Shown here piece by piece: positions 1 to 64,000 of a DNA stretch of 64,000 nucleotides. Every line of letters begins with the position of its first letter. Positions within the stretch are counted from its first letter, which is position 1. A program made the position numbers and the translations under genes. The notes under the pieces are model-generated. The model made no database searches, was not told where the DNA came from, and was given only the letters and a program-made list of their open reading frames with translations. This DNA comes from Stieleria neptunia (GTDB lineage: Bacteria; Planctomycetota; Planctomycetia; Pirellulales; Pirellulaceae). The stretch spans positions 8,304,938 to 8,368,937 of the forward strand of contig NZ_CP037423.1 of assembly GCF_007754155.1 (NCBI RefSeq), read 5' to 3'.

Positions 1-1425
1 CGGCTCGTCGCCTTCGTTGTGCCCCCAACGACGAAACGCGTACAGATCGATGACGACGTCGCGTTGGAATTCGTTGCGAAAATCCATCGCCAGGGCGACG
101 ACTTGCGCGACCGCCTCGGGATCCTCGCCGTTGACGTGAAAGATCGGGATTTGCAGCATCTTCGCGACGTCGGTCGCGTAGGTGGTGCTGCGGCCTTGCT
201 CCGGCTCGGTCGTGAACCCGACCTGGTTGTTGATGATGATGTGCAGCGTCCCGCCGACTCGGTAGCCGTCTAACTGGCTCAGGTTCAACGTTTCTTGAAC
301 GACCCCTTCGCCGGCGAACGCGGCATCGCCGTGGATCAGCACGTTCATCACCTGCCGGCGGTCGCCATCCCCCCGATGATCCTGCTTGCAACGCGTGCGT
401 CCCATCGCCACCGTGTTGACGTATTCCAGGTGGCTGGGGTTGAAGCACAACGAGATATGGAGATGATCCCCCCGCGCGGTTTTCCAGTCGCTGCTGTATC
501 CCAAGTGATAGCGGACATCGCCGCCGCCGCGGCTGAGTTCCGGATTGGGATCATCGAACGACCAGAAAATGTTCATCGCCCGTTTTTTCAGGATGTTGGC
601 CATCACGTTCAAACGGCCGCGGTGGGCCATCCCCATGACGACTTCCTGCACCCCGTGCTCGCCCGCCTTCTCCAGCGCCAAGTCGATCAGCGGGATCAGG
701 GTCTCGGCACCTTCGAGCGAAAACGTTTTCGCGCCGACAAACTTGCGGCGGACAAATTCTTCAAAGATCGAAGCATCGGCCAGCCGCGCATAGATCCGTC
801 GTTGGGTCTCGTGGGGCAGGTCCAACCGATTCTCGGTGCTCTCCATCCGCTGCTGCAACCAATCGCGAATGTTGCGATCGTCGATGTGCATGAACTGCGC
901 GCCGATGGACCGACAGTAGGTGTTGCGCAGCTTCGTCAAAATGACGTCAAGCGTATCGCCCTTGACGTGCTCGACCGCCGAAGAATCCAGGCGGCGTTGC
1001 ATGTCGGTTTCGCTGAGGCCATAGCGTTGGGGGGTCAACTCCGGCCGGTCGCCACGGTCGATGCCCAACGGATCGAGCTGCGCCTTGAGGTGTCCGCGGA
1101 CGCGATACTCGCGGACCAACTGATTGACGCGGTCTTGCATCCGCGACATCCACAGCGCCTGGTCGGTCGCCTCGTCGCCGGTGGACCCCCGGCGCTCGGC
1201 GACGGCCAGGGCGGAACCGTTTCCGCCGGACCTGCCGGCGGCAGCGGATTTCGACACAGACGCGCGACGGCTTTGTGAAACGCCGGCGTTGCGTTTCCTT
1301 GCCGTTGCGGGAGAGCTCACCATGAACTGCTCAAAATACTGCCGCCAGGTCTCCGAGACACTCTCAGGATCCTGAATATATTGGACGTACAAATCGTCGA
1401 TGTAGTCCAAGCTAAAGCTATTCAT
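1..1425 (-). CDS. sucA: 2-oxoglutarate dehydrogenase E1 component, 5' part (runs off left edge)
   Basis: Thiamine-diphosphate-dependent E1 subunit of the 2-oxoglutarate dehydrogenase complex of the TCA cycle, cytoplasmic. The frame is open from an ATG at 1425 to the window edge, giving 475 codons of an enzyme normally about 930 residues long, so the C-terminal half lies outside. The N-terminus reads MNSFSLDYIDDLYVQYIQDP, the typical E1 N-terminal helix that docks the complex. It is followed by a Ser/Ala/Gly-rich linker (residues about 40-80) and the E1 core with GMAHRGRLNV, SFCFNPSHLE-like (here ISLCFNPSHLEYV), GDAAFAGEG and INNQVGFTT, the ThDP-pyrophosphate and Mg-binding region. No obvious partner gene (sucB, lpd) is visible on this side. 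It is divergent from the gene starting near 1712. Confidence 0.95.
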   Translation of the reverse strand, partial: MNSFSLDYIDDLYVQYIQDPESVSETWRQYFEQFMVSSPATARKRNAGVSQSRRASVSKSAAAGRSGGNGSALAVAERRGSTGDEATDQALWMSRMQDRVNQLVREYRVRGHLKAQLDPLGIDRGDRPELTPQRYGLSETDMQRRLDSSAVEHVKGDTLDVILTKLRNTYCRSIGAQFMHIDDRNIRDWLQQRMESTENRLDLPHETQRRIYARLADASIFEEFVRRKFVGAKTFSLEGAETLIPLIDLALEKAGEHGVQEVVMGMAHRGRLNVMANILKKRAMNIFWSFDDPNPELSRGGGDVRYHLGYSSDWKTARGDHLHISLCFNPSHLEYVNTVAMGRTRCKQDHRGDGDRRQVMNVLIHGDAAFAGEGVVQETLNLSQLDGYRVGGTLHIIINNQVGFTTEPEQGRSTTYATDVAKMLQIPIFHVNGEDPEAVAQVVALAMDFRNEFQRDVVIDLYAFRRWGHNEGDEP

Positions 1426-1711
1426 ATCAACCGATGCCGATCACGGGCCTGGTCTGTTGGAAGCGTTCAAGCGTTTATTGGTGGGCGGCCGAAGCGGGTT
1501 CATCGCATTGCTGAACCGTCGCCGAGATTCCACCATCATCCTCAACACAGTCTAGATTTTGGACGATCAACCGCCACCCTCGCTCTGCCAAAGCCAGAAC
1601 GATTTTCAAAAAAACATTCGTCAGATTGGGGGCCTTCTTGGGACCAAATTGTTGTTGGCCCGCAACCGCGTCACAGGCTATCCTGCCCGGCCGGACGACC
1701 TCTCACCACCA

Positions 1712-2407
1712 ATGGATTTGACGATGACCACGTTGCCAGCGCGCCCCGCTCTCCGGTCTCGCGCTTCGGGCGAGTTCCTGCTGCACCACTTCCTGTTGCA
1801 CTGCGTCCCGCTTGCCGGCCTGCTGACCAGCCTGCTGGCGTTCCCGTTTGCCGGCTCGCTTGCCGCCCAGCCACCCAAACACATCCTCCCGCTTCCCGAC
1901 GTCCCCTTGCCGCGAGACGCCCAACCGCAGGATAACCCGGCCGCCCGCGAGGCGCTGTCTCGGGCACTGCAAGGCGATCGCGATGCCGCCCCCCTGTTAC
2001 CCGCTGACTTGCAGGAACTGCTGCGGACCACCGGCAGTGTGCTGGACGGGTCTTCGCTCGATCCCAAACTCGCCCCCCAAAAATCCGACGCCTTGCAGCC
2101 CCCTTCGCTGAGTCCCGACCAAGCCTCGCCGGGAACACAATCCGCCCGCCGCAGACGGCGGGCCGCCGAAATGCTTCTGAAATCGGCTCGCTTGCTCGAC
2201 AAAATCGAACCCAAGAGCGAAAATCAGACGTACTTGGTCAATCAGATGCACCAGGAAGCGGTTCGATTGCTGCAAGATCCTGCCGGTTCCGATCACCCCC
2301 ACCAGCCCCGACCGGATCAGCGGGCGCGGACATCCGGCGGACTCCCCGGCGATCCGTCGCCGGCGTCCCCCAACACCCTTCGCCCCCCTCCTCGACTCAC
2401 CCCCTAG
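1712..2407 (+). CDS. Secreted Pro-rich hypothetical protein
   Basis: About 231 residues, function not recognised. The ATG at 1712 (or 1724) gives an N-terminus with Arg residues, a long hydrophobic stretch (HHFLLHCVPLAGLLTSLLAF) and an Ala-Gln-type cleavage region (SLAAQ), so export is likely. The rest is rich in Pro, Asp, Leu and Arg, with a short Arg cluster and a helical stretch ending in QMHQEAVRLLQ. The frame is open upstream to 1559, but the added part has no features and would bury the signal peptide. The TAG stop at 2405-2407 lies in the same frame as the downstream cytochrome gene, whose TTG start is nine bases later, so the two are probably co-transcribed. The 286 bases between this gene and sucA hold nothing I can name beyond the divergent promoters they must contain. 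Confidence 0.6.
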   Translation: MDLTMTTLPARPALRSRASGEFLLHHFLLHCVPLAGLLTSLLAFPFAGSLAAQPPKHILPLPDVPLPRDAQPQDNPAAREALSRALQGDRDAAPLLPADLQELLRTTGSVLDGSSLDPKLAPQKSDALQPPSLSPDQASPGTQSARRRRRAAEMLLKSARLLDKIEPKSENQTYLVNQMHQEAVRLLQDPAGSDHPHQPRPDQRARTSGGLPGDPSPASPNTLRPPPRLTP

Positions 2408-2416
2408 CCGCACATC

Positions 2417-4855
2417 TTGTCCGACCGCCGACGCCCAACATCGAAACCCTCGCCAACGAAACCGGCTACGCCAACGAAACCGGCTACGCCAACGAAGCCG
2501 GCTACGCCAACGCAACCGGCTACGCCGGCAAACTCGGACGCGGCCCTCGCCGACGAACCCCAGCCCCGACGCGGGTTGTTGCGGCGTTGGTCGATCCCCA
2601 TCTTTGCCCTGGCAGTGCTGATCGCCGGCGGCGTGCTGGCCGATTACTGGTCGGCCGAACCCGAAGGCGTCGTGCTTGGCTACGTCGGCCGCGACGCCTG
2701 CATCGAATGCCACCGACAACAAACCGAGGACTTCACCGGTTCCGACCACGACAAAGCCATGGACTTGGCGACCGATGAAACCGTGCTCGGCGATTTCAAC
2801 GATGTCACCTTCGAGCACGACGGATTGGTCAATCGACTGTTTCGCGACGGCAAACGCTTCATGGTTCACACCGAAGGCGAAGACGGCACGATGCAGGACT
2901 TCGAAGTCAAATACGTTTTCGGCGTCTACCCGCTGCAACAGTACATGGTCGAATTTGACCGCAGCGAAGAAATGGAATCCTGCGACGTCGCTCGCTTGCA
3001 AGTCCTCCGCATCAGCTGGGACTCACACAACCACAACTGGTTCTACCTCCGCCCGCCGGACGTCGCGGACAAACTGGCCGCCGACGACCCGCTGCACTGG
3101 ACCGGGATCGCACAGCGTTGGCAAACGATGTGCGCCGATTGCCACTCGACCAACCTGAAACGCAACTTCGACCCCGAGTCGGTCACCTACCACACGACGT
3201 TCTCCGAAATCGATGTCAGTTGCGAAGCCTGTCACGGCCCGGCGTCGCTGCACGTCGAACTGGCGAACAAGAAATCGTTGTTCTGGGATCGACGCTACGG
3301 CTATGGGCTGGCCAAATTGAAAGGGTCCGACCCCGAGCCCCAGTTGCAAACCTGCGCGCCCTGCCACAGCCGGCGCGGCGTGATGAATGAACGCTTCACC
3401 GCCGGCCCCGATTACCATGACCACTATCGCTTGGAAACACTTGGCCAGGCAACGTACCACGGTGACGGGCAAATCAAAGACGAAGTCTACGTCTATGGAT
3501 CGTTCATCCAAAGCAAGATGTACCACAAGGACATCCGTTGCACCGATTGCCACGATCCCCACTCGCTGAAATTAAAGTTCTCCGGCAACGAGACGTGCAC
3601 CAATTGCCATCAGCACGCCGCCGGCAAATACGATGTCCCGGCCCACCACCATCATGCCCCCGGCACCGAAGGCGCCATGTGCGTGAACTGTCACATGCCC
3701 CACACCACCTACATGGAAGTCGACCCGCGGCGGGACCACAGCTTGCGGATCCCGCGCCCGGATCTGTCGGTCAAACTGGGAACCCCTAACGCCTGCAGCC
3801 ACTGCCACGTCAAGGATCGGCTGCCGCAAATCGCCGCCGAGCATCGCGACACGTTCCAGTCCAAGGAATACTCGCAATGGCTGTTGGCCGCCGAGCAAGA
3901 CGGCGAACAACCGATCGGAACCGACGGCGAAACCCTGGCGGAGTTGATGCGGCAAACCGACCAGTGGTGTGATGACGCGTGCGAACAATGGTACGGCGAA
4001 CAAAGGAAGCGACCGACGCACTTCGCCGAAGCACTCGTGCCGCTGCGTCGCGGCGATCCGAGTGCCGCCCGGAAAGCGATCGAAATGCTGGCGATCAACG
4101 ACGAACGTGTCCCCGCGATCGCCAAAGCCACGCTGCTGGAGGAACTCGCCAGACAAGGCGTCCGCGCGGTGCCACGTGTCGCCGCCGAACTGGCCGATCA
4201 AACCGACCAGCACCCGTTGGTCCGCTCAACCGCCGCCTCGGTGCTGGCGATGGCCGGTCCTTCCACCGGCAAAAGCAGCCTGATGAAACTGCTGGGTGAC
4301 GACTCGCGTCTGGTGCGAACCTCGGCCGCCCGAGCGCTGCTGGGATCCCCCGCGTTCGGCCAACTCTCGCCATCGGAACGGACTCAATTGGAATCCGTAT
4401 TGAATGAAGTCCACGAGGAGTTCATGGTCGCCTCGGACCGCGCCGGGGCACACATGGGCTGGGCAGGAATCTGCGAACAACTGGGACGCTACGGCGAAGC
4501 AATCGAGGCCTACCAGACGGCGATTCGCGTCGAACCCAACGCCGTCGGTGCGAGGACCAATCTCGCCAGCCTGCTCGAACAGCTTGCCCCCAGCGTTCCC
4601 GAATCCGAGCGAGAGACCTTGCTCAAACGAGTCAACACACTCCGCAAGCAAGAGCTGCCGCTGCTGGCGCGGGACGCCGCATTGGCACCCCAAATCGCCG
4701 GCATCCAATATCGCTACGGTTTGCTACTGTACCTGGACGGCCAACTCGACGCCGCACTTTCGCAACTCGAGAAAGCCGTCGAGCTGGAACCGGACAACCC
4801 CGAATTCCAAACCGCGGTCAAGCTGCTCAAGGAAAAGATGGACGGCTCGCAATAA
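2417..4855 (+). CDS. Multihaem c-type cytochrome fused to HEAT and TPR repeats
   Basis: Probably a membrane-anchored periplasmic electron-transfer protein of 812 residues. Residues 10-38 are Thr-Pro-Lys repeats, 58-77 form one transmembrane helix, and eight CxxCH haem-binding motifs follow with first cysteines near residues 95, 239, 269, 313, 375, 394, 422 and 460. The pattern resembles cytochrome c554/doubled-CXXCH proteins that planctomycetes often fuse to repeats. Residues about 530-660 look like HEAT repeats (alternating Leu/Ala helices, VRTSAARALLG) and about 665-805 like TPRs (AIEAYQTAIRVEPNAVGAR). The TTG at 2417 is the first usable start after an in-frame TAG; no convincing ribosome-binding site precedes it, and the next in-frame ATG would remove the membrane helix and the first haem. 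Substrate and redox partner cannot be told from the sequence. Confidence 0.85.
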   Translation: MSDRRRPTSKPSPTKPATPTKPATPTKPATPTQPATPANSDAALADEPQPRRGLLRRWSIPIFALAVLIAGGVLADYWSAEPEGVVLGYVGRDACIECHRQQTEDFTGSDHDKAMDLATDETVLGDFNDVTFEHDGLVNRLFRDGKRFMVHTEGEDGTMQDFEVKYVFGVYPLQQYMVEFDRSEEMESCDVARLQVLRISWDSHNHNWFYLRPPDVADKLAADDPLHWTGIAQRWQTMCADCHSTNLKRNFDPESVTYHTTFSEIDVSCEACHGPASLHVELANKKSLFWDRRYGYGLAKLKGSDPEPQLQTCAPCHSRRGVMNERFTAGPDYHDHYRLETLGQATYHGDGQIKDEVYVYGSFIQSKMYHKDIRCTDCHDPHSLKLKFSGNETCTNCHQHAAGKYDVPAHHHHAPGTEGAMCVNCHMPHTTYMEVDPRRDHSLRIPRPDLSVKLGTPNACSHCHVKDRLPQIAAEHRDTFQSKEYSQWLLAAEQDGEQPIGTDGETLAELMRQTDQWCDDACEQWYGEQRKRPTHFAEALVPLRRGDPSAARKAIEMLAINDERVPAIAKATLLEELARQGVRAVPRVAAELADQTDQHPLVRSTAASVLAMAGPSTGKSSLMKLLGDDSRLVRTSAARALLGSPAFGQLSPSERTQLESVLNEVHEEFMVASDRAGAHMGWAGICEQLGRYGEAIEAYQTAIRVEPNAVGARTNLASLLEQLAPSVPESERETLLKRVNTLRKQELPLLARDAALAPQIAGIQYRYGLLLYLDGQLDAALSQLEKAVELEPDNPEFQTAVKLLKEKMDGSQ
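2451..2522 (+). repeat. Four tandem 18-bp repeats inside the cytochrome gene
   Basis: Four head-to-tail copies of an 18-base unit starting CGCCAACGAAACCGG encode the Thr-Pro-Lys-Pro-Ala linker before the membrane helix. Copies 3 and 4 carry single substitutions. The unit is a multiple of three, so copy-number change would only alter linker length. Confidence 0.9.
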
Positions 4856-4944
4856 TCAGGACGACGCAAGCGGCTCTTCGGATGGGGCGTCGCGGATTTT
4901 ATTAAAGCCCCCTACCAGCATTGGTGTCTTCGCAAGTTTTAAAA

Positions 4945-4987
4945 CCCTCCCTGGCAGGGAGGGTCGAGCGCAGCGAGGGGAGGGTCG
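4945..4987. repeat. Dispersed palindromic element, family A, copy 1
   Basis: Contains the hairpin CCCTCCCTGGCAGGGAGGG followed by TCGAGCGCAGCGAGGGGAGG. Near-identical copies lie at about 24247, 31324 and 59738. This copy is in the 199-base gap between the cytochrome gene and the next small gene. The hairpin could act as a terminator or RNA-stability element; that is inference. Confidence 0.85.
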
Positions 4988-5054
4988 AATAACGACAGAT
5001 GAACTTCAACCGCCCCCGAAACTCACCATTCCAGTCACCCCACCGAGGCATCCA

Positions 5055-5447
5055 ATGATCGCACTCCTGAAATCGCTTCAGCAAAAATGGACTGACTGGT
5101 GCGGCGATCGTGAGATGGAACTCGAAATCCGAAAGCACCTGACCAAGAACGGCTATTTTGGGAACTCGGCAAAACTCCAAAACGTGCGTTTGGTCGCCGT
5201 CCAACGCCCCGGCTGGCTGCAAATCTTTCGTTTCGAAGTAAACGCACGACTGCAATTCGAAGAGACCGATGGGCCCGATCCTGAAGCGGTTTACGAAGAC
5301 CTCTATGGGCTGGTCCGTGATGACATTCGCCACAAAACAACCTCCATCCGAGTCTTCCAAGACCCCAACGAAAGAAGAGAATTGTATCTTCGCTGGAGCG
5401 AGGACCTGATCCAATTGCGTGGGGCCCAGGGATTGGCCGAACCTTGA
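5055..5447 (+). CDS. Hypothetical protein, 130 residues
   Basis: Small soluble-looking protein with no signal peptide or membrane helix. It begins MIALLKSLQQKWTDWCGDRE and has an alternating alpha/beta composition, with several charged and aromatic residues (VQRPGWLQIFRFEVNARLQF). I do not recognise a family. The frame stays open upstream into the end of the cytochrome gene, but that part is a shadow of it; the ATG at 5055 comes after the family A repeat. It is 61 bases upstream of the M28 peptidase gene on the same strand and may share a transcript with it. Confidence 0.6.
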   Translation: MIALLKSLQQKWTDWCGDREMELEIRKHLTKNGYFGNSAKLQNVRLVAVQRPGWLQIFRFEVNARLQFEETDGPDPEAVYEDLYGLVRDDIRHKTTSIRVFQDPNERRELYLRWSEDLIQLRGAQGLAEP

Positions 5448-5508
5448 TATCGATTAACCTCTTCGTTCCTACCGTTCCCCTGCAATCGCCTCCCTTGATC
5501 GAGATAAA

Positions 5509-8520
<3,012 letters not shown>

Positions 8521-8580
8521 GAAACGGTCCATGGCAGAAAAATGACCTGGGAACGGAATCTGGGGTCATTTGCTTGTCAC

Positions 8581-8684
8581 GGTCGAGAAAAAGGGGTCAG
8601 GACTCTTTTCTTCGGTGGGCAAGCGGTGCTTGGGTCGAGAAAAAGGGGTCAGGACTCTTTTCTTCGGTGGGCAAGCGGTGCTTG
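8581..8684. repeat. Two tandem 52-bp repeats related to the 26.4-kb palindrome
   Basis: Two identical 52-base copies, 8581-8632 and 8633-8684, each starting GGTCGAGAAAAAGGGGTCAG. The AAAAGGGGTCAG core is shared with the 27-bp inverted repeat at 26388-26467. A further GGGGTCATTT variant lies just upstream near 8560. They sit between the convergent peptidase and xerC genes. Such cores are often seen as REP/RAYT-type dispersed elements, but no transposase gene lies nearby. Confidence 0.9.
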
Positions 8685-8707
8685 GTACCTGGCACCGCTT
8701 GATCTCG

Positions 8708-9610
8708 TCAGTTGGCTCGCGGGTGGGCCCGTTCGTAAACCGCGCGCAAACTGGCGGCGCTGACATGCGTGTAGATTTGCGTGGTCGCCAAGCTCTTGTG
8801 GCCGAGTAACTCTTGGACGCTGCGGATATCCGCTCCGCGGTCCAACAGATGCGTCGCAAACGAATGCCGCAAGGTGTGGGGACTGGTTCGCGAATCGAGC
8901 TCGGCAACGGCCAAGTGTTTTTCCAGCATCCGGCCGACACTTCGCGCGGTCAGAACGTTGCCGAAGCGATTGACAAACACCGGCGCCTTGCGTCCCAGTG
9001 CCTGACTTTTGTCACTGCGTTGGCGGCATTTGGCGTAGGCCTGGATCGCCTTGATGGCGAACGAGCCGAGGGGGCAAATCCGTTCCTTGCGGCCCTTCCC
9101 GCGGACGCGAACGATTTGCTCGTGCGTGTCGATGTCACCGTCTTGCAGCCCGACCAGCTCGCTGACCCGCAATCCGGCCGAGTACATCGTTTCCAAGATC
9201 GCGCGGTCGCGGAGCCCGGCAACCTTGTCTCCCGGCGGGGCCAGCAATAAACGCCCCACCTCGTCGTCGGTCAACACGTGCGGCAACGTTCGCTGACGAC
9301 GGGGATTGCGCAACGGCTTGGCCGGATTGCTCGACGCCAGGCCTTCCCGCATCGCGAATTTGTAGAAACTGCGAAGCGCCGCCAGTTTGCGGGCGATGCT
9401 CGAACGGGCGTAATCGGCTTGTTGCAGCGCCGCCTGAAACGACCTCAGTTCCTGGGGCGAAAGCGAATCGGGATGCGGCACCCGACCGCGCGTCGTTTCC
9501 AGCCACTCGACGAAGCTGAACAGATCCTCGCGATAGGATTTGATCGTCAACTCCGACGCGTTGCGTTCGGTCACCAGGTAACGCAAGAACTGGGCGATCG
9601 CGGAGTGCAT
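8708..9610 (-). CDS. xerC: Tyrosine recombinase, XerC type
   Basis: A 300-residue site-specific tyrosine recombinase, matching the normal XerC/XerD length, that resolves chromosome dimers at dif-like sites. The N-terminal SAM-like core-binding domain covers about residues 1-90. The catalytic domain shows the complete set: Arg148 (GLRVSEL), Lys172 (GKGRKER), His245 and Arg248 ([10 protein letters not shown]), His271 (LGHKS) and nucleophile Tyr280 (QIYTH). XerC and XerD are hard to tell apart from sequence alone; the isolated housekeeping context and lack of phage genes fit XerC/D rather than an integrase. The start at 9610 lies 17 bases after the stop of the small gene upstream on the same strand, so the two probably form an operon. 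No dif site was recognised. Confidence 0.9.
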
Positions 9611-9627
9611 GCGTGCTCCTCAGTGCT

Positions 9628-9873
9628 TTAGCTAAAGTCTTCGACCGACAGGTTGTCGAGTTCGTTGTCGATCAACAGGTCGTCTTCGACGGGCACCGCG
9701 TCGCGAATCTTGCGACTCAACATCGCCGCGTCGTACCAGGAGAAATCCAATTCAGGATTGGCGGCAAACCTAGCGAGTTGGCGTAGCGTTTGGTCACGAT
9801 TGGCATCGTCGAACATGAAGATGAATTTCTCTTCGCCTTTAACCAAAGCCAGCACGTTGATCTCTTTGTCCAT
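9628..9873 (-). CDS. Small conserved-looking protein upstream of xerC
   Basis: An 81-residue acidic protein, MDKEINVLALVKGEEKFIFM at the start, with a beta-strand-like N-terminal half (VLALVKGEEKFIFMFDD), a helix (RDQTLRQLARFAANPELDF) and an acidic tail. There is no signal peptide. The function is unknown. The tight 17-base spacing to xerC and the clean, uninterrupted frame support a real gene co-transcribed with the recombinase. The 410 bases upstream (9874-10283) contain no coding frame or repeat that I can support. Confidence 0.65.
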   Translation of the reverse strand: MDKEINVLALVKGEEKFIFMFDDANRDQTLRQLARFAANPELDFSWYDAAMLSRKIRDAVPVEDDLLIDNELDNLSVEDFS

Positions 9874-10283
9874 CTGCGTGGGATGCCTGCAATTGAGCGG
9901 AAGTCACGGATGCGATTCGGGCCGCCGGTGCGATCGAGTGCATGACCCCAACCGTTCGTCCCAGGGAGAGCTATCGGCATGCCGCGAGGCGGTACTGAGC
10001 AGCGTTGCCCGCGATCGTGATGCAAGCGCCGTTTTGTCGCGTTGCGGCCCCTACCAAAGCCAGTGATTCCCGAAACGTCCGAGGCGTCACAACCGTTCAA
10101 CTCGAATCAACGGGGGACGACCAAAATCAACAAGAGGGATGCAGCACCGCATCGCGTTGATCGGAGAACATCAATGCCATCGCCTGGCCGTCGGCGAGTT
10201 TCGCGACCGGAAGACGACGGTTGATGGCAAACACGATCGATGACGCCTCAAACGCCATCGATCTTGAACTCAACACCAGCGTT
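9874..10283. other. 410-base intergenic region, nothing identified
   Basis: Lies between the 81-residue gene and the stop of the next minus-strand gene. Short frames exist on both strands, but their translations are Arg/Pro-rich and look like chance frames. No repeat family member, RNA gene or clear terminator was seen. The promoter for the small gene and xerC should lie at its left end. Confidence 0.5.
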
Positions 10284-10763
10284 CTACCGAGGGTAGACGT
10301 ACAACGGCACCACGACCGTCTGGCGATACGGGTAGCGGCTGCTCATCATCGGAATCGAATTCCAATTGGGACGCAGCGGTTCGTAGCCGGCCCACAGGTT
10401 TCGCTCCATCCGCTCCATCCGCTGCTGCGAACGGAATTGGGCTCGGGCTTGGCGGAGTTCGGCCGCGGTCGGCTCGCCGGTCGACAGGTCAGACGAACTG
10501 GGCACCACGTCGACCAGCCGGGGCACGGCGATGACGTCGGCGTCCTCGTCGGCGGGCTTCTGGGCGACGCGTTCGGGAGCGACACGCTCGGGTGCGGCGA
10601 TTTCGGGAGCGGCGATTTCGGGAGCGGCAACTTTTGGAGCCGCGAGTTCGGGACTGGAGAGTTCAGGAAACGGGAACTGGGCGAAGGCCGAGCCGGCTGG
10701 CAGGATTGATGCCAAAGCGGCCCAGACGATACCGAGCAGCCCGTTTTGGAGGTTGGATTTCAT
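10284..10763 (-). CDS. Secreted protein with Ala-Pro-Glu repeats
   Basis: About 159 residues from the ATG at 10763. The N-terminus MKSNLQNGLLGIVWAALASI leads into a cleavage site near GSAFAQF, so it is exported. A low-complexity stretch of APEIA/APERVA units follows (about residues 40-65), then a helical, Arg/Met-rich segment and a Tyr-rich C-terminus (VVVPLYVYPR). The function is unknown. An upstream extension of the frame exists but would place 35 non-signal residues before the signal peptide. It is divergent from the lipoprotein gene at 11084. Confidence 0.6.
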   Translation of the reverse strand: MKSNLQNGLLGIVWAALASILPAGSAFAQFPFPELSSPELAAPKVAAPEIAAPEIAAPERVAPERVAQKPADEDADVIAVPRLVDVVPSSSDLSTGEPTAAELRQARAQFRSQQRMERMERNLWAGYEPLRPNWNSIPMMSSRYPYRQTVVVPLYVYPR

Positions 10764-11083
10764 GGGATTCCCCGGGGTAAATTTGGAAGGGCGGGTGGGA
10801 ATCGAATCGGCACCGTGGGTCCGGGGGTATGAGCGTGGCAAAAAACGTGGTGTCAAAAACCTTGTCAAACGGTCTATTCATGCCGGTTATCGGGTCATCG
10901 ATGGTTATTTTGCTGCCATTGGCTCGCCGCAACCGAAAAGTCACTCGTTCAGGGATGGTCATTTGTCGCCAGTCTGCAAAGAATAGCGCTGCGCAAGCGA
11001 ATCATCCCGCTCCACCCGGCCGTCGCCCCAAGCGGGACGGACTGCAGGGTCCCGCCCCCCTCATCCTGATTTTGGAGAATCCA
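10764..11083. other. 320-base divergent intergenic region
   Basis: Separates the two divergently oriented secreted-protein genes and must hold both promoters. A GGAG motif 6-9 bases before the ATG at 11084 is a good ribosome-binding site. I saw no palindrome or repeat family member here. Confidence 0.5.
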
Positions 11084-11365
11084 ATGAAAAACGTTTCACG
11101 AATCCTCGCCGGCTCGGCCGCAGCAGCACTGATGACTTTTTCACTCGGCTGCCAACCTCCAAAACCGCCGGCTCCGGCTGCCGACAGCCCGGAAGTCGCG
11201 GCCAGCAATACCAGCGGCAGCAACACGACCAGCAACATGACGGGGAACACCACCGCGGCAAGCGAAACCCCCGTCGGCGAAACCCCCGTCGACGAAACCC
11301 CCGTCGACGAAACCTCTGTCGACGAAACCCCCGTCGACGAAACCTCTGTCGACGAAACGCCGTAG
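11084..11365 (+). CDS. Small lipoprotein with Glu-Thr-Pro-Val-Asp repeats
   Basis: A 93-residue predicted lipoprotein. The start ATG at 11084 has a good ribosome-binding site. The N-terminus MKNVSRILAGSAAAALMTFS ends in the lipobox SLGC (Cys at about residue 23), so the mature protein should be lipid-anchored. After a Pro/Ala and Ser/Asn/Thr-rich region the C-terminus is made of about six pentapeptides of the form ETPVD/ETSVD, encoded by an imperfect 15-base tandem repeat (about 11275-11360). No catalytic domain is present; it may be a spacer or surface peptide. The low-complexity tail is acidic. Confidence 0.65.
   Translation: MKNVSRILAGSAAAALMTFSLGCQPPKPPAPAADSPEVAASNTSGSNTTSNMTGNTTAASETPVGETPVDETPVDETSVDETPVDETSVDETP
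11275..11360 (+). repeat. 15-bp tandem repeat coding for ETPVD units
   Basis: About six imperfect copies of a 15-base unit like GTCGACGAAACCCCC. Variants give TPVDE or TSVDE. The unit keeps the reading frame, so copy number can vary without breaking the gene. Confidence 0.8.
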
Positions 11366-11381
11366 CAACCGGCGGAAAACC

Positions 11382-11440
11382 GGTGGGATCGGCTGCCGGG
11401 CTCGTCGATGCCGAAATGACCGTCTGAAAACCTGTCCCAC
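11382..11440. repeat. Degenerate family D element 16 bases after a stop codon
   Basis: Carries GTGGGATCGG, a GCTCGTCGATGC(C/G)GAAATGAC centre and a CCTGTCCCAC end, the same layout as the family D element at 22087-22144 but with eroded arms. It lies just downstream of the lipoprotein gene. Confidence 0.6.
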
Positions 11441-11469
11441 TCCAATCGGGACGGGGCGACTGGACGACC

Positions 11470-11523
11470 AGCACTGGCTTCGACGAGAGCACTGGCCTCC
11501 ACGAGAGCACTGGCCTCGACAAG
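11470..11523. repeat. Three tandem 18-bp repeats
   Basis: Three head-to-tail copies of AGCACTGGCCTCGACGAG-like units (11470-11487, 11488-11505, 11506-11523) with one or two differences each. They lie about 100 bases upstream of the next gene; no coding role is apparent. Confidence 0.85.
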
Positions 11524-11624
11524 ATTCGGGCGATCCGTTTGACGGGATGTTGTGATAAACTGTGATGGTCGTGGCTCGCCGCCACCGAAGCACCCCGTCA
11601 ACGCTCCCTATCGACCCGCGCTCT

Positions 11625-12848
11625 ATGAAACCTTTTCCGTGGTTGCCCGCGATCTCCTGTGCCAAAGTCCTCGGCACCGCAGTCTTCGGCGCAGCTGTCT
11701 TCGCCGCCGCCTTGCTGGTTCCGGCCTTTGCATCCCGTGTTCAGGCGACGGAGGTGCGGATCGAATTAAGCTCGGGTGAAGTCGTCGGCGGCCGGTGGGC
11801 CGGCTCGACCGGTTCATCGGTTCGATTGGAGGACGGATCGTCGCTGCGAGAGTTCCCCGTCGACCAGGTCGTCGCGTTGACGTTGGCTGCGTCACAAGAA
11901 TCGTCGACCGGCCCGACCATCAACGTCAGTTTGACGAACGGATCGTCCATCTTCGCGCAAGACGTCTCGATGGATGACACGACGGTCATCATCGAACCGC
12001 GACGTCAATCCGAAATCAGGGTTCCGATCGACCAGGTACGATCGATCCGCTTTCGCCTGGGCGCACCAGCGACCGATCCACAATGGTTCGGATTAGAAGA
12101 CAAAGAGCTGCGGAGTGATTTGATGGTGATCCGCCGCGGCAATGACCAACTCGATCCGATCGAAGGCGTGGTCGTCGGCTTGGACCCCCAAAACCTGCTG
12201 TTCGAACTCGACGGAGATCCAATCGAAGCGCCGCGAGATCGACTCGAAGGCGTGTTACTTCGATCCGCTGCGGCGTCCAATGCGAGGGCGGCGGTCAAGA
12301 TCAGCGACATCTATGGTTCCACCTTTCTGACCGCACGTCTGGAGCAGAGTGACGCGACCGATGCGATTGAGATTCTGTTGCCGGGCCAAGTCCGCCATCG
12401 CATCGCGTTGGATCAGATTGAACGAATCACTTGGTCCAGCGGGCGGGTCATGCTGGCGCGAGAAACCCCCGCCTCCACCCGAATGTCCCCGCTGCTGCAA
12501 ACGAAATTACCGACCAATCTGGTAACGGATTGGTTCGGACCGGCGGCCGAGGGCGAGGATCTGGTGATGGTCGCCGGGGGGAACGCCGAGTATCGCGTCG
12601 AGCCGGGATTCCAAACGCTGGCCGGAAGTGTCGGACGCGATACACTGGTCTCCGCCGGCGGCACGGTCACGGTCCGCGTGGTCGTCGATGGCGAAGTGCA
12701 ATGGGAACAGTCGTTGACCGATTCAAACACCAAAGGATTTCGCGTTCCGGTCGCGGGTGCCAACCGCATCCGGCTGGAAACCTTGGCAGGCGGTGATGGT
12801 GACGTCGGAGACCAAGTCCGATTCTTGAAACCCAGGTTGATGAAGTGA
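11625..12848 (+). CDS. Secreted protein with NPCBM-like C-terminal domain, first gene of HtrA operon
   Basis: About 407 residues from the ATG at 11625. A signal peptide spans residues 1-40 (hydrophobic AVFGAAVFAAALLVPAFAS). The middle consists of small beta-rich repeats in which residues such as GEVVGGRWAGSTGSSVRLED and FPVDQVVALTL recur (about three times), a pattern typical of planctomycete SH3-like repeats. The last about 110 residues resemble an NPCBM/NEW2 beta-sandwich (YRVEPGFQTLAGSVG, VRVVVDGEVQWEQSL, ending DGDVGDQVRFLKPRL), a carbohydrate-associated fold. The stop overlaps the GTG start of the HtrA-type protease gene (GTGA), so the genes are translationally coupled. A substrate-binding or scaffold role for the proteases is inference. 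Confidence 0.7.
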   Translation: MKPFPWLPAISCAKVLGTAVFGAAVFAAALLVPAFASRVQATEVRIELSSGEVVGGRWAGSTGSSVRLEDGSSLREFPVDQVVALTLAASQESSTGPTINVSLTNGSSIFAQDVSMDDTTVIIEPRRQSEIRVPIDQVRSIRFRLGAPATDPQWFGLEDKELRSDLMVIRRGNDQLDPIEGVVVGLDPQNLLFELDGDPIEAPRDRLEGVLLRSAAASNARAAVKISDIYGSTFLTARLEQSDATDAIEILLPGQVRHRIALDQIERITWSSGRVMLARETPASTRMSPLLQTKLPTNLVTDWFGPAAEGEDLVMVAGGNAEYRVEPGFQTLAGSVGRDTLVSAGGTVTVRVVVDGEVQWEQSLTDSNTKGFRVPVAGANRIRLETLAGGDGDVGDQVRFLKPRLMK

Positions 12849-14755
12849 GCCGACGAGTGAACGACCGATTGCCGCCATCGACCGCGCTGTTCACAGCATC
12901 GTTGCTGGCACTATTTTCCATCACACCGTTTTGCCCGGCACCGGTCTCGCATGGCCAAGACGCGGCAGCTGACCCGAGTTCAATCGACGCGAGTAAAATC
13001 GGCGGCCCCCTCGAATTGGATCCGCTGCTGCAGTCGGTCGAACAGGCGCGGGTCGCGGCGATCGATCGTGCCCGTCCCAGCGCCGTCAGCGTGTTTGTGC
13101 CCGGCGGCGGAGGCGGCGGAAGCGGCGTCCTGATCTCACCGGACGGCTTCGCACTGACCAACTTCCACGTCACCAGCCCCGCCGGAACGTTCATGCGATG
13201 CGGGTTGAGCGATGGTCGCGTCTACGATGCCGTTCTGGTCGGACTCGATCCGGTCGGCGACTTGGCGATGATCCAATTGCTCGGACGCGACGATTTCCCT
13301 TACGCCACACTGGCCGACAGCCGGCAAGCCCGCGCCGGCGATTGGTGCATGGTGATCGGCAACCCGTTTCTACTGGCGACCAATCTACAGCCCACCGTGA
13401 CCTGGGGAATCCTCAGCGGCGTCGGGCGTTACCAGTACCCCTCCGGCACGCTGCTGGAATATGCCGATTGCCTGCAGACCGATGCGTCGATCAACCCCGG
13501 AAACTCGGGCGGCCCGATCTACAACGATCAAGGCGAATTGCTGGGCATCGTCGGACGCTGCTCGTTCGAAAAACGCGGACGCGTCAATGTCGGCGTCGGT
13601 TACGCGATCTCCATCAACCAGGCCAAGAACTTTCTCGGTTATCTGCGCAGCGGCCGGATCGTCGACCACGCCACACTCGGCGCGACCGTGACCACCGATC
13701 CCGATGGTGGAGTCGTCGTCAGCAACATCCTCGAGTCCAGTGACGCTTATCGGCGCGGGCTTCGCTACAACGCCCAAATCTTGGAAATCGATGGCCGTCC
13801 CGTGATGACCGCCAACGATGTTCAAAATGTCCTGGGAACCCTGCCCAGTGGATGGCGCGTCCCGGTCACCTTTCGCTACGACGGCATCACCAAACGCGTT
13901 CCGGTCCGATTGATGGGCGTTCATCGCCAGGACGAACTGCTGGCGAAGATGTCGTCGGCCCTGCCGCCCCCGCCGCCGGTTCCCGATCAACCGGAAGAGG
14001 ACGAAGATTCCGAGCAGAAACAAGACGACAACGAAAGTGACGACGACACGCCCAAAACGCCCGATCGAAAACGCACACGCCCGCCATCGCCCCACGGCGG
14101 TGCCAAACCGTCGATCCCGAAATCGGTTTCCGATCTGATCATCCCGCGCAGGGGATTCGCCAACTATCACTTCAATCAAGTCCAACAGGATCGGTTCATT
14201 GAATCGCTGCGGAGCCAATCTCCCGCCGATCAATTCCCCGCCGATTCGGAATCGAAACCCACCGCCTGGGTCATCACGGGCAAGACCGGCGAGGCGGAAG
14301 TCCAACTCAGCGTCGCCGACGATCAGTACGCGATCCTGGTCGGTGAAACGGCGATGCAGGCGACGAAACGATCGGAGCTGTATGACGCGGTGGACACCGA
14401 TTCGATCGCCGGTATCCTGCCCGCACTCGATGCCTGGCGGACGATGTTAAAACTCGGTCCGCGAAAATTCGGTGAAGCCTACTACCAAGGCACGATGCCG
14501 TTGGGCGGCGAACGCCCCTTGCGCGATTGCACGATCGGCCTGTACGGGGACATGGAGGTGCGTTGGCTTTCGCACCCCGAAAGCGGCTTGGTCGAATGCG
14601 TCGAAGTGTTCGCCGATCGCGACTCGGACCCGGCGGAACTGTGGATCCTTCGTGACGGCGACACGATCAGCGGATTGGAATTGCGTTACGGAACCGACGT
14701 CGCACTGAACGTTTCGATCAGCGACTGGAAACAAACGGAGACTGCACAGCCATGA
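12845..14755 (+). CDS. HtrA/DegP-type serine protease with PDZ domain (intact triad)
   Basis: A 636-residue exported trypsin-like protease. A signal peptide covers residues 1-37. The S1 domain has all three catalytic residues: His108 (TNFHV), Asp139 (PVGDLAMI) and Ser221 (NPGNSGGP). One PDZ domain follows (about 275-370; VSNILESSDAYRRGLRYNAQ), then an acidic Glu/Asp/Lys/Pro-rich linker (about 380-425) and a C-terminal domain of about 200 residues that I do not recognise (ending LRYGTDVALNVSISDWKQTE). HtrA proteases degrade or refold damaged envelope proteins. The start is a GTG overlapping the previous stop; the stop overlaps the ATG of the next gene. The intact triad contrasts with the two paralogues downstream. 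Confidence 0.9.
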   Translation: MSRRVNDRLPPSTALFTASLLALFSITPFCPAPVSHGQDAAADPSSIDASKIGGPLELDPLLQSVEQARVAAIDRARPSAVSVFVPGGGGGGSGVLISPDGFALTNFHVTSPAGTFMRCGLSDGRVYDAVLVGLDPVGDLAMIQLLGRDDFPYATLADSRQARAGDWCMVIGNPFLLATNLQPTVTWGILSGVGRYQYPSGTLLEYADCLQTDASINPGNSGGPIYNDQGELLGIVGRCSFEKRGRVNVGVGYAISINQAKNFLGYLRSGRIVDHATLGATVTTDPDGGVVVSNILESSDAYRRGLRYNAQILEIDGRPVMTANDVQNVLGTLPSGWRVPVTFRYDGITKRVPVRLMGVHRQDELLAKMSSALPPPPPVPDQPEEDEDSEQKQDDNESDDDTPKTPDRKRTRPPSPHGGAKPSIPKSVSDLIIPRRGFANYHFNQVQQDRFIESLRSQSPADQFPADSESKPTAWVITGKTGEAEVQLSVADDQYAILVGETAMQATKRSELYDAVDTDSIAGILPALDAWRTMLKLGPRKFGEAYYQGTMPLGGERPLRDCTIGLYGDMEVRWLSHPESGLVECVEVFADRDSDPAELWILRDGDTISGLELRYGTDVALNVSISDWKQTETAQP

Positions 14756-15789
14756 TGCCCTTGCGTCTTCCCTTCTCGATCATCACCGCCCTGCTGCCCT
14801 GCCTGGTCGGCCCGCTGGTCGGCCTGCTGATCACACCCGAAACGATGGCCCAACCGCCCGTCGCGCCGGACACGCGTGAAGTCCAACAGCGTGTGGTCAA
14901 GGTTTACGGTGCCGGCGGAATCAAGGGACTGGAGGCCTACCAGAGCGGTTTCCTGGTTTCACCGGAAGGTCACATTGCGACGGCCTGGAGCTATGTGCTG
15001 GATGTCGAACCGATCGTGGTGCTCGATGACGGACGCCGGTTTGAATCCACGATCGTGGGGATCGAACCCGCGCTGGAACTGGCGGTGCTGAAAGTCGACG
15101 CCTCCGATTTGCCGTACTTCGAAGTCGACAAGGAATTGAACGCCCAGTGGGGTGATCCGGTCCTGGCCGTCAGCAATCTGTTCAACATTGCCGCGGGCAA
15201 CGAACCGGCCAGCGTGATGCAAGGCACCATCGCCGCGGTGACCAACTTGGACGCGCGGCGCGGCACCTTCAAGACACCCTACCGCGGCAAAGTGCTGATC
15301 CTGGACCTGATCGCCAACAACCCGGGTGCGGCCGGCGGCGCGGTGGTCGATGGCAAGGGCCGCTTGATCGGCATGCTGGGCAAAGAGCTGCGTGACAGCG
15401 GCACCGGAGTCTGGCTGAATTATGCGTTGCCGATCGATGCGCTGCGAACCGCACTCGGCGACATCATCGCCGGTCGCACCACGACCGTCCCGAAAGAAGA
15501 AAACCCCGTGCTGCGACGGGACCAATCCCATAACCTGACGACACTGGGTTTGGTGCTGGTGCCCAATGTCCTGGAATCCACGCCGGCGTACATCGATGCC
15601 GTCGCGTCGGACTCCCCGGCGGCCGGTGCAAAATTGCGTCCCGACGATTTGATTTTGTTGTTGGAAGGACAGCGTGTCGGCGACCAACAAACCCTGATCG
15701 ATCTGTTGCGTCGGATCGACCGGCGTGACGCCGTGTCCCTGACCATCCAACGCGGCAACGAAGTGCTGCCGATTCGTTTGCAACCTTAG
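14752..15789 (+). CDS. Catalytically dead HtrA paralogue with PDZ domain
   Basis: A 345-residue HtrA-fold protein with a signal peptide (residues 1-33, hydrophobic ITALLPCLVGPLVGLL). It aligns with the S1 protease domain, but the His position is Ser80 (IATAWSYV), the Asp position is Glu109 (EPALELAVLKV) and the nucleophile Ser is Ala194 (NPGAAGGAVV). Surrounding structural residues are well kept, so this is a maintained pseudoprotease rather than a decayed gene. A PDZ-like domain covers about residues 255-345 (AVASDSPAAGAKLRPDDLIL). Its ATG overlaps the stop of the intact protease gene (ATGA), and the next paralogue starts 11 bases after its end. It probably binds substrates or regulates the active protease. 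Confidence 0.88.
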   Translation: MMPLRLPFSIITALLPCLVGPLVGLLITPETMAQPPVAPDTREVQQRVVKVYGAGGIKGLEAYQSGFLVSPEGHIATAWSYVLDVEPIVVLDDGRRFESTIVGIEPALELAVLKVDASDLPYFEVDKELNAQWGDPVLAVSNLFNIAAGNEPASVMQGTIAAVTNLDARRGTFKTPYRGKVLILDLIANNPGAAGGAVVDGKGRLIGMLGKELRDSGTGVWLNYALPIDALRTALGDIIAGRTTTVPKEENPVLRRDQSHNLTTLGLVLVPNVLESTPAYIDAVASDSPAAGAKLRPDDLILLLEGQRVGDQQTLIDLLRRIDRRDAVSLTIQRGNEVLPIRLQP

Positions 15790-15800
15790 GAGCCCGCCGC

Positions 15801-17792
15801 GTGGTGAATTTGAAAACTGTGCACTGCTTCACCGTGGTCACGGCATGCCTGCTCTCGAGCACCGTCTGCTCGGCTCAAAATGACACGGCGGAGTATCGTC
15901 AAGCGATGGCCCGCGCGGTCCGAAGCGCCGCCGAACGCGTCCTGCCATCGATCGTATCCATCGAAGTGATCGGCGTGGCCGAGGTGGCCGGCGGCGGGAA
16001 ACAGCAAAGCGAAGTCGCTCAAGACGCACCGTCCTGTGGGATTGTCGTCGACGCAGACGGGTACATCGTCGCATCGGACATCATCGTCCGCCGGCCGTCG
16101 GCCAGCATGCTGGTCGTCCTGCCCGACGCGACACGACTGGCGGCAACCCTCGTCGCCCGTGACTATCACCGCGGCCTGGTGATGCTCCGCGTCGAAACGA
16201 AAACGCCCTTGGTCCCGATCGACTTGGCCGCAGCGGTGAACACACCGATCGGGTCCACCGTCGTCGCCGTCGGACGCTACGGCGGTGATCGATCGCCGAT
16301 GGTCAGCAGCGGCATCTTGAGTGCCACCGGCCGATTGGAAGGCACGATGCTGCAAAGCGACGCGCGCGTCTCGCCGTCGTTTTACGGCGGCCCCTTGGTC
16401 GATCTGTACGGAAACGTGATCGGCGTCCTGGTCCCCGCGGTCGCCGAAGGTGGAGCCCCGGACGACACCAGTTGGTACGACTCGGGAATCGCGTTCGCCG
16501 TCCCGTCGCCGGTGCTGGCCAACAAACTGGCGCGCCTGCGTGCCGGGGAAGACATCCGCAAGGGATTGATCGGCATCGTCCCCAAGGCCAAAGACCCCTA
16601 CGCCGAAGACACCGAATTGGCGGCCGTCCGCAGCCGATCCCCGGCGGAAAAGTCCGGCATCGAGCCCGGGGATTCCGTCGTCGCCATCGGCGGAAAACCC
16701 GTGCGGATGTTCCAACAGATCAAACAAGCCCTCGGCCCCTACGATGCCGGCGAGTCGCTCGAAATCACGTTGCGTCGAAACGGCGAAACCCGGACCGTCA
16801 ACGTCACCCTGGCCGAATCGATTCCTCCGTTGAGCCCGCAGCGTCTGGGCGTCTGGTTGACCGAAGAAACGGCAGGTGACTCGGAGGCAGCCGACGACGA
16901 AGCATCCGAGTCGCCCAAGGTGGTCGTCCGCGCCGTCGTTCCCGACACCGCCGCCGATGGCAGCTTGAACCCCGGCGATGTGATCAAGCAAATCAATCAA
17001 ACCGAAATCACCGACGTGGCAACGGCCGGTCGGACGATGATCACCGCGGTCGCCGACGAAGAACTCACGCTGGCCGTTGATCGTGACGGGGAGTCGCTGG
17101 AAATCAAGCTGACCCCCACGTCGATCGCCGGGCCGACGCTGAAGAAAACGATTGATGCATGGTCCGGCGAGCCGCTCGAAAACCCTTGGGATGTCCAGGA
17201 ATTGCGGCTTCCCGATGTCCCCAATCTGGCCGCCTATGTGGCTCCGAAACCCGACGAGATGACGGCCGACCAAGCGCTGGCGTTGCTGGTCCTGTTGTTG
17301 CCGCCGGAAACCCGCGACCCGCAACAAGCGTTGCAAGCCTGGCGGGGCGCGGCCGGACAAGCCGGCGTGGTGGTTTGCGCCATCTGCAGCGAAGATGAAC
17401 AACGTTGGCAACAAAAAGAAATCGACGTCGTCTCGCGAATGGCCACCCTGATGGCACAGCGCGTCCCCGTCAGCGTCAGCGCCGTGGCGGCAAACGGCGC
17501 GATCAAGGATTCGCCGGCTTCGGCAGCCGATTCCATGGTGATCGCGATGGCGCTCTCGGATCGAAAAAACTTTGCCGGGATCGCGGTCTCGGCCGATGCC
17601 AAGCCCCCCGCCGTGCGGCTGCGAGAAAACGAGCCCGATCGTGCGCTGGAAATCATGTTGCCGATCGAGTCACTCGACGACGGCCCGACTTGGCTGGCAC
17701 CGCTGACGACCGCCGGATACCCCATTTCCCTTGGCGGCGAGACGGAAATCGGTGACCTGCTGCGTTGGGTCCGCTTGCTGCAAACGATTTGA
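15801..17792 (+). CDS. Second catalytically dead HtrA paralogue, two PDZ domains
   Basis: A 663-residue exported protein (signal peptide 1-25, cleavage near VCSAQ). The GTG at 15801 has an AGGAG motif about 8 bases upstream; the in-frame GTG at 15804 is an alternative. The S1-like domain has lost all three catalytic residues: Ile94 replaces His (VASDIIV), Gly125 replaces Asp (HRGLVML) and Tyr195 replaces Ser (SPSFYGGP). Two PDZ domains follow at about 255-330 (SPAEKSGIEPGDSVVAIGG) and 345-440 (NPGDVIKQINQTEI), then a C-terminal domain of about 200 residues with no family recognised. It is the last gene of the operon, and a family C repeat lies about 110 bases after its stop. Confidence 0.86.
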   Translation: MVNLKTVHCFTVVTACLLSSTVCSAQNDTAEYRQAMARAVRSAAERVLPSIVSIEVIGVAEVAGGGKQQSEVAQDAPSCGIVVDADGYIVASDIIVRRPSASMLVVLPDATRLAATLVARDYHRGLVMLRVETKTPLVPIDLAAAVNTPIGSTVVAVGRYGGDRSPMVSSGILSATGRLEGTMLQSDARVSPSFYGGPLVDLYGNVIGVLVPAVAEGGAPDDTSWYDSGIAFAVPSPVLANKLARLRAGEDIRKGLIGIVPKAKDPYAEDTELAAVRSRSPAEKSGIEPGDSVVAIGGKPVRMFQQIKQALGPYDAGESLEITLRRNGETRTVNVTLAESIPPLSPQRLGVWLTEETAGDSEAADDEASESPKVVVRAVVPDTAADGSLNPGDVIKQINQTEITDVATAGRTMITAVADEELTLAVDRDGESLEIKLTPTSIAGPTLKKTIDAWSGEPLENPWDVQELRLPDVPNLAAYVAPKPDEMTADQALALLVLLLPPETRDPQQALQAWRGAAGQAGVVVCAICSEDEQRWQQKEIDVVSRMATLMAQRVPVSVSAVAANGAIKDSPASAADSMVIAMALSDRKNFAGIAVSADAKPPAVRLRENEPDRALEIMLPIESLDDGPTWLAPLTTAGYPISLGGETEIGDLLRWVRLLQTI

Positions 17793-17905
17793 GTGATCCG
17801 CACGGATTCACGGCCTGTCGATGGAATCCGATCACACATGAGATCGATCAGCCGGCCAGTCAACGTGCGGCGTCCGAGGATCACTCGCTAACGGTCGGTT
17901 GTTTG

Positions 17906-17999
17906 AGTGGGCCGCGGGCGCGTAAGCGGCCGGGCATTTCGGCGCCCGCCCGAGGCCTTACGGCCAGCGGCTCACCGTTGACTCCGCAGATCCCGATTA
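17906..17999. repeat. Dispersed element family C, copy 1
   Basis: About 94 bases nearly identical to 28020-28112. The shared core runs CGTAAGCGGCCGGGCATT, then GGCGCCCGCCCGAGGCC and TTACGGCCAGCGGCTCACC, ending GCAGATCCCGAT. Its two ends are partly complementary (GGGCCGC / GCGGCTC). It fills much of the 318-base gap between the third HtrA-like gene and the ThuA-like gene; the rest of that gap is unassigned. Confidence 0.88.
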
Positions 18000-18110
18000 A
18001 ATCAACACGCCGCCACGCCTCAAACCAGCGCTATCCAGCTAAACTCTAGTTGTGACGACTCCCGTCGCAACAGCTTTCCGCCCCGTCGTCCTTTAACCCC
18101 GTCCCGCAGC

Positions 18111-19160
18111 ATGATTTACCGTACGCTTCTCTCGCTCGCCCTGCTTTTCGTTCCGCTGGTCAGCCACGCCGTGGCGGCCCAGTCGGGCGTGCTCCACTTT
18201 CCCGCCAAGGGGGATTCCCAAGGCACGATCGTTCTGGTTTCGGGCGATGAAGAGTATCGCACCGAAGAATCGATGCCGATGTTGGCCAAAATCCTGAGCG
18301 TCAAACACGGCTTCGATTGCACCGTCCTGTTTTCGATGTCGGCCGATGGAAGTTACATCGACCCGAACAACCAGAGCGGCGTGGTGGGCTGGGAAGCGCT
18401 TGACGAGGCCGACTTGATGATCATCGGAACGCGTTTCCGCAAGCCCAGCGAGTCGCAAGCGGCCCACATCACCAAGTTCATCAACGACGGAAAACCGTTG
18501 ATCGGAATCCGCACCGCGACACACGCCTTCAACGGAAAGGGTTCGTTCGGCGGTGAAGTGACCTATGGCAACTTTGGACGCAAGATCCTCGGTGAGCAGT
18601 GGGTCAGCCACCACGGCCAACACAAACGCCAAGGCGCCCGGGCGGTCATCACCGATCAGGCCGCAGGGCATCCGATTCTCAATAGCGTCAGCGACATCTT
18701 CGTCCCCTCGGACGTTTATGGCGTCACCCACCTGACCGACCAGGACACGATTCTGTTGCGCGGCGCGGTGACCGAGTCGCTCGATCCAGAATCCGTCAAC
18801 ATCGAAGGCCCCAAGAACGATCCAATGCAGCCCCTGGCCTGGCTGCACCCCTACGTGTCTCCGTCGGGGACCAAGGGGCAATCGTTTTGCACGACCACCG
18901 GCGCCAGTGTCGACTTGGTCAGCGAAGATCTGCGACGGATGCTGGTCAACGCCACGTACTTTTTGCTCGACAAAACGGTGCCTGAAAAAGCGGACGTCGC
19001 GTTCGTCGATCCGTACTACCCGACGTTCTACGGATTCATCAACGACAAAGAGTATTGGGAACAGCTGAACCTGCAACCGACGGACTTTGAACTCGGCAAG
19101 GCACCGCATCGCGAAGACCCCAAGGGCAGCCCCGAATGGCCCTTCCGCGATCGCCCGTAA
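18111..19160 (+). CDS. Secreted ThuA-like domain protein
   Basis: A 349-residue protein with a signal peptide (residues 1-22, LLFVPLVSHAVAA). The body matches the ThuA family (class I glutamine amidotransferase-like fold): GTIVLVSGDEEYRTEESMPM at the start of the domain, EADLMIIGTRFRKP, INDGKPLIGIRTATHAF, and a conserved HPI segment (AAGHPILNSVSDIFV). Planctomycetes carry many such exported proteins; a sugar-related role is suggested by the founding member (trehalose utilisation), but no substrate is shown. The catalytic Cys of true amidotransferases is replaced here by Arg/Thr (GIRTATH), so amidotransfer is unlikely. Convergent with the lipoprotein gene at 19361; a stack of palindromes separates them. 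Confidence 0.82.
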   Translation: MIYRTLLSLALLFVPLVSHAVAAQSGVLHFPAKGDSQGTIVLVSGDEEYRTEESMPMLAKILSVKHGFDCTVLFSMSADGSYIDPNNQSGVVGWEALDEADLMIIGTRFRKPSESQAAHITKFINDGKPLIGIRTATHAFNGKGSFGGEVTYGNFGRKILGEQWVSHHGQHKRQGARAVITDQAAGHPILNSVSDIFVPSDVYGVTHLTDQDTILLRGAVTESLDPESVNIEGPKNDPMQPLAWLHPYVSPSGTKGQSFCTTTGASVDLVSEDLRRMLVNATYFLLDKTVPEKADVAFVDPYYPTFYGFINDKEYWEQLNLQPTDFELGKAPHREDPKGSPEWPFRDRP

Positions 19161-19172
19161 GACACCGGGATA

Positions 19173-19259
19173 GCCGTAGGGCATGCTGTGCATGCCTTCA
19201 CCTCGTTCCAAGGCTCCGCCTTGGAACGCAATGCCGGTGTGGCTCTCGCCACACGCCGG
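19173..19259. repeat. Stack of three short palindromes (families F, E and one unnamed)
   Basis: 19173-19196 is family F (GCCGTAGGGCATGCTGTGCATGCC without the last bases shown elsewhere; hairpin GGCATG/CATGCC), repeated at 35005-35028. 19205-19227 is family E, a perfect hairpin with 9-base arms GTTCCAAGG/CCTTGGAAC, repeated at 34903-34925. 19234-19259 is a third hairpin with CCGGTGTGG/CCACACGCCGG arms. They lie between convergent genes. Confidence 0.85.
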
Positions 19260-19299
19260 TAGCGGGCAGGAGCCTCCATGACAGTGTGTTGCGGGAATA

Positions 19300-19356
19300 G
19301 TGGGATAGGCTTCCAGCCTGTCATTCCAGCGTCGACAGGCTGGAAGCCTATCCCAC
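19300..19356. terminator. Family D palindrome, 23-bp perfect arms, next to a stop codon
   Basis: Perfect inverted repeat: left arm 19300-19322 (GTGGGATAGGCTTCCAGCCT plus GTC) and right arm 19334-19356, with an 11-base loop. It ends four bases from the stop codon of the minus-strand lipoprotein gene. The same arm sequence ends the element at 22144. It may act as a bidirectional terminator, but its dispersed copies mark it as a repeat element first. Confidence 0.75.
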
Positions 19357-19360
19357 TGAC

Positions 19361-21163
19361 CTACTCATCGACTTGCTTGGCGACCAGCCGTGCGCGAACG
19401 CGGTTGCCGTGTTCCTGGGGTTCGCCTTCGCGTTTGTACATCTCGATCGCTTCGTCGGTTTTCCCCAGCGCCTCGGTCAAGCGGGCCAGATTGTAGCGGG
19501 CCGCCGGTGTCCAATACGATTGTTGTTCCTCGGTGAGCACACGTTTTTCGAGCCAACTTTCAGCGGTTTCCAGTCGGCCGTCGTCGGCTTGCAGCAGACT
19601 CAACCAATACGACGCGGTGCGTTTGCCCATCCGCAGCAACCCTTGGATCTGAGCAACTTGCTGGTCGTACACTTTTGCGTCGACGCCCAGTTCCCGGCGA
19701 ATGCCGTATTGTTTTTGAAGCTCAACATCGATCCTCAAATCCTCGATCTCAAATTCCGGTGCGCGTTGATTCATGTACAGGGTCCGAGCGCCGGTGATGC
19801 TCTCCTCTTCCAGATCGGCAAACTGGCCCTTCAAGTGCTGCCATCGTCCGCGCGTCAGTTCGCGTGCGCTTTCGAAACCGGCGTCCATCATCGCCCACCG
19901 CGCCATGTACCAAAACGCGAACACGGGATCACGCTGGGTGTACTGTTGGCAAATCGACTGGTAAATCTCGGCTTTCAGCGGAACGTCCCACAGCCGAACC
20001 GAACTGATGCCCGTGACCGCATCAAGTTGTTCGGCCAGCGAATCGGCGTCGACGTAGACGTTCATCCTGCGGTCGCCGGTCAAACCCGATTGAAGTTTCT
20101 TCATCCGCGGGCTGATGGCTTCGGGCAACAGATTCAGCAACGCCACACATTGCTGAGCGTCTTCTTTGGTCACCGGATAGGTGAATTGATCCAGCCCGGC
20201 GATTCCCAAACGCCGCAAGACGACGGCGTCGCGACGGGCCTGCGCCAAGGTCGCGATGCCGACTTGATCGGGACCGGGGACAAACACGCCCAGGGTCGGC
20301 TCGAACAGATAGATCTGATCGCCGGCGAGCACACCGACGCAAAACGGCGTCACGTCACCGGACTGGCCGTCGATCGTTCCCAGCACCGCCGCGGGGATCC
20401 CCGCTTGTCGGCACAATTGGGTGAACACGCCGGCCCGCTGCAGTCCGTCACCGGTCCCACGCATGACCGTTTGAAAGTCCGTCTGACGGTACCCCGCGCC
20501 GCGAAACTCGATCCCGGAGGGAAAGTCCGGCCCGGGCGGCGCGGGATTCAACGGCTGGTGCGGCTCCAAGGCAATGTTGCGAATCGTCCAATCAAACAAC
20601 CGTGTCGCCGTGACCAGCCGATCGACCGTTTCGGCCGACAGTGTTTCACGTTGCTGCGTGAACCAATCGGTCAGCAGCGTTTCGTCATGCAGCGGCACAT
20701 CGACCCAGCTGTACAACGAATGGAACAGGTAACTGTCACGCAGATGCAACACATCGCTGGGCAAAAAGGTCCGGCCGGAGACACGGTCGGCCAGTTCGTT
20801 TGGCGAGATCAAATCGCCGAGCGTATCGACCAGCTTGGGCTCAGTGACTTCACTCGGCGGTCGGGTGGCACTCCAGCCGTTGAGATGAAACGCGATCTGT
20901 TCCTGCGCCTTTTCGGCATCCAGTTCGACGTACTTTCGCAGCAACACAAAAGAATCACCGAGGTGATCGCGTCGCGCGAGTGTTTCCTGCTGTGCCTGAC
21001 GACGGCTTTGGATTTCACGGACCAGCGCCGTGTCGTCCTGACATCCGACCGCCAGCAGGCTCGCCACCCCAATCCACAGGGCTCCCCATCGATGGATGCC
21101 ACGGCAATTGCGGGGTGGAACAGGGAAGGTGAAGCAGAACCTAGGGAGCTTGGTCGGTGCCAT
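19361..21163 (-). CDS. Lipoprotein with degenerate transglutaminase-like domain and TPRs
   Basis: A 600-residue predicted lipoprotein; the lipobox LAVGC ends a hydrophobic stretch at about residue 41. The middle region (about 200-300) resembles a transglutaminase-like core ([20 protein letters not shown], then GIPAAVLGT and YLFEPTLG), but the Cys and His positions appear changed and the Asp is Glu, so enzymatic activity is doubtful. The C-terminal about 60 residues form TPR-like helices ([20 protein letters not shown]). Its 5' end overlaps the kdsA stop by 23 bases, so it is probably co-expressed with kdsA. Its role in the envelope is unknown. Confidence 0.7.
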
Positions 21164-22019
21164 TCAATTGGCCAACGGAGAGGATCGTGTGTCGAATCTG
21201 GAGCAGGCGATCGACCAGGCCCTCGAATCGGTCCAGGGGCACCATGTTGGCACCGTCACTCGGGGAGGAATCTGGATCCGGATGGGTCTCGAAAAAGATC
21301 GCGTCGATACCGATTGCTACGGCCGCGCGGGCTAATGGTTCGACCATTTCCCGGTTTCCCCCCGTGGATCCTTGCCCCGACCCGGGCCGCTGCACGCTGT
21401 GGGTTGCATCGAACACGACCGGCACGCCGAGTGAGCGCATGATCGGCAGGGCTTGCATGTCGTTGACCAGCCTGCCGTAGCCGAAAAAGGTCCCCCGTTC
21501 GCATAGCATCACGCCCCCATCACCCGCGGCGCGGGCTTTGTCGACCACGTATCGCATGTCTTCGGGCGCCATGAATTGCCCTTTTTTGACGTTCAGCGGG
21601 CGACCTGTCTCCGCCGCGGCAACGATCAAATCCGTCTGGCGGGCCAAAAACGCAGGGATTTGAAGCAGGTCACAGACTTCGGCGACCGCCTTGGCCTGGC
21701 CGGGTAAGTGGATGTCGGTCGTGACCGGCAACCCGGTTCGGCGAGCGATCCGATCGAGCATCGTCAGCCCCTGCTCCATGCCGGGCCCACGAATCGCCGC
21801 GGCACTGGTTCGATTGGCTTTGTCAAACGAGGCCTTGAAGACGACGTTGACATCCTCTCGCGCGTTGATTCGGGTCAACACGTCGCCGATCTGCGTCGAA
21901 ATCTCGTCGGATTGCAACACACACGGACCGGCGATCAACAACAACGGTTGCCCGTCGCCACACCGATACGGGCCGACGGAAACGGTTCGAACGCCGCTGG
22001 AATTCTCTGAATTGCTCAT
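21141..22019 (-). CDS. kdsA: 3-deoxy-8-phosphooctulonate synthase
   Basis: Condenses phosphoenolpyruvate with arabinose 5-phosphate to give KDO 8-phosphate, the precursor of the KDO sugar of lipopolysaccharide; cytoplasmic. From the ATG at 22019 (MSNSENSS) it is 292 residues, close to the usual 280-285; an ATG at 22055 is an alternative. Family motifs are present: [68 protein letters not shown] and the C-terminal [14 protein letters not shown]. The neighbours are an acyltransferase and a glycosyltransferase on the same strand, consistent with an outer-membrane lipid cluster; the lipoprotein gene downstream overlaps it. Confidence 0.95.
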
Positions 22020-22086
22020 ACCCGTGAGTTTGGGCGATTCGCTGAGTTCTGGCAATCGCAGTGCGAGAGGCCCTCGCGGAGAACAG

Positions 22087-22144
22087 GTGGGAGAGGCTTC
22101 CAGGCTCGTCGATGCGGAAATGACAGGCTGGAAGCCTATCCCAC
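22087..22144. repeat. Family D palindrome two bases after the plsC-like stop
   Basis: Right arm 22122-22144 is identical to the right arm of the 19300-19356 element; the left arm is slightly diverged (GTGGGAGAGGCTTCCAGGCT). It begins two bases past the acyltransferase stop codon and lies between that gene and kdsA. Confidence 0.8.
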
Positions 22145-22146
22145 AC

Positions 22147-22752
22147 TCACAGATCCTTCAGTCGTTGAACGGCTTCTTTGGCACGCTTCAAAAACGCGTT
22201 TTTCGGCTCGCCGGCCTCCAGGAAAATCGGCGCCCCGATCGTGATACAACTCAACAGCGGCACCGGCAACACTTCGCCCCGCGGCAAGATCCGATTCACG
22301 TTGTCGATGTAAACCGGCACCAGCTCCAAATCCGGACGTTTTTTGCCCATGTAATACAGCCCGCTTTTGAATTCACCCATCTCGTCGCCGGCACTGCGTC
22401 CGCCTTCGGGAAAGACGATCAGCGAGTAGATGTCGCCCATTTCTTCCAGCATGATGTCGATCGGGCTGCGGTGCACCTTGATCTCCTTGCGATCGATCAA
22501 CAGCGCATTGAAACTGGCCGCCATGTGCGGCTTGACCCAACCGGAACTCCAATAGTCCTTGGCAGCCACGGGACGGGTGACCGCGCGGATTTCTTTGGGC
22601 AGCGCAGACCACAACACCACCGCATCCAGATGGCTGGTGTGATTGGCAAAATAAATGCGTTGACAGGTGTCGGGCTGACAATCCACCCAGCGCACGGTGA
22701 AGCCGCTAAACAGCTTCGCCAGCAGAACGATGACATGACTAGTGAGGGTCAT
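22147..22752 (-). CDS. PlsC-like 1-acyl-glycerol-phosphate acyltransferase
   Basis: A 201-residue acyltransferase of the PlsC/AGPAT family, which transfers an acyl chain to lysophosphatidate or a related lipid at the membrane. The catalytic HX4D motif is NHTSHLD (His38, Asp43), the glycerol-phosphate motif is FPEGGRS (residues 114-120), and [16 protein letters not shown] fits block IV. The N-terminus is hydrophobic ([14 protein letters not shown]). It lies between the glycosyltransferase and kdsA genes on the same strand, so the acceptor could be a membrane or lipid A-type lipid; the exact substrate is not shown by the sequence. Confidence 0.88.
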
Positions 22753-22856
22753 GCCCCAAGTCTAATCATCGATTGCGGCGAGAATAAGTGGTCGCGAACG
22801 TGTGCCGAACCACGGGACACGCTGATCGGGGAACCTCGATTCCATCAACGCGCCCG

Positions 22857-23993
22857 CTACGCCGGCGCCTGTTCGGCAACCGCACCCTGCGAGGCACCAG
22901 CCCGGTGATAAAGCGAGGTGGCCAAGTTCTGATAGCCCGCCACCATCGACTCGAGCGATCCGCTGCGGAGCACCAATTCACGTCCCGCTTTCCCCATCCG
23001 ATGCCGCAGCGCCGGGTCAGCGAGCAACTGCTCGATCGCTCCAGCCATGGCGTCGAGATCTTGGGACGCAAACAGACGGCCGGTGCGATCGTCGATGACG
23101 GTCTCGCCGACCGAACCCACGTCGCTGGCCACGACCGGCACTTCACAGGCAAACGCTTCCAGGATGGAAACCGGTGAGGCTTCGTTGAGCGAACATAACG
23201 TGAAGACATCCAAGGCCGAAAGCAGCCGCGGCGTGTCGTGACGTGTCCCCAGCAGATGAATTCGATCCGTCACGCCCAGCTCTCCGGCCATCCGTTCGAT
23301 GGCACCACGCTCGGGACCGTCGCCGACGACCACCCAATGCAGATTTGGATGACGATCGCGCAGTTGTGCCGCGGCCCGAACCAGCAGCGAATGATTCTTT
23401 TCGCTGCGAAGTGCCGCCACGATTCCCACCAGCTGCGATTCCGGACCGAGCTGCAATTCCTCACGCACCTCGCGGCGATGCGTTTCATTGGGCTCAAACC
23501 GTTCACAATCCACCCCGTTGCGAATCACGTGGACCTTTGCCTTCGGAAAGCCTTCGAACTGGTGCAGAAACTCGCCGTGCGAGTCGGCCACCGCGATGAA
23601 GGCATCGGTCAACGGCGTCAAAAATCGATTCAAACGTCCCACGCCATCCGGCCATCCGGTGCTGTGCAGTGCCGATGCAATCACCGGCACGCCGGCCAGG
23701 AAAGCGGCCAGCCGGCCCCAGAACATTTTGTCGCCCGCACCGACGGTGACCACCACATCGGTTTCACGCCGCCGCATCAAGCGGGCCAACCTGAACAGCA
23801 CCGCGACGTCCCACTTGCCGCCGATCAAATGGCTGTGCACGGGAAACTCGTCGGCGATCGCCTCCCCCAGCGGTCCCGGCTGCTTCAAACAAATCACTTC
23901 GGGACAGACCACGCTGGGGTCCATCCGCCGCAGCAGGTTGACCAACAACGTCTCGGCACCGCCGACCGGCATGCTGGTGATCACAAACTGCAT
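22857..23993 (-). CDS. Glycosyltransferase, GT4-like (GT-B fold)
   Basis: A 378-residue retaining-type glycosyltransferase. The start at 23993 gives MQFVITSMPVGGAETLLVNL, the classic N-terminal Rossmann strand with GGAE. The frame runs another 67 codons upstream, but those codons translate the family B palindrome and are not part of the protein. The C-terminal domain has RSEKNHSLLVRAA, VVGDGPERGAIERMA and the E-x7-E-like region SPVSILEAFACEVPVVASDV. It probably adds a sugar to a lipid or polysaccharide of the envelope. It is the first gene of the minus-strand run glycosyltransferase, acyltransferase, kdsA, lipoprotein; 104 bases separate it from the acyltransferase. Confidence 0.88.
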   Translation of the reverse strand: MQFVITSMPVGGAETLLVNLLRRMDPSVVCPEVICLKQPGPLGEAIADEFPVHSHLIGGKWDVAVLFRLARLMRRRETDVVVTVGAGDKMFWGRLAAFLAGVPVIASALHSTGWPDGVGRLNRFLTPLTDAFIAVADSHGEFLHQFEGFPKAKVHVIRNGVDCERFEPNETHRREVREELQLGPESQLVGIVAALRSEKNHSLLVRAAAQLRDRHPNLHWVVVGDGPERGAIERMAGELGVTDRIHLLGTRHDTPRLLSALDVFTLCSLNEASPVSILEAFACEVPVVASDVGSVGETVIDDRTGRLFASQDLDAMAGAIEQLLADPALRHRMGKAGRELVLRSGSLESMVAGYQNLATSLYHRAGASQGAVAEQAPA

Positions 23994-24041
23994 CCGCAAC
24001 GGCAACGCGGTGAAGCATTTTTCTCCTGTGTGTCTTAAGGT

Positions 24042-24115
24042 GTTAGCGGCAGGGCGCGAGCCCTCCGGTTCTTCCTCTTTGCCAAAACACCGGAGGGCTC
24101 GCGCCCTACCGCTAA
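24042..24115. repeat. Dispersed palindromic element family B, copy 1
   Basis: Inverted repeat with about 26-base arms: left GTTAGCGGCAGGGCGCGAGC continuing CCTCCGGT, right ACCGGAGGGCTCGCGCCCTA continuing CCGCTAA, with a loop of about 20 bases. Copies lie at 47015-47089 and, split in two, at 27940-28144. It lies 49 bases upstream of the glycosyltransferase start. Confidence 0.9.
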
Positions 24116-24246
24116 AAAATGCGACACCGCGTTGCCGCAACGGACGGTGGGGTTGGTGTGGCGACAGATTGCGCCACCAGCGACGAGCAAACATCGGGTC
24201 AGTCTTTTGCTGAAATGGGGAACGGAGATCGTGCTAGTTTGATGTC

Positions 24247-24288
24247 ACCCTCCTGGTAGGAGGGTCGAGCGAAGCGAGGGGAGGTCGA
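24247..24288. repeat. Family A element, copy 2
   Basis: ACCCTCCTGGTAGGAGGGTC followed by GAGCGAAGCGAGGGGAGGTC. It matches 31324-31363 except for one base in the hairpin loop. Both copies are followed within 80-170 bases by a GAGTGTGAC/GAGAGTGAC sequence that may be the other end of a longer element. Confidence 0.85.
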
Positions 24289-24612
24289 ACGGTCGTCGCT
24301 GAGCGATTGCGAGCCACATAGCCCCTCCCCGCGTCGTCGTAAACTCCTCCGCGACCCTCCCAAAGGGAGTGTGACTTCAAGTCTCAACGGATGAACACCT
24401 TTAAGGGTTTACCTCACGGACTTTCATGCCGCGCTGGAATCCCGACGCGTCGCAAAACCGCCCGGATTCGGCCCCCCGATTCACGCGAACTTTAACGGTT
24501 CTGTGGATTTCAGGCCGAAAAACCAGGTTTTCGCGATGGTTGGACTTTCAACAAAATCTGTCGTTTTGTTAAAGCCGTGGTGCATTTTCTTTTCCGCACA
24601 GGCTTTCCGATC

Positions 24613-25551
24613 ATGCGACGAAACAATCCAAGACGTTCAGCGCCAGCCGCAACGACCGCTTTGACACATGTTCTGCTGTCCGCAGCGACATTGCTGGTCC
24701 TCGCCGGCTGCCGCAACACGACCAGTACGCCGGTCTCGCCGCTGGGAGGCTCCTCGATGCTCTCACCGCTATCGCCGGTTCAAGGCACCGCGACGCTGTC
24801 TCCGATCCAGCCGACATCGGGCTTCGGCACCTTCGGAGCGCCCACTCGCGTGCCGCCTCCGCCGACCGGATCCTACCGCTCGCCGGGAAACTACAACGCG
24901 CCCTCCAACTACGGTGCCCCGACGGGTAACTATGCCCCCAGCGGATCCGCATCCAGCGGTTCATCACCGTCGGGGGCCAGTCTGGGTTCCAACGGGATGA
25001 CGCGTGGACTGACCGATCTGAATGCACCCGCTGCCTACAACGGCGGCGCGGGATTCGACAGCGGCGTCCGTCAAACCGGTTGGGTGGGCGAGTCCTCGCG
25101 GGGCAATGCCGGTTTCGGCAGCGGAGTCGATCCACGACTTTCGCCCGCCAACCAGCCGACACCGGCAACCGATCCGGCGGCCAGCCCTCGTGCGGGAGGG
25201 ATGCAGGTGATCGACCTGACGCATGCCCCTTACCCCCCCGGCTATGTTCCTCCGCAAAACCGCCCCGGTGCCGGAATGTTTCCCGCGTCGGCACCCTATC
25301 CGCAAGCCGCCCCGCAATCGCCGAGCACTCCATTCCAGAATAGCCAGCCGACTTATGGCCAGCCGACCAACTCGACCTTCGTCCGATCGGCCAGCGGCTT
25401 TCCAGACGCATCCGGTTGGGGCGACAACTCGAACGTGCAAACCGCCGGCCGGCCCAACAGCGCCTCGCTGCCTTCGACCGAACCGTTCGCAGACGTCGAC
25501 AACGGCGGAAGCGAAGACCTGCAGTGGCGACGTCCCTCGCCGCGGTTCTAA
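24613..25551 (+). CDS. Pro/Ser/Gly-rich lipoprotein
   Basis: A 312-residue predicted lipoprotein starting MRRNNPRRSAPAATTALTHV at 24613; the lipobox is LAGC (Cys at about 35). The mature part is low in complexity, rich in Pro, Ser, Gly, Asn and Tyr (YRSPGNYNAPSNYGAPTGNY), with no recognisable domain, and looks like a disordered envelope or surface protein. A few residues of upstream frame exist but do not improve the signal peptide. Its TAA stop overlaps the TAG of the convergent PEP-CTERM gene by a few bases (25548-25551). Confidence 0.7.
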   Translation: MRRNNPRRSAPAATTALTHVLLSAATLLVLAGCRNTTSTPVSPLGGSSMLSPLSPVQGTATLSPIQPTSGFGTFGAPTRVPPPPTGSYRSPGNYNAPSNYGAPTGNYAPSGSASSGSSPSGASLGSNGMTRGLTDLNAPAAYNGGAGFDSGVRQTGWVGESSRGNAGFGSGVDPRLSPANQPTPATDPAASPRAGGMQVIDLTHAPYPPGYVPPQNRPGAGMFPASAPYPQAAPQSPSTPFQNSQPTYGQPTNSTFVRSASGFPDASGWGDNSNVQTAGRPNSASLPSTEPFADVDNGGSEDLQWRRPSPRF

Positions 25552-26228
25552 CGACGTCTGCGGATCGCGACGGCCGCACCGACCAACATCAACAACCCGG
25601 CCGAACTCGGCTCCGGGATCGCGCTGACCAAGTTGACCGTCAACGAGTAACCGGTCAGCGCATCGGTCTGCTGGATGTAGATGGTGTAGTCGCCGCTGGG
25701 CAACGGGGTGGTGTACCCGGCGCCGACGACATTGGCCGCGCGCGGCAGGAGATCCCGACCCACGTCCGGATTGGTCGGCCCTCCACCGCCAAACACAGTG
25801 CCACCGATAAAGGCATCTGCGGGGAAGGCCGGATTCGCATTGTTGATCTCGTCCAGTTCGAAACTGCCATACGGGAACGAGTCGGAGTCGTCGATGGCCA
25901 GGAAGGCCGCGTTGTCTTGGTTCGGGCTGCTATCGCGATAGTCGGTGAGAATCAGCGAATCCCAGACGGCACCGTTGGGCACCACGAAACTAAACACATC
26001 GGTGTTGGCCGGGAATCCGCGGGCATTGGCAACCTCGCCGATCACCGTGTTTTCGCCGATCGTGAAATTCAGAACGGTCGGGGTCTGATTTTCATTCGAA
26101 AGCTCACCGTGGATCGCTTCGTCATGAACGATCGCTGCATTGGACGGTCGCGAGTCGACGACGTGGAAGCCGAGCGACAGGGCGGCCGCGAAGAGGACGG
26201 TCAAAGGCCGACGGAGGCAAAAAAACAT
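25548..26228 (-). CDS. PEP-CTERM sorting-domain protein
   Basis: About 226 residues from the ATG at 26228 (MFFCLRRPLTVLFAAALSLG); an ATG at 26264 would add 12 residues. A signal peptide is followed by a beta-rich extracellular region (VFSFVVPNGAVWDSLILTDY, DYTIYIQQTDALTGYSLTV) resembling planctomycete PPC-type or exported sandwich domains. The C-terminus is a clear PEP-CTERM signal: IPEPSSAGLLMLVGAAVAIR plus Arg residues, the tripartite Pro-Glu-Pro, membrane helix and basic tail recognised by exosortase. No exosortase gene lies in the window. Function of the mature domain unknown. Confidence 0.8.
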   Translation of the reverse strand: MFFCLRRPLTVLFAAALSLGFHVVDSRPSNAAIVHDEAIHGELSNENQTPTVLNFTIGENTVIGEVANARGFPANTDVFSFVVPNGAVWDSLILTDYRDSSPNQDNAAFLAIDDSDSFPYGSFELDEINNANPAFPADAFIGGTVFGGGGPTNPDVGRDLLPRAANVVGAGYTTPLPSGDYTIYIQQTDALTGYSLTVNLVSAIPEPSSAGLLMLVGAAVAIRRRR

Positions 26229-26387
26229 TTCGGGATCCAAGTGACGAGGCCGGAAGAATCGCATCAGGATACTTGTCACAATTTCGGCGATCCAGGATTG
26301 GAGTGCCGAAATCCTTGAGATCCGCTGTTTCAGCCGACTCCATCCCCCTGTTCGGGGCGGGCGTAGCGTAAACTTAAAGCTGGGTAC

Positions 26388-26467
26388 AGCGGAAAAGGGG
26401 TCAGGTACCAAAAATGCGAAGCACCCTGCGGGCCATTTGGTTTTTGGTACCTGACCCCTTTTCCGCT
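26388..26467. repeat. 27-bp perfect inverted repeat (family J)
   Basis: Left arm 26388-26414 (AGCGGAAAAGGGGTCAGGTA continuing CCAAAAA) and right arm 26441-26467 are perfectly complementary; the loop is 26 bases. The core AAAAGGGGTCAGGTACC also occurs in part at 8581-8684. It lies 39 bases after the stop of the methyltransferase gene and upstream of the PEP-CTERM gene, so it could stop transcription between them. The sequence resembles REP-type elements mobilised by RAYT transposases; that is inference. Confidence 0.9.
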
Positions 26468-26506
26468 CGACAAACGCAGGCTCGAAAATTGAAAGCTGAC
26501 AAAGCA

Positions 26507-27853
26507 CTAGCGTTCGGCGGTCACGATCAGCCCTTCGACCGCGCGGCCCCGTTCCATGCGTAGCGTGCCGGTTTCGATTCGGACGACTGACAACCCGGCA
26601 TCGTCAAGCGTTTTTCGTACGAACGATTCGGCGTGCCGATAGCGTCCGTTAGGCTGAAGCCGGTAGCGCCCGGCGGCGGACTCGCCCTGTGCCTCAAGAC
26701 TTTCGGTCGAAGAGTCATCCGGATCCAATCGTTCGACCGTAAAGATCAATTTCCCATTCGGTTTCAGGCACCTGAAGAATCCCGTCATCACCTCGTTGAG
26801 CGCTCCGAAGTAACACAGCGTGTCACCGGAGACGATCAAATCAAAGGGGCCGGCGCCGGACATCAGAAACTGCGTCAGTTCGCGCTCGTATAACTCGTCA
26901 TACCCGTTCCGCTTCTTGGCTTCTTGCAGCATGTCGTCGGACAGGTCCACGCCGACCAGATGCCGGGCCAACGGTCGCAACACTCCGGCACACAAACCGG
27001 TTCCACATCCGGCATCCAGCGCTTCGAGGTCACCGCCATCGATCCCGATCGATTGGATCGCCTCGGCCACCAACTCCGGCACCTTGTACTGGATGCGTTG
27101 CAGTTGTTTCTCGTAGGACTTGGCGAAATTTTCATCGAAGGTATCGCGCACGTAGTCATCGTCGCAACGACTCGGCGCCCCCTCACCGGTGATCGACGCG
27201 ACCATGTGCCGGGCGACGGCGTTGTGGGGATCATGCTCCAACCACTCCCTCCACACCTCCAACGCTTCGTCATAACGGGTCACGTCGGAAAGCGCGCGGC
27301 CGAGATTCTCTCGCGCGCTGGCAAAATCCGGATCCAACTCGATCGCCCGTCGAAACCCCTCGATCGAATCGTTGTACTCGCCGGCATCCTGCAACACGTT
27401 GGCCAGGTTGTAGTGAACGACACTCTCGTCGGGAAACTGCTTTCCGAGTGATCGAAAATGATCGACCGCCGCGGTGGTTTCGCCGAGGTCGACCAGACAG
27501 TTTCCCAAGTTGTTTTGGGCTTCGAGAAAGTCCGGTTGGATCGTCACCGCATCGCGATACGCTTGCAGCGCTGCGTCGCGATCCATCAGGTTCTGGTAGG
27601 CCAGACCGAGGTTGTAGTGATAGATCGCCACATCCCCGCGGATCCCGATCGCATGTTGAAAGCACTCGGCGGCCTCGGCCAAATCGTGCTGCTGGGCGTA
27701 CACGATCCCCGAGAGATGCCAGACCTTGGCATTTTCGGGATCGGTTGCCCGCAGGCGATTGCAAATGCTTTCCGCCTCCGCGAAATCACCTTGCCCCAAG
27801 GACTCGATTGCCGACGCCAAAGACGGTTCCGATTCTGCCACAGCAAAACTCAC
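26507..27853 (-). CDS. TPR-repeat SAM-dependent methyltransferase
   Basis: A 448-residue cytoplasmic protein. Residues about 10-240 form six to seven TPRs (WHLSGIVYAQQHDLAEAAEC, YHYNLGLAYQNLMDRDAALQ), and residues about 250-445 a class I SAM methyltransferase with motif I ALDAGCGTGLCAGVL, an acidic residue after the second strand (VGVDLSDDML) and FDLIVSGDTLCYFG. The architecture matches proteins annotated as TPR methyltransferases (TehB/UbiE-like core). The TPRs probably select the partner protein. The start MSFAVAESEPSLASAIESLG at 27853 lies about 330 bases downstream (minus strand) of a repeat-filled gap. Confidence 0.88.
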   Translation of the reverse strand: MSFAVAESEPSLASAIESLGQGDFAEAESICNRLRATDPENAKVWHLSGIVYAQQHDLAEAAECFQHAIGIRGDVAIYHYNLGLAYQNLMDRDAALQAYRDAVTIQPDFLEAQNNLGNCLVDLGETTAAVDHFRSLGKQFPDESVVHYNLANVLQDAGEYNDSIEGFRRAIELDPDFASARENLGRALSDVTRYDEALEVWREWLEHDPHNAVARHMVASITGEGAPSRCDDDYVRDTFDENFAKSYEKQLQRIQYKVPELVAEAIQSIGIDGGDLEALDAGCGTGLCAGVLRPLARHLVGVDLSDDMLQEAKKRNGYDELYERELTQFLMSGAGPFDLIVSGDTLCYFGALNEVMTGFFRCLKPNGKLIFTVERLDPDDSSTESLEAQGESAAGRYRLQPNGRYRHAESFVRKTLDDAGLSVVRIETGTLRMERGRAVEGLIVTAER

Positions 27854-27939
27854 TTGACGGTGTAGTCGATCTGGCTCCAGAGGTCAGTGTAGCAAAGCTT
27901 TCGGCGACAGGGGGGCATCCCATACCAGGGTGTCATTGA

Positions 27940-28144
27940 TTAGCGGCAGGGCGCAAGCCCTCCGGTCGTTCAACGTATTTCCAAGCCGAAACCGGACGGC
28001 CCGCGACCTGTCGTTTTTGTGAGCCGCGCGCCGCGTAAGCGGCCGGGCATTCTGGCGCCCGCCCGAGGCCTTACGGCCAGCGGCTCACCATGGACTCAGC
28101 AGATCCCGATGATTCAACCGGACGGCTCGCGCCGTTCCGCTAAC
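27940..28144. repeat. Family C element nested inside a split family B palindrome
   Basis: Left half of family B at 27940-27967 (TAGCGGCAGGGCGCAAGCCC and TCCGGT), right half at 28117-28144 (ACCGGACGGCTCGCGCCGTT, CCGCTAAC). Between them is a family C copy (28020-28112) that matches 17906-17999. The arrangement looks like insertion of C, with 52 bases of flanking sequence, into the loop of B. It occupies most of the 331-base gap between the methyltransferase and glycosylphosphotransferase genes. Confidence 0.8.
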
Positions 28145-28184
28145 ATCTTCCGGCCGATAGAAATCCGCGTTGCTGACACCGCGG

Positions 28185-29696
28185 CTAATACGCGGTGTCC
28201 TGCTTCCACACCACCAGCACGGTCTTGAACAAGATCTTCAGATCCAGCCACATCGACCAGCGTCGGATGTATTGGTGGTCCCACTGAATCCGCTGCTCCA
28301 TCTTTTCAATCGTCTCGGTTTCGCCGCGGCAACCATTAACCTGCGCCAAACCGGTGATCCCTGGTTTCACTTTGTGCCGCAACATGTAGCCGCGAATCAG
28401 TCCGCGATATTGTTCGTTGTGGGCGGTCGCATGGGGCCGTGGTCCGACCAAGGACATCGTGCCTTCGATCACGTTGAACAGCTGCGGCAGCTCGTCCAGG
28501 CTGGTTTTGCGCAAGATGCCGCCCAGCGGGGTGATGCGTGGATCGCCCTTGGTCGCCTGTTTGACGACCGGGCCGTTGTCGCACGTTCGCATCGAGCGGA
28601 ACTTCCACACCAAGATTTCTTTTCCGTCCAGACCGTATCGTTTCTGGCGAAAGAAAACGGGGCCTTTGCTGGTCAGCTTGATTCCGATCGCGATCAACGT
28701 CATCGGAATGGCGGCGACCAGCAAGCCGGCCGTTGCGATCAGCACATCGGCGATACGCTTCAAGGCGCCATCGACGCCGAACAACGGGTTCTCGAACACG
28801 CTGACCGCGGGCAAACCGCCCATGTTGGTCCAGCGAGAATGAAGCAATTCGAACACGAAGAAATCGGGCACGATGTAGACCGAGACCGTCGAATCGCTGA
28901 GTTGGTCCAGCAGGTATCGGATGCGATCTTCGGCGCGCATCGGCAAGGTCACCATCACGGTGTCGATCTGACCGGCGCGACATTGATCGACCAATTCGCT
29001 CAGGTTTCCCGACAGGGTGGCCTGGTCTTGCGACTCATTGCCGCTGTCGCTGGTGCGATCGCGATCGCGATCGCGATCGCGATCGCGATCGCTCGCACCG
29101 AGTTTGTCTTTCATGTCCGAAACGGACAACGAGGGGCGGTCTTCGACACGATCGTCAAAGAATCCGACCAGGTTAAATCCGAGTGCGGGCTCGGCATCGA
29201 TGTTCTGAGCCGTTTGTCGACCGAGCGTGTTGAGTCCGGCGATCGCCACCCGACGCATCCCGTATCCCCGACGTTTGGCCGACTGTTGGACGATCCGCAA
29301 CAGCATTCTGCACAACGCGACGGTCATCGGAGCCAAGATCGCCCAGGTGAACATCACGCTGCGGGCAAACACCTCGCCGTAACGTGTCGCAAATCCGATC
29401 ACCGTCAGTGACATCACCGTCATCACCCACGTGATCATGATCGCCGTGATTTCATAGTCGGCATTGCCGCGGTCACGCGTCCGCGCCAGTCCGGTGACCT
29501 TGGACAGAATCAAGAAAATGATCACGGCCAGCAAGCCGAGCACTACCCCCGCATCATCCATCCAACCCCGCGCCACGATTTTGACCGCGTACAGCGAGCC
29601 CAAAATGGAAAACGCATCCAGGGTCGGTTGCAGCAAATCCAACGGGTGGCGTTCACCCGCAATGGACGAGTGTTTGTCGAAAGAACGGTCAGGCAT
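28185..29696 (-). CDS. Polyprenyl-phosphate glycosylphosphotransferase (exopolysaccharide initiation)
   Basis: A 503-residue membrane protein that transfers a sugar 1-phosphate to undecaprenyl phosphate, starting an extracellular polysaccharide. Four hydrophobic helices lie in residues about 25-135, a Rossmann-like CoA-binding-type domain at 145-290, a fifth helix at about 310-335 (VLIATAGLLVAAIPMTLIAI) and the C-terminal bacterial sugar transferase domain with GPVFFRQKRYGLDGK, VWKFRSM, DPRITPLGGILRKTSLDELP, QLFNVI and MSLVGPRPH. An Asp-Arg repeat (about residues 203-214) interrupts the cytoplasmic domain. It lies 67 bases downstream of nadC on the same strand; no other capsule genes are next to it. 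Confidence 0.92.
   Translation of the reverse strand: MPDRSFDKHSSIAGERHPLDLLQPTLDAFSILGSLYAVKIVARGWMDDAGVVLGLLAVIIFLILSKVTGLARTRDRGNADYEITAIMITWVMTVMSLTVIGFATRYGEVFARSVMFTWAILAPMTVALCRMLLRIVQQSAKRRGYGMRRVAIAGLNTLGRQTAQNIDAEPALGFNLVGFFDDRVEDRPSLSVSDMKDKLGASDRDRDRDRDRDRTSDSGNESQDQATLSGNLSELVDQCRAGQIDTVMVTLPMRAEDRIRYLLDQLSDSTVSVYIVPDFFVFELLHSRWTNMGGLPAVSVFENPLFGVDGALKRIADVLIATAGLLVAAIPMTLIAIGIKLTSKGPVFFRQKRYGLDGKEILVWKFRSMRTCDNGPVVKQATKGDPRITPLGGILRKTSLDELPQLFNVIEGTMSLVGPRPHATAHNEQYRGLIRGYMLRHKVKPGITGLAQVNGCRGETETIEKMEQRIQWDHQYIRRWSMWLDLKILFKTVLVVWKQDTAY
29055..29090 (-). repeat. Hexanucleotide (GCGATC)6 coding repeat
   Basis: Six perfect copies of GCGATC inside the glycosylphosphotransferase gene, read on the minus strand as alternating Asp-Arg codons. 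The unit length keeps the frame, so slippage would lengthen or shorten a charged Asp-Arg stretch without inactivating the gene. Confidence 0.95.
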
Positions 29697-29763
29697 GGGG
29701 AGCGCGGTCGGAAGCAGGGGCGGCGTACAGAAACGAGACCCGATCGGAGTCTCGTTTCGAAGC

Positions 29764-30693
29764 CTAGCTCGCTGATGCGTCGTACCAATCCAGCCCCAGG
29801 TCCAACCACGTCGCTTGATGCGTCAACGCGCCACTGCTGATGCGTTCCACACCGGTCGCGGCGATGGCAGCGATCGTGTCGATCGTGACGTTTCCCGACA
29901 CCTCCAGTTCGACCTGGGGATTCAATTGATCGCGAAGCTCGACGGCGGCTCGAATGTCATCGAGCGTGAAATTGTCGATCAAGACGATATCGGGACCGGC
30001 CGGCAGCACGTCGCGCAATTGATCCAACGTGTCGACTTCGATCTCCACGATCGACGGAGCCGTCATCCGCTGGACCTGACCGCCCCGCCACTTCAACGCT
30101 TTTTCGACCGCCTCGCGAGGCGACATCGGCTGACCCGCCGTGCCACCGAGCTGCAAGTGATTGTCCTTGATCAAAAACCCGTCGTACAACCCGCGGCGAT
30201 GATTACGACCGCCGCCGCAAACCACCGCGTACTTTTCCAACAATCGCCAACCGGGCGTCGTTTTCCGGGTGTCATACACCGACGCCTTGGCCCCGGCGAT
30301 CGCGTCGACGTAGGTTTTGACTTGCGTCGCCACGCCGCACAGGCGGGACAGAAGATTCAAGATGGTCCGTTCACTGGTCAACAAGTCGCGGACGTTCCCA
30401 CGCAACCGGGCGATCGCTTGTCCGGGAACCAACGCCTTGCCATCCTCCGACAGCACGTCCAGCTCCAGGTCGGCTTCGAACTCATCGACTATCCATGGCA
30501 AGATCGCCAATCCGGCACAGACGCCTGATCCGCGCGGCACGATCTCGCACCCGCCGCGTGGCTCGTCATCGACCATGCAAACACTGGTCCAGTCGACCGA
30601 ATCGCTGAGGTCCTCGGCGATCGCCAGCCGAACCAGCAAGCGTGTGTCGTTCTCCAGGGACGAATCGGCGGTGACGGTGACGTAATCAGACAT
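29764..30693 (-). CDS. nadC: Nicotinate-nucleotide pyrophosphorylase (carboxylating)
   Basis: Quinolinate phosphoribosyltransferase of NAD synthesis: quinolinate plus PRPP gives nicotinate mononucleotide and CO2. It has 309 residues, slightly longer than the usual 280-300. Family motifs are clear: TSERTILNLLSRLCGVAT, VYDTRKTTPGWRLLEKYAV, CGGGRNHRRGLYDGFLIKDN, VEIEVDTLDQL, VLIDNF, LEVSGNVTIDTI and ISSGALTH. The Arg/His/Lys residues that bind quinolinate and PRPP phosphate (TRKT, GGRNHR, KDNH) are all present. nadA and nadB are not in the window. It is divergent from the helix-hairpin-helix gene and just upstream of the glycosylphosphotransferase. Confidence 0.95.
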   Translation of the reverse strand: MSDYVTVTADSSLENDTRLLVRLAIAEDLSDSVDWTSVCMVDDEPRGGCEIVPRGSGVCAGLAILPWIVDEFEADLELDVLSEDGKALVPGQAIARLRGNVRDLLTSERTILNLLSRLCGVATQVKTYVDAIAGAKASVYDTRKTTPGWRLLEKYAVVCGGGRNHRRGLYDGFLIKDNHLQLGGTAGQPMSPREAVEKALKWRGGQVQRMTAPSIVEIEVDTLDQLRDVLPAGPDIVLIDNFTLDDIRAAVELRDQLNPQVELEVSGNVTIDTIAAIAATGVERISSGALTHQATWLDLGLDWYDASAS

Positions 30694-30892
30694 GGCGGTT
30701 CGGTGGGAAGAAGGAAAACGCTAGCAACATCTATTTCGCGAAAGTCGACCGCTGATCGCCCGCAGGCGTCTTGCGGCAGGCTCAGCGATGCAAAACCATG
30801 AAGGCGGTGGCGGAAACTCTAACGCGACACAGCCACGGCGTCCAAGCCGGCGCCCGGGGACGCGTCCAGAAAGACGCCCAAAAAGGTGGACG

Positions 30893-31306
30893 ATGATGAC
30901 CACAGAACCCGACAGCCGTTTACCCTCGCTGCTGCATCCGACCATTCAGAACGCCGCCCGTACGCTGTCCTTGGTGGCAATCAGCGCGATCGGCTGCGCG
31001 GCGTTTTGGTCCGGTACCACTTCCAGAGGCCGTCTCCAAGACGAGCCCCCCGTCACGCTGCAGACCTTCCAAGTCAATCTCAATCAGGCCGCCGAGCACG
31101 AACTGATGCTGTTGCCGGGCGTCGGGCCACGAACCGCCCGGCGGATCTTACAGGACCGCGAAACGAACGGCCCTTTTCTCTCGCTCGACGATCTTCAACG
31201 TGTGCCCGGGATCGGCCCCAAAACGATCCAGGAAATCTCGCCGCACTGCGTCCCGATCGCCGCTGCAACCGCACCGCAGCAGGAAACGCTAGTCGCCGAG
31301 CGATAG
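30893..31306 (+). CDS. ComEA-like helix-hairpin-helix protein
   Basis: A 137-residue protein with an N-terminal membrane helix (about residues 22-42, TLSLVAISAIGCAAFWSG) and a C-terminal pair of helix-hairpin-helix motifs: VNLNQAAEHELMLLPGVGPR, then LSLDDLQRVPGIGPKTIQEI. This matches ComEA, the DNA receptor of natural transformation, or related anchored DNA-binding proteins. The ATG at 30893 (or 30896) has an AGGTGG ribosome-binding site; a longer frame starting at 30788 adds only Arg/Pro-rich residues. No other competence gene lies in the window, so DNA uptake is inferred from the fold only. Family A repeats begin 18 bases after its stop. Confidence 0.78.
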   Translation: MMTTEPDSRLPSLLHPTIQNAARTLSLVAISAIGCAAFWSGTTSRGRLQDEPPVTLQTFQVNLNQAAEHELMLLPGVGPRTARRILQDRETNGPFLSLDDLQRVPGIGPKTIQEISPHCVPIAAATAPQQETLVAER

Positions 31307-31323
31307 GATCGTTTTTCATCGCC

Positions 31324-31363
31324 ACCCTCCTGGCAGGAGGGTCGAGCGAAGCGAGGGGAGGTC
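31324..31363. repeat. Family A element, copy 3, in a repeat-rich convergent gap
   Basis: ACCCTCCTGGCAGGAGGGTC then GAGCGAAGCGAGGGGAGGTC. Downstream, 31445-31465 (CCCAGGGGGAGAGTGACG) and 31508-31526 (GCCAGGGAGAGTGACTC) look like degenerate right ends of the same family. The gap separates the helix-hairpin-helix and glmM genes, which converge. Confidence 0.82.
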
Positions 31364-31549
31364 GTCCAACACCCATTCGGACATCGCAGCAATGCCTCAA
31401 AAAACCTGGGGCCTGAGTGATTAGCCACTAAAATCCGCGAAGAACCCCCAGGGGGAGAGTGACGAAACTCCTTTTAATCTCCAACGACTTTAAAAACTGC
31501 ACGACCTCGCCAGGGAGAGTGACTCTTGAAATGCATCGGCAGCTGAGCT

Positions 31550-32890
31550 TCAAATCAGCTGCTTGGCCGCGTCGCACAACGCTTGCGCGTCGGATTCCGA
31601 CTCGGCTTCGGCGATCATCCGCACGATCGGTTCGGTGTTGCTGCCGCGGACCAGCAACCAGCGATCGGGCCAGGCCAGGCGCAGCCCGTCGCTTTCGTCG
31701 GCGCTGGCATCCGAGTATTTTTGGCGAAGCTTTTGAAAAAGTTCGGGCAAGCCATCGGTCGACACCGCCGCTTTGTCTTTGCAAATCGCCAGTCTCGGCA
31801 AGGCATCGGCCAATTCCGCCAACGACTTTCCGGTCGACGTCATCAGGTCCAAGACTTGCGCCATCGCGACAAAGCTATCGCGGACGTAACCGACACGCGG
31901 ATCGATCGGTCCGCCGTTGCCTTCTCCGCCATAGGTGGCTCGGCTGGCGATCATCTTGTCGGCGACGTTGGCTTCCCCGACGGCGCTGCGATAGGCGGGA
32001 ACCCCAGCCGCCGCGGCCAATCGTTCGCTCATTCCGCTGGTGGCCCCGTTGATCACGATGGGACCACGGGTGGCTTCATCGGCCAACGCGCGTTGCACAC
32101 ACAGCGCCAACGTGTACTCTTCGCCGATGTAGCGTCCGTCGCCATCGATCAACGCCAATCGATCGGCGTCGGGGTCTTGGCAAAATCCCACCACGCAACC
32201 CGATTGTGCGACCGTTTCGGCGACCCCGGCCAGATTCTCGGCGGTCGGTTCGGGGACATGTTCGAATTGACCGTCGGGGGTTTCGCCGAGCGCGGTCACG
32301 TCGCAACCGAGTGCCGTCAGCAATCGCACGCCCAACAAGCCCCCGGCGCCATGATTGCTGTCGATCAGCACCCGGTAGTTTGCCGCCCGGATCGCGTCGA
32401 CGTCGACCGTCTTCAAGACCGCCTGCAAGTGAGGCGCGTGTGGATCGGGTTCACGCTGGGCCTGGCCGATTTGGTCAAAGGGGCACCAGGCGGCCGTCCC
32501 GCTCAGATACGCCTCACGAATTTTTGCGCCGGTGACCGCGTCGAGCACCCGCCCGTCGCCGCCGAACAGTTTGATGCCGTTGTACGGCGGCGGGTTATGG
32601 CTGGCCGAGATCTGGACGGCTCCGGCGGCACCCGTGTTTTTCACCAGCACACCGATGGTCGGCGTCGACGCCACATCGGCGTCGATCACATCGCGACCAC
32701 AGGCCCGCAGCGAAGCGACGATCGCGTCTCGCAGCATCGGGCCGCTGCTGCGACCGTCTCGCCCGACGATGATGCTGCCCGCCGGCAATTCCGCCGCGAA
32801 CGCCGCCACAAAGCTGCCCGCAACGACGGGTGTCAATGTTTCGCCGACAATTCCGCGTAGCCCGCTGACACTGATGATTAACTTGCTCAT
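31550..32890 (-). CDS. glmM: Phosphohexomutase, phosphoglucosamine mutase type
   Basis: A 446-residue alpha-D-phosphohexomutase, probably converting glucosamine 6-phosphate to glucosamine 1-phosphate for peptidoglycan and LPS precursors. It shows the four family sites: the phosphoserine loop QISASHNPPPYNG (Ser97), the Mg-binding loop DPDADRLALID, the sugar-binding loop GGEGNGGPIDP and the phosphate loop RGSNTEPIVR. The pattern is closest to GlmM/ManB of the archaeal-like subtype, so phosphomannomutase activity cannot be excluded. It starts MSKLIISVSGLRGIVGETLT at 32890 and is divergent, with a 184-base gap, from another phosphohexomutase, suggesting two enzymes of different sugar preference under shared upstream DNA. 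Confidence 0.85.
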   Translation of the reverse strand: MSKLIISVSGLRGIVGETLTPVVAGSFVAAFAAELPAGSIIVGRDGRSSGPMLRDAIVASLRACGRDVIDADVASTPTIGVLVKNTGAAGAVQISASHNPPPYNGIKLFGGDGRVLDAVTGAKIREAYLSGTAAWCPFDQIGQAQREPDPHAPHLQAVLKTVDVDAIRAANYRVLIDSNHGAGGLLGVRLLTALGCDVTALGETPDGQFEHVPEPTAENLAGVAETVAQSGCVVGFCQDPDADRLALIDGDGRYIGEEYTLALCVQRALADEATRGPIVINGATSGMSERLAAAAGVPAYRSAVGEANVADKMIASRATYGGEGNGGPIDPRVGYVRDSFVAMAQVLDLMTSTGKSLAELADALPRLAICKDKAAVSTDGLPELFQKLRQKYSDASADESDGLRLAWPDRWLLVRGSNTEPIVRMIAEAESESDAQALCDAAKQLI

Positions 32891-33074
32891 CCAAAGGTTC
32901 CGATTGCGCTAGAGATTCGGGACAAGGCGCCGTTACCGCCCATGGCACTTGGCCGACCGATCATTCGCTCAACCGGTCGTTGCAAAGCACATCAAAAAAC
33001 AAATAGAATCGCCTGGGACCGAATCGACAAGAAGACGTTATCTGCCTCTCCCCTCCACCACAGGCACCCTCTTG

Positions 33075-34889
33075 ATGAACGCTACCGATGCCCTGGCCGC
33101 TGCAAAACAAGCCTCGTCCGACGGAAAACTGAGCGAAACCGCTGTTGAGAACATTCAGTGTTGGCTGACCGAGGATCGCTATGCACAGTACCGCGATCAA
33201 GTCGCCGCCGAGATCGCCGAGGAAAAATGGCAGGCACTCGATGACGCGTTCTGGACGATTATCCCGTTCGGAACCGGGGGCCGCCGCGGCCGGATGTACC
33301 CGATCGGTTCCAACGCCATCAACGACCGAACCATCGGCGAGAGTGCCCAGGGACTGGCCGATTATGTGGTCGAGTACCACAAGGGGCAAAAAGACCTGTC
33401 CTGCGTGATCGCCTACGACACCCGGCACAAATCCCGCCACTTCGCCGAATTGTGTGCCGGAATCATGGTCGCGGCGGGATTCAAGGTCTACTTTCTGGAC
33501 GACTATCGCGCCACGCCGCAATTGTCGTACGCGGTCCGATACAAGAACTGCGATTGCGGCATCATGGTCACCGCCAGCCACAATCCGCCCAGCGACAACG
33601 CCGTCAAAGTCTATTGGTCCAGCGGTGCGCAAGTCCTGCCGCCGCACGACAAAGCCATCATCGACGGGGTGATGAGCTGCGAAGAGATCCGCGTCGCCCC
33701 CTTCGATCAAGCCTTGGCCGAGGGGAAAGTCGAAATCATCACCAAAGAAATCGATGAGGCGTTCTTAAAGGTCACCGCCGAACAGGCGTTCAAAGGGTCG
33801 CGAGACGTCCGCATCCTGTACACGCCGCTGCACGGTGTCGGTGCCGAAGCCGTGATGCCGCTGTTGGCCGCCGACGGTTTCTCCGAGGTCGAAGTCTATG
33901 GCCCGCACGAGGAAAAAAGCGGCGACTTTCCCAACGTCCCCGGCCACGTTTCCAACCCCGAAAACAAAGCGGTCTTCGAAGCACCGATCGAACACGCCAA
34001 AGCCAACGGGTTCGATCTGATCCTGGCCACCGACCCGGATTGTGACCGATTGGGCGTCGCCGCCCCCAAGACGCTGGACGCCTCGGGAGAGTGGGGAACA
34101 TTCAACGGAAACCAAATCGGCGCGTTGTTGGCCGACTACATCCTGGGCAAACGCAAAGAAGCGGGCACCCTGTCGGCCGATCACTACGTCGTCAAAACGC
34201 TGGTCACGACCGAGCTGATCCGCAGCCTGTGCGACAGCTACGGCGTCCAATGCATCAGCGACCTGTTGGTCGGATTCAAGTACATCGCCGAAGCCATGGA
34301 CGCCAACGGCCCCGACAAATTTGTCTTCGGGACCGAGGAATCGCACGGGTACTTGGTCGGTCAGTATTGCCGCGACAAAGACGGCGCGGTCGCCTGCATG
34401 CTGCTCAGCGAATTGGCGGCCGAGCTAAAACAACGCGGCGTGTCGATGCACGACCACTTGGCCGAACTGTATCGCACCCACGGCCTGCACCAGGAATACT
34501 TGATCAACCTGGTGATGGAAGGCAGCGAGGGCATGGCCGCGATGCAACGGCTGATGAAGGCGTTTCGTGAAACCCCGCCCAAATCGATGGCCGGCATCCC
34601 CGTCACACGCGTTCGCGATTACCTCAACAGCGTCGCCACCGACACCGCCTCGGGAGAACAATCGCCGCTGGACGGCCCGGTCGGCAATCTGATCATCATG
34701 GACCTGGCCGAAGAAGGCAATTACGTGGCCGCACGTCCCAGCGGCACCGAACCCAAAATCAAACTCTACGTGTTCACCAAGCTGGGTGCCGACGAGTCGC
34801 AAGACCTGGACGCCGCCGCCGCGAAACTCGGCCAACGACTCGAGGCATTGGAATCCGACATGCGAACCTTCGCGAAAGAAAACAGCTGA
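33075..34889 (+). CDS. Phosphoglucomutase/phosphomannomutase family protein
   Basis: A 604-residue phospho-sugar mutase, of the longer type (550-600 residues) that includes PGM2-like and bacterial PgcA-type phosphoglucomutases. The start ATG at 33075 gives MNATDALAAAKQASSDGKLS. Sites: FGTGGRRGRM in domain 1, phosphoserine loop MVTASHNPPSDNAVKVYW (Ser168), Mg loop DPDCDRLGVA, sugar loop GTEESHGYLVG and phosphate loop PSGTEPKIKLY. It interconverts glucose 1- and 6-phosphate (or mannose phosphates) for glycan and glycogen pathways. The frame extends upstream to 32949 but across the divergent promoter region. A family E/F palindrome cluster follows the stop. Confidence 0.9.
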   Translation: MNATDALAAAKQASSDGKLSETAVENIQCWLTEDRYAQYRDQVAAEIAEEKWQALDDAFWTIIPFGTGGRRGRMYPIGSNAINDRTIGESAQGLADYVVEYHKGQKDLSCVIAYDTRHKSRHFAELCAGIMVAAGFKVYFLDDYRATPQLSYAVRYKNCDCGIMVTASHNPPSDNAVKVYWSSGAQVLPPHDKAIIDGVMSCEEIRVAPFDQALAEGKVEIITKEIDEAFLKVTAEQAFKGSRDVRILYTPLHGVGAEAVMPLLAADGFSEVEVYGPHEEKSGDFPNVPGHVSNPENKAVFEAPIEHAKANGFDLILATDPDCDRLGVAAPKTLDASGEWGTFNGNQIGALLADYILGKRKEAGTLSADHYVVKTLVTTELIRSLCDSYGVQCISDLLVGFKYIAEAMDANGPDKFVFGTEESHGYLVGQYCRDKDGAVACMLLSELAAELKQRGVSMHDHLAELYRTHGLHQEYLINLVMEGSEGMAAMQRLMKAFRETPPKSMAGIPVTRVRDYLNSVATDTASGEQSPLDGPVGNLIIMDLAEEGNYVAARPSGTEPKIKLYVFTKLGADESQDLDAAAAKLGQRLEALESDMRTFAKENS

Positions 34890-34902
34890 GCGCTCACAAC
34901 TC

Positions 34903-35054
34903 GTTCCAAGGCTCCGCCTTGGAACAAGATCGAAGTGGGGTAAGCATCCTGCTTGCCACCACCGACGGCTCTGCCGGCGGCCCCAGGAGGCAGTTGCCGT
35001 AGTTGCCGTAGGGCATGCTGTGCATGCCATGCATCACGCACAGCGTGACCTACC
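34903..35054. repeat. Palindrome cluster between convergent genes (families E and F)
   Basis: Family E perfect hairpin GTTCCAAGG/CCTTGGAAC at 34903-34925, 13 bases after the phosphohexomutase stop; family F at 35005-35028; then ATCACGCACAGCGTGACCTA at about 35032-35051, a diverged relative of the right arm of the palindrome at 45165-45216. The cluster ends next to the stop of the convergent TPR-redoxin gene and probably terminates both transcripts. Confidence 0.75.
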
Positions 35055-35057
35055 GCG

Positions 35058-37346
35058 CTACGGCAATTCCAGCAGCCGCTTGGACTCCTTCAACAAAAAC
35101 TCGGCGTCCATGAACGGTTCGTAGCTGATGTCCTGCCAGCGGACACGGCCGGTCGCATCGATCAAAAACGTGCCGTGCAAGGGTTGGTCTTCGAAATCAT
35201 CCCAGCAACGAAACGTCTTGAACACGTGCTGCTCGCCATCGGAATACAACGGCATTTCGAGCTTCTTGTCGAACGCTTTGATGCCCGTCATCAGATCGTC
35301 GGTCGTCTCGGTGCTGATGCCGACCAGATCGATCCCGGCCTTGCGAAAGTCCTCCACATGCGGCGCGAACGCGTGCAGTTGATCGACGCAGTGCAAGCAT
35401 CCGAAACCGAGATAAAAGATCAGGATTTTGGGGCGATTGCCCAGTTCGATGTCCGTGACGACATCGCCCTCGGGCGTTTTCGCCTGCCACGATTCGGCCA
35501 TGTAAGGCTGCCAGCGAAACGGCCCCAGATCGTCCAGCGGGGGACGGGCGCCGAGATCGCTTTCCGGTTCGGACTTCTCCCTCCAGTCGCCCTCTGCTCC
35601 AGCCGACTTCGCCAGCTCTGATAGCCCGGCCAGGATCGGGGTGTCCAGATCCGCTTCGGCGGCGACGGTTCGCAGCGTTTCAAACTGCTTTTTGGCCTCG
35701 TCCTGTTTGTCATCCTTCCAGAGCAGATCCACCAACACCGCCAACGGCAGCACTTCCGACGGCCCCGACTTGACCGCCCGCTCGGCCGCCTTGATCCCGG
35801 CGGAGCGGTCTCCGGCCAGCCCCAGCCACTGAGCCTCCATCGTCGCGTCCAGTTTTGCGGCCTTGAGATGCTTGTTCAGCGTTGCCAGGTCCTTGCGTTT
35901 CGCAGCCGCGGCCGCCGCAACCCGAGCGATCACCGCTCGCAATGATTCCAGTTCCTTCTTCAGCTCCTTCGAGTCTTCATCCTTGGTCGCGTCTTTCTCG
36001 GATGTGTCCTGGTCGGCCACATCCAACAGACGTGTTTGCAATTCGATTCGCTCGCGTTGCAGTCGCCGCAGTGTTTTTGCACCGTCGGTTTTGTGCCCGG
36101 CCATGAATTGTGCCACGCCCAACCAGCCGAGCTCATCGCGTCGTGTTTGTTCATGATCGGTCGGCGGCAAATATTGCCCCTGCATTTCGTCGATCAATTC
36201 CTGCCACAACCCGAAACGGGTCAGCGTTTGGACCAAGCGTTGCCGCCCATACTTGTGGCTGCCACGTTTTTCCAGCGAGTTGTAGTTCGGATGCTGGGGC
36301 AACGAAACCAGATTCCGCGCCAGATCCACGGCATCATTGACTCGTCCGATGTGAATCAGATTACGAACCAGCCATTCATTATTGTGGGCAAAGTTATGGA
36401 TCTGGTCGGGCATCAAACGCGTGCGGATCATGTGCGAATGATCGACGCGCGCGGATGCTTCTTGCTGCCATGCGGCGTCGGAATAGCGTTTCAGTTTGGA
36501 ATAGATGTGACCGGGCATGTGCCACATGTGCGCGATACCTGGACCGGCCGGCCCGCACTCGGCGGCCGAAACGAGTGCGTTGGCCGGACGTGCCGAGTCC
36601 CACAGGTGAATGCGGTAGTGGTGGGCAGGATGCGCGGGATTGGCGGCAAAGATCTCGCCCAACAATGCCTCGACGGCATAGCGGCTGGTCAGTTTGACAC
36701 CGTAGCGGTCGCCCATCCAAAGCTGGACGACCAAAAACGCTTTGGCTTCGATGTCATCGGGATACTCGTGCAAGATTTTTTCAAGATCGGCGACATAGCG
36801 TTCCCCGCGTTTCTTCTTTTCATCTTTCTCACGATCCTTCTGATCTTTCGCCGGCTCGCTCTCCTTTTTGTCGTCGCCCTTGTCCTGTTTGGGCAAGAAA
36901 CGATCGAGCGCGTCGATGTAGAGTTTTTCTCGTTTGGACGTGTTCTTCGCGGATTTCGCTTTTGCCTCATCGATGAATCCGCGTGCCCGGTCATCGTTGT
37001 TGACATTGGCCATCGCCATCCCCCAGTACGCGATGGCCAGTTCGGGGTCCTCCTTGGCGGCTTGGCGGAACGAGCGTTCGGCTTCCAGGTACCAGAACCC
37101 GTGAAGCTGGGCGATGCCTTGTTCAATGAACCCTTGGGCCGCATCATTTTTGGTCGACGTGGGGAATTCGATTTTCGCCATCCCCGGCATCATCACCGCG
37201 GCTTGCCGCGGGCCTTCGTTGAACGCTTCGCCGTGATAGCTGTGGCCGGCGGCGACGGAATCGGTCACCGGGACGTCAGCGGCCGGAGTGATCGAAACAA
37301 GCGATCCGGCGAGCACCGCGACGCAAAAAACGCGAGAAACAAACAT
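35058..37346 (-). CDS. Secreted TPR protein with C-terminal thioredoxin-fold domain
   Basis: A 762-residue exported protein. A signal peptide covers residues 1-22 (VAVLAGSLVSITPA). Residues about 75-560 are TPR-like helices (WYLEAERSFRQAAKEDPELA, AIAYWGMAMANVNND), with a highly charged Lys/Glu/Asp insert at about 150-180. The last about 150 residues are an AhpC/TSA or redoxin-like thioredoxin fold: ILIFYLGFGCLHCVDQLHAF has a CxxC pair, followed by LVGISTETTDD and LHGTFLIDATGRVRWQDISY. This may reduce or isomerise disulfides of periplasmic partners held by the TPRs. Its stop lies beside a palindrome cluster; the 802-base region upstream is discussed separately. Confidence 0.82.
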   Translation of the reverse strand: MFVSRVFCVAVLAGSLVSITPAADVPVTDSVAAGHSYHGEAFNEGPRQAAVMMPGMAKIEFPTSTKNDAAQGFIEQGIAQLHGFWYLEAERSFRQAAKEDPELAIAYWGMAMANVNNDDRARGFIDEAKAKSAKNTSKREKLYIDALDRFLPKQDKGDDKKESEPAKDQKDREKDEKKKRGERYVADLEKILHEYPDDIEAKAFLVVQLWMGDRYGVKLTSRYAVEALLGEIFAANPAHPAHHYRIHLWDSARPANALVSAAECGPAGPGIAHMWHMPGHIYSKLKRYSDAAWQQEASARVDHSHMIRTRLMPDQIHNFAHNNEWLVRNLIHIGRVNDAVDLARNLVSLPQHPNYNSLEKRGSHKYGRQRLVQTLTRFGLWQELIDEMQGQYLPPTDHEQTRRDELGWLGVAQFMAGHKTDGAKTLRRLQRERIELQTRLLDVADQDTSEKDATKDEDSKELKKELESLRAVIARVAAAAAAKRKDLATLNKHLKAAKLDATMEAQWLGLAGDRSAGIKAAERAVKSGPSEVLPLAVLVDLLWKDDKQDEAKKQFETLRTVAAEADLDTPILAGLSELAKSAGAEGDWREKSEPESDLGARPPLDDLGPFRWQPYMAESWQAKTPEGDVVTDIELGNRPKILIFYLGFGCLHCVDQLHAFAPHVEDFRKAGIDLVGISTETTDDLMTGIKAFDKKLEMPLYSDGEQHVFKTFRCWDDFEDQPLHGTFLIDATGRVRWQDISYEPFMDAEFLLKESKRLLELP

Positions 37347-38148
37347 GTTTGGATGTCAGCGAGTGGGGTGGGAAAGGTGGCGGGAGCCCGATTGTAATCG
37401 ATCCGGACGTCATGGGCACTGGAACCCACCACGCCGTTTGTGACGCCCCCCATGCTGCCGATCAGACGCCGGCGCGAACCCGATGTGACCGGAGGTGTCC
37501 GATCGGTAGCGATCAATGCTACCAGCAGTGTTGAACGGGACCGGATCGGTCCCCGGCTTGTCTGATTCAGAGGGTTCGGTCCGTCGCTCGGTTTGCTTTC
37601 GACGGCTGATCCCTGGAGTCCGTGTCATCACAGCGGCTACTCGTGTGGGAGCAGCCGGACGCGGAATCTCGGATTTCACCAGACCACTCGTAGGAAATCC
37701 GTTTGGATAGGACGCCATGCGTCTTCTCGGGGCTTCGGCTCAACTGTGAAACGATGCAGGCAAGCTGATGATGCGACGAACCTCAAACCCGGAACAATTG
37801 CCACCGGCAAGATCAGGCCACAGCCGCTTGCCAGAGGCGAAGTAAACGAACCATCGAGCAACTCGCTGCCAAGCAGATGCTTTGTCAGCGCAAGCTGCCC
37901 GACCGTTCTCCGACGACGGGACTTCCTTCGCAACGAGAATGCTGACTTGACGCAGAACATGCCGACGGCGTGCCGCTCGCTGCGACGAAATAGAACTTTG
38001 TTTCGCCGCAGCGAGCCAGCCCCGCGGTCGCGTCTGATAAAACGTGGCGTAAGCTTCCAGCTTGCGAATGACACGTGGCGTAAGCTTCCAGCTTGCGATC
38101 CATCCCCGCCGCACGCTGGAAGCTTAGGCCACTTTGAAGGAATCATCG
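37347..38148. other. 802-base divergent intergenic region with hairpin and repeats
   Basis: Between the TPR-redoxin gene and the large VWA gene. Frames exist in this stretch but their translations are rich in Arg, Ser and Pro and none looks like a protein family. Visible structures: a hairpin with 16-base nearly perfect arms GCTCGCTGCGACGAAA at 37975-37990 paired with 38000-38016, and the family I repeats at 38044-38132. The left 500 bases hold no structure that I can name. Confidence 0.6.
38044..38132. repeat. Family I: two direct copies and one inverted copy
   Basis: GTGGCGTAAGCTTCCAGCTT occurs twice in direct orientation (about 38044 and 38074), each followed by GCGA, and once inverted at 38113-38132 (CACGCTGGAAGCTTAGGCCA). 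The inverted copy ends 16 bases before the ATG of the VWA gene, so the whole unit can fold into alternative hairpins just ahead of the ribosome-binding site GAAGGA. Confidence 0.85.
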
Positions 38149-41100
38149 ATGCGTGATCTTGATCTCTGGATGGCCCTGGGCGGCGGCGATTCGGTCCCCG
38201 ACTTGGCGATCCGGATCGAAACGCTTGCCAACGCGCCGCTGCACCGGCGCGTTCCCTATTTCGCACGGTTGCTGCCTTTTGCGCATCACGCCGACGCGGA
38301 CGTGCGCTCGGCGACGCTCAAAGCGTTTTCAGGCTGTGACGGCGCACGCACGCGGCGTGAATGGGTTGCCGCACTCGATGATGATTCGCCAGACGTGGTG
38401 ACCGCAGCCCTTGGCGCGGTCGCGTCGGCGCCGTGCCGTTCGCTATTGGTCCACGCCCTGTTCCATCGCGGTCTCGAAGTACGAAAGGGCGCGGTCCCGA
38501 TTGCGATGGGGCGAGTGCATCAGTGCCGCCCCCAGGGAAACAACGCCGACTTGCCACTCTTTTTGCTCGCCGATGCGCAGTGCCAACGTGTCGTCGTGGA
38601 ACACTTGGACAATGCACAACTGGATCGGGTGCCGCTCGGGTTGCTGATCGAATTGCATCGTGCCGGCCAGCTTGACGATGTGCTGGCCCGCCGCTTGGTG
38701 TTAAAATCTTCTGCGGACGGATTGCTGGTGTTCCTTCGGGACGGCCTGTCCGATGCCGGCGGCGCTGATCCCGGTGATGATTCCGATGTCCGCTGGCTGA
38801 TCGATTTATTCTGGGAGACGGGAGACCTAAACGACAACGATTATTCTTCGTCGCGTTATCCCCAAGGCGTGATCGCGTTTCTCCGCGAGTCGGTCGCCAC
38901 CAAACGAGCCTTGTGGATGAACAAGAGGTTCGTGTTGATTTGCCAAGACATCGCACGGCAACACGGACATTGGAACCTGCAGATCGCTCAAACCTGCTTG
39001 CTGGGCATGGCGTCTGAAGCGGCATGGATGTATGAGAGCATCTTGCCGGTCGATGTCTTTCGCGCGTCGTTGCAGGTCTTTTACGCAAGCGGTCTGGCTC
39101 GAGAGGAAATCGGCGAGTCGATCGTCGACCAACTGCTGCGTCTGCCGTGCTGCCGACGACCGTCGGGACAACTCGACCTGTGGGTGATTGGCGCGTTGTT
39201 GCACTTGCGTCGCCGGGACGGATTCCAGCGTTTGCTGGGGGTCTACAAGATCAACCAGATTGCAGCCGGGTTCGACGAGCGTCCCGAAGAATCGGTGCGG
39301 CTGTTTTCGTATCCGGGTTCGACACGCGAGCGCAACGAACTGATTGAGGCGGTGTTCGCGCGGCGCAGCAAAGATCCACTTGCGGTCGCGGTGATGATGT
39401 GTGCCTTACCCGCCGACGGATTGGATTTCGCCGGGCGACTGACGGCTCACGACGCGGTGAAAACGCTTCATGCGCTGTCGGATTTGTGCACGACCCACGG
39501 GTGGTCGATTTCCACCAACAAATCCGCCGCCATCTCCCACCAACTCAAACAACGATTCTTCGCCGGTGCAACCCTCCACGGTGAAGCCTTTGCAGGTTTT
39601 CTGAATCAGTGGCTGCAAGGCAAGTGGAAGGGTGAAGGGGCGGACGGGGACGTCTCCGTCGACATGGACCACGTGATGGTGCGGCACTGCGCCACGTTTT
39701 CGATCGGCGTGAACGTCCTGACCGATGTCGTGCGATCCATGCAAAACACGTCCTTCGTCGGCTGGATGTTAGAGACCCTGCCGTCGCTGACGATCGCAAG
39801 ATTCCTGTCGCTGATGCCCTCCTGCAGTGGCCTTTCGTATGCCTTGGAGATGACGTTGGCCAACGCGTTGGCCGATCACCGTGAGCCGGCAATCGCCCAA
39901 TGGGCGGGTGACCGCATTGCGATTCGCGACTCTGGCATGAGCCGAAATCAGGCGCTTGAGACACTGGATCCGTCCAGCCAAATGACGCCAATCTCCGATG
40001 AGTTGGCCGAACAGCTCCGCACCGCCGCACCGCATCGCTTGGAATCGATCGTTCGACCGCTGGGCGCCGGTCGCCGCCAAGGCGTGGCGGCGGCGTTGGC
40101 TGATCGGCCCGACCCGGTTGATCACGACGAGCGGGTTTGGGGTTGTGTGGCGTTGCTCTGTTCGGGCGACGGCGTGGATGAAGTCGCGGCGGGTGTTGCA
40201 CGCTTTTCGGTGGACCAAGAGCACATCATCAACGCCGCTGCCGCCGAACTGGCCTCTTTCGGTGACCTCGCCAAGCTGGGGATTTTTGGGCTGGCTGTGA
40301 TGTTTCGCTGGGAAGCCGCCGCGTTTGCATTCGGCGAACGCTCCATGCAGGATGACACTGAATGTCTTGCATGGCTCCGTCTGGCAGACGACCTTCCCTG
40401 CAAAATACTCTCGCGAGACGTCATTCAATGCGTCGCCCGCGTGTTGGCTCTGTGGATCGCGCGCGATCGCGTTCGCGCAATCGAATTGCTGACCGAAACC
40501 CACTTGGCGGCTTGGCTGGAACAGTTGCAGACTCCCCACGGCAAGCCAGCGGCCGGAGTGCTGATGCGGGCGTTCAAAGCAAATCTCAATCGCCCCGCCT
40601 TCGTGGCGCTGCGCGATCGAGCCGCTGAGATTCTGCCCAACTTGTCCGAATCACTTCAATTTCAACTCCGTTCCTGGGTCGACGCGACCGACCTCGGTTC
40701 GATGGCGATTAGCGCTCGTGTCCAAAAGGTATCCAGCAGCCCTGACGTCGCCCAGGCAATCGCCAGTTGCACCGATCTGGATCAATTGACACAGTGGCTC
40801 GCCGAGCGAAACAGCGGGATCGTCAGCGACGCCGCGGTCCGTCTGGTTGAACTCGGCCGACCGGGCATCGAACGTTTGGTGATCACGCTGAAACAGCCGA
40901 CGCCGGTGCGTTGTGTTTCGATCATCGCAGAAACCATTTCGCTATGGCCTGCCGAGACGATCAACGTCGTGCAAACGTTGATCGATGATGAAGCGGGGCT
41001 GCCCGATTCGGTGCGTTTCCTCGTCGCGTTGGAGGCGTTGGATGCTTTCGGAACGGAAACGGCCGAACCCCAAGGCATCGGGGTCGCACCGACCCTGGAC

Positions 41101-43371
41101 CTCATCTCACAGTTGCTGCTCCGCCCTTGTGATCAGTCATGGGTTCATGTGCTGGACATGAAACGGTTGCTGCAATGGCTGTCGCCGACCACCAAGGATT
41201 CCTATGCGTCATTGTGGATCGACTCCCCGCATCCCAACGTGTACCGATTCGCGGTCGCCCACCAAATCGCCAACCTGAACATGCTCGGCGACGAAGAAAC
41301 CTCAAACGCTTTGGCTGTCGAAGCGGACCTTGAGAAATTTCTGCGGCACGGAACCGATCGCGATTCCGTTTATCGCGTCGTGGCATCGGTCGCACTCGCC
41401 CGTCGAGGCAACTGGGTGGGCTTTCCGATCCTGTTGGCTCATCGGCTTTCCAAAGCGTATGGAGCCCCCAACGATCCGCTGGAACAATTGCCCGACACGT
41501 TCTGCCCAGACGAACTGGTGGTCGAAACGGCTCAGTCGTTGTTGATGGCGGGCCCGAAGGTGATCGGGGAATCAGAAATCGCCTCAGTGATCGATTTCTA
41601 CCGCAGCAGCGAAAACGTGGTCGCCGCCGGGAATCTGGTCATGCGTGAAGCGATGGATGAAAACGTTCGTCAATCGGCTGCCCGTCAGATGCGCAGCGAG
41701 CTACACCGCCAAGCCAAACTGCGCCGCATCGCCAACGTCTTCCAACGCGGCATTCGGCTCGGCCGGGAGTTGACCGGTCGGCTGTTTTCCATCGAAATGA
41801 TCGGCGGGTCCGATTTCGGCTACACGCGATTAAACGAGGACCGCGTGTACATCAATCCGATGCCGTTGCTCAATGGCACCGCCAATGCCGAAGACATCGT
41901 GGAAGGATTGATCTTGCATGAGTTCGGGCACCACCTCTACCACCGGGGCCCCCAGCAACAAGCCGTATGGGAGGAAGCGGATTCGATCGGGATGGGCAGA
42001 CTGCTGAATCTGGTGTCCGACGAGCACCTGGAACGCAACCTCCGTGCACTCGACCGGTCCTATGGCGACCAACTGAAACGTTTGGGTGCCTACGCCTTCA
42101 ATCGCAGTGCCAAAGAATTTGACGTCGACTACATCCTGGAATTGCTCGGCCGACACACCGCCGGCGTGCTGCAAGCCCATCCTCCCGCGGTCGCCCGCAA
42201 CCCGGCGTGTTTGCGAGTTCGTGGCGGCAGCTTGTTGCAGGAATTGGAACGCTCCGGCAGCAGCTTTTCGCGATTCTTTCGCGCCTTGCGTCTGGGGCTG
42301 GGAAATCGTCACAACGACCCGAAAGTCGCCGAGGCCTTGGCGCTGTTTGACAAAGGATTCCGCAAACTGAGAATGCCGCAATTGCTGGACATCTGCAAAC
42401 GACTTCATCAAATCTTCGGCGACGAAGCATGCATGCAGCGGTGCTTGTCGGCGGACGATTTGATCGCCGACCCCGACGGCGATCTGATCATCAAGGCCGA
42501 CGGAATTTCCAACGACGACATCCAGTCGGAGATCCACCGGATCAAGCGAAAGCCCAGTGAGTCGAACGATTCGGGCAGCGGCAGACGCATTCGTGCGATC
42601 AATGTCGGCGAAGATCTGCACTTTGATTTGCTGACCCAGATCCGCCGTTTGCCGTTTCACCCTGCAACCTACCGTCCCTATTCCCAGCAGGTCGCGGCGG
42701 CTTCGAGACGGTTTCGTGATTTTCTGCGTGACTTGGGACTCAGTCGCGTGCGGTGCCCGCGGCGAATTCGGGGACGACAGGTCGACGCCGCACGGTTGAA
42801 AGATTTGGTGCTCAAGGGCGACCCCCGCGTGCTCGTCGCACGTGAGCAGCGGTACCACAATGACTTGTTCTTGTCGGTGGTCGTCGACTGCAGCGGGTCG
42901 ATGGAATTTGGCGACAACCTGTCCAAAGCACAACTGTTTGCCGCGATGATGGCCGAAGCGTGTCGCGACTTGGATGGCGTCGATCTGCGTTTGTTTGGGT
43001 TCACCGACACAGAAATCTATGACGCCGGCGATGCGCGTCGTCCCGCCGTCGCCGAATTTCGTGCCGGTGGAGGAAACAACGACGCCGCGGCGCTCTGGCA
43101 TGCTTCGGAGGTTGCGTCACAATCCAAACGCAGTGCCAAGGTGGTGGTGATGATCAGCGACGGACTGCCGACCGAATGCAGCACCGAAGCGCTCAAGGCA
43201 CTCGTCGCTCGACTGTCACGCCGCGGCGATTTGGTGTGTGCCCAAGTCGCCGTTCAACCGCTGGCGGAAGTTTGCTTTTCACACTACATCGAATTGACGG
43301 ACGCCGACACGATGGTCTCGGTGCAACGATTCGGTGCGATCGTCGCGAGACTGGTCAAAGGCATTTTATAA
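38149..43371 (+). CDS. Giant HEAT-like / HExxH metallopeptidase-like / VWA protein
   Basis: A 1740-residue protein without signal peptide or clear membrane helix, so probably cytoplasmic. The ATG at 38149 has a GAAGGA ribosome-binding site 8 bases upstream. The first about 1150 residues are helical HEAT-like repeats (ADVRSATLKAFSGC, SPDVVTAALGAVAS). Residues about 1200-1350 contain LILHEFGHHLYHRG (His1257, Glu1258, His1261), a zinc-metallopeptidase motif, with EEAD (1275-1278) as a candidate third ligand. A CobT-like lead-in (GRQVDAARLKDLVLKGDPRV) precedes the VWA domain with a complete MIDAS start, DCSGS (Asp1580, Ser1582, Ser1584), GFTDTE and MISDGLPTE. The MoxR-type ATPase gene starts 17 bases downstream. 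Known MoxR-VWA pairs remodel or metallate target proteins; the fusion to a peptidase-like domain is unusual. Confidence 0.85.
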   Translation: MRDLDLWMALGGGDSVPDLAIRIETLANAPLHRRVPYFARLLPFAHHADADVRSATLKAFSGCDGARTRREWVAALDDDSPDVVTAALGAVASAPCRSLLVHALFHRGLEVRKGAVPIAMGRVHQCRPQGNNADLPLFLLADAQCQRVVVEHLDNAQLDRVPLGLLIELHRAGQLDDVLARRLVLKSSADGLLVFLRDGLSDAGGADPGDDSDVRWLIDLFWETGDLNDNDYSSSRYPQGVIAFLRESVATKRALWMNKRFVLICQDIARQHGHWNLQIAQTCLLGMASEAAWMYESILPVDVFRASLQVFYASGLAREEIGESIVDQLLRLPCCRRPSGQLDLWVIGALLHLRRRDGFQRLLGVYKINQIAAGFDERPEESVRLFSYPGSTRERNELIEAVFARRSKDPLAVAVMMCALPADGLDFAGRLTAHDAVKTLHALSDLCTTHGWSISTNKSAAISHQLKQRFFAGATLHGEAFAGFLNQWLQGKWKGEGADGDVSVDMDHVMVRHCATFSIGVNVLTDVVRSMQNTSFVGWMLETLPSLTIARFLSLMPSCSGLSYALEMTLANALADHREPAIAQWAGDRIAIRDSGMSRNQALETLDPSSQMTPISDELAEQLRTAAPHRLESIVRPLGAGRRQGVAAALADRPDPVDHDERVWGCVALLCSGDGVDEVAAGVARFSVDQEHIINAAAAELASFGDLAKLGIFGLAVMFRWEAAAFAFGERSMQDDTECLAWLRLADDLPCKILSRDVIQCVARVLALWIARDRVRAIELLTETHLAAWLEQLQTPHGKPAAGVLMRAFKANLNRPAFVALRDRAAEILPNLSESLQFQLRSWVDATDLGSMAISARVQKVSSSPDVAQAIASCTDLDQLTQWLAERNSGIVSDAAVRLVELGRPGIERLVITLKQPTPVRCVSIIAETISLWPAETINVVQTLIDDEAGLPDSVRFLVALEALDAFGTETAEPQGIGVAPTLDLISQLLLRPCDQSWVHVLDMKRLLQWLSPTTKDSYASLWIDSPHPNVYRFAVAHQIANLNMLGDEETSNALAVEADLEKFLRHGTDRDSVYRVVASVALARRGNWVGFPILLAHRLSKAYGAPNDPLEQLPDTFCPDELVVETAQSLLMAGPKVIGESEIASVIDFYRSSENVVAAGNLVMREAMDENVRQSAARQMRSELHRQAKLRRIANVFQRGIRLGRELTGRLFSIEMIGGSDFGYTRLNEDRVYINPMPLLNGTANAEDIVEGLILHEFGHHLYHRGPQQQAVWEEADSIGMGRLLNLVSDEHLERNLRALDRSYGDQLKRLGAYAFNRSAKEFDVDYILELLGRHTAGVLQAHPPAVARNPACLRVRGGSLLQELERSGSSFSRFFRALRLGLGNRHNDPKVAEALALFDKGFRKLRMPQLLDICKRLHQIFGDEACMQRCLSADDLIADPDGDLIIKADGISNDDIQSEIHRIKRKPSESNDSGSGRRIRAINVGEDLHFDLLTQIRRLPFHPATYRPYSQQVAAASRRFRDFLRDLGLSRVRCPRRIRGRQVDAARLKDLVLKGDPRVLVAREQRYHNDLFLSVVVDCSGSMEFGDNLSKAQLFAAMMAEACRDLDGVDLRLFGFTDTEIYDAGDARRPAVAEFRAGGGNNDAAALWHASEVASQSKRSAKVVVMISDGLPTECSTEALKALVARLSRRGDLVCAQVAVQPLAEVCFSHYIELTDADTMVSVQRFGAIVARLVKGIL

Positions 43372-43388
43372 GAACCGAGGAAGTGATC

Positions 43389-44498
43389 ATGGAGAAATGG
43401 AACATTGACGACCTTTCGGTTGGCATGCTGGTCGAAGCGACGTTTTGGGCCAACCCGGTCGAGTCGAGCGACTTTCGCTTTCGCGCAACGCACCTGGACG
43501 GGCGTCGAGCCCCAAAAGTCGTGCTTTGCGACGACATGCGAATCGTTGCCGGAACGCCCTGCCGCGTCAGAATCAAAGCGATCAAGAAACCGGCGCGTGA
43601 GGACCGCGGATCGATCGAAGTCGAATTTGATCGTCTGCTCGAGTTTCGACTCGATGGCGTGTACCTGGACCCGCTGGTCTCCAAAAAACTTCAAGTGCTG
43701 TTGGAAAGCGGTCTGAACATTTTGCTCGACGGCCCACAGGGCTGTGGAAAAACCGTGACCGCGCGATCGATCGCCGAAACGCTGGGGATGGAGTTTGTGT
43801 TTTTCAATTGCGGCGCCGTCATCGACGCGACCGACTTTTTGGCGACGATCCAAGTTCGCGCGTCAGAATCCGGATCGCCCGTGACCGACTTCACCAAAAC
43901 CGAAGTCTTGGAAGCCCTGGAGCATGCGATCGAGGCTCCGGAAAAACGATTCCTGGTGTTTTTGGACGAACTGAATCGGTGTCCCGAAAGTGCCCGCAAC
44001 GCGCTGATGCCCGCGCTCGATTCATCACGCCGACTGTTTCATCCGATCGAAAACCGGTTCATCCGAATCGGCGACAACGTTCAATTCGTCGCGGCGGTCA
44101 ATCGCGGCAGCGAGTTCTCGGCGACCTTTGGGATCGATGCCGCGCAACTGGATCGATTCGCGCCGGTGCAAATGGATTACTTGCCGGCGCCCGAGGAGGT
44201 CAAACTACTGAAGTCACGACACCCCGAGTTGAGCGAAGCGATCCTGAAACGAATCGTCAGCCTGGCGGGGAAAGTCCGCGGCGCCGCCGAAATCCCGGGC
44301 GGTTTATCCGTCCGGGCGACCGACGAAGTCTGTGTCTATCTGAAGCATCCCCTGTTTTCCGAGCAGCCGCACAAGGACCTGCCCGAGATTTTGAAGTCGT
44401 CTTTCTGCGGTCGGTTTGCCGGACGCTGGGACGACGTCACGACCGATGCGGGAGCCGTCTGGGCGCTGATCCAGCGGGGGGCGACGAAAGAGGCTTGA
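43389..44498 (+). CDS. MoxR/CobS-type AAA+ ATPase
   Basis: A 369-residue AAA+ ATPase. An N-terminal domain of about 90 residues of beta character (VEATFWANPVESSDFRFRAT) precedes the ATPase core: Walker A GPQGCGKT (residues 115-122), Walker B FLVFLDE (188-194), sensor-1 Asn238 (AAVNRGSEF) and an arginine finger near Arg256 (QLDRFAPVQMDYL, the usual MoxR phrase). The C-terminal lid follows. The ATG at 43389 has a strong GAGGAAG ribosome-binding site, 17 bases after the VWA gene. By family knowledge, such ATPases form hexamers that work with VWA proteins through the MIDAS site (RavA-ViaA, CobS-CobT). It should be the motor of the adjacent giant protein. Confidence 0.92.
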   Translation: MEKWNIDDLSVGMLVEATFWANPVESSDFRFRATHLDGRRAPKVVLCDDMRIVAGTPCRVRIKAIKKPAREDRGSIEVEFDRLLEFRLDGVYLDPLVSKKLQVLLESGLNILLDGPQGCGKTVTARSIAETLGMEFVFFNCGAVIDATDFLATIQVRASESGSPVTDFTKTEVLEALEHAIEAPEKRFLVFLDELNRCPESARNALMPALDSSRRLFHPIENRFIRIGDNVQFVAAVNRGSEFSATFGIDAAQLDRFAPVQMDYLPAPEEVKLLKSRHPELSEAILKRIVSLAGKVRGAAEIPGGLSVRATDEVCVYLKHPLFSEQPHKDLPEILKSSFCGRFAGRWDDVTTDAGAVWALIQRGATKEA

Positions 44499-44559
44499 TG
44501 GGCAGCGTGTGATAGTTCACGATGGAGTGACAGAACCGTATTCCTTCCTGAACGAACCG

Positions 44560-45162
44560 ATGACCGAATCGATCTCAAAAGTGGCAGAGCGTGCGGGGCA
44601 ATTCTTCATGGGACAATCACCGATCCATCAAGCCATGCTGCGCCTGACCAAGACGCTCGGCGAAATGCAAATCCCCTTTGCAATCGCAGGCGCGATGGCC
44701 GCCAATGCTCACGGTCATCGGCGAACAACGGCCGATATCGATATCCTGATTCGCGGCGAAGACTTGGAAAAGTTCAAACAGCAGTACATCGGTCGCGGCT
44801 GGGTCAACAAGTTCGAAGGTTCCAAGAACTTCCGCGACGCCGTGTGCGGGGTCGACATTGATGCGTTGATCGTCGGCGGTTATCCCGGCGATGGACTGCC
44901 CAAACCGGTTTCCTTCCCCGAGCCGGAACGCGTCTCGGAAGTCAAGGAGGACGGGATCCCGTTCGTCTCCTTGAAGACGTTGCTGGAGCTGAAACTGGCC
45001 AGCGGCATGACGGCATCGCATCGCATGCAAGACATGGCTGATGTGATGAACCTGATTCGCGCCAACGGCTTGCCAAAGGACTTCGCCGAAAACCTGGAAC
45101 CCTACGTCGCCGAAAAGTTCGGCGAGATGTGGCAAGCGGCGCAAATCAGCGATGAACATTAG
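44560..45162 (+). CDS. AbiEii/AbiGii-like nucleotidyltransferase
   Basis: About 200 residues. The nucleotidyltransferase (Pol beta superfamily) motif is visible as FAIAGAMAANAHGHRRTTAD followed by IDIL, giving the two aspartates of the DxD motif (TADIDI) after a GA/GS-like helix start, as in AbiEii toxins and related DUF1814/DUF6036-type proteins. A third acidic residue is likely in VDIDALIVGG. The substrate may be a nucleotide and an RNA or protein acceptor. The start is uncertain: ATG at 44560 or a GTG at 44509; none has a strong ribosome-binding site. It lies 61 bases after the ATPase gene and no antitoxin-like small gene is adjacent. A perfect palindrome follows its stop by two bases. Confidence 0.75.
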   Translation: MTESISKVAERAGQFFMGQSPIHQAMLRLTKTLGEMQIPFAIAGAMAANAHGHRRTTADIDILIRGEDLEKFKQQYIGRGWVNKFEGSKNFRDAVCGVDIDALIVGGYPGDGLPKPVSFPEPERVSEVKEDGIPFVSLKTLLELKLASGMTASHRMQDMADVMNLIRANGLPKDFAENLEPYVAEKFGEMWQAAQISDEH

Positions 45163-45164
45163 TC

Positions 45165-45216
45165 GGTAGGTGACGCTGTGCGTCACGGTCCGATGTGACG
45201 CACAGCGTCACCTACC
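45165..45216. terminator. 22-bp perfect palindrome between convergent genes (family G)
   Basis: Left arm 45165-45186 (GGTAGGTGACGCTGTGCGTC plus AC), 8-base loop, right arm 45195-45216. It begins two bases after the nucleotidyltransferase stop and ends six bases before the sulfatase stop, so it is well placed as a two-way terminator. A related fragment occurs at about 35032-35054. Confidence 0.85.
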
Positions 45217-45222
45217 TCGCGA

Positions 45223-46770
45223 TCACTCGTACTTCCATTTCAAAATCCAGGGGTCGTCAAACTCCTTTTGCATCGCCTTCAGTTTGGCTTTGTACGTTTC
45301 CAAGACATCCGCATGGCCGGGGCTGGTCGCCAGGTTCGTCGATTCGTTCGGATCGGTTCGCATGTCGTACAATTCAAACTCCGGTCGTTGGACGTAGCGG
45401 CCGACCGTCATCTGTCCGTACGGTGCATCGTCGCCCTTGGCCAGTTGGGCTTGCCAACTGCTGGCGGCCCACAAGTCCGACGCGAAGGGGTAGGGAAGCG
45501 GATGGGCGATGTTCCAAATCAGTTTGAAGTCGTTGTCGCGAACGACACGCATCGGATAATACATTTGGATTTCATGAAACGTGTGCGACGCCATGATGGT
45601 TTCATGATGTGGCTTCGTCGGTTCGGCCAACACCGGCATCCATGATTTGCCGTGGTAGGAAACAAACGGTTTGTTCCCGTTGCGATTTTCCTTCAGCGCC
45701 TCACCGCGTTCTTTCCAAAACTTGTTGGCGTTCAAGGGATTCTTGGGGCCGTTGGTCTGGGCATCCAATCCGCCGGCAAAATCGAGCAGACTGGGCGTGA
45801 TATCGATGTGGCTGATCAAGGCTTGTGATTCGACTCCGCGATCGGTCTGATACGGATCGCGGACGACAAACGGAACCCGCAAACCGCCTTCATAGACCGT
45901 CGTTTTCCCGCCGGCGAACGCCATCCCATGGTCGCTGGTGAAGACAATCATCGTTTTGTCGTACAGATCGGCCTCTTTCAAGATTTCGACCAGCCGTGCG
46001 ACTCCCGCGTCGATCCGCGAACAGGACTGGTAGTACTGCGCCAACTCTTCACGCGTTTCGGGCGTGTCGGGCAAAAACGGCGGCACCGTCACCTCGGCCG
46101 GATCAAAGAAGACCTCGTCGACGCCGGGGAAAGCCCCACGGTTCGGCTTATTTCCGAACAGATTGGGTTTCAGCTCGCGCTCGCTCGATTTGTCAACGCC
46201 GCCGCCTCGGTGGGGATCGGACGTCGCAAAGTACAAAAAGAACGGTCGCTCGTCGTCCTGGTCGGTCAAGAAGGCTTTGGACGTCTCAGCCATCTCGACC
46301 GCGTTGCGTGAGTTCGCCTTGAGATAGGTTTCGAACTGATAAACCGTCTCTGGAGCGACGTGGTATTTGCCGATCTGGCCGGTGCGATAGCCGGCCCGTT
46401 GCATCACCCGCGGCAGCGAGAGTGACACGACGTCATGAAACGAAGCAAATTTGTGATAGTGATGTTGGTGTCCGAATTGTCCGTTGCGGTGATTGTGCAA
46501 ACCGCTCATCACCACGCTGCGGCTGGCGCTGCAGGAGGCGGTGGTTGCAAAGGCGTTTCGAAAGACGACGCCATCGGCCGCCAACGCATCGATCGCCGGG
46601 GTTCTGGCCGCCGCGTCGCCGTAACATCCCAGCGTCGGACTTTCATCGTCGGTGATGATGAAGATGACGTTTCGTTCGGCGGCTTGGCCAACCGTTGTCA
46701 CGGAGAACCATGAAGTGCTGAGCAGGAGGAGGGAAAACACAATTCGGGCAGACGCAATTCGAACGGGCAT
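45223..46770 (-). CDS. Exported type I (Cys-type) sulfatase
   Basis: A 515-residue arylsulfatase-family enzyme that hydrolyses sulfate esters, probably of polysaccharides. The start ATG at 46770 gives MPVRIASARIVFSLLLLSTS, a signal peptide ending near QAAE. The first metal ligands are in IITDDESPTLG (Asp41, Asp42), and the active-site signature is TASCSASRS, with Cys80 to be converted to formylglycine. HGMAFAGGKTTVYEGGLRVP carries later metal and substrate ligands. The upstream frame continues for 138 codons, but these translate the family H and B repeats and are not part of the protein. Sulfatases are very numerous in Pirellulaceae. No sulfatase-maturing enzyme is in the window. Confidence 0.93.
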   Translation of the reverse strand: MPVRIASARIVFSLLLLSTSWFSVTTVGQAAERNVIFIITDDESPTLGCYGDAAARTPAIDALAADGVVFRNAFATTASCSASRSVVMSGLHNHRNGQFGHQHHYHKFASFHDVVSLSLPRVMQRAGYRTGQIGKYHVAPETVYQFETYLKANSRNAVEMAETSKAFLTDQDDERPFFLYFATSDPHRGGGVDKSSERELKPNLFGNKPNRGAFPGVDEVFFDPAEVTVPPFLPDTPETREELAQYYQSCSRIDAGVARLVEILKEADLYDKTMIVFTSDHGMAFAGGKTTVYEGGLRVPFVVRDPYQTDRGVESQALISHIDITPSLLDFAGGLDAQTNGPKNPLNANKFWKERGEALKENRNGNKPFVSYHGKSWMPVLAEPTKPHHETIMASHTFHEIQMYYPMRVVRDNDFKLIWNIAHPLPYPFASDLWAASSWQAQLAKGDDAPYGQMTVGRYVQRPEFELYDMRTDPNESTNLATSPGHADVLETYKAKLKAMQKEFDDPWILKWKYE

Positions 46771-47192
46771 CGGAGCTTTGCTTGGGGGCGAGAAAGGGGG
46801 GGGAAAGAATGGCAGGCTCGGTATTCTAGTCCAACTCGGACCGTCGAGCGCGCGGGGGCTGAGACCGGAACGGGATAGGCGGGAGGCGGAGCCTCGAAGA
46901 CAGCGTGTTCCCAGGCAGGAGCCTGGGAACAAGGGGATGCTGACAGCGTGTTCCCAGGCAGGAGCCTGGGAACAAGGGGATGCTGACAGCGTGCTCCCAG
47001 GCGAGAGCCTGGGTGTTAGCGGAAGGGCGCAAGCCCTCCGGTTCCGCACCTTTGCAGAAACACCGGAGGGCTCGCGCCCTGCCGCTAACAATTCGTTCAC
47101 GGCGTCGGGCGGAGCCCGGGAACGGGCTGGGCGGGAGGCAGAGCCTGGAAGACAGCGTGTTCCCAGGCAAGAGCCTGGGAACAAGGGAAATC
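46771..47192. other. 422-base intergenic region made of repeats
   Basis: Between the start of the sulfatase gene and the stop of the DUF4404 gene, both minus strand. Nearly all of it is the family H array with an inserted family B element. The promoter of the sulfatase gene should lie in the 100 bases next to its start (46771-46870), which are free of repeats. Confidence 0.7.
46873..47187. repeat. Family H array interrupted by a family B palindrome
   Basis: Units of about 43 bases, ACAGCGTGTTCCCAGGCAGG followed by AGCCTGGGAACAAGGGGATG, start near 46900 and 46943, with a variant at 46986 and a final copy at about 47153. Each unit contains the hairpin GTTCCCAGGC/GCCTGGGAAC. The third copy is cut at GCCTGGG and continues directly into a family B palindrome (47015-47089); the array resumes at about 47108 with GCGGAGCCCGGGAACGGGCT. 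Confidence 0.85.
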
Positions 47193-47450
47193 TTAGATGC
47201 CCATCTGGGCGAGCATGTCGGCGATCCGGCCGACGGTTCGCGTCAGCACGGGATGGGACTCTTGAAAGGCGTCGGTTTGCTCTTGCAGCCGTTTTGCGAG
47301 GGACGCCGAATCCACCTCTTGTTCGTCCAGGGTGCTGGAGATCTCCGTCGCGGCGCGGCGGAGCCGCTCCGCCTCATCGGGCTCCAGCGTCTCAATCGAC
47401 TCCAGCGCCGTGTGGAGTTGTCGGAGGGCTTCTTCGAGTTCGTTTCGCAT
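47193..47450 (-). CDS. DUF4404 family protein
   Basis: An 85-residue helical protein, MRNELEEALRQLHTALESIE at the start and SHPVLTRTVGRIADMLAQMG at the end, matching the DUF4404 family of small coiled-coil proteins of unknown function. Highly charged, no signal peptide. It lies 57 bases downstream of the CBS-domain gene on the same strand, so co-transcription is likely. Confidence 0.8.
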   Translation of the reverse strand: MRNELEEALRQLHTALESIETLEPDEAERLRRAATEISSTLDEQEVDSASLAKRLQEQTDAFQESHPVLTRTVGRIADMLAQMGI

Positions 47451-47507
47451 TGCAGGGCTGTTCTCGCCAAATCGCTTTCACAGGGGTGGGACACGCCCAC
47501 CATTAGA

Positions 47508-47990
47508 CTATTCCGAGGACGCGTCTGCAAACTCCCCCAAGATGTCCATCGTCGAGACGATGCCGACCAATCGGCCGTTCTCATCCAAGACGGGCAAGTG
47601 GTGGATCTGGTCTTTCAGCATCCTTCGCACCGCTTTGATGATCGTCGCCTTCGAGTCCACCGTGGAAACGGTTTCACTCATAAACGACTGCACCGACTCA
47701 CTGCCCATGCTGTGGATCAGTTTTTCGACCAGGAAACGTTGGCTGGCCGGATCGGCATGATCCAGTTCGTAGACGTCATCATCGACATCACGCGTCATGT
47801 CGACCAAATCCGACGTCGACAAAATTCCGACACAGTGATCATCATTGTCGACAACCGGCAGCGTGGAGACCCGATTTTCTTCCATCAAGATCAAGGCTTC
47901 ATGAATCGTGCCCGCCGCGTTGATCGTGACGACATCACGGTTCATGATGTCTTTGATTGGCCGGGTATAAACATCTTGTTGGGCAACCAT
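47508..47990 (-). CDS. CBS-domain pair protein
   Basis: A 160-residue cytoplasmic protein made of two CBS domains, which usually bind adenosyl ligands and sense energy status. Motifs: IKDIMNRDVVTINAAGTIHE, NRVSTLPVVDNDDHCVGILS, SETVSTVDSKATIIKAVRRM and HHLPVLDENGRLVGIVSTMD. A linker of about 30 residues joins the domains. The ATG at 47990 is preferred because of an AAGGGA motif 7 bases upstream and because the longer frame starting at 48077 adds no conserved residues. The DUF4404 gene follows. No partner enzyme is fused or adjacent; the regulated target is unknown. Confidence 0.88.
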   Translation of the reverse strand: MVAQQDVYTRPIKDIMNRDVVTINAAGTIHEALILMEENRVSTLPVVDNDDHCVGILSTSDLVDMTRDVDDDVYELDHADPASQRFLVEKLIHSMGSESVQSFMSETVSTVDSKATIIKAVRRMLKDQIHHLPVLDENGRLVGIVSTMDILGEFADASSE

Positions 47991-48178
47991 CGTTGTGTCC
48001 CTTGTGAAAAAAACGTCGGCGAGTGCAGAACTTGTTATACCGATCGTTTTCCGCACATACTGTGCCAGCAAGAACAAAAAATGAAAGTCCGACGATCACC
48101 GCACAGAAACGTGCGTCAGCGTCACAAGTGTGCGTTCTCGATTCGACGCGTCGGCCGCCGCGAGCGACTATGACACAC

Positions 48179-51163
48179 TCAAGCAACCGGAACCACAATT
48201 CGCTCGGCAATCGAGTGGATGTCCTGCATGATCAAGCGGGTCGCCTGCGGGTCCGCTGATTCGGCGAATCGCTCCATCGCTAACGTCGGTGTACTGAACT
48301 GCGGGATCCCCAGGGAACCGCTCGATCCGCGCAGCCAATGTGCCAGCGACGCCAGTTCGCCCCATTGCTGCTGATCGATGGCGTCATCCATGTCCGACAA
48401 CTTTCCGTCCAATCGCTGCAGGAATTCGACCACGATCTCGCGGTACTCCGGGTCATCCATCGGCAGCGAGGAGTGGATCGGCTGCCCGGGCAGATCGGGT
48501 GATTCGCTCGTGGCATTGATCGCCGCGAACGTGTCCCCGGGCATCTCTTGCGGGGGAATCTCTTGCCGGGGCATCTCACGACTCGGCTCGACCGCCTGGA
48601 GCGGGGAGTCGGCGACGTCACCGGGCAGATCGATGCGTGAGGCGAGATGGTGCAGTCGTCTCAGCGACTGCCGACAGGCTTCGGCATCACCGGCCTTGGC
48701 GTGTCGTTCGAGGGCGTACGCAGGATCGACGAATGGTTCAAAGCCCGCACTTCCGCTGACGCCCTTGAGCCAATGTGCTTCGGCGGCGAGGGATTCAACG
48801 TCACGATCGTCGAGCAGTTGATCGAGCCGAGGCAACCGCGAACGCAACGCGTCGACAAAGTCTTCGGCAATCTCCAGGAAATCGGGATCATCCAGCGGAT
48901 AACTGCACGTGATCTTCCCTTCCTCTTCGGCGGGTGCTTCGGCAGGCTCGGCGGAAACCTCCGTCGGCGGGGCGGTCACGTCGCGCTCCGCTGACGCCGC
49001 CGGCTGGGACTCGCCGGCCAGGGTGGTTTCCGCTGTCGGTTCCTCTCCGAGTTTCTCGCCGAGTTCCTCAGCCAGGGTTTCGATCAAGTGATCGATTTTG
49101 ATCGGCTTGGACAGGAACCCGCTGCAGCCCGCGTCGAAACACTTTTCTTGGTCGCCTTGCATCGCGTTGGCGGTCAAGGCGTAAATCGGTTTGCTGTATC
49201 CGCAGGACCGCAACTGGCGTGTCGCCGTGTAACCATCCATCACCGGCATCTGCATGTCCATCAGGATGATGTCGAATGATTGTTCGTTCGTCGCCTCGAT
49301 GGCCAGCTGGCCGTTTTCCACGGCCACGACTTCGGCGCCGGCTTGGCCGAGCACCAGTTGCAGCAGTTTCCGGTTGGGCGAACCGTCGTCGGCGACCAGG
49401 ATCTTGCACGGCGGCAACTGCCGCACCTTGGCTTTGCCGGACGTCGATTCCTCGTCCGCCTCGGCTTGGTCGGCCGGATCGACGAGTTCCAGTTCGTCAG
49501 CGCTTCCGATCGTGATCCGAATCGTAAAGGTGGTGCCCTCGCCCGGTGTGCTCTGGAGTGAAATGTCGCCGCCCATCGCCTCGGCGAGTTGTTTGCTGAT
49601 CGCCAGCCCGAGCCCGGTACCGCCGAATCGTCGGGTGATCGAAGTATCGGCTTGGGCAAACGGCTCGAACACCTTGGCCTGGGCTTCGGGTGAAATCCCG
49701 ATCCCGGTGTCGGTGACATCGATCGCCAAGACCAGGTTTTTGTCGCTTCGTTGTTTGGTCGCGTCCTGATCGATTCGCGCGACGATCTCGACGCCACCTT
49801 CGTCGGTGAACTTGATCGCGTTGCCGGCCAGGTTCATGATCGCCTGGCGAAGGCGAACCGAATCGCCCTGCATCCTCTTGGGCAACAGACCTTCATTGCG
49901 AAATTTCAGCGAGATGCCTTTCTCGTCGGCCTTGCTGCGGAGCAAGGACACGACTTCCTTGATCAATTTGTAGGGCGAGCAGGGACCGAGTTCCAATTCC
50001 ATCTGCCCGGATTCGACCTTGGACAAATCCAAAATGTCGTTGATCAAGGCGAGCAAGTGTTCGCCACTGCCATGAATCGTGTCCAGGTATTCCTGGCGAT
50101 CGGTCACGGACGTGTCAAACCCGCGTCGCAGCACGTCGGTATAGCCCAGGATGGCATTCATCGGTGTACGAATTTCGTGACTCATGCGTGCCAAGAATTC
50201 GCTTTTGGCGCGGTTGGCATCGTCGGCGGCACGTTTGGCGACGGTCAGATCGCGTTTGGTTTCTTCCAATTGGGTCACGTCATCGAAACTGACCAGCACG
50301 CCGCGACACTTGCCTTCGCTGCCCTGGACGGGCGAGGCGTTTGCGATCAGCGTCCGAGACGGTTGTCCGGGTTGCACCAGTTCGATCATGCCCCCCGAAA
50401 CGACCGTTTCGGAGGTCACCGCTTCGTGCCACGGGGAGCCTTCCAGGTGATCCAGGTTCCAGGGCAACTCATCCGCCTTTTTGCCCAACAGCTTGTCGGC
50501 CTCGCTGCCGACCCAATCGGCGAAGGACTGGTTGGCCAAGACGACGCGTCCCTGTCGATCCAGGACGAGCAGACCTTCGGCGAGATTATCGAGTGCGGTG
50601 CGGACGCGTTTCGGGACCGTTTTGGAGGGGTCCAAGTGGGCCAGCATCTTTTTCAGATAGAGCTGAAACAGCAGAAAGCTTGCCAGACAGACGAATCCGG
50701 TCAGCAACATCCACGGGTCGGTAAGCGTCGCCATCCAGCTGTCATCATGCAACGAGCGGAAACACAACTCCACCGCTCCCCAGCGATCTTTACCGCTGCG
50801 AATCGGAACCCGCACGTGCGTGTCGGTCGACCGATTCGATTCATCGGCCGGCCAGACCGCTTCGTGATCACCGAACACCGAAACCAGGTCACCGTTGGCC
50901 CGGCGAACGCCCGCGGAAATGACATCGTCGTTTCGCTCGACCACCGCCTCGAGCAACTGATCCAAGCGACGGGTCTCGCCGTACGAGATGTATTCCGAAC
51001 TGGTCAGCGCGATGGTTTCGCAAAGATTGCCGCGTCCTTCACGAATCGCCGATTCTCGTTCCGGCACCAGCCCCAGCATCATCGCTCCGGACAGGACCGA
51101 CAACAGCATGCAAACCAACCCGAGCGAGATCCGCGTTTTGGCGTTCAGTCTCAAGAAATTCAT
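48179..51163 (-). CDS. Hybrid sensor histidine kinase with REC and two Hpt domains
   Basis: A 994-residue membrane kinase. Helix 1 (residues 13-32), a periplasmic sensor of about 115 residues, helix 2 (about 150-170), a PAS domain (about 185-300), HisKA with the phospho-acceptor His329 (SHEIRTPMN), a HATPase (NLAGNAIKF, DTGIGI, GGTGLGL), a receiver domain with Asp636 (ILMDMQMPV), and two Hpt domains with His797 (AEAHWLKG) and His942 (LAHWLRG). This is a complete phosphorelay within one protein, BarA-like plus an extra Hpt. The output regulator is not in the window. The ATG overlaps the stop of the giant adhesin-like gene by four bases (ATGA), so the two are translationally coupled. The sensor may therefore monitor surface attachment or envelope load; that is inference. 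Confidence 0.93.
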   Translation of the reverse strand: MNFLRLNAKTRISLGLVCMLLSVLSGAMMLGLVPERESAIREGRGNLCETIALTSSEYISYGETRRLDQLLEAVVERNDDVISAGVRRANGDLVSVFGDHEAVWPADESNRSTDTHVRVPIRSGKDRWGAVELCFRSLHDDSWMATLTDPWMLLTGFVCLASFLLFQLYLKKMLAHLDPSKTVPKRVRTALDNLAEGLLVLDRQGRVVLANQSFADWVGSEADKLLGKKADELPWNLDHLEGSPWHEAVTSETVVSGGMIELVQPGQPSRTLIANASPVQGSEGKCRGVLVSFDDVTQLEETKRDLTVAKRAADDANRAKSEFLARMSHEIRTPMNAILGYTDVLRRGFDTSVTDRQEYLDTIHGSGEHLLALINDILDLSKVESGQMELELGPCSPYKLIKEVVSLLRSKADEKGISLKFRNEGLLPKRMQGDSVRLRQAIMNLAGNAIKFTDEGGVEIVARIDQDATKQRSDKNLVLAIDVTDTGIGISPEAQAKVFEPFAQADTSITRRFGGTGLGLAISKQLAEAMGGDISLQSTPGEGTTFTIRITIGSADELELVDPADQAEADEESTSGKAKVRQLPPCKILVADDGSPNRKLLQLVLGQAGAEVVAVENGQLAIEATNEQSFDIILMDMQMPVMDGYTATRQLRSCGYSKPIYALTANAMQGDQEKCFDAGCSGFLSKPIKIDHLIETLAEELGEKLGEEPTAETTLAGESQPAASAERDVTAPPTEVSAEPAEAPAEEEGKITCSYPLDDPDFLEIAEDFVDALRSRLPRLDQLLDDRDVESLAAEAHWLKGVSGSAGFEPFVDPAYALERHAKAGDAEACRQSLRRLHHLASRIDLPGDVADSPLQAVEPSREMPRQEIPPQEMPGDTFAAINATSESPDLPGQPIHSSLPMDDPEYREIVVEFLQRLDGKLSDMDDAIDQQQWGELASLAHWLRGSSGSLGIPQFSTPTLAMERFAESADPQATRLIMQDIHSIAERIVVPVA

Positions 51164-54100
51164 CGAACGGTTTCCCCGGATGCCGTTGACTGGATCACTG
51201 ATTGAACCACTGACTGGGCCTCGGTCTCAATCGGACTGTCGCTCTGGCGTTCGTTTTCGGTCTTGTCCAGCATTTCTTCTAACGAGTCGTCGTCCGTGTC
51301 GTCGTCATCTTCTAATTCGTTCAGGACCAACAGTGGATCGACAAAACTCCATGCCGGTAAATGTGCCAATAAGCTGGTCGCCAGTAAACCGCCACGAACG
51401 GTCCACATCACATAGCCGACCGAAAGAGCTCCGGAGAAACCTGCGAACGTCCCTGCAAAGTAGTACGGCGCGATGTCCGATTGTTTGATATCGTCTTGCA
51501 GGTTTTCCATGTCGCCCCAAAGTAGCTTGCTATCGAATCTGGCGATCCCAAGGATTGAGACGCTTGGGCGGTTTGATCCGGAGCGTGCTTGGCGGCCGAT
51601 CTGGCCAGAGTGGCTGTCGGACAAATTTGCGATTCGCTCTGATTCATCGGCGGCGTCGGTCAGGTCCGGCATGTTGGTGGGCATCATGCTGAGCGTCAAA
51701 ATTTCGTCGTCGGTCGTCTGAATCACCGCCCCGCCGGTCAAGACCAAGGGAACATCGCCTTCCGGCACCCTGTCCGGAGTGATCGCAGCGAGTGTTTCCG
51801 ATTCATCGTCGGTCTCGGCATCCTCTTCTTCGGCCGGCGGTTCCGGCAGCGTTTCGGGTTCGGGTTCGGGACCGGGGTCCGCACTCAGGAGGTCACCCGG
51901 CGTGACCTCGCTCAGATCGTTGGGCTTGGCGACCACGATCGTGACGGTCGTGGGCGCACTCGTCGCAATGCCGTCGGTCACGGCATAGGTAAACGTGACC
52001 GATCCCGTAAAGTTTGCCGCCGGCGTGAATTGGAACGACCCGTCGGCCCCCAGCGTCAACGTTCCCGTGATCGGCCCCGAAACCGGGATCACCGTCAACG
52101 GATTGCCGTCCAAATCGATGTCATTGGCCAGCAACCCGCCGGCGCCGATGGTCAACGTCTTCCCCGTTTGCGTGACATAGTTGTCATCGGCAGCCGTCGG
52201 CGTGTCGTTGACGGTCACGATTGCGACGTCAGCCGTTGCCACATTGCTGTTCGATCCGCCATCCGTGGTGACGAACTGAATCAGCCGCGTGGTCGCATCC
52301 GGGTTGGCCGAGGCGTTGTTGTACGCAATCGTACGCAACACTTGTTGGTAGTTCGCGACGGTGTCGGTGCCGGAAAGCGTCAACGTGCCCGCAGCATAAA
52401 CGGCGGTGATGGACGTCCCGCTGGTGTCGGCGGTGAGCGTTTCATTGGCGCCGTCCAACAGGTTGGTGATCGTGACGGTCAATTGCGTCAAGTTGGGCGA
52501 GTCGATATCGCTGATGATCGCGTCGGCCGCATCGGAGATCGCCACCGCCCCACCAGCTTCGGTAAAGGTTGCGTTATAGTCCGCCCCCGTCGCGCCGCTG
52601 GAATCGTTTGCGTCCAGATCCATCGTCGGCGCGTCGTTGAGAGTGACCAGATTGACCGTGGCGTCGTGGGCGACGTTGGTGCCCCCATCGCCGTCATTGA
52701 GTGTGAATCGAATCGTACGGGCAGAGGTCGTGGGATTGATGGCATCCGTGTTCTGGTAGGTAACGTTTTCGATCAATGCATCGGCGGCTGTCGCGGTGGC
52801 GCTGGCATTGAACGTGACGACCAAATCCGCGCCGGCCGAGCCGCCGGTGAAGGTTCCGATCACGACCGGCCCGCCGCCGAAGTCGTACAAGACGTTGCTG
52901 CCGGAAACCGTGATGTTGCCGACACCCGCTCCTTGATCGCGGATGGCCAAGACGTCTTCGGCCGTATCGCCCCCGGCGAAGACCGACACGGTCAGGTTTC
53001 CGGTGTCGAAGTCGGCCGAGTCGACATCGCTGACCGTGACGTTGGTCCCCTGTTCGATCACCGTCGCCGCGTCGCCCTCGGTGTAGCCCAGCGTATCGCC
53101 GGCCAAATTGTCGATTATCGGCACATCGTTTTGTGCCGCCACGCTGACCGTGGCATCATGAGCGGTGCTGGTGCCGCCGTCGCCGTCGTTGAGCGTGAAT
53201 CGAATCGTACGGGCGGAGGTCGTGGGGTTGGTGGTATCCGTATTCTGGTAAGTGATGTTTTCAATCAATGCGTCGGCGGCGGCTGCGGTGGCGTTGGCAT
53301 TGAACGTGACGACCAAATCCGCGCCGGCCGAACCGCCGGTGAAGGTACCGATGGCCACCGGCCCGCCGCCGAAGTCGTACAAGACGTTGCTGCCGGACAC
53401 CGTGATGTTGCCGACGCCCGGTCCTTGATCGCGAATGGCCAGGATGTCTTCGGCTGTATCGCCTCCGGCGAAGATCGACACGGTCAGGTTTCCGGTGTCG
53501 AAGTCGGCCGAGTCGCCATCGCTGACCGTGACGCTCGTCCCCTGTTCGACGACCGTCGCCGCATCGTCTTCGGTGTAGCTAAGCGTGTCGCCGGCCAAAT
53601 TACCGATCGTCGGCGCCGCGTTGACCGTCAGTGATGTCCCGAGCGAAAAGTAGTTTCCGTCCGCCAGATCGACGCCCGTGAACGTGACGATTTCGGATCC
53701 GGCGTTGTAGCCTGTTGCTGTCACCAGCGTCGCGCCACTGCTGAAATCGGCGTCGCCATCGATGATCAGATTGAAATCGGCCGCCGTCGTTCCGGTGTAG
53801 GTCAATCCGCTCAGGTCAAAGGAGATCGTCGTGGTCCCCACATCGCCCGTCTCGTCGACGCGCCAGATACGGGCAAGTCGGTCCGCGATGCCAGCCGGTT
53901 CGCCGGTCACTTCACCCAACGCACCGTCGTCGTTCCCCCACATCAGGAACTCTCGATCGTCCTGATTGGACGCCCCGGACATGGTCACGATCGCATCGAC
54001 GTTGTTGGATCGAGACTGCCCCTGGGCCAGGATCGAGCCATTGTCTTGTCCGATTCCGGCGATGTCGTTGTCGTACCCGGCGTTGGTCGCCGCACTCCAG

Positions 54101-57100
54101 ACGACCGTCCCCGTGGAATCAAGGTAGTTCGTGCCGCTCGTTTGATCGAGCGTGAGACCATATTTGATGGCCAGGTAGGAGTCCACTTTCAAACGATCCG
54201 TCGCGCTGAGGTCCGTCGAATAGATCACGACTTCGCCGACGTCCAGATCATCGTTGAATCCTCCGCCCGGATACTCGCCCAAGAAGAACTGCCCGAATTG
54301 GGTATTGTCCAGTGGAGTGCCAACGCTTGCGTTTCCCGAAGCGGTTTGCCGACCATCGATGTTGATGCTCAGGCCGGCGGGAGCCCCGGGAGTCGCTTGG
54401 GCATTGATGATGTGGTATCCAGCACTTGGTGATACAGCGGTCAGTTGATCATCGTTCAGATCACCAAAGTCGAATCGAATGTCATCTTCGAGATTCACGC
54501 GGTTGCTGAGTGTGTCAATCCACTGCAACATCACCCCATTGGAACCGTTCGTACTGCCGGCGAGGAAAAGGGAGGCGGAATCGGTCCCAAACAGGTCGGA
54601 TCCTAAAACAGAAAAGTCCGCCAAGTGGTCATTGATGCCGTCGAACGAGATGATCGGGTTGAAGTTCAATCCGGACGCGATCAGATCGGGGCGTTGGGTG
54701 GAGAGGGCTTGCTGAAGTTCGGACAGCGTCGCGTTGGCAACCTGATTCTCCCACTGGCTGACGCCGCCCAGACCGATGGTCACACCGGCGTCGGCCCGCA
54801 ACCACAACGTCAGACCGCTCACGACGCCGCCCGGAGCACCTTGGACAACGCTGACCATGGTGTCATGATTCAAGCTGACCGCGCCGTCACCATCATCGAC
54901 GGTGAAGCGAATCGTGCGTGTTCCGGTGGTCGCCGCGACGGTGTCTGTGTTTTCGTAAGTGATATTTCGCACCAAGGCCGAAGTCGCTGTCGCGTCGGCC
55001 GATGCGTTCAGCGTCACGACCAAATCCGCCCCGCCACTGCCGCCGGCCCAGGTTCCGATCAACACCGATCCGGCGCCGAAGTTGTAGAAAACGTTGGAGC
55101 CCGTGACGCTGATCTGACCCGTACTCGTTCCCTGATTCCGAATCGCCAGCACGTCTTCACTGGCGTCGTTTCCGGCGGCGATCGAAACCGTCAGGTTTCC
55201 CGAATTGAAATCAGCCGAATCGACGTCGGCAACGGCCGCATCACCGCCGTGTTCGATCACCAACGGTCCCGAACCGGGGAGGTAGGCGAACGAGTCACCC
55301 GCAAGGTTTGATACGGTTGGGGCGTCGTTGAGCGTGGCCACGTTGACGGTTGTATCATGCGTCGCACTGGCCCCCCCGTCGCCGTCGTTGAGCGTGAATC
55401 GAACGGTTCGGGCAGAGGTCGAGGGGTTGTCGGTATCGGTATTCCGGTAAGTGATGTTTTCGATCAACGCATCGGCGGCCGTCGCCGTGGCGTTGGCGTT
55501 GAAGGTCACGACCAGGTCCGCGCCCGCGGTGCCGCCGGTAACGGTTCCGATCACGACCGGTCCGCCACCAAAGTCATACCGAACGTCGCTGCCGGAGATG
55601 CTAATATTGCCGACTCCCGCACCCTGATTGCGGACGGCCAAAACGTCTTCACCGGCATCGCCGCCTGCGAAGATTGACACGGTCAGATTGCCCGTGCCAA
55701 AGTCAGCCGAGTCCGCATCGCCGACGGTGACGTTGGTACCTTGCTCGATCACCGTCGCGGAATCACCTTCGGTGAAATTAAGGGTGTCGCCCGTGAGATT
55801 GCTGATCGTGGGGGACGCGTTGGCGGCTGCGCCGTTTGCGACGGACACGAGCGAAAATGCGTCAATCGATTCAGCGCCACTGTCCAGCTTAATGTCGGCG
55901 CCTTCAAACAACAGTGTGCCAGTTGCCACCGTGTTGGTTCCTGCGGTTGTCACCGTCAACGCAACAACATCCTGCGGATTCACCGCTCCGGCCATTCCCG
56001 CGAATCCGCTCGCAACGATGCTGTCAAGTGAAACGAGCACCTGCCCTTGAGTCAGACTAGCGCCTCCAACGGTGACCGTGTCGGCCAGCAGATGCACCGA
56101 GGTGAAATCTGCTACTCCGATTCCAAGATCCGCACCATCAACAAAAAGCGTCGGCGTACCTGAAGTCGTGGTGTTTCCTGCACTCGTCACGTCGAAGTAG
56201 TGAATGACGTTATCCGTTCCCTTCGTTTCAACCAGCAAGAAGTCGCCCGCAGTGAGCAATTGACCACCGACGGTCATATTTTCCTCAACCAGACTGAAAC
56301 CACCGATGTTTGTGTCACCGAGCAACGGATCGTCAAGTACGATTTCGAAGGTCCCGACGGAGTAGTTGCCAGGAGTGTCCGGACGAAAGCGTACGATATC
56401 ACTCTTGTTGATCGTCAACGAGTTGGTGCTCGTCAACGTTGGCTGCGCACCATTAACGGAGAACAACACATCGCCTTCCTGAAGGCTAATCGTATTCCCC
56501 GGCGCCCCCACACTGATCGACCGACTGACGACGTGTAGCCCCGTCAGTTCGACATCAATGCTCGCTCCGAAGTGATTGACAAGATCGAAAGCACTGGAAA
56601 ACGAACCGTTGGTAACACCCGGCTCCAAGGAGAAACTCGGATCCGAGACTTCCAGCAAGGTGTCCTTGTCCCAGTTTGTGATACCTAGTGTACCGCTGCC
56701 AATGACATCTCCTTTCGTGCTGAGCCACACTGCTTCCCGCATGAATGTGATGCTTGCCGCATCAAGACCGCTCGTAGCGGACCCGTCGGAGACATCAACA
56801 TCGTATGAAGGCCCTGCCACGCCGTTGTCGTGGATGAATTGAATGTCGCCCGCTGTGATCTCACTCTGGGTGAACGTGAAAACCGGAACGCCCGGAGCCG
56901 ACACTCGCTCAAAACCGCCACCGGTCACACTCGACACCGTGAAGGTAAGACCTGCGTTGGAGTGGTCGACGTCAGTTGCCGAAAGCTCGTTTGACGAAAG
57001 CACCACGCTGCCGCCCTGGGAAATGACGAGCCGATTGTTACCCAGCACCGGGGCGTCGTTGACCGGGTCGATTGTCAACCCCGCCGTCACCATCGTACTC

Positions 57101-59592
57101 AAGTCGGAATTGTTTCCGGTCGCGGATGCTTGGAAATTGAATCCGGCCGATCCGTTGTAGTTCGTGCTGCCTTTGAATTTGACGCCGGCGTTGCCTTCGG
57201 CGTACGTGATGAAACTGTTGTTGCTGATCACCGTCACGCCGTCATTCTTGTACAGCGTTCCGTTCGTGATGCCGGAGATCTTGAAGTGCGTGACCTCGGT
57301 GCCATCGGCGGCGTTGCGTTGCAGTTGAAAGCCATTCGAAAGGACGTCTTCGTCGGTGTTGGTCGGCCCGTTGAACGTCGGCGTGTCCGCTTTCGGGTCG
57401 ACGTCGATCGTCATCGTGTAGGTCGCGGCGCTGTATTCGGTCCCGTCATAGACTTGGAACGTAAAGCTGTCGTAGGGATTGCCATGATTCTGCGACACCG
57501 GCGTGAAGGTCAAATTGGGGATTTGTCCCACGGAGATGACCTGTTCGTCGGTCACGTCGAACATGCTCAACTTGAGTGTGCCGACGGATTCCAGCGACTT
57601 GATCTTGATTTGTGTCAGACTGTCACCGATGTCCACGTCGGAGAAGTTAAAGTCCGACGCCGAGAAGGTATAGACGCTGTCTTCGTCGGTGCTGACCGTC
57701 TTGTTGCTGGCCGTTGGTGCGTCGTTGATCCGAGCCACGTTGACGGTGGTGTCGTGAGTCCCGCTGACACCGCCGGCCCCGTCGTACAATTGGAATCGCA
57801 CATTGCGGGCGGAGGTGGTCGGATTTGCGGTGTCGGAGTTGAAATAGGTGATGTTTTCGATCAGTGCTTCGGCCGCTTCGCCGTCCGCGTTGCTGCTGAG
57901 CGAGACGATCAGATCGTTTCCGCCGCTGCCACCGGAAAACGTTCCGATCGTGACCGCACCGGCCCCGAAGTTATACGTGACGTCGCTGCCGGAGATACCG
58001 ATTTGACCGACCCCGGTGCCTTGATCGCGGATGCCGAGGAAGTCTTCGCCGCTGTCACCTCCGGAGGTGATCGACACGTGCAAGACGCCGCCGTTGAAAT
58101 CGGTCGAGTCTCCATCGGTCACGACGACGTTGCCGCCTTGCTCGATCACGGTCGCCGAGTCGTCTTCGTTGTAGTTCAGCGTGTCGCCGGCGAGCCCACT
58201 GATCGACGGCGCACCGCTGACCGTGGCGGACTTGATCGAGATGCCCGCTGCGGCCCAGGTGCTGTTGTTGCTGGTCGACCACTGGGCGTTGACAGACAGC
58301 GTCCCGGCGACCGACTGCGTCGAAGCCGTTGCGTTGGTTTTTCCAACGAATGTTTCCCAACGCTCGATGCCGGTGTCGGCGGTGAACTCGTAGTCGTTGC
58401 TGTCACTGTACGCCAACACGCCGAACACGATGTCCGTGGGTGCGGTCGCGACGGTGACGGATTGGCTCGTCGAATCGCCCTTTGCCGATGCGAACGCCCC
58501 CAACGGCGTCGACTGATCCACATCGTTGAATGACATCAGGCCCACGGCGGCGCCTTCGTGGGCGGTCCCGGAATACGTGACATTCAACGTTTGATTGCCG
58601 CTGGCCGGATTGACGAGCGCCCAAATTTCGACGCGTGCCTTGTCGGCGTCTTGTCGCGAGCCAATTTTTGTCAAACCGACCCCGTTGAACGTGATGTTTG
58701 ACACCTCATTCCCCTTGTCTTCGCCAAAGGAAACACTGACCAACAGCAATTGATCGGTACCGGCGCCGACGTCAAATGATGTACTATCGCTGCCCGTGAA
58801 ACTGGGCGTCGTGAACACCGCCGTGTTGCCGACCGTCACGTTCAGCAAATGCCCCCAGTTCTGCTGCACATCGAGGCTGAACGCGAGGCTGGTTTCAATC
58901 GCGCCCGTGGAAAACTCCAGGTCCCAGTCGCCGCCAAGGATCCTGTGCCCGGTGTCGTCATCGCTGGCCGCCACGTCAACATCGCACAGTGTTGCCAACG
59001 CTTCGGCCAACGCCCGACCATCGTCGGTCGCCGCCAGGTCACAACCGTAGATCAACAGGTCGGCCCCGTCCCGCAGCGAGGCGTTCCAGCTGGCAATCGC
59101 GCCCGCGTGGCCATCGAGGTTGTCGATCGACAGCCACGTGTTACCCAGTTGGAACTGGCCTTCGGTACCGTGTGAGACGAAGTGGACGGCGTCGACGTCC
59201 CGGTAGCCGGAGAGGATTTCGCCAACCTGTTCGACGCCGTCCCGCGAACTGTCGAGCAAATAGATTTCCAGGTCTGCGTTTCCGCTTTCGGATCGCAGGT
59301 CGTCGAGCAGCTGTTCGTAGTCCTCGACTCCCGCATCGACGAAAACGAGTTCCAAACGTCGCGTTTGCTGCGATTGGCTGTCCGATGGATTGCCTCGTCC
59401 GGCATCGGTCACGGTGTCGGAGGAGGTGACATCGATTGCAACGGGCTCCTCCGCGTCCATCTCCGTACCGGCCTGGTCAATCGGCGTCGCGCTCAGCAGC
59501 AACCGTTTTTCCAACACCGACGCATCGAGTAGATGGCTGCCGCGGCCTGTCGACGAAGAATCGTTTTTTCGTTTTCGTCTAAGCCACGGCAT
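51160..59592 (-). CDS. Giant DUF4347 adhesin-like surface protein with tandem repeats
   Basis: A 2810-residue protein. Residues 28-37 (EKRLLLSATP) form the LEPR-XLL-like N-terminal motif of large planctomycete surface proteins. Residues about 79-235 are DUF4347 (ELVFVDAGVEDYEQL, VHFVSHGTEGQFQLG, LLIYGCDLAATDDG), with a His141-Gly and Cys184 pair. Then come a beta domain, cadherin-like repeats (Cadherin_3-like LVISQGGSVVLSSNELSATD), five copies of a repeat of about 164 residues, and between them a LamG/DUF8202-like region (GLTLWLRADAGVTIG, VDSYLAIKYGLTL). Near the C-terminus, LSVGYVMWTVRGGLLATSLL and LAHLPAWSFVDPLLVLNE form membrane segments, with an acidic tail. Its stop overlaps the histidine kinase start. 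Probably a cell-surface protein anchored by its C-terminus. Confidence 0.88.
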   Translation of the reverse strand: MPWLRRKRKNDSSSTGRGSHLLDASVLEKRLLLSATPIDQAGTEMDAEEPVAIDVTSSDTVTDAGRGNPSDSQSQQTRRLELVFVDAGVEDYEQLLDDLRSESGNADLEIYLLDSSRDGVEQVGEILSGYRDVDAVHFVSHGTEGQFQLGNTWLSIDNLDGHAGAIASWNASLRDGADLLIYGCDLAATDDGRALAEALATLCDVDVAASDDDTGHRILGGDWDLEFSTGAIETSLAFSLDVQQNWGHLLNVTVGNTAVFTTPSFTGSDSTSFDVGAGTDQLLLVSVSFGEDKGNEVSNITFNGVGLTKIGSRQDADKARVEIWALVNPASGNQTLNVTYSGTAHEGAAVGLMSFNDVDQSTPLGAFASAKGDSTSQSVTVATAPTDIVFGVLAYSDSNDYEFTADTGIERWETFVGKTNATASTQSVAGTLSVNAQWSTSNNSTWAAAGISIKSATVSGAPSISGLAGDTLNYNEDDSATVIEQGGNVVVTDGDSTDFNGGVLHVSITSGGDSGEDFLGIRDQGTGVGQIGISGSDVTYNFGAGAVTIGTFSGGSGGNDLIVSLSSNADGEAAEALIENITYFNSDTANPTTSARNVRFQLYDGAGGVSGTHDTTVNVARINDAPTASNKTVSTDEDSVYTFSASDFNFSDVDIGDSLTQIKIKSLESVGTLKLSMFDVTDEQVISVGQIPNLTFTPVSQNHGNPYDSFTFQVYDGTEYSAATYTMTIDVDPKADTPTFNGPTNTDEDVLSNGFQLQRNAADGTEVTHFKISGITNGTLYKNDGVTVISNNSFITYAEGNAGVKFKGSTNYNGSAGFNFQASATGNNSDLSTMVTAGLTIDPVNDAPVLGNNRLVISQGGSVVLSSNELSATDVDHSNAGLTFTVSSVTGGGFERVSAPGVPVFTFTQSEITAGDIQFIHDNGVAGPSYDVDVSDGSATSGLDAASITFMREAVWLSTKGDVIGSGTLGITNWDKDTLLEVSDPSFSLEPGVTNGSFSSAFDLVNHFGASIDVELTGLHVVSRSISVGAPGNTISLQEGDVLFSVNGAQPTLTSTNSLTINKSDIVRFRPDTPGNYSVGTFEIVLDDPLLGDTNIGGFSLVEENMTVGGQLLTAGDFLLVETKGTDNVIHYFDVTSAGNTTTSGTPTLFVDGADLGIGVADFTSVHLLADTVTVGGASLTQGQVLVSLDSIVASGFAGMAGAVNPQDVVALTVTTAGTNTVATGTLLFEGADIKLDSGAESIDAFSLVSVANGAAANASPTISNLTGDTLNFTEGDSATVIEQGTNVTVGDADSADFGTGNLTVSIFAGGDAGEDVLAVRNQGAGVGNISISGSDVRYDFGGGPVVIGTVTGGTAGADLVVTFNANATATAADALIENITYRNTDTDNPSTSARTVRFTLNDGDGGASATHDTTVNVATLNDAPTVSNLAGDSFAYLPGSGPLVIEHGGDAAVADVDSADFNSGNLTVSIAAGNDASEDVLAIRNQGTSTGQISVTGSNVFYNFGAGSVLIGTWAGGSGGADLVVTLNASADATATSALVRNITYENTDTVAATTGTRTIRFTVDDGDGAVSLNHDTMVSVVQGAPGGVVSGLTLWLRADAGVTIGLGGVSQWENQVANATLSELQQALSTQRPDLIASGLNFNPIISFDGINDHLADFSVLGSDLFGTDSASLFLAGSTNGSNGVMLQWIDTLSNRVNLEDDIRFDFGDLNDDQLTAVSPSAGYHIINAQATPGAPAGLSINIDGRQTASGNASVGTPLDNTQFGQFFLGEYPGGGFNDDLDVGEVVIYSTDLSATDRLKVDSYLAIKYGLTLDQTSGTNYLDSTGTVVWSAATNAGYDNDIAGIGQDNGSILAQGQSRSNNVDAIVTMSGASNQDDREFLMWGNDDGALGEVTGEPAGIADRLARIWRVDETGDVGTTTISFDLSGLTYTGTTAADFNLIIDGDADFSSGATLVTATGYNAGSEIVTFTGVDLADGNYFSLGTSLTVNAAPTIGNLAGDTLSYTEDDAATVVEQGTSVTVSDGDSADFDTGNLTVSIFAGGDTAEDILAIRDQGPGVGNITVSGSNVLYDFGGGPVAIGTFTGGSAGADLVVTFNANATAAAADALIENITYQNTDTTNPTTSARTIRFTLNDGDGGTSTAHDATVSVAAQNDVPIIDNLAGDTLGYTEGDAATVIEQGTNVTVSDVDSADFDTGNLTVSVFAGGDTAEDVLAIRDQGAGVGNITVSGSNVLYDFGGGPVVIGTFTGGSAGADLVVTFNASATATAADALIENVTYQNTDAINPTTSARTIRFTLNDGDGGTNVAHDATVNLVTLNDAPTMDLDANDSSGATGADYNATFTEAGGAVAISDAADAIISDIDSPNLTQLTVTITNLLDGANETLTADTSGTSITAVYAAGTLTLSGTDTVANYQQVLRTIAYNNASANPDATTRLIQFVTTDGGSNSNVATADVAIVTVNDTPTAADDNYVTQTGKTLTIGAGGLLANDIDLDGNPLTVIPVSGPITGTLTLGADGSFQFTPAANFTGSVTFTYAVTDGIATSAPTTVTIVVAKPNDLSEVTPGDLLSADPGPEPEPETLPEPPAEEEDAETDDESETLAAITPDRVPEGDVPLVLTGGAVIQTTDDEILTLSMMPTNMPDLTDAADESERIANLSDSHSGQIGRQARSGSNRPSVSILGIARFDSKLLWGDMENLQDDIKQSDIAPYYFAGTFAGFSGALSVGYVMWTVRGGLLATSLLAHLPAWSFVDPLLVLNELEDDDDTDDDSLEEMLDKTENERQSDSPIETEAQSVVQSVIQSTASGETVR
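52627..53610 (-). repeat. Two near-identical 492-bp tandem repeats in the giant gene
   Basis: 52627-53118 and 53119-53610 are adjacent 492-base units coding for 164-residue domains with the phrase LAGDTLGYTEGDAATVIEQG. Long stretches of DNA are nearly the same in both, so the duplication is recent. More diverged copies lie at about 54835-55326, 55327-55820 and 57720-58212; the first of these pairs shows the same 492-base spacing. Confidence 0.9.
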
Positions 59593-59735
59593 GGCGGAGT
59601 CTTGAGAAAGCCGGGATCTGGAGTGGGGACGCGTCTCTCAAACGTAGGTCAGATTCCTCGGCGTCAGTGAGAAACGTCCAGGATCTTGGTAACGAAGGAA
59701 CGATTTAAAAGGGTGCGTCAGACTATTCCGGCAAG

Positions 59736-62700
59736 TCACCCTCCCTGGCAGGGAGGGTCGAGCGAAGCGAGGGGAGGGTCCGCGGCACCGATCGAGCTCT
59801 CGTGGCCGTCAGTCTGCGTCCCACTCTTTCCCGACTCGTTCTTGTCCAACATCTCTTCAAGCGAATCGTCATCCTCGTCGTCATCGTCATCCATTTCATT
59901 GAGCACCAACAACGGGTCGACGAAACTCCACGCCGGCAAGTGCGCCAGCAAACTCGTCGCCAGCAGCCCGCCACGGACGGTCCACATCACGTACCCGACC
60001 GAGAGAGCGCTGGAGACTCCGGCGAACGAACCCGCAAAAATGTACGGCGTGCTGTCGCCTTGCTTGAGTTCATGCTCCAGGTCTTCCATGTCGCTCCACA
60101 GCAGTTTACTGTCGAACCTTGCGATCTCACCTACGGCAACTCGTCCGCCCGACGACTCCTTGCGATGCCGTCTTGAGACACGACCGCTTTCGCCATCCGA
60201 TGAAGTGCGAACCTCATCATCTTGAGCAACCGCGTCGATCTGCATCGCCGCTCGCTGAGGCATCACGCTGAGGGTCAACATCGCATCCTCGCCGGTTTGC
60301 ACGACACCCCGCGGCGTGAACACTAACGGCACGTCGGCCCCCGAATCAGCAGCCGAGATGTCTGTCAACGGCTCTTCAGATTTGTCCTCCGTTTCGGCTT
60401 CTTCAGCGTCGTCGACCACCGGTTCTGCGGGCGGTGCTTCGGGCTCGGGATCAGATCGAACGCTTTGGAGGTCCGCCGGACTGATCGGCAAGGAAACTTT
60501 GATGACGACGGTTACCGGAGCACTCGTGGCGATGCCATCGGTCACGGCGTACGAAAACGTGACCGTCCCAGAAAAGGATGCCAGCGGCGTGAATTGAAAG
60601 GAACCGTCCGTGCCCAGCGTCAGGGTTCCCGACGAGGGTCCGCTCACCGGAACCACCGTGAGAGCGTTGCCGTCGACGTCAACGTCGTTGGCCAGGATCC
60701 CAGCGGGTCCGACGCTCAACGTGCTGTCGGGATCCATGGTATAGAAATCCGCGACCGCGACCGGTGCATCGTTGACCGGCAGCACGTTGATGCTGACGTT
60801 GGCAAGGGTCGAAGCCACCGAATCGTTCGCCGCAATGACCAGCGTATCCGCTCCACTGACATTCGGATCACTCACGTAAGTCAGCCCGTTGGTGGCCGCA
60901 AGCGTAGCGTTCATTTGGGCGAGTGACGCGTTGACTTTGACGGAGGAGCCGCCGTTGCCGGAGACGTTTGCCGCCGTCACCCCACCGGCAATCGTGACGT
61001 CCAGTATCAGGTTGCCACGGCTGACGTCGAAGGAGAACTGCATGGTCGCAGCTCCGATATCGACATCATTGAAGCTGATGCCGTTGATCTGCCAGGGAAT
61101 GTCTTCAGTTGGCGATTGGGTGCCGGGAACAATGATTGTCGGCGCACTGTTGACGGACGTCACCGCGATGTTCGCATTGGCGACGTTGCCGTCGGCGGAT
61201 CCATCATTGGCGACAAAGCTGATCGTCCGCGTCGTCGGATCGGGTGCCAACGACGTATTGTTGTAGCGAATGGTCCGCAACACCTGCTGGTAGTTGGCGA
61301 CGGAGTCGACACCGCTGAGCGTCAGCGTTCCGCCCGCAAAGGACGCGGTAATGCTGGTGCCGCTGGTGTCGGCCGAGAGTGTTTCCGCCGCCCCATCAAG
61401 CGCGTTCGTGATCGTTGCGGTCAAGGACGACAAGTTCGGCGAATCCAGGTCGGCCAATGTCGCATCGGCCGCATCAGCAACCAACACGGCACCACCGCCC
61501 TCGATGAAGTTGGCGTTGAATGCCGTCCCTGTCGCTCCACTGGAATCATCTCCGTCCAGGTCAAGGCTTGGAGCGTTGTTCACGGCAGCGACGCTGACCG
61601 TGGTCACGATCGACGTCACGCCGGTTCCGTCATAAACCTGGACACTCAGTGACCGGGGCGTCGTCGTGGGTGTCGCCGAGACGTTGTTGTAGCGGATCGT
61701 GCGGAGGACTTGCTGGTAGTTTGCGATGCTATCGGTGCCTGAAAGCGTCAGCGTGCCGCCGGCATAACTTGCGACGATGCTTGTCCCACTGGTAACCGCC
61801 GTCAAGGATTCATCGGTTCCGTCGGCCAGGTTGGTGATCGTGACCGTCAGCGAAGTCAATGTCGTGTTGTCGATGTCCGTGATCACCGCATCGGCCGCAT
61901 CCGCGATCCGAACCGGTCCTCCGCCTTCGACAAATGCGGCATTAAAAGCGGTCCCGAACGCCCCGCTCGAGTTGTCACTGTCCAGATCGATGAAGGTCGG
62001 ATCGTTCTGGGGCGTGACGTTCAGCTGAATCAACCCGTCGACGGGGCCGTCGCCCAGGGAGTCTCGGACGCGGACGGTGATTTGCGAATCGATGTCGTTG
62101 TCGGTCGCCGGTGTGAAGGCGACCGCAGCCAGGGCGGCGTTCACATCTGTGACACCGCCGGTGACCGTCCACACTCCGCTGCCGCCGTTGTACGTGCTGG
62201 TCGACGCCCCGAACGTTCCGGTGGTCAATGCCCCGGTCGCTGGCAAGTTCAAGGTCAACGTTGCGGTGATCGTCTGGCCGCCGTCGGGATCCGTCACCAC
62301 GATGTCGTCCAGGGCGACACCGGCGTCGCCTTCGGTGTAGTTCTTCGATTGGTTCAGATTGGTGGCCAGCGGAATCGTATTCGGTGTCGAGGTGACGGTC
62401 ACTTGATGTGTCGGCGTGAATGTCATTCCCTTCGGATCGAACAGCCCCGTGATGTAAGAGTCCACGAAATTCCCCGACGTGTCGTAGCGCACGATCCGCT
62501 GATTCCAATGGTCGGTGACGTAAACGTAGTCGTCCGCCCCGAACGTGATTCCGAAGGGTTCGTTTAACCCGCCGAGTCCCGCGGTAACAAAGGTATCGAG
62601 AAACGCTCCGGTCGTGCCGTTGTAACGCAAGACTTCATCGGTAAGAAACGAAGCGACATAAAAATTCCCGTCGGCACCGAAGGCAAACGATGTCGGCGTG

Positions 62701-64000
62701 TCCAGACCACCCGAACCGGCCGAGACGAAATCATCGACATAGGCTCCGGTGGTACCGTTGAAACGCAAAACGCTATTGGATTGTGCACTCGCAACGTACA
62801 AGTAGCCATCATCGCCGAAGAAGATTTTGCGAGTTCCATCGAGCCCGCCGGATCCCGCGGTCACAAAGGCATCGATAAAGGCGCCGGTCGTTCCGTCGTA
62901 CCGCAACACCTCATCACTTGAAAAGCTGCCGACGTAGAGGTTACCGTCTGGTCCGAACGCCATCCCGCTCGCACCGTCTAGTCCCCCACTACGCGCCGCG
63001 ACGAAATCTCCATCTAAGACGCCGGTGACCGGATCGAATCGCTGGACCTTGTCGCTGTTGAATGCGGACACATAGAGTTGCCCATCCGGACCGATGAGGA
63101 TCTCTTCGGCATACTTCAATTGATTGAACACACCGGTCGATAGTTCAAATGCGCCGGTCAAGGCGTCGTAGCGGTGGACCGGTGTCCCGGTCGCATTGGC
63201 CAGGAACAGATCCCCGGTCAGCCACTTGCCGTCTTCGTCGGTTGCCGAGACGAGGATGTTACGCGTCAGCCCGGCAACGTTGTACGTGTGATTGACGCTG
63301 GTGGCGGTTCCCGCGTGCGTGGTGATCGTTCCGTCGCCCCAATCGACCCGCCATTCGGCGAGGGTGTCATCGCCAGGGTCGTTGGCGGAGAGATTCAGCG
63401 TGTAGGTGGCGCCCTGGGCGACCGAAGCGTTGCCGGAGACGATCAGCGACGGGGCGGTGTTGTTGACCGTGATGGTTGTGGTCTGGGTCGTGACACCGCC
63501 GTTTCCGTCGTCGACTTGCAATCCGATCGTGTAGGTCCCGTCATCGTCGATCCCGAAACTGGACAGCGTCGCCCAATCGACGCTCGCCGTCGCGGTCGTC
63601 GGTTCGTCGGTTTCGCCAAAGTTTCCGTCGTTGTCCAAATCCCAGGCAAACGTCAGCGTGTCGCCGTTCGCATCGGAGGAGTTGGAACCGTTGAGCGAAA
63701 GCGAGCCGCCTTCGCTGATCGTGTAGGGGGCGCCGGCGGACAGATCCGCCACGGGAGCGGTGTTGCCGACAACGGCCGTTCCGTACTGCCTGGCGAAGAC
63801 GCCAGCCGAGTCCACTTGCCCGGTTTGGTCACCCTGGCCGCTCCAGACCACCACAAAATTGTCCAGGTCGTGCATCGCAACCGACGCGTTGATCTGTGAT
63901 CCGGACGTCGATTGACTCACGCTGGTGACGCTGCCGATCTGCGTCTCGGCCGCGTTGAAGGCAACGGATTTCACCCCCAATCCGCTACCGTCCAACTGCA
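59736..64000 (-). CDS. Second giant surface protein with PKD, propeller and cadherin-like domains (5' end outside)
   Basis: At least 1420 residues are visible; the frame is open to the right edge, so the N-terminus is missing. From the left of the protein: a PKD-like domain (SLNGSNSSDANGDTLTFAWD), a six-bladed NHL/SMP-30-like propeller (ILIGPDGQLYVSAFNSDKVQ, MAFGPDGNLYVGSFSSDEVL), cadherin-like domains, and three copies of a repeat with IANYQQVLRTIRYNNVS that also occurs in the 2810-residue neighbour. The C-terminal about 110 residues repeat the same membrane module as the neighbour (FAGVSSALSVGYVMWTVRGG). The last 14 codons and stop are a family A repeat. It lies 144 bases upstream of the next giant gene on the same strand. 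Confidence 0.86.
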   Translation of the reverse strand, partial: QLDGSGLGVKSVAFNAAETQIGSVTSVSQSTSGSQINASVAMHDLDNFVVVWSGQGDQTGQVDSAGVFARQYGTAVVGNTAPVADLSAGAPYTISEGGSLSLNGSNSSDANGDTLTFAWDLDNDGNFGETDEPTTATASVDWATLSSFGIDDDGTYTIGLQVDDGNGGVTTQTTTITVNNTAPSLIVSGNASVAQGATYTLNLSANDPGDDTLAEWRVDWGDGTITTHAGTATSVNHTYNVAGLTRNILVSATDEDGKWLTGDLFLANATGTPVHRYDALTGAFELSTGVFNQLKYAEEILIGPDGQLYVSAFNSDKVQRFDPVTGVLDGDFVAARSGGLDGASGMAFGPDGNLYVGSFSSDEVLRYDGTTGAFIDAFVTAGSGGLDGTRKIFFGDDGYLYVASAQSNSVLRFNGTTGAYVDDFVSAGSGGLDTPTSFAFGADGNFYVASFLTDEVLRYNGTTGAFLDTFVTAGLGGLNEPFGITFGADDYVYVTDHWNQRIVRYDTSGNFVDSYITGLFDPKGMTFTPTHQVTVTSTPNTIPLATNLNQSKNYTEGDAGVALDDIVVTDPDGGQTITATLTLNLPATGALTTGTFGASTSTYNGGSGVWTVTGGVTDVNAALAAVAFTPATDNDIDSQITVRVRDSLGDGPVDGLIQLNVTPQNDPTFIDLDSDNSSGAFGTAFNAAFVEGGGPVRIADAADAVITDIDNTTLTSLTVTITNLADGTDESLTAVTSGTSIVASYAGGTLTLSGTDSIANYQQVLRTIRYNNVSATPTTTPRSLSVQVYDGTGVTSIVTTVSVAAVNNAPSLDLDGDDSSGATGTAFNANFIEGGGAVLVADAADATLADLDSPNLSSLTATITNALDGAAETLSADTSGTSITASFAGGTLTLSGVDSVANYQQVLRTIRYNNTSLAPDPTTRTISFVANDGSADGNVANANIAVTSVNSAPTIIVPGTQSPTEDIPWQINGISFNDVDIGAATMQFSFDVSRGNLILDVTIAGGVTAANVSGNGGSSVKVNASLAQMNATLAATNGLTYVSDPNVSGADTLVIAANDSVASTLANVSINVLPVNDAPVAVADFYTMDPDSTLSVGPAGILANDVDVDGNALTVVPVSGPSSGTLTLGTDGSFQFTPLASFSGTVTFSYAVTDGIATSAPVTVVIKVSLPISPADLQSVRSDPEPEAPPAEPVVDDAEEAETEDKSEEPLTDISAADSGADVPLVFTPRGVVQTGEDAMLTLSVMPQRAAMQIDAVAQDDEVRTSSDGESGRVSRRHRKESSGGRVAVGEIARFDSKLLWSDMEDLEHELKQGDSTPYIFAGSFAGVSSALSVGYVMWTVRGGLLATSLLAHLPAWSFVDPLLVLNEMDDDDDEDDDSLEEMLDKNESGKSGTQTDGHESSIGAADPPLASLDPPCQGG
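59738..59780. repeat. Family A element, copy 4, inside a coding region
   Basis: ACCCTCCCTGGCAGGGAGGG followed by TCGAGCGAAGCGAGGGGAGG. Read on the minus strand it gives Asp-Pro-Pro-Leu-Ala-Ser-Leu-Asp-Pro-Pro-Cys-Gln-Gly-Gly and the TGA stop of the giant gene. The copy at 4945 differs by one base in the core. Confidence 0.92.

Follow-up and report, generated by a model that had tools for sequence, protein, structure and literature searches.

Both enzymes and the precursors of ribosomes are remodelled by pairs of an AAA+ ATPase and a VWA protein. In eukaryotes, midasin combines several AAA units in a single long polypeptide, and Wss1/SPRTN and Cdc48 are separate proteins that involve another AAA+ clade and no VWA. 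In the accessible parts of two reports, NorQD is described as required for iron insertion (PMC13036017, PMC9976466), and the accessible part of a third proposes MoxR-vWA ternary conflict systems in myxobacteria and planctomycetes (PMC7159879). Among titles and abstracts of the open-access literature, we found no paper on an AAA+/VWA pair bearing a metallopeptidase on a HEAT platform. The two-gene unit analyzed here, composed of a giant protein and an ATPase, appears to be a so far undescribed machine that remodels, and perhaps cuts, proteins.

The window, which is the whole 64,000-nucleotide stretch of Stieleria neptunia DNA that we analyzed, spans positions 8304938-8368937 of a host genome assembled as a single contig of 11.0 Mb. 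Three plus-strand ORFs follow one another in the order giant protein, ATPase, and nucleotidyltransferase-like gene (Table 1). The original prediction had the three genes and their strand right, but its title placed the MoxR gene first, whereas the giant precedes the ATPase, which stands second. Its gap of 17 bases between giant and ATPase holds; its second gap of 61 bases applies to the first ATG of the third gene and shrinks to 10 bases with a GTG start. Beyond the 3' side of the third gene, a sulfatase gene converges on it, and between the two lies a terminator- or REP-like inverted repeat, GTGACGCACAGCGTCAC, present on both strands 8 bases apart (window 45170-45211). A very long minus-strand ORF of 2810 aa also lies near the locus (window 51160-59592).

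Table 1. Features of the giant-ATPase locus and its neighbours (window coordinates)
Feature	Position	Strand	Remarks
Giant protein	38149-43371	+	1740 aa; HEAT-like N-terminal region, gluzincin-like domain, finger region, CobT/NorD/midasin-like VWA
HEAT-like platform, residues 1-1150	38149..41598	+	Assigned by homology; HEAT_2 in 20/28 proteins of the N-terminal alignment
Gluzincin-like metallopeptidase domain (predicted), residues 1167-1439	41647..42465	+	Model pLDDT 89.5, pTM 0.84
HEFGHH, residues 1257-1262	41917..41934	+	H, E, G, H of HExGH invariant, 42/42
DEHLER	42019..42036	+	D, E, L, E, R invariant, 42/42
Pre-VWA region, residues 1516-1569	42694..42855	+	Position matches NorD finger; putative finger
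MIDAS motif DCSGSM, residues 1580-1585	42886..42903	+	Within VWA
NND motif of VWA	43075-43083	+
SDG motif of VWA	43156-43164	+
MoxR-clade AAA+ ATPase, midasin/NorQ/CbbQ-like	43389-44498	+	369 aa
Walker A GPQGCGKT of ATPase	43731..43754	+
Walker B VFLDE of ATPase	43956-43970	+
Nucleotidyltransferase-like third gene	44509-45162 (GTG start) or 44560-45162 (first ATG)	+
Window neighbours			Sugar transferase, quinolinate phosphoribosyltransferase, two phosphoglucomutase-type proteins, AhpC/TSA-domain protein
Further window neighbours			Sulfatase, DUF4404, CBS, histidine kinase proteins

The giant had been described from its sequence as carrying about 1150 residues of HEAT-like repeats, a claim that relatives support and the window's own copy does not. 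No Pfam HEAT repeat matched its residues 1-1160 at E 0.01, and it is one of 8 proteins in the N-terminal alignment without a HEAT_2 match; the majority of that alignment and all four of the shorter (class II) giants did match HEAT_2. The HEAT assignment of the window giant therefore rests on homology. The predicted metallopeptidase-like HEFGHH site was confirmed. Both HExGH and DExLER occur in all 42 aligned giants, with DExLER beginning 34-36 residues past the first histidine, and DEHLER likely carries the third zinc ligand, the choice of the zinc-binding glutamate being one that we infer. The fold match of the gluzincin-like domain was weak. With a zincin-type HExGH/DExLER site intact in every aligned relative, the giant is predicted to hold a metallopeptidase-like centre. 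Mean column identity, calculated over different row sets, was 26% for the platform, 44% for the peptidase domain, and 52% for the ATPase.

The predicted VWA, with its DCSGSM motif, was likewise found. Sequence profile and fold comparison place it in the CobT/NorD/midasin type with an intact MIDAS, and no sequence follows it in the window giant. The finger region before it was recognized by position and sequence and is putatively the counterpart of the NorD finger. In Pfam, the window VWA is matched best by VWA_CoxE, which matches 22/42 members; CobT_C matches 29/42 members at 0.01, and among solved structures CobT matches the VWA profile best. These CobT matches would suit a cobalt- or magnesium-chelatase built as CobST with an H/N subunit. 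However, a search for CobN/Mg-chelatase (CobN-Mg_chel), in which the control was positive in 5 of 14, found it in none of 12 carrier genomes. Homologues are therefore not confined to the company of chelatase genes; such confinement is what the original prediction had named as counting against a new system. We rejected the chelatase reading on this result and consider it extremely unlikely.

The second protein is a MoxR-type ATPase, as first proposed, with both Walker motifs in place. G115, G118, G120, K121, D193, E194, N238, R256, and R309 are invariant in 30/30 aligned ATPases, and we take these to be the Walker A and Walker B residues, the sensor, and the arginines. Invariance of the motif residues in all 42 giants and 30 ATPases shows the motifs of both proteins to be more than chance. 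The N-terminal stretch of about 98 aa (window 43389-43682) has conserved positions and no Pfam match, and may serve as a family marker. bpMoxR weakly matched 7/30 ATPases. The closest kin of the window ATPase came from a Planctomycetales bin (77% identical; quick tree, SH-aLRT 99).

An alignment of four ATPases and one scan of genome contigs yielded 63 loci, of which 39 are Myxococcota by record title; the others are Planctomycetota, Pseudomonadota, single Acidobacteriota, Gemmatimonadota, and Krumholzibacteriota bins, or unassigned. Many source genomes are bins and may contain foreign contigs. A giant adjoins the ATPase in 44/63 loci (34 upstream, 9 downstream, 1 on both sides) with gaps of -4 to 258 bases, lies in the same locus without adjoining it in 7, and was not seen in 12, two loci of the set (L105 and L090) perhaps being cut by contig ends. 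The same-locus group includes L098, whose giant by eye begins directly behind the ATPase, and L080, whose giant match is a weak edge match. For the 13 loci without a neighbouring giant (the 12 and L080), a giant was found elsewhere in the source genome in 12 cases, one of them partial, and nowhere in the source genome of L084; three control genomes with a giant in the locus were all recovered. Two bins with several ATPases contained equal numbers of giants (two in G295, three in G296).

In separate searches for giant and ATPase across 144 genomes of the order of Minicystis rosea (best 9 and best 13 candidates per genome scored for the two proteins), the same 12 genomes yielded both and the other 132 neither (Fisher p 9.7e-18, uncorrected for kinship). 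At least 4 of these 12 carriers were already known from the ATPase scan. In three of them (G299, G300, and G302) giant and ATPase lie on different contigs, perhaps through one event since the three are close relatives. Distances among giants and among ATPases correlated (53 pairs, r 0.91; the 43 closer pairs, r 0.80), with 0/2000 permutations as high, and the closest neighbour was the same for both proteins in only 24/53. The proposed MoxR-VWA pairing thus holds across genomes, by adjacency and by co-occurrence, and the giant and ATPase are a conserved two-gene unit.

The unit occurs in several bacterial phyla, mostly in large genomes, and its named carriers include Minicystis rosea DSM 24000 and Plesiocystis pacifica SIR-1, in which the genes are unlinked. 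In a search of 294 genomes of the window's phylum, residues 1148-1740 of the giant gave a match in 34 genomes at E 0.001, four of them strong (its own genome, G044, G191, and G037) and 30 weak and to the VWA half. The giant was found in 10/235 genomes of the Minicystis phylum (best 5 candidates per genome scored), and the ATPase in 1/146 genomes of the window's order and in neither of two other genomes of the genus (best 13 candidates per genome scored). Given this patchiness, the unit was either acquired in the window genome or lost elsewhere. On viral contigs, 45 ATPase loci matched with an identity that did not exceed 34% once the stretch was longer than about 75 residues; short matches over 25-53 residues were 38-60% identical. 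Two plasmid records matched the VWA part alone (24-25% identity).

Gene order and giant length vary among loci. In class I the giant precedes the ATPase and mostly has 1600-1880 residues; complete exceptions are L087 (1443), L107 (1982), and L067 (fused frame of 2144). In class II (L091-L096) the ATPase precedes a giant of 1125-1314 residues. In a core-only layout (L101, L102, L103, and probably L098) the giant starts near the peptidase domain, with HExxH at residues 70-77; the L101 and L102 giants are cut at their end. From these layouts, peptidase, VWA, and ATPase make up the recurrent core, with a HEAT platform that varies. Three loci were unusual in other ways. L082 has one ATPase between two full giants (1877-13311). 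In L067, from a Polyangiaceae bin, giant and ATPase share one open frame of 2144 codons (2268-8702), possibly a natural fusion or else a lost stop or sequence error. L041 holds a giant fragment with VWA (7219-7806), and no peptidase domain or ATPase was noticed among the ORFs of its 9.5 kb; the fragment looks like a remnant.

The third gene had been assigned to the AbiEii family and cast as a component of the system. Its AbiEii score is below the Pfam cut-off (20.2 versus 22.5 bits), as is that for NTP_transf_5 (18.8 versus 31.2 bits). When every ORF of 80 or more residues from the 63 related loci (894 kb; 58 loci with at least 700 bases beyond the ATPase) was searched with phmmer, no relatives were found, the sole match being the positive control, the window's own copy. 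The window's genome contains a single match to the third gene. Relatives occur in 63/146 genomes of the order, its own included, and among those 63 the ATPase (1e-60) was found only in its own genome (best 13 candidates per genome scored). We therefore rejected the third gene as an effector: none of the related loci holds a relative, an outcome that the original prediction had itself named as refuting its proposal, and on sequence evidence this gene is a bystander rather than a conserved part of the system. Since neither the third gene nor the pair is present in the other two genomes of the genus, they may have arrived jointly in the window genome.

Neighbouring ORFs of the 63 loci were called with a simple in-house gene caller. 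The largest cluster, an ORF running antisense to the ATPase, occurs in 8/63 loci; two clusters of 6 loci each follow, kinase-like and short-chain-dehydrogenase-like by sequence and Pfam tallies, and all others cover at most 3 loci. No third gene is therefore conserved beside the pair, the largest non-antisense neighbour cluster reaching 6/63 loci. One gene flanking the window pair is 47-50% identical in three genomes with a clear match.

A defence system akin to the MoxR-vWA ternary systems, in which the nucleotidyltransferase would be the effector, would suit the patchy distribution, mostly in large genomes, the absence of both pair and nucleotidyltransferase from the other two genomes of the genus, and the proposal of conflict systems in myxobacteria and planctomycetes (accessible part of PMC7159879). 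The three proteins also have weak PADLOC matches: the ATPase to IetA (8.9e-6, over 39 residues around Walker A), the giant to HEAT-ARM_XIII (0.0017), and the third gene to AbiEii (0.0056). However, ten proteins around the window pair, the nucleotidyltransferase included, had no PADLOC match at 1e-5. The nucleotidyltransferase is missing from all related loci, no other third gene is conserved, nothing follows the VWA of the window giant, and viral-contig ATPases are only distantly similar. Among 103 flanking proteins, 68 PADLOC models matched at 1e-10; the best 25 of these models each match 4 proteins (PD-T4-6, mad6, a kinase, MkoA, PglW), and since Pfam Pkinase matches the same number, we read them as presumably generic kinases. 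On these 25 models, clustering of the loci with defence genes was rejected, and the defence role first suggested appears improbable.

Homology and co-occurrence instead lead us, as the best reading, to a two-gene, ATP-driven machine akin to NorQD, CbbQO, and CobST, in which a MoxR-clade AAA+ ATPase would remodel targets through a VWA partner with a built-in metallopeptidase, a reading that, with cutting included, we hold to be evenly balanced; conservation and the weak fold match are what point to cutting. The ATPase would form a hexamer gripping the finger of the giant in its pore, the HEAT platform and MIDAS would hold a large target, and ATP turnover would twist the VWA against the platform, so that a segment under strain, in the target or in the giant itself, could be presented to the zinc site and cut. 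The main rival to this remodelling machine is a maturation chaperone that inserts metal into metalloenzymes, as do NorQD and CoxD-CoxE, and whose HExGH delivers metal or is structural and does not cut. The closest VWA and ATPase relatives (CobT, NorD, NorQ, CoxE) are largely metal-insertion machines, including NorQD in iron insertion (accessible parts of PMC13036017 and PMC9976466). But no gene widely recurs beside the pair, CobN/Mg-chelatase was not found in any of the 12 carriers searched, and the HExGH glutamate is invariant in 42/42 giants, presumably beyond what metal binding needs. We regard metal insertion as possible but not probable. Rather more speculatively, the remodelling machine could be a bacterial ATP-dependent protease or segregase of a new type. 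Its AAA+ ring would not thread the substrate into a peptidase chamber but would twist a VWA adaptor bearing both the zinc peptidase and the HEAT platform on which a large target docks, making the machine a bacterial analogue of Wss1/SPRTN with Cdc48.

If the zinc site cuts, this family would tie remodelling to proteolysis within one adaptor, and its presence in the named strains M. rosea DSM 24000 and P. pacifica SIR-1 makes the unit directly testable.

Among described systems, the MoxR-vWA ternary conflict systems (VMAP, iSTAND, FtsH, beta-propeller) likewise combine a MoxR-clade ATPase with a VWA partner, but in the accessible part of PMC7159879 they have a conserved third component of their own and, usually, effectors that follow the VWA, neither of which was seen here. 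DUF2201_N-VWA proteins carry HExxH and then a VWA-like motif in 2/9 loci examined; hhalign gave no significant profile match (0.3% for the peptidase part over the HExxH regions, 6.9% for the VWA part). Of the seven Pfam families tallied for the 42 members at 0.01, none is DUF2201_N. A DUF2201-type protein with a VWA motif is encoded elsewhere in the window genome (L178; G000:C1 7243447-7244259). CoxD-CoxE resembles the unit through the VWA_CoxE match, but no gene of CO dehydrogenase type was noticed among the best 25 of 141 families in the flanks. CobS-CobT shares the N-D and SDG-P motifs besides the structural match to CobT, but lacks the HEAT and peptidase parts that the giant adds, and its partner CobN was not found in the carriers. 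Midasin/Rea1 is the best ATPase match by sequence, with several ATPase stretches seen in that match, and the best VWA match by fold. NorD has an N-terminal domain and linker before its VWA, and the accessible parts of PMC13036017 and PMC9976466 do not mention HEAT or a metallopeptidase in it; NorQ-NorD (and CbbQ-CbbO) nevertheless resembles the unit as a two-protein AAA+/VWA machine, in ATPase sequence, in the VWA fold match, and in the extra region before the VWA.
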